33,644 nt of DNA from Bacteroidota bacterium (GTDB lineage Bacteria > Bacteroidota > Bacteroidia > Bacteroidales > VadinHA17), in contig JAUZNW010000019.1 of the NCBI GenBank assembly GCA_030706785.1, positions 1 to 33,644 on the forward strand, given 5' to 3'. Made by a program: the position numbers and the translations under genes. Positions 1 through 33,644 of the stretch are shown piece after piece. Under the pieces are notes generated by a model. It saw only the letters and a list, made by a program, of their open reading frames with translations, searched no databases and was not told the origin of the DNA. Each line of letters opens with the position of its first letter. The stretch's first letter is position 1.

Positions 1-72
1 ACCTTCCCAATGTTTTAAAGTATCCCGCCTGAATCTGATTATTATATCGTCTTTGTATCCAGCCGAGTCTCA

Positions 73-537
73 TTACCACTTGCCAAGGCTCTCGGAATAT
101 GATTTTATCTCATCCAGTGACAGATAGTATTCTTTAATCCCTTTGTGTTTCCTGTCATTATAAGCTATCTCTGAAAGTATATACAACTCCCTTCCATATC
201 CTTTTTCAATAGTTAGACGGTCAGTGGCATTTTCTTCTGCAATCCTGGCATTTCGTGAGGTCAGGTACCTTACTGCAAAACCAAAATATTTTACCACTCC
301 CATTTCAGAATATCTCTCCTGATGGCATAGCTCATGGGCAAGGAGTCCTGCAACTGCAGAATTTTCAAGATTAACAATGCGTTTACTCAAAACAATGATT
401 CGCAAATATGGCGGAATCCACAGGGAGCAGGCAAAGAAACGGAAGTAGGTAACCAAAACGCAGATCTTTTTATCTTTTAGCAACGGAAAAGACTTACTGA
501 TCAGTATTTGAATCGTTTCCTTATACTTTTTCTTCAT
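73..537 (-). CDS. Small HExxH zinc metallopeptidase-like protein (M48/SprT-like)
   Basis: 154-aa ORF with 'AVAGLLAHELCHQE' (HExxH) and a downstream 'EENATDR' acidic segment that could supply the third ligand. Confidence 0.65.
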   Translation of the reverse strand: MKKKYKETIQILISKSFPLLKDKKICVLVTYFRFFACSLWIPPYLRIIVLSKRIVNLENSAVAGLLAHELCHQERYSEMGVVKYFGFAVRYLTSRNARIAEENATDRLTIEKGYGRELYILSEIAYNDRKHKGIKEYYLSLDEIKSYSESLGKW

Positions 538-620
538 TTACCTATCTGCAAAATCCACTCATAAGTACTGCAAATATACCTGATTGATTCGTCCCTGTTG
601 CGTGTGGTCTTTAATAGTCA

Positions 621-656
621 TGCGGTCTTGCAGTCTTGCAGTCTTGCAGTCTTGCG
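621..656. repeat. 8-bp tandem repeat (gtcttgca, four units, last one gtcttgcg, preceded by partial tgcg)
   Basis: Read directly: tgcg gtcttgca gtcttgca gtcttgca gtcttgcg, intergenic. Confidence 0.9.
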
Positions 657-1020
657 GTAATGAATCTTAAGGTTTGCCCATTATGTCCTGGTACTGGTGT
701 ATTTAAGTTTTATTAACATTTTACAACTTTCGTCCAAATAAAACCGTCATTAGTCAAAATTTTTGTTTAACTTTTTTATTTGTTATTTATGCTCAAGCTA
801 GTCATTATACCTCTGAATATCTGCAATTTAACAACATGGCGAAAATATACTAAATGCAATTCATGAAAATCGCTGATAAATTTTGATTCGGTTTTGACCA
901 ATGAACCATTTTAATTGACAAACGTTGATTTAACGTGGAGGAAAACTACAATACGTGACACAAAACATAATTTGCCGTTTGAATTAAAAGGCAACGATCT
1001 GGCAGGATTCTTGACCGCTG

Positions 1021-1054
1021 TCTGGTTAATTGCTAATTTTAAGCTCTGGTTAAT
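1021..1054. repeat. 10-bp direct repeat TCTGGTTAAT (1021-1030 and 1045-1054) just upstream of the 1057 start codon
   Basis: Two exact copies 24 bp apart start to start, immediately 5' of ORF 1057. Confidence 0.7.
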
Positions 1055-1056
1055 CG

Positions 1057-1641
1057 ATGGGGTTGATGGAAAAAAATGCATTGACATATAAAACTGAGTC
1101 AGTTGATAACCAGATAGTTGATACCAGTTTAGGTAATAACCTGACATCGATGGATGAGATTCAAAATAATCCTGTCTTCGAAAGTCTGGCTTCAGAAGGC
1201 GGAGAAAATTTCTTCCATTACATAAACTGGCTGGGCCTTGCCAAAGATCCTAACCTGATGGTCCTCTCATCAATACATCACTATTACTACGATTTCAATG
1301 ACCTGAAGGGTGTGAAAACACTTGTCAACCTGAAGCAGCTTAACCAGATCAGCCATATCGAAAGTTTTCTCAACAATGTTTACAGGGTTCTTCCACCCCA
1401 ATCAAATTTTGTTGGTTGTTTTAAGGACAATAAAATCCACAGCGGTGTGGCAATACCTTTTTATCAGTCGTTCAAATTCCTGAACAGTCTTATCAACATC
1501 ATCGACTCAAAGACTGACAGGTTTATGTCAAGGAGGGATGTAATAAAACTGCTTGAAAATCATAGCTTCAGGATCGTCGATATGACAGAAATAAGCAAAA
1601 TAACATATTTCTGCGCCGAGAATATTAAAAAATCTTCCTGA
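1057..1641 (+). CDS. Orphan methyltransferase-like protein (C-terminal half of SAM methyltransferase-like fold), tandem paralog 1
   Basis: 194 aa; shares 'LMVLSS-HHYYYD--DLKG--TL-N-K-LNQI-H-ESFL---YR--P' and 'KLLE-H-F-V-D-T-I---YF-A-N' with ORF 1884-2561. C-terminus resembles SAM-methyltransferase C-termini; no Gly-rich motif I seen. Alternative start at 1066. Confidence 0.7.
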   Translation: MGLMEKNALTYKTESVDNQIVDTSLGNNLTSMDEIQNNPVFESLASEGGENFFHYINWLGLAKDPNLMVLSSIHHYYYDFNDLKGVKTLVNLKQLNQISHIESFLNNVYRVLPPQSNFVGCFKDNKIHSGVAIPFYQSFKFLNSLINIIDSKTDRFMSRRDVIKLLENHSFRIVDMTEISKITYFCAENIKKSS

Positions 1642-1827
1642 ACCATCAGAATTTCATCCAAACAACGGAGCTGTTAGTCAAAAATCAAATTGCAGGAATT
1701 TCTGCCTTTATAACCTTTCTCACAAAGTCTACAGGATTGATATTAAAGTGATTAACCACGATATTCAATTATTCTCCCTCTGAATATATTTTTTTGCCTG
1801 TAAATTTTGTTTGGAATTTGACATAGT

Positions 1828-1873
1828 ATGGTGAATGTTATTTGAATGTTTAGCGTCAAGAGACATTCACCAT
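1828..1873. promoter_or_regulatory. Perfect 11-bp inverted repeat ATGGTGAATGT-N24-ACATTCACCAT in the 5' leader of the second paralog
   Basis: Arms at 1828-1838 and 1863-1873; the second arm ends 10 nt before the ATG at 1884. A direct repeat GAATGTT (1833-1839, 1844-1850) lies within the element. Confidence 0.6.
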
Positions 1874-1883
1874 TTATTCTTTG

Positions 1884-2561
1884 ATGAAACAACCCGATTC
1901 CAGCTTTAATTCCCTAATCATTGGGCTTCAGCTACTTGACAGCTACCTGTCTTATAAATATTTTTACGACGATAATAAACTAAACTCCGAAATGGAAAAT
2001 ATTTCAGTTTTGGAAAGAAGAAATATAAGCAACAAGTTCACCGGTGAGGTCTTTGATAGCAAAACTCTGCCGGCCGATAATGCCAGGGTCAATCCTCTCC
2101 TTGAAAACATCCTCTCGGAGGGAGGTGATGACTTTTTCATGTACATGAAACTTACAGGACTGGCAAAAGAACCAAACCTTATGGTCCTTTCATCAATGCA
2201 TCATTATTATTATGACCATGACGACCTGAAAGGGATCAATACACTTATCAACATTAAGAAGCTCAATCAGATAAAGCATCTTGAAAGTTTTTTGCACACT
2301 CTTTACAGGATAATGCCATCAAAAGCGTATTTTGTAGGTTGTTTCAGGAACATGAATCATAAAGGAAAGGGAATTCTTTTCTATCAGTCTTCCAAGTTTT
2401 TAAGCGGACTGATGAATATTTTCGATTCGAGAAATGAGAGGAACATTTCAAAGAAAAGTGCGGTGAAGCTGCTTGAAGGGCATGGATTCAAGGTATTGGA
2501 TGTAACAGACATAAACGGTATGTCTTATTTCTGGGCCCAGAACATGAGGAGGTCAGGCTGA
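1884..2561 (+). CDS. Orphan methyltransferase-like protein, tandem paralog 2
   Basis: Homologous by eye to ORF 1057-1641 over about 160 aa. The ORF track starts at TTG 1881; ATG at 1884 (MKQPDSSF) is the more likely start. Confidence 0.7.
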   Translation: MKQPDSSFNSLIIGLQLLDSYLSYKYFYDDNKLNSEMENISVLERRNISNKFTGEVFDSKTLPADNARVNPLLENILSEGGDDFFMYMKLTGLAKEPNLMVLSSMHHYYYDHDDLKGINTLINIKKLNQIKHLESFLHTLYRIMPSKAYFVGCFRNMNHKGKGILFYQSSKFLSGLMNIFDSRNERNISKKSAVKLLEGHGFKVLDVTDINGMSYFWAQNMRRSG

Positions 2562-2677
2562 TAGCATGAGGAACATTCTGCTCTGTTTAACTGTTAAATG
2601 AGTAACGTGAAAGGGAAATGTCATTTTTTGATAGGATATTTGCATATACAATCAATCCAGTGGTTGCTTTTTAAGTT

Positions 2678-4132
2678 ATGGATGTATTCAACACCTTAAT
2701 CCGGCTCAGGATAATTCCATTCCTTGAAAGATGGAATCTAATTAATCTGATCCTGGGATTAATTGATGTCCTTGCTATTGCTGTAGCGTTTCAGCTGGCT
2801 TTTACCTTCAATTATTACGGAGAGGGGCCATTCTTCTTTTTCCAGAGAAAAGATATCACCTTTATCTTCCTGGCAATACTTCCACTCTGGCTGATAACAC
2901 TTTACATTATTAATGCAACAGAGATCCCGAGGACGAAAAGATACAGTACTCTTTTATTTGAATACCTCCAGTCGGCTGTTGTGGTCAGTGCTCTTCTTTT
3001 GATCTTCTATTTTGTGTTTAAGCTTGGTTATCTTTCCAGGCTCTTCCTTATCGAATTCGCCTTTATCGGTTTCCTTTTCCTGCTCTTTGCGAGGACTTTT
3101 GAGTACAAGGTATTCAAAATCTACAGGGCCAAAGGTTTCAACTATGTGAATCTGATCCTTATTGCGGACGAAACCGCTATTCCGTTTATTGAAGATATCC
3201 GCCTGAATATAGACTGGGGTTACCGGATAACCTTTATTTTCTCAAGCTCGGAGCAAATCATTGATAGATACGGAAGGACCTACAAAATACTTCCCGAAAA
3301 AACCAAAATGGTGCTTCATGACCTGATGGAGATAGATACAATAGATGAGGTAATATATTTAAAGAAGGAGATAAATCCTGCCGAAGTAAGAAAAACAATA
3401 AGGTCATGCGAAGAGCTTGGGGTAGTTTTCAGGATGAAATACAGGAACCTCCAGATAAACCTTACAAACGCCTTTACATCAGTTATAGGGAATGAGAAGT
3501 TCCTCACATTCATAAATGTCCCTTACAAGCCTGTTGCCCTCGCCACTAAGAAGTTCATGGACATTAATTTCTCCATAATTCTCTTATTGCTGTTGTCACC
3601 AGTTATGCTGATCATAGCACTTTTAGTGAAGCTCACCTCAAGAGGACCTATAATTTACAGGCAGGCAAGAGTAGGGTTGCGCGGCCGCCAGTTTGACCTT
3701 TACAAGTTCAGGACCATGGTTGTTGGTGCCGATAAGATCAGGACCGATCTTGAATCGAAGAATGAGATGGACGGACCAGTATTTAAAATAAAGGATGATC
3801 CCCGCATAACCACATTAGGCAAATTTCTTCGCAGGACAGGATTTGATGAATTGCCTCAGCTCATAAATGTCCTGAAAGGTGAAATGTCACTCATTGGGCC
3901 GCGGCCTCCGTTAAAGACTGAAACAGAACAGTATAAGAGATGGCAGCTGCGAAGGCTTTCAGTCAAGCCAGGACTGTCGTGCTTCTGGCAGATCATACCT
4001 GACCGTAACAATGTAAGATTTGAAAAATGGATGGAGATGGACCTTGCATATATAGATAATTGGTCACCTCGATTGGATTTTATAATTTTGCTCAAAACCA
4101 TAAAAACTGTTTTTCAAAGAACAGGTATTTGA
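2678..4132 (+). CDS. Exopolysaccharide biosynthesis polyprenyl glycosylphosphotransferase (WcaJ/WbaP-like initiating sugar transferase)
   Basis: N-terminal TM segments, then 'GPIIYRQARVGLRGRQFDLYKFRTM', 'KDDPRITTLGKFLRRTGFDELPQLINVLKGEMSLIGPRPP', 'KPGLSCFWQI'. Confidence 0.95.
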   Translation: MDVFNTLIRLRIIPFLERWNLINLILGLIDVLAIAVAFQLAFTFNYYGEGPFFFFQRKDITFIFLAILPLWLITLYIINATEIPRTKRYSTLLFEYLQSAVVVSALLLIFYFVFKLGYLSRLFLIEFAFIGFLFLLFARTFEYKVFKIYRAKGFNYVNLILIADETAIPFIEDIRLNIDWGYRITFIFSSSEQIIDRYGRTYKILPEKTKMVLHDLMEIDTIDEVIYLKKEINPAEVRKTIRSCEELGVVFRMKYRNLQINLTNAFTSVIGNEKFLTFINVPYKPVALATKKFMDINFSIILLLLLSPVMLIIALLVKLTSRGPIIYRQARVGLRGRQFDLYKFRTMVVGADKIRTDLESKNEMDGPVFKIKDDPRITTLGKFLRRTGFDELPQLINVLKGEMSLIGPRPPLKTETEQYKRWQLRRLSVKPGLSCFWQIIPDRNNVRFEKWMEMDLAYIDNWSPRLDFIILLKTIKTVFQRTGI

Positions 4133-4151
4133 TAACCTTATTAAACTTCTC

Positions 4152-4928
4152 ATGAAAAAACACACCAGCACCATCAGCAAGCTCTTTACTGCCATGCTAT
4201 TAGCAGCATTAATAAGCTCATGCGTACCAACAAGTCAGTTAAGTTATTTTAACGATATAGATCAACTTGAAAAACCTTTAGCTAATCCTAAAATCCAAAA
4301 GACAATTGCTCCATTTGATAGGTTATACATCAGAGTATTAAGCACTGATCTGCAGACCAGGCAGATCTTTGATGTCCCCGAGGAGGCTCGTTATTCAACT
4401 GAAAGAACCAGCATCATGGGTTATCAGGTCGATGAAAGCGGAAACATTGTTTTCCCCTTCGTGGGCAAAATAAATGTTGCATCCCTCACGTTATCAGATG
4501 CCGGCACAAAAATCCAGAATGCTCTGAAGGATTATGTGGCAAATGCTGAAGTCGTAATTAAGTACATCGATAATCAGGTTTCTGTACTGGGTGAAGTTCA
4601 GAATCAGGGGGTTTTTTCATTCACCCAGGACAAGCTGAATATTTACGAAGCCCTGGCGCTGGGTGGTGGACTAACCAGATACGGGAACCGGAAAAACATC
4701 ATTCTTATCAGGCAGGAGGGAGACAAGATCATGCACCACAAACTCAATCTGGCGGATTCAAAAATTGCAGGCAAGGATTTTTACTATATTTTGCCGAATG
4801 ATGTTATTGTAGTAGAACCTTTGAAATCTGTATCAACAAGTTATCCGAATGTTACCTACCAATCGATATTATCCACGATAACAACGCTGATTGCAATTCT
4901 GGTGCTTTATTTCAACGTAACTCGGTAA
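4152..4928 (+). CDS. Polysaccharide export outer-membrane lipoprotein (Wza-like)
   Basis: Lipoprotein signal 'LLAALISSCVP'; Poly_export/SLBB-like 'IAPFDRLYIRVLSTD', 'GNIVFPFVGKINVASLTLSDAGTKIQNALKDY', 'VSVLGEVQNQGVFSF'. Confidence 0.92.
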   Translation: MKKHTSTISKLFTAMLLAALISSCVPTSQLSYFNDIDQLEKPLANPKIQKTIAPFDRLYIRVLSTDLQTRQIFDVPEEARYSTERTSIMGYQVDESGNIVFPFVGKINVASLTLSDAGTKIQNALKDYVANAEVVIKYIDNQVSVLGEVQNQGVFSFTQDKLNIYEALALGGGLTRYGNRKNIILIRQEGDKIMHHKLNLADSKIAGKDFYYILPNDVIVVEPLKSVSTSYPNVTYQSILSTITTLIAILVLYFNVTR

Positions 4929-4943
4929 AAACTAAAAGGTAAA

Positions 4944-7310
4944 ATGTTAAAGACCATAGAACCGGATTCATCAATTGCTCCTTTAAAGTACTTTCTTCTG
5001 AAAGTTGCTTCGCTGAAGTATTTGTACATAGTTTTAATAGTGGTATGCCTTGTCGCCGCATTTCTCTACAATAAATTCGCCGTGAAGGTTTATGAGGCGT
5101 CGGCCTCACTGAGGCCCTCAGAGAACAAAACAAATACAATCCTTAGCTCCAATCAACTGTTCAGCGGGCTTCAGTCATTGCAGTCACTTAACAACATTGA
5201 AAATGACGTGACCAGCCTGAGCTCGTTTGAACTGGTATATTCAACGGCTACAAGCATGAACCTTGAAATCAGCTACTTCAGGGAATCATCAAAACTCCTG
5301 GGCCAGACGATCGAACTTTACGGCAATTCTCCATTTACTGTAAGCCTTGACAAATCACATATCCAGCCTATAGATGCCAAGATTTATTTAACCGTCCTTG
5401 ACGAATCCTCGTTCAGGCTTACCTTATCGCAAAAACACGTTTCATTATATAACTACGTTGATAATAAAATTGTCAGTGAGGATAATACGATCCAACTCGA
5501 TACTATCTGTAATTTCAACGCAACTATTAGTAACAAGATACTCAGCTTTTCGGTTGCCCTGAACAGAGAAAATCTGAGCAGGAATTCAACTGAGAAATAC
5601 AATTACTATATAAAATTCAACCATCTTGATTTCCTTGCAAAGGGATACCTTAAGAAGCTTGATGTAGAAAAAGCCACACCACTTGCATCAATAATCAATA
5701 TTAAATTTTCAGAAAACAATCTAGATAAGACAATCACCTTTCTGAACAGGTATCTTGACGCATTCCTCGATGATAATCTGACAAAAAAGAACAATGTTGC
5801 TAGGAGCACAGTGAATTTTATTGATAAGCAGATAACAGAAAGAACCGACTCACTTGTTCAGTCTGAGTCAGCCCTGAGAAACTACAAATCGGCAAACCAG
5901 GTAATGGACCTCAGTTTCCAGGGTCAGAGGATATATGAACAGATGACACAGATTCAGAACCAACGTGCTCAGCTCCAAGCTACACAGAGGTATTATAACT
6001 ATGTGATCAACTCATTCAAAATGGATCAGGATGTATTAACAGCTCCATCAGCCATGAACGTCAGTGACCCTATTGTCAATCAGCTCATCACTGCACTTAA
6101 TGACCTGATTAGCCAGCGGGCAACAGCAATTGGAGGCAGCAATCCTCAGAAGAACATTTTCCTGCAAACTATCAACGACAAGATAAATACGCAGAAACAA
6201 ATAATCCTCGAAAACTTTACCAGTAACCTTAATACACTGGAGCTTAACCTTAAAGAGCTGGATTATAGGGAAAGCAGACTTTCTCAGGATATATCAAAGC
6301 TCCCGAGGACCGAGATGAACATGGTGAGTATGCAGAGGAAATTCAATGTGAATGACGCAATATATACCTACCTTCTCCAGAAGAGGTCAGAAGCAGCAAT
6401 ATCACTAGCATCCAATTATCCAGATTATGATATAATTGAACCTGCAAGGGCAATTACATCCAAGATAGTCTCCCCGAAAAAAACAATAAACTATCTTATG
6501 GCGCTATTTTTCGGCCTATTTATTCCCACTCTTTACTTACTAATCAGAGACTTCTTTGATGACAAGATCAGGAGCATAAACGATGCCGAATATATACTCC
6601 ACCGTTCGGTCCTGAGCATAATATACAGCAATAACCTTAAGAGTGAAGCTGTTGTTGCTGAGTTCCCGAAATCTGCCATATCTGAATCTTTCAGGAATCT
6701 TCGAAGCAGTCTGTTCCTGAAATCAGATCACGAGAAGTCAAAGGTCATATTGATCACATCATCACAGCCGCAGGATGGTAAGAGCTTTGTATCACTGAAC
6801 CTGTCATCCTCGATTGCATCTGTCGGTTATAAAACAATCCTGATTGATTGTGATCTGAGACGTCCGACACTGCATATCAAGCTCAAGGAGGATAACGCAA
6901 AAGGGCTTACCAACTTCATGATAAAGAAGGCTTCAGCCGAGGAAATTGTCAGGAATACCACTATACCAAATCTTGATTTCATTTCTGCCGGACCTGTAAT
7001 ACCCAATCCCTCGGAAATGCTGGAATCAGGAGTACTCGACAGTCTGATAAATTATCTTAAGACAAAATATGATTATATCCTCATCGATACTACACCGATG
7101 GGAATAGTGGCTGATGCGGTACTCCTTATGAAGTATTCCTCAAAGGTGCTGATGATAATAAGAAACAACTTCACGAGGAAAGATATTTTTGCTACAGTTC
7201 TTAATAATATTAAAACCAATAAGTTATGTAATTACGACATTGTCTATAACGACCTCAGCCTTCATAAGAGCTCATACAGGCATTACAGTAATTACTACAT
7301 TAAGAACTAA
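4944..7310 (+). CDS. Polysaccharide co-polymerase with C-terminal BY-kinase (Wzc-like)
   Basis: N-terminal Wzz-type region with TM; Walker A 'TSSQPQDGKS', Walker A' 'TILIDCDLRRP', Walker B 'YILIDTTP'; Tyr-rich tail 'YRHYSNYYIKN'. Confidence 0.95.
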   Translation: MLKTIEPDSSIAPLKYFLLKVASLKYLYIVLIVVCLVAAFLYNKFAVKVYEASASLRPSENKTNTILSSNQLFSGLQSLQSLNNIENDVTSLSSFELVYSTATSMNLEISYFRESSKLLGQTIELYGNSPFTVSLDKSHIQPIDAKIYLTVLDESSFRLTLSQKHVSLYNYVDNKIVSEDNTIQLDTICNFNATISNKILSFSVALNRENLSRNSTEKYNYYIKFNHLDFLAKGYLKKLDVEKATPLASIINIKFSENNLDKTITFLNRYLDAFLDDNLTKKNNVARSTVNFIDKQITERTDSLVQSESALRNYKSANQVMDLSFQGQRIYEQMTQIQNQRAQLQATQRYYNYVINSFKMDQDVLTAPSAMNVSDPIVNQLITALNDLISQRATAIGGSNPQKNIFLQTINDKINTQKQIILENFTSNLNTLELNLKELDYRESRLSQDISKLPRTEMNMVSMQRKFNVNDAIYTYLLQKRSEAAISLASNYPDYDIIEPARAITSKIVSPKKTINYLMALFFGLFIPTLYLLIRDFFDDKIRSINDAEYILHRSVLSIIYSNNLKSEAVVAEFPKSAISESFRNLRSSLFLKSDHEKSKVILITSSQPQDGKSFVSLNLSSSIASVGYKTILIDCDLRRPTLHIKLKEDNAKGLTNFMIKKASAEEIVRNTTIPNLDFISAGPVIPNPSEMLESGVLDSLINYLKTKYDYILIDTTPMGIVADAVLLMKYSSKVLMIIRNNFTRKDIFATVLNNIKTNKLCNYDIVYNDLSLHKSSYRHYSNYYIKN

Positions 7311-7359
7311 AACTAAACATTTCCCGTTAAACAATATTATTTAATTTATTCATTTTGTT

Positions 7360-7617
7360 ATGAATACTGACGCTAATGCCATCAGGGAAAAGGTTAAGGA
7401 ATACATTCAGCAGACAACTTTTGTTGATAAGGAGAAGATAAAGAATGATTCCCTGATATTCAAGGAAGGCTATTTCGATTCGATGGGCTTTGTTGTTCTT
7501 ATTACTTATCTTGAAGAAAACTTCGGAATAAAAACTACTGATTCTGACCTTATTGAAGAGAACTTCGAATCAATAAACGCTATTACAGATTTTATAGTTC
7601 GCAAAAGCATTAACTGA
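7360..7617 (+). CDS. Acyl carrier protein
   Basis: 85 aa with phosphopantetheine-attachment-like 'FDSMGFVVLITYLEENFGI' (DSM). Confidence 0.9.
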   Translation: MNTDANAIREKVKEYIQQTTFVDKEKIKNDSLIFKEGYFDSMGFVVLITYLEENFGIKTTDSDLIEENFESINAITDFIVRKSIN

Positions 7618-7619
7618 TA

Positions 7620-9584
7620 ATGTGCGGTATCGCCGGCATAGTTGATTACAGGAACAAGCTTCTAAAGAAAGATGTAATCGAAGGAATGCTTCGTTCAATC
7701 TGCTATCGTGGTCCGGATGAGAGTGGCATTTATTCTTCATCTTTCGCCTGCCTTGGACATACCCGACTTAGCATAGTAGACCTTTCAACCGGACAGCAGC
7801 CACTGTCGGATCCATCGGGCAGGTACTGGATCATCTTTAACGGAGAGATTTTCAATTATCCTGAGCTCAGGGATCTGCTCCTCAAAAAGGGAAATATCTT
7901 CAGGACACATTCTGACACGGAAGTACTGGTTCAGCTATATGCGGCGTATGGAAAAGATTGCCTTTCAATGCTTAACGGACAGTTTGCATTTGCCATCTGG
8001 GATAAAAAATCTGAAGAGGTTTTTCTTGCGCGCGACAGGATAGGAATCCGCCCGTTGTTTTATAATACATCCGGTGACAGGCTGGCGTTCGCATCAGAAA
8101 TAAAATCACTCTTTGCTCTGGATGATATTAGCCGCGAATTTTCGTATAAAAAGCTTTCTGACATTTATACCTTCTGGACAGCCATAACTCCGGGAACAGC
8201 CTTTCGTGATATTTATGAGCTGTCACCCGGTCACTTTCTGATTTATAACAGGAAAGGGATAACAATAGGGAAATATTGGGAGCTGACATATAATGATACT
8301 GGCAGCATTCTGCCGCTCAATAAGGCGCTTGATCAGTTCAACGAGCTTTTTTATGATGCCGTGAGAATAAGACTCAGGGCTGACGTTGAGGTTGCCGCTT
8401 ATCTCAGCGGCGGGATCGACTCTAGTTCCACGGTTGCCTATATAAAAAATATTGAGCCCGGAGTTCTAAATACATTTTCAATCGGATTCGACGATAAGAA
8501 TTTTGATGAATCATCCTACCAGAGTGAAGCCGTCAGTTATCTGAATACCCGACACAAGTCAATAACCTGCACATCAAAGGAGATTTCAGAGATATTTCCG
8601 AGAGTGATATGGCATACTGAAACTCCGGTTACCAGGACCGCACCCGCCCCGATGCTCCTTTTGTCAGGACTTGTAAGGGATAACAATATAAAGGTGGTTA
8701 TAACAGGAGAAGGGGCTGACGAAATGCTGGCCGGCTATGACATTTTCAAGGAAGCAAAGATCAGAAGGTTCTGGGCAAAGCAGCCGGATTCTGCAATCCG
8801 CCCAAAACTGCTTAAACGACTTAATCCCTTCCTTCCGCAGATGAAGGATGCCAATCCGGCAATTCTTAAAATGTTTTATGGCTATAAGCTTGAGGATATT
8901 GACAATCCATTCTATTCGCACCTTTTAAGGTGGAATAATTCGAATCATATAAAGAAACATCTGACACAACAGGTCAAGTCTGAAATCGAGGGCTATTCAC
9001 CAACAGATCATCTCAGGGAGAATCTTCCGGCGGGATTTGACAGATGGAATTATCTTGAGAAATCTCAGTGGCTTGAGACTTCGATATTCATGTCGGGATA
9101 TCTTCTATCTTCACAGGGCGACAGGATGGCTATGGCTAACTCGGTTGAAGGTCGTTACCCGTTCCTCGACTATCGTGTAATTGAGTTCTGCAACAGGCTT
9201 CCGGCTGATTATAAGCTTCATGGACTAAATGAAAAATATCTGCTTAAGAAGCTGATGTTGAATAAGATCCCGGATTCAATCATAAAGAGGGCCAAGCAGC
9301 CGTACAGAGCCCCGATAAAAAACGCTTTCATGCAGAGTCGGTCTGAATACCTGAAGGAGATCCTTTCACAGGAGTATTTCAGCAAAGCAGGCATTTTTGA
9401 CTTTAATTCAATCTCTGGCGTGCTTCAGAAAATAGAAAGAACCGGGAACTCAACAGAGGTTGATGATATGATCCTTGTCGCGGTCATATCGACACATCTG
9501 CTATATAAACAGTTTATAGAAGGTTTTAAAGAAAACCTGAACGGCAGAAAGTTAAGCAACCTTAAGACCATAGAAGAGACGTAA
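7620..9584 (+). CDS. asnB: Glutamine-hydrolysing asparagine synthase-like amidotransferase
   Basis: N-terminal 'MCGIAGIVDY' (Ntn Cys2), 'YRGPDESG', PP-loop 'AAYLSGGIDSSSTVAYI', 'VITGEGADEMLAGY'. Confidence 0.93.
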   Translation: MCGIAGIVDYRNKLLKKDVIEGMLRSICYRGPDESGIYSSSFACLGHTRLSIVDLSTGQQPLSDPSGRYWIIFNGEIFNYPELRDLLLKKGNIFRTHSDTEVLVQLYAAYGKDCLSMLNGQFAFAIWDKKSEEVFLARDRIGIRPLFYNTSGDRLAFASEIKSLFALDDISREFSYKKLSDIYTFWTAITPGTAFRDIYELSPGHFLIYNRKGITIGKYWELTYNDTGSILPLNKALDQFNELFYDAVRIRLRADVEVAAYLSGGIDSSSTVAYIKNIEPGVLNTFSIGFDDKNFDESSYQSEAVSYLNTRHKSITCTSKEISEIFPRVIWHTETPVTRTAPAPMLLLSGLVRDNNIKVVITGEGADEMLAGYDIFKEAKIRRFWAKQPDSAIRPKLLKRLNPFLPQMKDANPAILKMFYGYKLEDIDNPFYSHLLRWNNSNHIKKHLTQQVKSEIEGYSPTDHLRENLPAGFDRWNYLEKSQWLETSIFMSGYLLSSQGDRMAMANSVEGRYPFLDYRVIEFCNRLPADYKLHGLNEKYLLKKLMLNKIPDSIIKRAKQPYRAPIKNAFMQSRSEYLKEILSQEYFSKAGIFDFNSISGVLQKIERTGNSTEVDDMILVAVISTHLLYKQFIEGFKENLNGRKLSNLKTIEET

Positions 9585-9594
9585 ATCCATACCG

Positions 9595-10587
9595 ATGAAA
9601 ACCAGGAAACCCTTTTCAAAAGAAATTGTCTTGCTCGAAGACGTTGAAAAAGCGATAAACGAAATTATTGGGAAGCTTCAGCAGGATGTACTGGTAAATT
9701 TCAAGCGGACAGGAGGCGTCGTTGGGATCAGCGGGGGAATAGATTCTTCTGTATGTCTTGCTCTGTCCGCCAGGGCATTCGGTTCTGACAAGGTTGTTGG
9801 GATAATCATTCCCGAAAAAGATTCAAGTCCTGAAAGCGAGGAACTTGCTCTTGAGCTTGCGGGTAAATTCGGCGTAAGGACGATCAAGGAAGTAATAACA
9901 AATGCGCTTTCAGGATTCAAATGCTATGAAAGACGCGATGAAGCTGTGAAAAGAGTGTTTCCGGAGTATGATCCGACAACTTACAAAATGAAGATAGGGA
10001 TCAGGCAGACCGGACTATATAATAATCTGCCTCCAATTTTCATGCTGACTATTATTGATGATAAAGGGAATCAGCAGGATAAGATCCTGCACGCCAGGGA
10101 ATATCTCCAGATAGTCGCTGCTTCAAATTTCAAGCAGCGTTCAAGGATGTCGATCCTTTACTATCATGCCGAAGCGCTTCATTTTGCAGTTATTGGCACT
10201 CCCAACAAGCATGAGCAGGAACAGGGATTTTTTGTTAAATACGGCGATGGCGGCGCTGATGTTATGCCCATCGGAAACCTTTACAAGACACAGGTTTACC
10301 AGCTTGCTGAATTCCTCGGAGTACCTCAAAGAATCATTGAGAGGACTCCGACAACGGATACATATTCTGCAACACAGACCCAGGAAGAGTTCTTTTACCA
10401 GCTTCCTTTCAGGCTGATGGACATATACTGGTTTGGGTACGAAAACGGATACTCACCTGAAGAGGTGTCCGCAGTTATGGGGGAAACTCCGGAGAGGATC
10501 GATGCACTTTTCAAGAATTTTGAGAGGAAGCGCAAGACTACGGAATATCTGAGAATGCCCCCCATAAGGGATTATTACTGTGAATAA
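9595..10587 (+). CDS. NAD synthase (NadE)-like ATP-pyrophosphatase amide synthetase, divergent, no nitrilase domain
   Basis: 'GVVGISGGIDSSVCLALSARAFG', 'RSRMSILYYHAE', 'VIGTPNKHEQEQGFFVKYGDGGADVMPIGNLYKTQVYQLAEFLGVP'; an apparently long segment between 'NALSGF' and 'NFKQRSRM'. Confidence 0.85.
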   Translation: MKTRKPFSKEIVLLEDVEKAINEIIGKLQQDVLVNFKRTGGVVGISGGIDSSVCLALSARAFGSDKVVGIIIPEKDSSPESEELALELAGKFGVRTIKEVITNALSGFKCYERRDEAVKRVFPEYDPTTYKMKIGIRQTGLYNNLPPIFMLTIIDDKGNQQDKILHAREYLQIVAASNFKQRSRMSILYYHAEALHFAVIGTPNKHEQEQGFFVKYGDGGADVMPIGNLYKTQVYQLAEFLGVPQRIIERTPTTDTYSATQTQEEFFYQLPFRLMDIYWFGYENGYSPEEVSAVMGETPERIDALFKNFERKRKTTEYLRMPPIRDYYCE

Positions 10588-10598
10588 AACCAAAAAGC

Positions 10599-12059
10599 AT
10601 GAATGCATTTGACTATTTCTTTGAGAAGACCTCGGACCTTGAAAAACCATTCCTGGTCGGGAAAGAAACTCTTTCATTCAAAGATCTTTATACTTCATCT
10701 CTTCTGCTGGCTTCATGGCTGAGAAAAGAGTTCGGTATAAACAGGAATATACTGCTCCTTTCCATCAATAACCAGTTTTTCCTGATCGCCTATTTTGCTA
10801 TCATAAAATCTGGAAATGTCTGTATACCACTGGATCCAAATATAGAAAAGGGAAATCTTGAATATATTTCAGGACTCACAAAACCGGTCCTCATTTTTAT
10901 GACCCGGGACGTTGAACGTAAGCTGGGGCTTAAATTTGAAAGATGCATCTTCCCTGATACGATTAGTAATCCTGAATTTAAAGTACAGTTTTCATATGAT
11001 GACCGTAATTTTAACAGGGAAGCCTGTGCTGAGATAATATTTACTTCAGGTTCAACTGGTATACCAAAGGGTGTAATGATCTCTCACAAGAACCTTAAAG
11101 CAAATACAGAGTCTATCATAACTTACCTCAGGCTGACCGATGACGACAGGATGCTTGTAGTCCTGCCTTTCTACTATTGTTATGGATTGTCCCTGCTTCA
11201 TACCCATCTGCGGGTGGGCGGATCAATAGTTTTCAACAATGCATTTATTTTCCTCGGTGGCATCCTAAATAACCTGCTTGAATACAAATGCACAGGTTTT
11301 GCCGGTGTGCCAAGCCATTATCAGATCCTACTCCGCAAATCGGATAACTTCAAAAAAACAAAGTTCCCCGATCTAAGGTATGTTACACAGGCCGGAGGAA
11401 AATTGGCACCTATTTTCATTGATGAATTCCGTGAAAGTCACCCGGAAATCAGGTTTATTGTCATGTATGGTCAGACCGAAGCTACGGCACGGCTGTCGTG
11501 GCTTCCTCCTGAATTATATGAAGCCAAAAAGGGCTCGATGGGAAAAGGAATTCCGGGAGTGGAACTCAGGGTTGTAAATGAAAAGGGCAGGAATATTAAG
11601 CCCGGTGAAACAGGTGAAGTCATAGCCCATGGAGATAATATAATGCTTGGCTACTTTGCAGATGAAGAGGGAACCAAAAATGTGATCAGGAACGGATGGC
11701 TTTATACAGGTGATCTCGGTACAGTCGATGATGACGGATATATTTATCTTACAGCCCGGAAGAAAGAGATAATCAAAGTGGGTGGAAAGAGGATCAGTCC
11801 GAAGGAAATTGAGGCGGTAATTCTCGAGCTTCCTGAAGTAATTGATTGCACTATTGAAGGCGTTGAAGATGAGTTGCTTGGGGAGGCTCTTAAAGCAATC
11901 ATTGTAATCAGGCCGGAGAATGGGAAGGAAGTCATGGTAGACAGAATAAAGCAGCACTGTGCTGCAAAACTGGCGCTTTTCAAGGTACCTCAGGTATTTG
12001 ACTTAAAGGAACAGCTGGTTATAAGTCCAACCGGGAAAAAGATCAAGGGCAAGCTCTGA
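10599..12059 (+). CDS. AMP-forming acyl-CoA synthetase / acyl-ACP ligase (ANL superfamily)
   Basis: A3 'IIFTSGSTGIPKGVMISH', 'VMYGQTEAT', 'GWLYTGDLGTVDDDGYIYLTARKKEIIKVGGKRISPKEIE', C-terminal 'SPTGKKIKGKL' lysine. Confidence 0.93.
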   Translation: MNAFDYFFEKTSDLEKPFLVGKETLSFKDLYTSSLLLASWLRKEFGINRNILLLSINNQFFLIAYFAIIKSGNVCIPLDPNIEKGNLEYISGLTKPVLIFMTRDVERKLGLKFERCIFPDTISNPEFKVQFSYDDRNFNREACAEIIFTSGSTGIPKGVMISHKNLKANTESIITYLRLTDDDRMLVVLPFYYCYGLSLLHTHLRVGGSIVFNNAFIFLGGILNNLLEYKCTGFAGVPSHYQILLRKSDNFKKTKFPDLRYVTQAGGKLAPIFIDEFRESHPEIRFIVMYGQTEATARLSWLPPELYEAKKGSMGKGIPGVELRVVNEKGRNIKPGETGEVIAHGDNIMLGYFADEEGTKNVIRNGWLYTGDLGTVDDDGYIYLTARKKEIIKVGGKRISPKEIEAVILELPEVIDCTIEGVEDELLGEALKAIIVIRPENGKEVMVDRIKQHCAAKLALFKVPQVFDLKEQLVISPTGKKIKGKL

Positions 12060-12060
12060 C

Positions 12061-12474
12061 ATGATAATAGATCATATCTGTTTTGCAGTAAAGAACCTGG
12101 ATGAGGGAATTGCTTACTGGGAGAGAGTTTTCGGATACCGGCAAATGACCAGGATGGTCGTAAATTCCCTCCAGAAGGTTAAAGTTGTCTTCATGCGGAA
12201 GGACAACAGCCTGACCATTAAACTCATTGAACCACTGGAAGATAATATTTCACTCCTGAATTTTGTGAATCGTGGCGGAGGTTTTCATCATCTTTGTTTC
12301 AAGTGCGATAATATTGATAAGGAGCTCAAGGATCTGAAGGAAAAAGGTTTGATATCTCTGGTTCCGCCACAACCAGGAGAGGCTTTCAATAATCATAATA
12401 TTGCATTTGTCCTGGCCAGGTACGGGATGAATATCGAAATAATCGATACTGACAAAAAGGCTGATTTACTTTAA
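12061..12474 (+). CDS. VOC superfamily protein, methylmalonyl-CoA epimerase-like / glyoxalase-like
   Basis: 'IDHICFAVKNLDEGIAYWERVFGY', 'FHHLCFKCDNID', 'GMNIEIID' match VOC fold repeats and metal-ligand positions. Confidence 0.85.
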   Translation: MIIDHICFAVKNLDEGIAYWERVFGYRQMTRMVVNSLQKVKVVFMRKDNSLTIKLIEPLEDNISLLNFVNRGGGFHHLCFKCDNIDKELKDLKEKGLISLVPPQPGEAFNNHNIAFVLARYGMNIEIIDTDKKADLL

Positions 12475-12478
12475 ATTC

Positions 12479-15169
12479 CTACCTTTTGATTAGCCTTGCT
12501 GAAACAACCACTCTTCCATTCTGACAAACATTGAGGACATAGTATCCCGGAGGCAATGCAGGCCTGACTGAAACTGGAGTATTGGAAGGTACCTTCATCT
12601 GATCATAGATCTTACGGTTGCTTAGCGTTTCGATAATCAACCTGTATGTGGTTGAATATGGCGACTTTATATTGAGAGTGAATCCGTCGATGAAGGGATT
12701 GGGATAAATATCAGCTCTGACATCAGAAGAAAATACAGCAGAAATAGTGTGATCAGAATATACATTGTTAAATGTATAATAGCTTACCGGTCCGACCGGA
12801 TCAGTATCTATAAAGACATTTGAAATCCTGAAGCCTGGTTCAGGCGTGATCGTATAAGATTGTTCATCTCCCTCGAAAACAGTTTTTGTACCTTCAGGTG
12901 TAACCGATCCGTTTTTGCCAGATGCAGATGTTATAGAAAAAGTCTGCAGTCTTGTAAAAATGGCTGTAAGTGTGTGATCAGAGACGACCTTCTTAAAAGT
13001 GTATTTTCCAGATTCCAGGTTTACGGGTAATCCATCAACATTAACCTGGATTATTTTATATCCGTAATCAGGGGTTATGATAAAACTCTGATCTGAACCT
13101 ATCTGTACCTGAGTTGGTCCCCCCGGAGTGACCGAACCGCCAGAGTTTGAAGCCACAGAGATATCAAAGGTAATAGGTTTGAAAATCACTGATATAGCGT
13201 GATTGGAATTAATATCTGTAAATGAATATACAGTAACTGCACCAACTGAATTATTATCTAAAAGCACATCAGAAATCACAAATCCTGCATCCGGAGTAAA
13301 GGTATAATTCTGACTTCCTCCTTCGGCTACTGTAACCGTACCTTCCGGATTAATTTTACCGCCTGCTCCTGCAGTGCCTTTCAAATTATACATTGTCTTC
13401 GCAAAACCTGCTGAAATCGTATGGTTTGAGGTCACATCCCTGAATGTATATTCAGATACCGAACCTGCAGAAACATTGTCGATCTTCACATCACTGATAT
13501 GATAACCCTTATTTGCATTAATTTTAAAAGTCTGATCAGAATCATAATTGACAGAAACACTCCCTTTTGGACTGATATCACCACCACTTCCTGCATTTGC
13601 AGAAATAGTAATGCTAATTCTTTTAAAGGAGGCATAAATGGTATGATTGCCTGAAATACTGCTGAACTTGTAGGAAGACCGTGCTCCAACTGAAGTATTA
13701 TCCACCTTTACGTCGGTTATCTGATATCCCTGATTTGCCAATATGCTGAAAGTCAGATCGGAACCTCCACCTGCAGCCACTGATCCTGATGGATTTATAG
13801 TTCCACCGGTTCCTGAGCTTGCAGTTATTGTATATCCTTTTCCGTTGATCTGTGAAATCTCATCATCGGTGAGGACGCGGTTATACAATCTTACATCGTT
13901 TATCTGCCCTTCGAAATATGTTCCGGTCTGAATTGCCTGACCGAGAATGAATTCAGGAGTAGAATAGTTAGTAATAGCCGTACCGGTTGAAATGGTTTTA
14001 TCGAGTACACCGTTAATATACAGCTTCAATGTGCTTCCATTATCTGTCATCGTTACAGTTGACCATGCAGCAGCCGAGACTGAAGAGGATGAAGTTACCA
14101 TTCTCGAATTACCGTCATATATTCGTGCGGTAATCCTACCGTCGGATGTCATAAACATGTTCCTGTCATTTTTGGATGAACCGGGATATTCCGACATTGA
14201 AGCAATATCCATTGCCTTTATCCTTGCCGGTCTGATCCTGAGAGATATGGTGAATGAAGAATAGTTGTTACCTTTCAGGGTCATAAAATCATCATTTCCG
14301 TCGAAAATATAAGCCCCTGCTTCTGCCTGTGCAGGTCCGGGAGAGGTTATTGCATCTCCCTTAAGGATGCTGGATTTATCGCTTCCGGCATCAACTATTT
14401 TAATGAATTTATGATCACCGGACGGAACCCTGTCGGTGTACCATGTCCAGCGTCCGTTGTTGATGAAGATAGCTCTTATGCTGGTGTAAAGATCAGGCAT
14501 ATTAAAGCTTCCGTAGGTCCATGTTATGCCGTCAGGCACAGTTATATCGGTAAAATTTCCATTATCACAGCCAAGCATCCAGACATCTTTACGGTATTTT
14601 ACAGCAAGTTCCCTGACTGCTCTGTTAATACCTGCATGATGACGATGTCCGTACTCCCCCCAGTTGTTATGTGTAATAACCCTCTTCATAGAGGGATCAG
14701 CTATAAATTGTTCGAGCTTGGCTTTTATTTTGTTTATTTCGTAATCGGACAGGTTTGTGGTATTGCTTGAAAGCCTCGTTTCAAGATGATCATTTACCAG
14801 GTAATTATAAGCGGGATCGGCTGCAAGGTAATACTGGGAGTATTCAACGTCAGTAATGTCATCCCAGGGCGTATACCAGTTCGATTCATAGGCTATGTTG
14901 TAGCCGTTGTTATTAAGATAAACCTGCTCCTGCTGGGCAACAGTTCTGTAACGTGGTGTTGCAGGCATTGCACCACTGATAAATTTTTCAGTTATTTTCC
15001 AGAACGGAAGCATCCAGATCAGGTCATCATCCATATGAGCATAGATCAGTATTGTACCGCTTTTAGGTATGGTGCTGAAATCGATTCTTGTACCCTGTGA
15101 TTCTGCTGAGATAAAATTTAGAACAAAAAGGACTAAAATCGGGAATATTTTTAGAACCGGTGTCCTCAT
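12479..15169 (-). CDS. Secreted multidomain protein: PIG-L/LmbE-like deacetylase + LamG-like + five InlB-type beta-repeats + type IX secretion-like C-terminal sorting domain
   Basis: Signal peptide 'MRTPVLKIFPILVLFVLNFISAES'; 'GTILIYAHMDDDLIW' and 'ITHNNWGEYGHRHHAGI' (PIG-L-like HxDD and HxxH signatures); LamG-like 'AYIFDGNDDFMTLKG...GQINDVRLYNRVLTDDEI'; tail 'ADIYPNPFIDGFTLNIKS...PPGYYVLNV...ARLIKR'. Confidence 0.85.
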   Translation of the reverse strand: MRTPVLKIFPILVLFVLNFISAESQGTRIDFSTIPKSGTILIYAHMDDDLIWMLPFWKITEKFISGAMPATPRYRTVAQQEQVYLNNNGYNIAYESNWYTPWDDITDVEYSQYYLAADPAYNYLVNDHLETRLSSNTTNLSDYEINKIKAKLEQFIADPSMKRVITHNNWGEYGHRHHAGINRAVRELAVKYRKDVWMLGCDNGNFTDITVPDGITWTYGSFNMPDLYTSIRAIFINNGRWTWYTDRVPSGDHKFIKIVDAGSDKSSILKGDAITSPGPAQAEAGAYIFDGNDDFMTLKGNNYSSFTISLRIRPARIKAMDIASMSEYPGSSKNDRNMFMTSDGRITARIYDGNSRMVTSSSSVSAAAWSTVTMTDNGSTLKLYINGVLDKTISTGTAITNYSTPEFILGQAIQTGTYFEGQINDVRLYNRVLTDDEISQINGKGYTITASSGTGGTINPSGSVAAGGGSDLTFSILANQGYQITDVKVDNTSVGARSSYKFSSISGNHTIYASFKRISITISANAGSGGDISPKGSVSVNYDSDQTFKINANKGYHISDVKIDNVSAGSVSEYTFRDVTSNHTISAGFAKTMYNLKGTAGAGGKINPEGTVTVAEGGSQNYTFTPDAGFVISDVLLDNNSVGAVTVYSFTDINSNHAISVIFKPITFDISVASNSGGSVTPGGPTQVQIGSDQSFIITPDYGYKIIQVNVDGLPVNLESGKYTFKKVVSDHTLTAIFTRLQTFSITSASGKNGSVTPEGTKTVFEGDEQSYTITPEPGFRISNVFIDTDPVGPVSYYTFNNVYSDHTISAVFSSDVRADIYPNPFIDGFTLNIKSPYSTTYRLIIETLSNRKIYDQMKVPSNTPVSVRPALPPGYYVLNVCQNGRVVVSARLIKR
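12725..13837 (-). repeat. Five tandem protein repeats of about 74 aa (InlB B-repeat/'bacterial repeat' type) in the 12479-15169 protein
   Basis: Five successive units of the form 'hxhxAxxGGxIxPxGxVxVxxGxxQxFxIxPxxGYxIxDVxVDxxxVGxxxxYxFxxIxxNHTIxAxF'. Confidence 0.85.
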
Positions 15170-15356
15170 TCAGAAATGCATTTAGACTGATATAAAATTA
15201 AGGTTTATAAGTTCTCTTGTCAACCCGCTGAATGAGTATGCCTGCCCCTGGATCGATTCTTTATCAAAGGATTTTATGCGAACGTCATTAATTTTATGCT
15301 ATTCACCGCTATATTTTATTTGTCTGTCAAAATAGCCGCAACTTATCAACAAACTG

Positions 15357-15887
15357 CTAACTGATGTCGAAATGTTCTTTAACAAGTTTATCCTTCTGGG
15401 AGACCGTAAGACCATGCGTTTTCAGCAATCCGGGATTCTGACGGAAAAGCATTTTCTGGACGTTTGTTTTGGACACTATCTGTGCAGGATTTCCTGTAAT
15501 GATTGAATTATCAGGGAAATGACCCCTGATCACGCTTCCGGCTCCCACAATGCAGTTATCACCAATTGTTGTATTTGAAAGAATTATGCAATTTATCCCT
15601 ATGAAAACATTGTTGCCGATAGAGATCTTACCAAACACTCCACCTTCTATCTCTTCGAAACACCAGGTTGCGCCATCATGGGTAATAAACTCCGTTTTAG
15701 CAGCTACAGCAGTGTGATTACCGATTTCTATCAGGTAGGGTTCAGTTGAAAATGACATTGTCCTGATCCTGCATCTCTCCCCTATCTTAACTCCCAGCTT
15801 CCTGAGGTATTTGACTCTACTCTCATCACTAACCTTGAGCATAAGCAATTTAAATATGCTCTCCCAGATCCTTTTTATTGTATCCAT
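15357..15887 (-). CDS. Hexapeptide-repeat (left-handed beta-helix) acyltransferase
   Basis: 'IEIGNHTAVAAKTEFITHDG...GKISIGNNVFIGINCIILSNTTIGDNCIVGAGSVIRGHFPDNSIITGNPAQIV'. Confidence 0.9.
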   Translation of the reverse strand: MDTIKRIWESIFKLLMLKVSDESRVKYLRKLGVKIGERCRIRTMSFSTEPYLIEIGNHTAVAAKTEFITHDGATWCFEEIEGGVFGKISIGNNVFIGINCIILSNTTIGDNCIVGAGSVIRGHFPDNSIITGNPAQIVSKTNVQKMLFRQNPGLLKTHGLTVSQKDKLVKEHFDIS

Positions 15888-15894
15888 ATTATTA

Positions 15895-16623
15895 TTAATT
15901 CACAGATTTTGATTCGATTACATCAATAATGAATTGTGAAAAAAGAGGGGAAACCCGCGAGGAAAAAACTGCATTCGGGTGTGAATTTCCAGGCCCCTCT
16001 GAATACTCATCCTTAAGATATAATTCTCCCTCCGTTTCAAGTTTGTAAAAATCCCAAATATAAATGTTGTCGTTCCTTTCTTTCCATTCACCTATCATCC
16101 AGTCATGAAATTCAGCTGTTCTTTTTGCCTCATCCTCTGAAATCAGAGCCTTTATATGAACAGCCGGCGTCCAGATTATGAATTTATTATCAGGAAGACT
16201 ATGCATCTTGTCTTTAAGAGCATTATACTGGAGCTTATAGTTATCAAGACTCTTATCTTCGGAATTTATGTCGGAATTTCCTGTATTAGGCTGTATCTTG
16301 CTCACGGGGTAACAATGCTTAAAAATTATTATATCATATTCGCCTGTAAGAATTTCAAGAGTAGGTTCCTCCATGTACATGGCAAGGCCGGAGTTTTTTA
16401 CCCATATATTGTAATAATCGAATGGATAGTTTTTCCATCCGTATGGAGAGGCTTTCGGAAAGAAAAGCTCCTTTATTGAATAATCTTTTCCATTGGTTTT
16501 ATTATAGGAGTTGAAATATTCCTGAACACTGTTTTTTCCTGTGATTTTGTTCACCAGTTTATTAACCCCTCCGAGCCAGATGTTCTGACCTGTACTGTGG
16601 TGCAGAAAAATTGCTTTTTTCAT
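15895..16623 (-). CDS. Conserved-looking protein, possible SGNH/GDSL-like hydrolase
   Basis: N-terminal 'AIFLHHSTGQNIW' with potential Ser and late 'GNSHPNAVFSSRV' His; overall layout resembles the SGNH fold but family assignment is weak. Confidence 0.45.
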   Translation of the reverse strand: MKKAIFLHHSTGQNIWLGGVNKLVNKITGKNSVQEYFNSYNKTNGKDYSIKELFFPKASPYGWKNYPFDYYNIWVKNSGLAMYMEEPTLEILTGEYDIIIFKHCYPVSKIQPNTGNSDINSEDKSLDNYKLQYNALKDKMHSLPDNKFIIWTPAVHIKALISEDEAKRTAEFHDWMIGEWKERNDNIYIWDFYKLETEGELYLKDEYSEGPGNSHPNAVFSSRVSPLFSQFIIDVIESKSVN

Positions 16624-16710
16624 TGCGGTCTATCTTAATTGCAAACCTCAAATATTCAAATCATTAATATCAAAAGCATCAGATTTATAGATTTCTAAAT
16701 TTAAATAAAA

Positions 16711-16741
16711 AACCTGATAACCCATCAGGAATTATCAGGTT
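16711..16741 (-). terminator. Candidate intrinsic terminator for the minus strand
   Basis: Perfect 10-bp stem AACCTGATAA (16711-16720) / TTATCAGGTT (16732-16741); on the minus strand it is followed by a T-rich run (stem end GGTT then TTTTATTTAA). Confidence 0.7.
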
Positions 16742-16789
16742 CAAAAGTGATCCGGAATACTATCCGGATGCTATAAGGTTTATTAGTGA

Positions 16790-17653
16790 TTAATTCTTTC
16801 CCAAATATTTCTCGATCAGCTCTTTAGTCTCTGCAATATGCGTTTTGGAAGAGGCACCAAAGAGGACTGACTCAATCTTCGGGAATCTGCTCAGATATTC
16901 AATCGCTTCTGCCGGTTGAAGGGCGCCGGCAGCTAGCACCTGCATGGCAATTGGCCGGAATTTCTTTTCTGAAAGGTATTTTTCATAGATCTCCTTACCA
17001 CCCGACATTCGGAATCCGATCTTGTTTATCGAACTGCAGATTATCGGATTTTCTATGCCCACAGACAGCAGGGCTTCATACATGGCAGGCATATTCATTG
17101 TGATATAGCCTGGTTCAGCATTATATTTTTTCCTTATGTAATGATCGTATTCCCTGAAGACGTCATACATCTTCAGACCCAATATGAGGTCGACCATTAC
17201 ATTCTGGAGAAAAATAACGGGTGTTTCTATTCCTTTGAACATTTTCATTTCAGAATCCACCAGTATTTCCATAAGGCTTATAAAATCCTTGCTGACATAT
17301 GCTATTCCTCCCTTTGCGAAAGTCCCGAACAGGTTCCCGGGAACATATTTCCTTATTGTACCAAGGTATCCGTGTTCAGTTACAGCATTGGCGTATTTTT
17401 GTGCATACGGCATACATGGGAATATTCTAAAACCACGGTATTTTTCAGTATTCTCCCTGAAATGATCGCACAGGTTTTCTATCCGGTCGTGAGTTGTGCA
17501 CATGAAAGTGTTTATTCCGGCTTCCCTTGCCTGGTCGAGAACTCTCAGAATTGAGGAATCATCCTTGAACCGGATTGCCTGTTCCCTCGATTTTTCATCG
17601 GACAGGTGGCTTACCGCAAAGAATTGATTATCACCAAATAATACTTTGTCCAT
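16790..17653 (-). CDS. Aldo/keto-reductase-like TIM-barrel protein
   Basis: 'ILRVLDQAREAGINTFMCTTHDR', 'AMQVLAAGALQPAEAIEYL', C-terminal AKR-like 'IESVLFGASSKTHIAETKELIEKYL'. Confidence 0.6.
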   Translation of the reverse strand: MDKVLFGDNQFFAVSHLSDEKSREQAIRFKDDSSILRVLDQAREAGINTFMCTTHDRIENLCDHFRENTEKYRGFRIFPCMPYAQKYANAVTEHGYLGTIRKYVPGNLFGTFAKGGIAYVSKDFISLMEILVDSEMKMFKGIETPVIFLQNVMVDLILGLKMYDVFREYDHYIRKKYNAEPGYITMNMPAMYEALLSVGIENPIICSSINKIGFRMSGGKEIYEKYLSEKKFRPIAMQVLAAGALQPAEAIEYLSRFPKIESVLFGASSKTHIAETKELIEKYLGKN

Positions 17654-17662
17654 TATTATTTC

Positions 17663-18679
17663 CTATTTTTTTGAATCTGCTGTTATCATCTCTATTACCT
17701 TATCAGTGTATAAGGCCTGTTCAAAGGAATTAATCTCGGTACTCTTCTTACCGATTATGCAATTGACAAAATGGTCGATCTGAGCGCTGTATTCTTCACC
17801 CCTCAGGTAAAAATTAACCGGGATAGCGAGTTCTGTTAAATACTTTATCGTCCATCCCTTGGGCAGGTTTTCGGAATGACAATCATCATTGAGGTAAATC
17901 CTGATTTCAGTGGCATCACAGAATATTTTGCCTTTTTTCCCATATACTGTTAAAGAGGTTGTCATTTTGCGATAAGTGCTGTCACACCAGTTCACCGAGA
18001 GTATTCCTGAGAGGCCGTTGCCAAGGACCAGCATTGAATAGACCGCATCATCAACATCCCTGGAATATATGTTTTTAAGGACAGATCCTTTTACAAGGAC
18101 AGGTCTTCCGATGATTTCCTGGATCAGGTTGATCACATGTGATGCATAGTCCATGAGGCATCCGCCTCCTTCTCTCGGGTCGGAGCGCCATGAGCTTCCC
18201 TTTTCATTCGTTATCACCGAACCATAGGCTTCCCCAGTAAAATGAATAATATCTCCCAGTACACGATTATCCAGAAGCCGTTTCAATTCACGGAATGTTC
18301 CGACAAACCTGTTATGATAACTCACCTGGTTTATGAGTCCTTTCCTTTTTGCCAGTTCCACCAGTTCATTACCTTCTTCTGTGGTCAGGCAGAATGGTTT
18401 CTCGCAAAAAACATTGATACCTTGTTCCAGTGCGTGTTTTACCATTGGATAGTGAAGGCGTGTCGGAGTGGCAACTACAATAAAATCCAGCTTTTCCTGA
18501 GCTATCATCCTGGAGTAATCAGTATAAACATTAATCCTGCTGAATTTTCTGAACACATCCAGAACCAATGAGGATGTATCGCATACCGCTACCATATCCA
18601 CTGATGGGTGAGGCCCGACTATTGCGGCATGGGATAGTCCCATTTTACCCAATCCAATGATGCCTGCTTTAAGTTTCAT
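17663..18679 (-). CDS. Gfo/Idh/MocA family NAD(P)-dependent oxidoreductase
   Basis: 'MKLKAGIIGLGKMGLSHA' Rossmann start; 'CEKPFCLTTEEGNELVELA'; 'GGGCLMDYASHVINLI'. The track start 18853 adds 58 unrelated aa overlapping the upstream GT; ATG at 18679 fits better. Confidence 0.9.
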   Translation of the reverse strand: MKLKAGIIGLGKMGLSHAAIVGPHPSVDMVAVCDTSSLVLDVFRKFSRINVYTDYSRMIAQEKLDFIVVATPTRLHYPMVKHALEQGINVFCEKPFCLTTEEGNELVELAKRKGLINQVSYHNRFVGTFRELKRLLDNRVLGDIIHFTGEAYGSVITNEKGSSWRSDPREGGGCLMDYASHVINLIQEIIGRPVLVKGSVLKNIYSRDVDDAVYSMLVLGNGLSGILSVNWCDSTYRKMTTSLTVYGKKGKIFCDATEIRIYLNDDCHSENLPKGWTIKYLTELAIPVNFYLRGEEYSAQIDHFVNCIIGKKSTEINSFEQALYTDKVIEMITADSKK

Positions 18680-19784
18680 TACTAAATTTAAGTTTATTAT
18701 AGATATTATTTGTTTCTTCTGCAATTTTATCCCAGGAATATCTTTCGGTAAGGAAACCGATGTAATCCTTCCTGCCTTTCCCAGACAGTTTTGCCACAAT
18801 TTTATCCTTAAGGTCATCTTCATCACCAACCCTGAAATAATCATCCTTTTCAAGCTTTATCTGAAGGTTCGCAGGAATATCGCTAGCGAGAACTTCAATA
18901 TTATAGCTCATAGCTTCAAGCAAAGCAATAGGGTGTCCTTCAGAAAATGAAGGTATTACGAAAAGTCTCGCAAATGAGTAGACCTGCCTGAGATTATCCC
19001 CCTTAATGAATCCTGTCAGAACAATTCCCTTATCCCTGGCAAATGCCCTGAGCCTGTTCGAGTAATCGGTCGGGTAATCAGTATCACCAACAATGACCAG
19101 CTTGTATCCCTGAAGCTCAGCTTTCACAAAAGCTCTGATCAGGTAATCGAAGCCCTTTTCCTCCAGGAATCTTCCCACTCCTATTATATATTTATTTTTT
19201 TCAAGTCCCAATGATTCAATATAATCTGTATTTTCCGACCGCGGGTTCATGTTTACTCCGTTTGATATAATCTTCCACTTTGCAATTGAGTATTTTTTCG
19301 TCATCTCCGATTTGAGAACCTCAGAAATGAAAATTACATAGTCAGCATTTTTGAGGCATATCCTCTCGGAAAGCTCAAGATAATGTCTTGCGAAGGAGCC
19401 CCATTTCTTTTGTGTATAACTGATATTGTGATAAGTAAACACAATTTTTGCTCCTGAGAATTTAAGAAGCGGGATAAAAAATCCTGGACCGGTGTTATGG
19501 AAATGAACGATATCGTACTTCTGAAACAAAGCATGTACCGTAGCTAATAAGGAATGGAAGAAAGTTTCAAAATTCTTGCTCTTTGGAACATTTAAATCAA
19601 GGAACCTGATATTTGGATAGGTAATATCCCTGTTTTTTGCACTTATATAAGGCTTTCTCCTGTAAACCGTGATCAAGTTGTCATCCAGCCGGGCAAGTCT
19701 TGTGTACAACTCCATGCAATGGGTCTCAAGGCCTCCCTGAATTTCCGGAAAGCCCCTCGTACCAATAACACCTGTTTTTATCAT
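18669..19784 (-). CDS. GT4-family glycosyltransferase (GTRGFPEIQGGLETHC subtype)
   Basis: 'GVIGTRGFPEIQGGLETHCMEL', 'GVGRFLEEKGFDYLIRAF', 'VIPSFSEGHPIALLEAMSY'. Strong similarity by eye to ORF 24269-25381. Confidence 0.93.
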   Translation of the reverse strand: MIKTGVIGTRGFPEIQGGLETHCMELYTRLARLDDNLITVYRRKPYISAKNRDITYPNIRFLDLNVPKSKNFETFFHSLLATVHALFQKYDIVHFHNTGPGFFIPLLKFSGAKIVFTYHNISYTQKKWGSFARHYLELSERICLKNADYVIFISEVLKSEMTKKYSIAKWKIISNGVNMNPRSENTDYIESLGLEKNKYIIGVGRFLEEKGFDYLIRAFVKAELQGYKLVIVGDTDYPTDYSNRLRAFARDKGIVLTGFIKGDNLRQVYSFARLFVIPSFSEGHPIALLEAMSYNIEVLASDIPANLQIKLEKDDYFRVGDEDDLKDKIVAKLSGKGRKDYIGFLTERYSWDKIAEETNNIYNKLKFSNET

Positions 19785-19855
19785 AAAAGAATTTCCGGAC
19801 CGTCTAAAAAAGAACTTTAAACAGCCCCCTCAGGAAGCGCTATTAAGCTCTCTGT

Positions 19856-20938
19856 CTAATGATTATTGAATTTATGGAATAAGCTCAGATAGTTCTCTAC
19901 AAATTTTCCACCGGAAAAGCAGCTTTCAATAAGGTTCAGACTATTTTTTCCGAATTGTACTCTGGCATCTTCGGAAAGCGCAAGTGAATCGAGCCTTTCA
20001 ACAATGGAATTGACATCTTTCACAGGTACAAGGTAGCCATTGTACCCGTCCCTTATCAGGTAATTATTGTCGCCTACGTTCGTTGCAACAATCGGCAGAC
20101 CCGATGCCATTGCTTCCATGATTGAATTGGAAACACCCTCAAAAAGTGATGTACTTAGAAAAATATCACTCATCTTAAGGATCTCACCTACTTCCGGGGG
20201 ATTAATGAACACCTTGATCCTATCATCTATCTTAAGGCTTTTTGCGAGGGACCTGACTTTGCCCTCGAGAGGCCCGTACCCTACAATATAATATTTGATT
20301 TTTCTTTTCCTGTCCCTGTCGACAAGGTTCCTGAATGAATTAAGAGCAGTTTCGTAATCCTTCTGTTTAACAAACCTGCCGACTGTAATTATCTTTATCT
20401 CACCGTTGCAATTCTTCCTTATCTCCCCGGATTTGTCCCTGATTTCAATTGCATTCTGAATTACGCATATCTTATCGGGATTGAATCCGCGGCTGGCAAA
20501 TTTCTCCTTTGCCGAGAAGTTATTAAAGACTGTTGCGTCGTTAAGATGGTTATGGATGAATCTTTCAATGAGAAATTTATAATAGGGCAGCTTTTCATTC
20601 CTGATTCCGCCTATGCTTAACAAGTTCTTATTGAACAACCTGCTGAATCCGGAGACAAAATTTGCAAGGGTAAGGTATGAGACAACAAAGTTTATCTTTT
20701 CCTGACGGAGGATTTTCCCGAACATGTTCAGTTTTCCCAAAACCGTCCCTTTCAACGGGAAGTATTTATAGGTGCTAGCTTTAATGGTGTTGAGGTTGGC
20801 AGAATCAATTTTACTGCCGTGCCAGTTGATAAGATATACTTTGACATTCCTTTCAGTGAGTAATTTGGCGAGTATAAGCGCCTGTTTCTCAGCTCCACCT
20901 TTCAGGAATGTCTTACATATGAGTGCAACATGCATCAC
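19856..20938 (-). CDS. GT4-family glycosyltransferase
   Basis: 'FLKGGAEKQALILAKLL', 'ITVGRFVKQKDYETAL', 'FLSTSLFEGVSNSIMEAMASGLPIVATNVG'. Confidence 0.93.
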   Translation of the reverse strand: MMHVALICKTFLKGGAEKQALILAKLLTERNVKVYLINWHGSKIDSANLNTIKASTYKYFPLKGTVLGKLNMFGKILRQEKINFVVSYLTLANFVSGFSRLFNKNLLSIGGIRNEKLPYYKFLIERFIHNHLNDATVFNNFSAKEKFASRGFNPDKICVIQNAIEIRDKSGEIRKNCNGEIKIITVGRFVKQKDYETALNSFRNLVDRDRKRKIKYYIVGYGPLEGKVRSLAKSLKIDDRIKVFINPPEVGEILKMSDIFLSTSLFEGVSNSIMEAMASGLPIVATNVGDNNYLIRDGYNGYLVPVKDVNSIVERLDSLALSEDARVQFGKNSLNLIESCFSGGKFVENYLSLFHKFNNH

Positions 20939-21077
20939 AAAATCAAGGCTATTGGTGGTTTAATAACAACAATTTAAATCTAATAGTTTATCAGACAGTA
21001 AAGTACTACAATTTACGAAGTTTAAATGATTCCAGAACAGCAACATGCCGACAATCTTAAAGGATACAACTCATTTT

Positions 21078-22031
21078 TTAATTATTCTCCCTGAACCATT
21101 CAACAAATCTGGCTATGCCTGATTCAATATTTGTAGCAGGTTTATAGTTAAGCATTTTTCCTGCCTTTCTTATGTCTGCATAAGTCCTGAATACATCCCC
21201 TTCCTGAGCCGGAAGATAATGACGAACAGCTTTACGACAGGTTATTTTTTCAAGTAACCTGACAAGCTCACCTAAAGATACCGGCTCAGAATCACCAAGA
21301 TTAATCACTTCAAATCCTCTCACCCTGCTAATTGCTAATTTGATTCCATGAACAATATCGTCGATATAGGTATAATCCCTTGAAGATGTCCCATCGCCGT
21401 AGAGGGTCAGGGGTTCCTCTTTCATGATAGCTCTGGTAAATTTATAGATTGCCAGGTCAGGCCTTTGCCGGGGTCCATAAACGGTGAAGAAGCGAAGGCA
21501 GAATATGTCCATTTCGTAAAGGTGGTGAAAGGTATGGCAAAGTAATTCTCCTGCTTTTTTTGTCGCTGCGTAAGGTGAAATAGGGTAATCGACATTATCC
21601 TTTTCCGAAAAAGGAACCTTCTCATTATTTCCGTACACAGATGATGAAGAAGCAAATATCATTTTCTTAATGCTGTTCTTCTTCATCACTTCAAGAATGG
21701 TCAGGGTTCCCGCAACGTTTACGTCATAATACGTTGCTGGATCCTTTATTGAAGGTCTGACACCTGCTTTTGCTGCGAGGTGAACTATTACATCCGGCCT
21801 GAATTCAAGTATACATCTTTCAATAAAATGGCTGTCCCTGATATCCCCCTCCTGAAAACTGAAGCCAGGCTGCTTTGAAACATCCGCAATATTCTTCTCC
21901 TTGACTGACCTTTCATAAAACGGATCGAAATTGTCTATCCCGAATACAATGCAATTATTTCTGATAAGATTGTCAGCCAGGCTGGAACCTATAAAACCTG
22001 CAACTCCCGTTATGAGTATTCTTTTATTCAA
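21078..22031 (-). CDS. NAD-dependent sugar epimerase, UDP-glucuronate 4-epimerase-like SDR
   Basis: 'ILITGVAGFIGSSLADNLI', 'GIDNFDPFYERSVKEKNI', 'HLAAKAGVRPSIKDPATYYDVNVAGT', 'SVYGNNEKVPFSEKDNVDYPISPYAATKKAGE'. Confidence 0.9.
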   Translation of the reverse strand: MNKRILITGVAGFIGSSLADNLIRNNCIVFGIDNFDPFYERSVKEKNIADVSKQPGFSFQEGDIRDSHFIERCILEFRPDVIVHLAAKAGVRPSIKDPATYYDVNVAGTLTILEVMKKNSIKKMIFASSSSVYGNNEKVPFSEKDNVDYPISPYAATKKAGELLCHTFHHLYEMDIFCLRFFTVYGPRQRPDLAIYKFTRAIMKEEPLTLYGDGTSSRDYTYIDDIVHGIKLAISRVRGFEVINLGDSEPVSLGELVRLLEKITCRKAVRHYLPAQEGDVFRTYADIRKAGKMLNYKPATNIESGIARFVEWFRENN

Positions 22032-22050
22032 AAGATTATTAAGTCATCAA

Positions 22051-22593
22051 TTAATCAACAATATCATTCACCCAGTCCCCAACAGGGTTTTCCTTAATAA
22101 TATACCTTGCCGGGAATCCTGAAACCATTGCATTATCAGGCACATCAAAATTCACTACTGAATTCGGGGCAATAAATACGTTATTCCCGATCTTTATCTT
22201 ACCTACTACCACTGCTCCCGGACCTATCCAAACATTATCGCCGATTATTGGTCTGCCAATCTGGCCATTTCTATATGCTCTTCCAATGGTAACATTGTGT
22301 GAAACACAGCAATTTTTTCCTATTGTTACAGGTCCGATAAAAACCGTTCCTCTGTGATACAGATAAAATCCCTCTCCGATATGGGCCTCAGGACTAATCT
22401 GATACTCCTTATAAGCAAACAGCCTTCGTAATATTCTGAACCATATGCCTTTAAGAGTGAACTTTTTATGCTTGACTATCATCCTCAGCAAAAATGTGTA
22501 TCGAAAGCCGGGGAAAAACCATCCCTGAATAAATCCTTTTATTCCTGACAATTTCCCGTATCTGTATAAATCTCCCTTGACTACTTCGTCCAT
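22051..22593 (-). CDS. Serine-acetyltransferase-like hexapeptide acyltransferase
   Basis: 'YHRGTVFIGPVTIGKNCCVSHNVTIGRAYRNGQIGRPIIGDNVWIGPGAVVVGKIKIGNNVFIAPNSVVNFDVPDNAMVSGFPARYI'. TAATG overlap with the upstream gene. Confidence 0.9.
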   Translation of the reverse strand: MDEVVKGDLYRYGKLSGIKGFIQGWFFPGFRYTFLLRMIVKHKKFTLKGIWFRILRRLFAYKEYQISPEAHIGEGFYLYHRGTVFIGPVTIGKNCCVSHNVTIGRAYRNGQIGRPIIGDNVWIGPGAVVVGKIKIGNNVFIAPNSVVNFDVPDNAMVSGFPARYIIKENPVGDWVNDIVD

Positions 22594-24272
22594 TATCTCA
22601 AAAAATCCAATAAATTCCGCCTGTGGTAGGTGTATGCATCTATGATCATAAAATCATGATCGCTGTTGAATGTATGCATACCTTTAAATTTTTTATCCCA
22701 GACTGGCTTATTTTTATAAATTTCTTTTTCCTCATAACCTGTTTCCGAAAGCTCAATAATTTCGTTCAGATTCAATGAGTTGCCGTACCTCACTGAACAA
22801 TCCTGTGACGGACGGTAAATCCTGCCGCTGCTTATGAACAAATTGCCTGCAGGCCTTGCCTTTCTTGCATCTGCAACAACTGGATTCATAGGGTGGCTTT
22901 CCCAATGGTCAGAAAAAGGAGAATCGGAATAAAAGAGAAAGAGTTCTGTTTCACATCCGGAAATGCCTTCAGTTTCATCGATCACAGTGAAGAGCCACCA
23001 TTTATTATTATGGAAAAACAATGTCGTATCAACTGCCTTCAGATCTTTCATTATTGTTTTCATAAACACCCACCGGTCAGGGAAATATGTGCAACGATAC
23101 AGATCTATGGTCCTGTTCTCACTTGATTCTGGGATCATGAAATAGGTTTCATCATACTTAAATATAAATGGATAGGACAAATGATAAGGTTTGTCAAGAA
23201 TGATCTGCCTGTCAAGGAGGTTCGCTGATGAATCAAGTGTGAGAACTGAAAGATGAGCCCTGTTCTTCCTGTAGATAAATTCCTCAACAAAAATATAATG
23301 GTTGCCGTCTTTAGAAATAACAAAAGGATCTGCCCAGAATTTACCTTTCGTCGGGTGAATCGTTTTGAATCCAGTGAAATTATCCTGGAATGATTCCACC
23401 TGATCGCGCTTACCTGAACCGAAACAGAGTACCCAGCTGAATGCGTCTGTGTAAAATATCTTTTTGATCATCTTCCGGATAGTAATTGATGCATTCCGGA
23501 AAATATTTTCTGTTGCTTCAGCAGTCTCAGGCAACCGGTACTGGAGGCCGATGATTTCATTTTCCTGCTTATTCTTGTCAATAAGCGCATTAAGGTAGTT
23601 TTTACCTCCCCTCTGCAATCCGGCCAGAACCCTGAAAATAAAGAGGGATGACCGCCAGAATATTTTATTCCTTGTAATCTTGATCGAATATGAACAGGTT
23701 GATTCATAGGACGATTCTATCACCTTATCACCCCCTTCCCAAGCATTTTGGATAGCAAGACTTGCTTGTGTTACCGGTTCAACCGTCACCACTTCACGAT
23801 ATCCTGCCGTCAGTCCTGCAGTTCCGTTTTTCCCAGACATTGGAAAGTACCAGACTCCATAGGAGGGGAATTCAAGAATTTCCCCCTTTAAGGTACCAGA
23901 TCCAAAACTAAGGATGACATCCAGTTCATATTTCCTGATCTCCGAAAGTGTTATTTCATCAAACAGCCATTCACCTCCTTCCGATTTTTTAACGGAAATA
24001 CCTGGGACTGTATCAACGAGTTTCCGGATGTCTTTTTCTTTTGAATAGCTATCTTTCCCTCCAAAAATAATATTGTCTAACTTTTCATGGAAGCGTATTA
24101 CAGGATTTATTCGATGAAGAGCCTTTGGTTGGAGTGAACTGTCCGGAGATTCGACAATCAAAAGCTTAATTTCGGCATGATCACTGTTCCTCAACCCTGC
24201 AATAACGGAGTATTGCCAGGCCTGAATCAGGAATCCATCAAGTAAAACTCCTATTTTAAGCTTTCCGGTCAT
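22593..24272 (-). CDS. Two-domain protein: formyltransferase-like N-terminus + GINT1/GH43-like beta-propeller C-terminus
   Basis: N-term 'DVILSFGSGTLKGEILEFPSYGVWYFPMSG'; C-term 'GKFWADPFVISKDGNHYIFVEEFIYRKNRAHLSVLTL', 'YHLSYPFIFKYDETYFMIPESSENRTIDLYRC'. Confidence 0.7.
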   Translation of the reverse strand: MTGKLKIGVLLDGFLIQAWQYSVIAGLRNSDHAEIKLLIVESPDSSLQPKALHRINPVIRFHEKLDNIIFGGKDSYSKEKDIRKLVDTVPGISVKKSEGGEWLFDEITLSEIRKYELDVILSFGSGTLKGEILEFPSYGVWYFPMSGKNGTAGLTAGYREVVTVEPVTQASLAIQNAWEGGDKVIESSYESTCSYSIKITRNKIFWRSSLFIFRVLAGLQRGGKNYLNALIDKNKQENEIIGLQYRLPETAEATENIFRNASITIRKMIKKIFYTDAFSWVLCFGSGKRDQVESFQDNFTGFKTIHPTKGKFWADPFVISKDGNHYIFVEEFIYRKNRAHLSVLTLDSSANLLDRQIILDKPYHLSYPFIFKYDETYFMIPESSENRTIDLYRCTYFPDRWVFMKTIMKDLKAVDTTLFFHNNKWWLFTVIDETEGISGCETELFLFYSDSPFSDHWESHPMNPVVADARKARPAGNLFISSGRIYRPSQDCSVRYGNSLNLNEIIELSETGYEEKEIYKNKPVWDKKFKGMHTFNSDHDFMIIDAYTYHRRNLLDFLR

Positions 24273-25381
24273 CTCTTATCCCTGCCCAGTTTTTTGTGCA
24301 GCTTTTCATAAACTGCAGCAGTCTGTACGGCAATCTTGTCCCAGTCATAAGCCGACATATCGTAATTGATCTCTTCAAATTTCTGATTGAGGCTTCCTTT
24401 TAAGCCGGTAATAAGGGAATCCGTGCTGCCGGACATAAAATACCTGTGGTCCGGAAGCATTATTTGCTTATTGGCAGGGATGTCACTGACCAGGACCGGG
24501 AGTTTATAGCTCATTGCTTCAAGCAGCGAGATTGGTAATCCTTCATGGAATGAGGGCAGTACAAACAAACGCGCATGGGTGAAAAGCTGATGAAGCTCCC
24601 TGCCTTTTATAAAACCCGGTAATATTACATTATGCTGGCCTGCCAGCTTTTTCAGCTGCTTTGTATAGGGGATCTCATGATCGGCATCTCCTGCTATAAC
24701 AAGCTTGTATTCATTTTGCTTTAATTCACTGAACGCATTTATAAGCAGGTCAAATCCTTTTTCTTCAACAAAGCGGCCAAGGGTAAATATGTACTTACGC
24801 GAATCGATCCCAAGGGATTTAATATAGTCTGTTTCCTCCGACAAGACAGGTTGGGATACGCCATTGAATATCAGATTCGTATCAATCCTGTGATATTTCG
24901 TCTCAAGCAGCTCTTTTATCACTTCGGAGATGACTATCACCTCATTGGCAGATGCGGTCCCCCACCTTTCCCCAAGCCTGAGGACAAATCTGGCAAACGG
25001 GCCCCATTTTGCCCGGTTGTAATCAGGCCCGTGGTGGGTAAATACCACTTTGAGTCCAAGCAGACGTGCAAGCGGGATAAAGATTCCCGGACCGATAGCA
25101 TGTACATGCAATATGTCAGTGCCTTCCTTTCGTGCCCATAAAACAGCCAGGAAAGTATGAAGAAGTGTTTCAATGGTTATTTTACGCACTGTAAACAGAT
25201 TACTCAGCTGAACTCCTTTATATTCAGTAAGCTTATCATCAGGAGGCACATAGCAGGATCGCCGAACAAGATGGACCTGATAGTTCAGCTTTACCAGTCG
25301 GGGGTATAACTCCTCACAATGAGTTTCGACGCCTCCCTGGAAGTTCGGAATGCCCCGGGTTCCAATAACAGTAATTCTCAT
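24269..25381 (-). CDS. GT4-family glycosyltransferase (GTRGIPNFQGGVETHC subtype)
   Basis: 'VIGTRGIPNFQGGVETHCEELYPRL', 'TLGRFVEEKGFDLLINAF', 'VLPSFHEGLPISLLEAMSYKLPVLVSD'. ATGA overlap with 22593-24272. Confidence 0.93.
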   Translation of the reverse strand: MRITVIGTRGIPNFQGGVETHCEELYPRLVKLNYQVHLVRRSCYVPPDDKLTEYKGVQLSNLFTVRKITIETLLHTFLAVLWARKEGTDILHVHAIGPGIFIPLARLLGLKVVFTHHGPDYNRAKWGPFARFVLRLGERWGTASANEVIVISEVIKELLETKYHRIDTNLIFNGVSQPVLSEETDYIKSLGIDSRKYIFTLGRFVEEKGFDLLINAFSELKQNEYKLVIAGDADHEIPYTKQLKKLAGQHNVILPGFIKGRELHQLFTHARLFVLPSFHEGLPISLLEAMSYKLPVLVSDIPANKQIMLPDHRYFMSGSTDSLITGLKGSLNQKFEEINYDMSAYDWDKIAVQTAAVYEKLHKKLGRDKR

Positions 25382-25416
25382 TTTGGAATACCTTCAGTGA
25401 ATATTTTTGGATTTCT

Positions 25417-26556
25417 TTATTCTTCGATCAATGGCAGGTTTGGATCAGGTCTTGCACCTCTTGTATCAGTATAAGGTGTCATCCGGGAATAATTAAGGTC
25501 ACCCTGCAGAGGATCCTGTCCGACATTATAATATGGTATTTTATCAAAGTAGATTTTCTTCCCAAGGAGAGTCCTGAACTTGTTCTCTGCTATCCATTGA
25601 GCAGGATGTCTGATATATTTTTTCATTACCGGTGCTGCTGTACCAACCATCCAGCAGTTTTTCGGGCATATTTTTACCATTTCACGCACACGGGTGGCCT
25701 GCTCACTGTACCACAGGTCCCGAAATGTGGCAAAATCATGAATATTTCCCATGCTCTCCTTCCATATGCCATCTTCAAGTCCATTGCATGGATAGACATC
25801 TCCGTACGGCTCAATGAAGAAGTTTGCGGTACCTGCCTCACATGGAAGCATTCTTTTTCCTCCTTTTATGTAATTAATAAGTCCAAGGTTAAAGAAAGCG
25901 CGCGCCCAGCTTTTAGGATTCTTCTCGTTGAGCAGGTCCATAATCAGCGTATTAAAATGACCAGTTACAGTCTCCTTGTTGGTGATCTGGTTATCGTACT
26001 TATGAAAATAGAAAGAATTATGGAAGGCAGCGGTGGCAAATTCCAGCTTCATCTCCCTTGCAAGCCTGTAGAGCCATAACATGTCTTCGGAATTATGATT
26101 GGAAACAGTAATGCCAAAACCGATATCCTTTAATCCCATCGACCTTAGTTTCAGCAGAACCTTAAGGCCGTTATCAAATCCTCCCTGCCGGCCCCGAAGA
26201 TCATCATTACGTTGTGACAAGCCCTCGATACTCACGCGGATCCCGATCTGCGGAAATTTTTGTGCAAGCTTTATTATCCGGTCATAATGCCAGCCAGAGG
26301 TTGAAATTACAACCCTTGGTGCTTTTGTGAAAAGGACTGAGATCAATTCCTCAAGATCATGCCTCTGAAAGGGCTCTCCGCCAGTCACATTGGCAAATTT
26401 CAATGCGGGTAGTATTTCGAGATCCTTTGCCTTTATTTCCCTGCTTCCGTCTGTGGGATATTTCCAGATATTGCACATTTTACATCGCATCTGGCATCTG
26501 TAGGTTGTAATTATTGATATGTCGGTCGGTAACGGAACTTTCTGATCGTTTCTCAT
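25417..26556 (-). CDS. Radical SAM protein with SPASM-like C-terminal cysteines
   Basis: 'TTYRCQMRCKMCNIW' (CxxxCxxC), 'NVTGGEPFQR'; later Cys at 'MLPCEAG', 'VYPCNG', 'KICPKNCW'. Confidence 0.9.
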   Translation of the reverse strand: MRNDQKVPLPTDISIITTYRCQMRCKMCNIWKYPTDGSREIKAKDLEILPALKFANVTGGEPFQRHDLEELISVLFTKAPRVVISTSGWHYDRIIKLAQKFPQIGIRVSIEGLSQRNDDLRGRQGGFDNGLKVLLKLRSMGLKDIGFGITVSNHNSEDMLWLYRLAREMKLEFATAAFHNSFYFHKYDNQITNKETVTGHFNTLIMDLLNEKNPKSWARAFFNLGLINYIKGGKRMLPCEAGTANFFIEPYGDVYPCNGLEDGIWKESMGNIHDFATFRDLWYSEQATRVREMVKICPKNCWMVGTAAPVMKKYIRHPAQWIAENKFRTLLGKKIYFDKIPYYNVGQDPLQGDLNYSRMTPYTDTRGARPDPNLPLIEE

Positions 26557-26600
26557 TACGTTATTAAAAGAAATTAATAATAGATTTGATGATCAGGCAA

Positions 26601-26618
26601 AATGTTCAATGGAACATT
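26601..26618 (-). terminator. Short hairpin, possible weak terminator between the GT and radical SAM genes
   Basis: AATGTTC (26601-26607) aatg GAACATT (26612-26618); only a short T run follows on the minus strand. Confidence 0.3.
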
Positions 26619-26639
26619 CACAATCCGGATTAAAGAGAA

Positions 26640-26707
26640 TTGATTGTGACTAATTCGGATGCTATGAAACAGCTACTGAATTTATTATTCGCTAGTTGAT
26701 TGTGACT
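26640..26707. repeat. 12-bp direct repeat TTGATTGTGACT (26640-26651 and 26696-26707)
   Basis: Two exact copies; one lies in the 3' end of the GT gene 26685-27977, the other just beyond its stop. Confidence 0.6.
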
Positions 26708-27977
26708 TATTATTTTTTGACATCAGCTTCCGGAACAGGGATATCAACGCATTATAATGATTTGACTCCGACAATTCGCTTTCTATCCATTTTCTTCCTG
26801 CAATGCCCATCTTTATTGATTCCTCCTTATTGAGGAAAAGCCGCGAACAGTATTCACGGAGGGTTTTATGGTCATGCGTCTCATACAGCAACCCTGTTAC
26901 ATTATGCTCGACCATTTCTTTAAGGCTGCCAATATTCGTGCAGACCACTGCTTTTTTAAATGCAAATGATTCTATGACGGAATTCGGGAAATTATCATAA
27001 CATTCAGTCGGGCAGATCGTGAAGGCACATTCATTAAGATAATCACTAATCACTTCAAATGGTTGCTTGCCGCAAAATTCAATTTTGTGAGTCTTATCCT
27101 TCAGATATTCCTTCATCTTAATGTCATAACCGGTTCCTGAAAAGCCGATTATCTTGAGATTCATATCAGTACCCTCGAAGGCTCTTGCCAGTGTCATCAT
27201 TCCTTTTTCTTCCTCGATCCTCCCGACATACATGGCAAAATTCCCGTATTTAACTTCATGATTTCCTGAATTCTTACCATTTATGGAATCACTGAAAAAG
27301 CTTGGAATATGATTCAGTTTCCGCTCGGGAATACCAAACGCTGCAAGCTTGGAATATGTGAACCTGGATGGTATTACGAACGCATCAATCCGGCTTGTAA
27401 TCCTTAAAAACTCATGGAACTTTAAGGCTGAAACCTTAATAAGGGAATAGAGGGCAGATTTATAGACACAGCGGTAGAGAACAGCATTTAATTTGCTTCC
27501 TTCAAGGCATTTCTCACAGACTGAATTCAGCTTGTAGTTATAAAACAGTTGATTTGCACAAATATGACCGAAATCCGAAACTCTCTGCACAACCGGAAGG
27601 TTCCTTCTCTTGGCTGTGCCGATAAAACTGGGTGATAACTTATTCTGGTAATGAAGTACATAAACAAGGTCAGGATTTGTATCCGAGACAAGCTTCCCGA
27701 AATTTCTTCTTACCTCAAAGGAGAAGAACATCCTGCTGAAAAACTTCCTGATTTCCCTTATACTTGTTTTATCGCTTTCACTGAAGAAAGTAATATCTCC
27801 CCTGCCTATAGGGCTTGCAAAGTACTTCTCATAATCGCATGGGAAATTAGACTTGTGCTTTACGCTGAAAGGGATAACAGTATGACCTTCTTTCTCAAGA
27901 AGATCCTTTACGTTAAAAAGGTACCGCTCGGGTCCGCCTGTAATAAAATATCTGTAATTAACAAGAACGATTTTCAT
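26685..27977 (-). CDS. GT4-family glycosyltransferase with Cys-bearing insert
   Basis: 'NYRYFITGGPERYLFNVKDLL', 'CEKCLEGSKLNAVLYRCVYKS', 'MYVGRIEEEKGMMTLARAF', 'CPTECYDNFPNSVIESFAFKKAVVCTN'. Confidence 0.92.
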   Translation of the reverse strand: MKIVLVNYRYFITGGPERYLFNVKDLLEKEGHTVIPFSVKHKSNFPCDYEKYFASPIGRGDITFFSESDKTSIREIRKFFSRMFFSFEVRRNFGKLVSDTNPDLVYVLHYQNKLSPSFIGTAKRRNLPVVQRVSDFGHICANQLFYNYKLNSVCEKCLEGSKLNAVLYRCVYKSALYSLIKVSALKFHEFLRITSRIDAFVIPSRFTYSKLAAFGIPERKLNHIPSFFSDSINGKNSGNHEVKYGNFAMYVGRIEEEKGMMTLARAFEGTDMNLKIIGFSGTGYDIKMKEYLKDKTHKIEFCGKQPFEVISDYLNECAFTICPTECYDNFPNSVIESFAFKKAVVCTNIGSLKEMVEHNVTGLLYETHDHKTLREYCSRLFLNKEESIKMGIAGRKWIESELSESNHYNALISLFRKLMSKNNKSQSTSE

Positions 27978-28012
27978 TCAACAACAGTTCCAGCGCTGGT
28001 GATTCTTATTGT

Positions 28013-29221
28013 TTAATATTTGTTAAACACCAAATTGCTATATATTTCAGACAACCGGTTATAGAAATTGTTCGAATCGAACTTTTCTCTTGCCTCGAGG
28101 GCGATATCATCATGTTTATAATCAGCCGCTGACAGGTATAGCTCTTTAATCTTTTTTTGAAGATCTATCATATTGCCGGATTCAAATACGAGTCCGTTCC
28201 TGCCCGGATCAATCAGTTCAGGGATTCCGCCTATACGTGCTCCGATAACAGGTGTTCCCAGACAAAGTGATTCAATAACGCTTAACGGATTATTCTCGTA
28301 GCACTCTGATGGAATAACCATGCAGACTGCACTTCCAAGGATCAGTTTCAACTCATCCCATTTTTGAAATCCAAGGAATTCTATATTTTCTTTGTTGTAT
28401 TTTGCCCTGAGTCTCTCTTCCAACGGTCCGGTCCCGACAACCTTAAGCCTGAACTGATGCAGATCTGCAGCAGCTTTCAGCAGGGTCTCAACACCTTTTT
28501 CGGCTGACAGGCGGCCCACATAGCAATAATGATTTTCTCTTGCTAACGGTGTATCGATGAACCTTTTATCATCAATGAAATTAGGAAGCACACTAAGTTG
28601 TTCCCTTTTAAATCCTCCCTTAACCATATTTGAAAGAAGGAAATTACTCGGGCATATAAAAGTATTAGTAATCTCCGACATTTTTTCCCTGTTCCAGACT
28701 AAAGCTTCAGCATAGGCCACTATGCTGGCCATCAGACTGTTTTTCATGCACCGGTACCTGACCACATTGAAATTATTTGTGAAGCATAGCTCACATGGCT
28801 TGTTGTTGCGCATGCAATCATAGCGTGAGCAAAGAAGCTTATGATCATGAAGTGTCCAGATCACCGGAATATTGCGATGACTGGCCAGAACCCCAAGCAA
28901 GGGGGAAAGCTGTGAGTGTATATTGTTGAGATGTACAATGTCGGGTTTGAATTCATTTATAAGACCAATGAACTTTTTCCGAACTTCGGCGACACCAAAA
29001 GGCCTCAGTAAAGCAGGTATAAGATCTTTTACGTTCTTCCCGTTCATATCTACCTCCTCAGGGAAAAATTTTGAAGTTTCAGCCTGGAGGTTGAGCGAGT
29101 GCTGCATAGAAAAAACTGCAACTTCATGACCATTTTTTTTCAGAAGCTTCTCAAGCTCGATCATATAAATATCGCTCCCCCCGCGAGGATAGTAATATTT
29201 ATTTGAGAGAAGAACTTTCAT
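28013..29221 (-). CDS. GT4-family glycosyltransferase with Cys-bearing insert
   Basis: 'YYYPRGGSDIYMIELEKLL', 'CELCFTNNFNVVRYRCMKNS', 'YVGRLSAEKGVETLLKAA', 'VIPSECYENNPLSVIESLCLGTPVIGARIGG'. Confidence 0.93.
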   Translation of the reverse strand: MKVLLSNKYYYPRGGSDIYMIELEKLLKKNGHEVAVFSMQHSLNLQAETSKFFPEEVDMNGKNVKDLIPALLRPFGVAEVRKKFIGLINEFKPDIVHLNNIHSQLSPLLGVLASHRNIPVIWTLHDHKLLCSRYDCMRNNKPCELCFTNNFNVVRYRCMKNSLMASIVAYAEALVWNREKMSEITNTFICPSNFLLSNMVKGGFKREQLSVLPNFIDDKRFIDTPLARENHYCYVGRLSAEKGVETLLKAAADLHQFRLKVVGTGPLEERLRAKYNKENIEFLGFQKWDELKLILGSAVCMVIPSECYENNPLSVIESLCLGTPVIGARIGGIPELIDPGRNGLVFESGNMIDLQKKIKELYLSAADYKHDDIALEAREKFDSNNFYNRLSEIYSNLVFNKY

Positions 29222-29242
29222 GATGAGATTGAGTTTCCCCAG

Positions 29243-30337
29243 TCAATTCTTCTGATACAATCCGAGATATCTGGCTGTGCAATGTTGTATGCTGAAATTG
29301 TCACTGTAAAACCTTTTCATTTTTTCCCTGTCAAGCTCCTTGCCTGACCTGATAAATTGCTTTACAGCTTCCAAGTAATCTTCTTCCGATATCGTTTTTG
29401 ACAGATAGCCGGTGACGCCGTGTTCAATCGTATTGACTATTCCTCCGACAGGTGTGCAGATTGACGGACATCCGCATGCAAAAGCCTCAATAAGTGAAAT
29501 AGGCATCCCTTCAAACCGCGAGCTCAGGCAGAAGGCATCAGAGGCGTACAGATAATCAACCACGTTGGTTTTAACTCCCAGGAAATGAATGTTATCTTTC
29601 GACATTGCCTTAAGTCTGAAAGCCTTCTCAAATCCTTCGCCGATGATGAGCAAAACGACGTCCTGATTCTCATCCTTCAGCTTATTAAATACAGAGACCA
29701 GCATCGTGTGATTTTTCTGGTTTTCATCATATCGGGAGACATGACAGAAGACCAATGTGTTTTCAGTAGCCTTAAAACCTGAGACCTCTTCGGCCACCTT
29801 AACATAATCAGCTGATTTTCCGCAGAATGTCCGGCCATTATAAATTACAGGTACATCATTCAGTTTGTAATAAGACTGGTATGATGCTTTTGTTTCATCC
29901 GAAATAGCTACAGGATTAAAAAACCTGTGTTTAAAGGAAAAACGCCTGAGAATTCTTTCCGTGCCAGATTCTACTTCGGTCTCGGCGGCATTGTGGATTG
30001 TGTAAAAGAAGCGAATCCTTTTTCTCAACAGGAAGGCCAGAGGAAAGAAGTAATTTACAAGGTTCAGATGGCAGTGAACTATATCAGGCTCTTCCTTTTT
30101 GAGAATTCGGTAGAATGTCCAGATCAGCATTGGACTAAATCCGGGTTCTATTTTAAGGTTAACATATTTCACCCTGTCGTTTATTTCCGGGACATAAAAG
30201 CTCCTGTTCCCTACAGAATCATCCCTCAGCGTATAAATAACCGTATTGCATGTGAGTGATAGCTCATTTGACAGATCTACGACAAAACGTTCGGCACCTC
30301 CCGGCACAAGCTCATAAATAAATTGAAGGACCTTCAT
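29243..30337 (-). CDS. GT4-family glycosyltransferase
   Basis: 'ELVPGGAERFVVDLSNEL', 'HCHLNLVNYF', 'LSSRFEGMPISLIEAFACGCPSICTPVGGI'. ATGA overlap with 30334-31539. Confidence 0.93.
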   Translation of the reverse strand: MKVLQFIYELVPGGAERFVVDLSNELSLTCNTVIYTLRDDSVGNRSFYVPEINDRVKYVNLKIEPGFSPMLIWTFYRILKKEEPDIVHCHLNLVNYFFPLAFLLRKRIRFFYTIHNAAETEVESGTERILRRFSFKHRFFNPVAISDETKASYQSYYKLNDVPVIYNGRTFCGKSADYVKVAEEVSGFKATENTLVFCHVSRYDENQKNHTMLVSVFNKLKDENQDVVLLIIGEGFEKAFRLKAMSKDNIHFLGVKTNVVDYLYASDAFCLSSRFEGMPISLIEAFACGCPSICTPVGGIVNTIEHGVTGYLSKTISEEDYLEAVKQFIRSGKELDREKMKRFYSDNFSIQHCTARYLGLYQKN

Positions 30338-31539
30338 TTATGATTAAACAAACCTATAAGTAAACGGGAATAGGATTTATAGTTAAAATTCTCAAGCCCT
30401 GTCTGATAGCTGTTCCTCGCAACGAGTTCTGCCTCTCTGGGTTCTGAGATTATTTTTTTCATACATGCTGTAAATTCGCTGCTGTCATACGCGGGGCTCA
30501 GGTATGAGTTCGATTCATTGAAATAATTGGATATCTCACCAACCCTGTTAGTAATAATTGGCCTTGCAGCTGCGCAATACTCGCTTATCTTGTGAGGGAA
30601 CCTGGCTTTGTCCTGGTCAGTTTCGCGCATTGGTATTAAAAGTGCCTTACTGTGTGAATATAGATTGACAAGGTCGCTGTACGGAATGTTTGACATAACT
30701 GTGATCTGATTCTTTTTATTGCTTCCACCTATCCTCCCTGAGAGTTTTTCTGTCTGCTCTGTAACCAGCACCATGGATATATCGTGAGATTCCAGCAGTT
30801 CAAATGATCTGATTATAAAATCTAAAATTTCAAAATATGCTTTTGAACCGCAGAAGAGGAAATAATCGTGTGTGACCAGACGGGGAGATGAATTAATTTT
30901 GAATTTTTCAAAATCGGTTATGGCTGGAATTTTTATAATATCTGACTTTTTTGATTTCCCGACTTTACGAATCAGGAAGTCACTGATACAAATTATTTTG
31001 TCGGCAAACAAGTAATAAAATCTGTCGTAGAAAAACTTGTCCAGACGTTTCCATCCTCTGATATTATAGTTTGACGTCCAGTATTCGACATTATCAACAA
31101 CAGTAACAGTATTGAATATCCTTCCGATCAGATAATAGAAAACGATATTGAAAAATCTGTTGGTGCTTACAAGGGCACCTTCAAGCTCTTTAATTTTTGA
31201 GTATTTGCGGTAATACCTGATTTCATTAAATACTCCCTTGATTTTAAGCATGTTCCTTCTTATCAATCCGGCCGGACGGACTGAGGTGCCCGAACAGTAA
31301 ACATAGTGTACGCCCTCAAAAAATCCTTCTTTTTCAATCTTGTCGGATTCACTGTGAATCCCATAGCGGCAAAGAACAGTAACAGCGTAACCTTCCAGCA
31401 TAATGGCCTTTGCCATAAGCAGTTGCCTCTGGACCTGTGCCTGCCCGAGAGGGAACTGCATGTGTCCGACGCTGAGGATCCTTTTTACCGTAGACCTGCC
31501 TTCAGGTTTCACTATTTGAGTCTTCAATTCCATTAACAA
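30334..31539 (-). CDS. GT4-like glycosyltransferase
   Basis: 'ILSVGHMQFPLGQAQVQRQLLMAKAI', 'YFLFCGSKAYFEILDFIIRSFELL', 'ALLIPMRETDQDKARFPHKISEYCAAARPIITNRVGEI'. Start uncertain (overlaps the upstream gene by 38 nt as given). Confidence 0.82.
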   Translation of the reverse strand: MLMELKTQIVKPEGRSTVKRILSVGHMQFPLGQAQVQRQLLMAKAIMLEGYAVTVLCRYGIHSESDKIEKEGFFEGVHYVYCSGTSVRPAGLIRRNMLKIKGVFNEIRYYRKYSKIKELEGALVSTNRFFNIVFYYLIGRIFNTVTVVDNVEYWTSNYNIRGWKRLDKFFYDRFYYLFADKIICISDFLIRKVGKSKKSDIIKIPAITDFEKFKINSSPRLVTHDYFLFCGSKAYFEILDFIIRSFELLESHDISMVLVTEQTEKLSGRIGGSNKKNQITVMSNIPYSDLVNLYSHSKALLIPMRETDQDKARFPHKISEYCAAARPIITNRVGEISNYFNESNSYLSPAYDSSEFTACMKKIISEPREAELVARNSYQTGLENFNYKSYSRLLIGLFNHK

Positions 31540-32734
31540 ATTTCATAATTGCAGATACCCTGCTTTTATATTCCAGCAGTTTACTCGCTTTATGGAAACC
31601 ATTAAGTGCTATCTTTTTCCCCTCTTCCCTGTTTTTCAGAATCCATTCGATATTCTCCGCAATGGAATCCGTGTTACCTGCTTCAGCAAATACAATCTCA
31701 TCCCTGTCCCGGAAATATGTGCCCGCATCTCCAACCCTTGTTGACAATACAATCTTCCGGCAGGCAAAATATTCACCTAGTTTCGTCGGAAAGCCTGCAA
31801 CGGTCTGAACGATATTCGGCCGGGTGATAGCAAGGATAACGGACTTGTTAAGCCATTCCCTAACCTCCTCAAGAGATACAAGTCCTGTGAAGGTAACAGA
31901 TCCGTTTATGCCGTTTATTTCACAAAAATCCTTCAGTGAAGGAATTATTGATCTTTCATTGACCACATCACCAATTATCACCGCATCTACCTCAATATTC
32001 CTCTTCTTCAGAATACTTATTGCAGAGAGGAGATCCTCAATTCCGTCTTTCTTATATGGTGTTCCGCTATACCCGATTGTGAACTTTTCTTCATTTTCAC
32101 CCTGATACCAGAAATCAAAATCGGTAAGATTTGGCTGAACCAGGATATCCTTTTCGGGATATTTTTTTTCTAAATACTTATCTCTGATGTACCTGCTGAA
32201 TACGATCAGCTTATCTGAAAGCCTGTTCAAATAGTGGAAGTTGAGTAAAAAACTGTACCATCTGAGGCGATGGAAGAAATTTCCCGAGAATTCAGATATA
32301 TCATAATATTCAGGAACAAAGGTTACCAGTTTTATCCCCGAGAGCCTGCAGAAACAATTCAGTATAATGCTGTGATGGATCTCATTATTATAGGCAAAGA
32401 CAGTAGTGATCTTTCTTCTTCCGAGAAATGAGAAGAGCAATACCAGAAGGGCGGCCATACCATAAAGGTCTCCCACTACCTTTACTAATTTGTTTGACGA
32501 TCTGTTTATAAATCCCAGATAAGTATACGGTGTCCCATAATCAGTAAAATTCTTCTTTGCATCGCTTGTTTTCCTTCCAGCTAAAAAATACCCTTTTAAA
32601 AGAAAAACTTCAACAGCCTGTCCATGATGGACCAATCCCTTGCAGAACAGATTCAGGTAGTTTGCTGCAGCAGATCCAGTCGGGAAATTTGCAGATGTAA
32701 TAAGTATATTTCTTGGAGAGCCTTTAAACCTCAT
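31502..32734 (-). CDS. GT4-like glycosyltransferase
   Basis: 'ITSANFPTGSAAANYLNLFCKGL', 'TIGYSGTPYKKDGIEDLLSAISIL', 'ITRPNIVQTVAGFPTKLGEYFACRKIVLSTRVGD'. Confidence 0.87.
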   Translation of the reverse strand: MRFKGSPRNILITSANFPTGSAAANYLNLFCKGLVHHGQAVEVFLLKGYFLAGRKTSDAKKNFTDYGTPYTYLGFINRSSNKLVKVVGDLYGMAALLVLLFSFLGRRKITTVFAYNNEIHHSIILNCFCRLSGIKLVTFVPEYYDISEFSGNFFHRLRWYSFLLNFHYLNRLSDKLIVFSRYIRDKYLEKKYPEKDILVQPNLTDFDFWYQGENEEKFTIGYSGTPYKKDGIEDLLSAISILKKRNIEVDAVIIGDVVNERSIIPSLKDFCEINGINGSVTFTGLVSLEEVREWLNKSVILAITRPNIVQTVAGFPTKLGEYFACRKIVLSTRVGDAGTYFRDRDEIVFAEAGNTDSIAENIEWILKNREEGKKIALNGFHKASKLLEYKSRVSAIMKFVNGIEDSNSET

Positions 32735-32764
32735 CTGAGCAATTATCCCTGAGAACAGAAAAGG

Positions 32765-33644
32765 TCAATTTATCCGTTTTTCAACGTCCTGCCTGATCAT
32801 ATCAAGCTTCATCAGCATCGCTTTTGTTTCCTCAATATCCATCCTGTGGGTATTATGCGATGTATATTCTTCAGTCTGGGCAATCTGTGTTTCACCTTCA
32901 ACAAAAAATCTGTTATAGTTAAGATCGCGAGTATCGGCAGGTATCCGGAAATAGTCACCCATATCAATGGCTTTTGCCATTTCCTCACGGTTGACAAGGG
33001 TTTCATAGAGTTTTTCACCGTGCCTGGTTCCGATGATCCTGATCGGATTCTTGGCACCGTACAACTCCATTAAAGCCATAGCCAGTGTTTCAATTGTAGC
33101 GGCGGGTGCCTTCTGTACAAAAATATCACCTGGTCTTCCGTTATTAAATGCAAAAACTACAAGATCAACAGCTCCGTCAAGGCTCATCATGAAACGTGTC
33201 ATGCTGGGATCGGTTATCGTTATTGGTGAACCATTTTTTATTTGATCCACAAACAGTGGGATCACCGAGCCCCTTGATGCCATTACATTGCCATACCTTG
33301 TCCCGCAAAAGATCATATCGTGATTGTTCAGATTGCGTGATTTTGCGATCATCACTTTCTCGCTCAATGCCTTTGACATTCCCATTGCATTTATAGGATA
33401 AACCGCCTTGTCGGTGCTCAGGACTATGACACGGCTGACATTGTTTTCAAAAGCAGAATTGAGAACATGCTCACATCCGAAAACATTTGTTTTTACTGCC
33501 TCGGTTGGAAAAAATTCACAGGATGGTACCTGTTTGAGGGCTGCAGCGTGGAAGACCAGATCAACACCTCTCATCGCGCTGTTTACGCTTTCATAGTTCC
33601 TTACATCACCGATATAATATTTGATCTTCTGGTTATTGTAAAAC
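32765..33644 (-). CDS. UDP-N-acetylglucosamine 4,6-dehydratase/5-epimerase-like (CapE/FnlA-type) polysaccharide biosynthesis protein, partial (5' end off window)
   Basis: Frame stays open to the window edge ('FYNNQKIKYYIGDVRNYESVNSAMRGVDLVFHAAALKQVPSCEFFP'); 'STDKAVYPINAMGMSKALSEK', 'GTRHGEKLYETLVNREEM', 'EYTSHNTHRMDIEETKAML'. The track M at 33574 is internal. Confidence 0.92.
   Translation of the reverse strand, partial: FYNNQKIKYYIGDVRNYESVNSAMRGVDLVFHAAALKQVPSCEFFPTEAVKTNVFGCEHVLNSAFENNVSRVIVLSTDKAVYPINAMGMSKALSEKVMIAKSRNLNNHDMIFCGTRYGNVMASRGSVIPLFVDQIKNGSPITITDPSMTRFMMSLDGAVDLVVFAFNNGRPGDIFVQKAPAATIETLAMALMELYGAKNPIRIIGTRHGEKLYETLVNREEMAKAIDMGDYFRIPADTRDLNYNRFFVEGETQIAQTEEYTSHNTHRMDIEETKAMLMKLDMIRQDVEKRIN

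Follow-up and report, generated by a model that had tools for sequence, protein, structure and literature searches.

Several described bacterial systems invite comparison with the locus presented here. The exosortase A (XrtA)/PEP-CTERM set places an acyl carrier protein (ACP), an adenylating ligase, and an AsnB within an exopolysaccharide (EPS) locus, together with a PLP decarboxylase, and DltABCD also includes a carrier protein and an adenylating ligase. In cispentacin biosynthesis, AmcH, a 2-oxoglutaryl-ACP ligase, loads a dicarboxylate onto an ACP (PMC10698177). In Sinorhizobium meliloti, the ligase smb20650 acylates the co-transcribed ACP smb20651 and does not replace FadD (PMC7232532); this ACP/ligase pair has been listed as needing further investigation (PMC5686131).

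The locus lies in a 33,644-nucleotide stretch of a Bacteroidota genome, which we call the window. On its forward strand, five genes follow one another: an ACP (7360-7617, 85 aa; PF00550, PP-binding, 6e-8), an AsnB-like glutamine-dependent amidotransferase (7620-9584, 654 aa; Asn_synthase and GATase_7), a NadE-like, putative PP-loop amide synthetase (9595-10587, 330 aa; NAD_synthase, 2e-48), an adenylate-forming (AMP-binding) ligase (10599-12059, 486 aa; PF00501, 1e-63), and a VOC/methylmalonyl-CoA-epimerase-like protein (12061-12474, 137 aa; Glyoxalase_4, 5e-21). The first-pass annotation had described five tightly packed genes behind a wza/wzc pair, and this is what the window contains: the open reading frames are separated by 2, 10, 11, and 1 nt in that order, and the ACP begins 49 nt after wzc.

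The upstream EPS genes (2678-7310) share the strand of the cassette and are likewise separated by short gaps. They encode a polyprenyl glycosylphosphotransferase (2678-4132, forward strand; PF02397), a Wza-like protein (4152-4928, forward; PF02563, Poly_export, with SLBB), and a Wzc-like kinase (4944-7310, forward; GNVR and AAA_31). The order wza-wzc-ACP recurs in three other loci (L032, L035, and L041), and the window also encodes amino-sugar enzymes that are FnlA-like and UDP-GlcNAc 3-dehydrogenase-like. Two further genes lie on the reverse strand. One encodes a hexapeptide acyltransferase (15357-15887; PF00132, 4e-14; WbbJ-like, 66 bits), a candidate acceptor-side enzyme. The other encodes an SGNH-like protein of what we call the FLHHSTG family (15895-16623), so assigned from its AF2 model (pLDDT 87) and Foldseek; it matched no Pfam or NCBIfam family, and its best Foldseek match is PatB (E 2e-4, TM ~0.5). 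This family is present in 11 other cassette loci, yet in only 3 of 396 genomes of the phylum.

To judge linkage, we used 52 loci with adequate flanks, picked by the NadE-like protein alone, and an ACP profile built from one cluster. The ACP, AsnB-like, NadE-like, and ligase genes are all present in 47 of these independent loci; an ACP was found in 51, and AsnB or the ligase is missing from a few. As none of 30 control loci around housekeeping nadE has any of the three partners, chance adjacency is excluded. The pairwise distances of NadE-like and AsnB-like proteins show a correlation of 0.89, where permutations reached 0.16 at most; for the ligase the agreement is poorer (r ~0.55), so its substrate may vary. 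Carriers belong to Bacteroidota, Chloroflexota, Acidobacteriota, Ignavibacteriota, Cyanobacteriota, Pseudomonadota, and other phyla. The four core genes are thus a conserved functional unit, separate from the housekeeping copies.

The VOC gene, found in only 5 of the 52 loci, is ruled out as a core member and is an optional accessory. Of the five-gene set first proposed, then, a core of four stands; its adjacency is kept in relatives, and its genes do not group with housekeeping asnB or nadE. The VOC protein scores 72 bits against TIGR03081, under the cutoff of 115, and so does not qualify as a methylmalonyl-CoA epimerase by that model; the His and Glu positions expected to bind metal are conserved in seven copies. 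Two MAG contigs were left out as extensions of the range: one labeled Methanosarcina (L084), whose protein is 77% identical to that of the window, and one labeled Eubacteriaceae (L072), whose protein groups with Lentimicrobium. Both are probably mis-binned on these grounds. The cassette had no match in the phage collection.

The NadE-like protein probably departs from its annotation. It matches NF002048 (the PRK00876 clade) at 417 bits, above the curated cutoff of 313, has no glutaminase domain, and belongs with the other cassette copies to one deep clade (support 100/100) apart from housekeeping NadE. Its AF2 model (pLDDT 91) has the NadE fold, with 2e18 as best structural match (TMt 0.83). 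The likeness to NadE/NMN synthetases (PDB 2e18, 1xng, and 3fiu; TMt 0.83-0.85) extends to the PP-loop and the ATP-side motifs: SGGxDS and the ATP-site motifs are kept in 97 of 97 cassette copies, and the GT-x-N/GDG motifs are retained. In contrast, the deamido-NAD (NaAD) loop motif P[TS]AxL, present in 30 of 30 housekeeping copies and in solved NadE sequences, occurs in none of the 97; PTTD stands in its place. The NadE-like protein further differs in a segment inserted around residues 105-170 and in that it nearly always comes with ACP, AsnB, and ligase partners. Because the NaAD loop motif is lost, though the ATP site is kept, these proteins are, judging by sequence, probably not NAD synthases, and the NAD-making role that databases assign to the gene by name is probably wrong.

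The AsnB-like protein has the N-terminal Cys2 glutaminase and the synthetase motifs of the AsnB superfamily and scores 500 bits against TIGR01536; C2, R49, N74, G75, E76, D99, SGGxDS, and TGEGxDE are conserved across 67 cassette copies. In the ACP, the phosphopantetheine motif is D40-S41-x-G43, and G37, D40, S41, and G43 are invariant among 11 relatives; in one locus (L104), an AcpS gene follows the ACP. The ligase scores 310 bits against PRK06187, under the cutoff, and its catalytic-site residues, including the C-terminal Lys, are conserved in 67 copies. A carrier protein and a candidate ligase for loading it, both part of the original claim, are present, and loading by this ligase appears plausible. 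The best NCBIfam match of the window ACP is AmcB, at 44 bits against a cutoff of 80, and we do not find a cispentacin-type reading convincing on that score. Unlike the cispentacin system, the cassette comes with no KS/CYF, aminotransferase, or thioesterase.

What, then, might such a unit do? Automatic annotation, which calls two of the genes asnB and nadE, would suggest that the cell's asparagine and NAD synthases are adjacent by happenstance. This is exceedingly improbable. The genome encodes a housekeeping NadE, AsnB, and ACP (the last at G000:C2) separately, the AsnB-like protein splits from the genome's own housekeeping AsnB (support 0.987), and a housekeeping role for the pair is ruled out by these separate copies, the distinct clades, and the lost NaAD motif. 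We give equally little credence to a degenerate XrtA/PEP-CTERM set. Among EPS-associated models, those nearest to the ligase and the AsnB-like protein are indeed XrtA-associated, but each match falls under its curated cutoff (TIGR03098, 281 bits against 592; TIGR03108, 412 bits against 817). Moreover, PF09721 finds no exosortase in the genome (assembly 97% complete), and the PLP decarboxylase model has only a below-cutoff match, on another contig; in the cassette, the NadE-like gene takes the place that the decarboxylase has in the XrtA set. The low scores and the missing exosortase rule out membership, and the first-pass view of a locus that resembles the exosortase A type yet differs from it holds good.

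A Dlt-like aminoacylation and a stand-alone pathway are both unlikely, although they deserve more weight. In the former, the ligase would load an amino acid (or a beta/omega-amino acid) on the ACP, a DltB-like MBOAT and an SGNH partner would esterify a surface polymer, and AsnB and the NadE-like protein would make or tailor the amino acid. The ACP has DltC models among its best matches, a cassette-side MBOAT matches TIGR04091 (DltB) at 174 bits and is accompanied in several loci by an SGNH-type protein, and the fold of the FLHHSTG family is similar to that of PatB. However, an MBOAT is near the cassette in only ~10 of 93 loci, the window has none, the only one in this genome is on another contig, and the best families for the ligase are acyl ligases, with amino-acid adenylation scoring lower. 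The cassette also differs from DltABCD in its two putative amide-forming enzymes. In the other case, a soluble amide or a fatty amide would be made and the EPS location here would be incidental. Several genomes have no polysaccharide genes adjoining the cassette, with unrelated flanking genes in Xanthomarina, Gelidibacter, Shinella, Sinorhizobium, and others; NRPS C-PCP-TE proteins adjoin it in two loci (L093 and L107), and a PrmC-like methyltransferase is found at it in three phyla. Against this, in the window and its relatives the cassette runs in the same direction as wza/wzc with little space between them, Wza-like genes are found with 15 cassette loci and sugar transferases with 10, and glycan acyltransferases recur. 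In other loci, Hexapep matches 10 of the 95 flanking proteins of the cassette and Acyl_transf_3 matches three, and GNAT-like proteins occur at the cassette in two phyla. No acyltransferase family is universal among cassette loci. The proposed EPS setting is borne out for the window, where the surroundings are an amino-sugar EPS locus, but the cassette is not tied to EPS, as it stands alone in several genomes.

The closest counterpart is in S. meliloti, where the same four families form a compact operon on pSymB. The S. meliloti NadE-like protein also belongs to NF002048 (532 bits), and the NadE-like proteins of this operon type (L149 and L153) fall inside the cassette clade. The operon differs from the window in its gene order (asnB-ACP-ligase-nadE), in having no VOC gene inside, and in standing alone near minCDE, outside any EPS locus. 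Most likely it is the SMb20650/SMb20651 operon, an assignment made by elimination rather than by locus tag and covering the pSymB regions examined, among which 1450-1455 kb is the only one with an ACP beside an AMP ligase; as the Pfam ACP model misses this ACP, a further divergent ACP/ligase pair is possible on pSymB. The claim of an undescribed pathway must therefore be narrowed: the same four genes are present on pSymB, and the ACP/ligase pair there has been studied (PMC7232532). Literature searches turned up nothing relevant on the full gene combination in an EPS or O-antigen context. Overall, the first-pass interpretation holds for the distinct unit, the carrier/ligase pair, and the likeness to XrtA, and needs correction on novelty, the VOC gene, and the EPS tie.

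Our preferred reading, for and against which we find the balance about even, is that the cassette builds an amidated acyl group on its dedicated carrier protein for transfer to an acceptor. The ligase would activate a carboxylic acid with ATP and attach it to the ACP through the phosphopantetheine arm, an acylation shown elsewhere provided that the S. meliloti pair belongs to this same operon. Glutamine-fed AsnB and the NadE-like protein would form the amide by adenylating a second carboxylate, either of the tethered acid or of its precursor, with the NadE-like protein using free ammonia or ammonia released by AsnB. Locus-specific acyltransferases would transfer the group, with candidates in the DltB-like MBOAT and SGNH protein, acyltransferase 3, hexapeptide, and GNAT proteins, and the NRPS condensation protein. 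In the window genome, where the surrounding genes make an EPS, an amino sugar of that polymer is the likely acceptor. The amidation chemistry, the identity of the acid, and the acceptor are what we infer.

More tentatively, we suggest an unnamed cross-phylum carrier-protein pathway, in which a repurposed enzyme of the NAD-synthetase fold and an AsnB-type amidotransferase might produce a doubly tailored, amide-bearing acyl group that lineages attach to EPS or to other acceptors, and to which hundreds of "NAD(+) synthase" genes might belong. If so, NAD(+) synthase is the wrong name for a whole protein branch, which is instead part of an uncharacterized pathway of many phyla; the NadE fold would have a new activity, and bacteria a further route for placing amide-bearing groups on surface sugars. 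The pathway would also be present in S. meliloti, a model symbiont in which it would be directly testable, and this suggests a function to seek behind the ACP/ligase pair of that organism (PMC5686131).

The five ORFs at 7360-12474 (+) lie exactly where the first-pass annotation had placed them, all on one strand; successive ORFs are 2, 10, 11, and 1 nt apart, and 49 nt separate wzc from the first. By Pfam and NCBIfam they encode an ACP, a glutamine-dependent AsnB-type amidotransferase, a NadE-type protein (subfamily NF002048/PRK00876; 417 bits vs. a cutoff of 313 in NCBIfam), an AMP-binding ligase, and a VOC-family member that approaches the methylmalonyl-CoA epimerase model but scores under its cutoff. 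Genes for a polyprenyl glycosylphosphotransferase and Wza-like and Wzc-like proteins precede the set. On its 3' side, on the other strand, many glycosyltransferases and FnlA-like and UDP-GlcNAc 3-dehydrogenase-like enzymes mark the window as an amino-sugar EPS locus, which may extend further since the window is the entire contig.

Tandem paralogues at 1057-1641 and 1881-2561 (+), without a family match, are similar to the N-terminal region of sugar transferases from two other cassette-bearing loci (L061 and L079). A secreted-looking 896-aa protein (12479-15169, -) combines LamG and InlB-type repeats with a PIG-L-like AHMDDD start; in locus L032 the cassette is followed by a protein of equal length. 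Within the EPS glycosyltransferase cluster sits a Radical SAM/SPASM protein (25417-26556, -) with every NCBIfam score far under cutoff, and the C-terminal part of a 559-aa protein (22593-24272, -) matches GINT1_N, a domain named from glucosamine inositolphosphorylceramide transferase.

A four-gene cassette is conserved. NF002048 scored above cutoff in 13/396 Bacteroidota genomes, including the window's. Scanning GTDB representatives with the NadE-like alignment gave 573 candidate relatives, of which 80, chosen without regard to partner genes, were fetched; together with 12 more Bacteroidota loci and the window, they yielded 52 loci with flanks of 4.5 kb or more on both sides. Among these, ACP was present in 51/52, AsnB in 50/52, the ligase in 49/52, and all four core genes together in 47/52. 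The five-gene set of the first-pass annotation therefore keeps its four-gene core and loses the VOC gene (5/52 loci). At least one partner lay within 1.5 kb in 72/72 cassette loci having such flanks, compared with any of the three in 0/30 housekeeping nadE loci of relatives. Core gene order varies (ACP-AsnB-NadE-ligase, ACP-ligase-AsnB-NadE, or NadE-ligase-ACP-AsnB), so the linkage survives rearrangement.

Could these simply be housekeeping genes? The window's genome has its own NadE, AsnB, and ACP (564-, 561-, and 83-aa frames) on other contigs. In the tree, 96/96 cassette NadE-like proteins fall on one side of a very long branch (support 100/100) from 20 housekeeping copies, and cassette AsnB copies split from housekeeping and second AsnB copies (support 0.987). 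These separate copies and branches contradict a housekeeping identity and bear out the proposed distinction from ordinary asnB/nadE. NadE-like and AsnB tree distances correlate at r = 0.89; for the ligase the correlation is looser (about 0.55).

On plasmids of Sinorhizobium, Mesorhizobium, and Shinella, searches recovered all four core genes, arranged there as an operon standing by itself. The S. meliloti 1021 copy occupies pSymB 1450.6-1455.4 kb; no other pSymB region examined has an ACP gene next to one for an AMP ligase. One published account (PMC7232532) describes a pSymB ligase gene, smb20650, cotranscribed with the ACP gene smb20651; the ligase acylates this ACP in E. coli and cannot replace FadD. 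The function of SMb20651 is said to require further investigation (PMC5686131). Given that sole pairing, smb20650/smb20651 are most likely the S. meliloti copy of this cassette. The abstract of the primary paper, by Ramos-Vega et al. (2009), reportedly lists asparagine synthetase and NH3-dependent NAD synthetase among the products of the operon. The gene set, first proposed as a candidate undescribed pathway, is thus not entirely new; our literature search found no account that treats it as a module shared across phyla or places it in an EPS locus. The S. meliloti data also support the view that the cassette ligase likely loads the ACP.

All 67 cassette AsnB copies compared keep the glutaminase residues (Cys2, Arg49, Asn74, Glu76, and Asp99) and the synthetase motifs unchanged, so glutamine-fed amide formation should persist. 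The NadE-like protein is predicted to fold as NadE (pLDDT 91; best PDB matches NAD synthetases, TMt 0.83-0.85) and retains the PP-loop as well as the GT-x-N...GDG...D...P motifs. P[TS]AxL, a loop motif also present in solved NadE sequences, occurs in 0/97 cassette copies (PTTD instead) vs. 30/30 housekeeping copies, which are of the glutamine-dependent type, the NH3-dependent sequences compared showing the same motif. Sequence strongly suggests that NAD synthase function is lost, and the protein probably adenylates and amidates some other carboxylate. NF002048, named NAD(+) synthase, probably describes the cassette clade, not true NAD synthases. Family chemistry points to amidation by both AsnB and the NadE-like protein. 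The ACP retains its phosphopantetheine serine, and an AcpS gene adjoins it in one locus (L104). Directly 3' of the ACP in loci L090, L096, and L101 are a TAT-signal DUF362-type protein and then a short protein.

Neighbours of the cassette vary with lineage, and acyl transfer off the carrier is their common denominator. They include a DltB-like MBOAT with SGNH-type proteins (L063, L064, L066, L076, L083, and others), acyltransferase 3 in Chloroflexota, hexapeptide transferases (10/95 flanking proteins), a GNAT-like protein in Bacteroidota and Alphaproteobacteria, and stand-alone NRPS condensation-PCP-thioesterase proteins (L093, 11017-13569; L107, 2767-5391). A PrmC/HemK-like methyltransferase lies beside or inside the cassette in L045, L046, L060, L078, L081, L086, and L147, across three phyla (Bacteroidota, Ignavibacteriota, and that of Mesorhizobium). 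Since the PrmC family methylates glutamine amides, this neighbour is a hint that the product bears an amide.

Two proteins of the window are candidates for the transfer step: a hexapeptide transferase (15357-15887, -) and an SGNH-like member of the FLHHSTG family (15895-16623, -), which matched no Pfam or NCBIfam model. Its nearest Foldseek hits are PatB, a weak to moderate fold match (E 2e-4, TM about 0.5), and carbohydrate esterases. The family is rare (3/396 phylum genomes), yet its members adjoin the cassette in 11 further loci.

An EPS role is not general, since the cassette stands by itself in some genomes; for the window, gene context suggests that the cassette decorates EPS. The NadE-like gene has a patchy distribution within the window's genus (about 11/25 genomes), as for an accessory surface trait.
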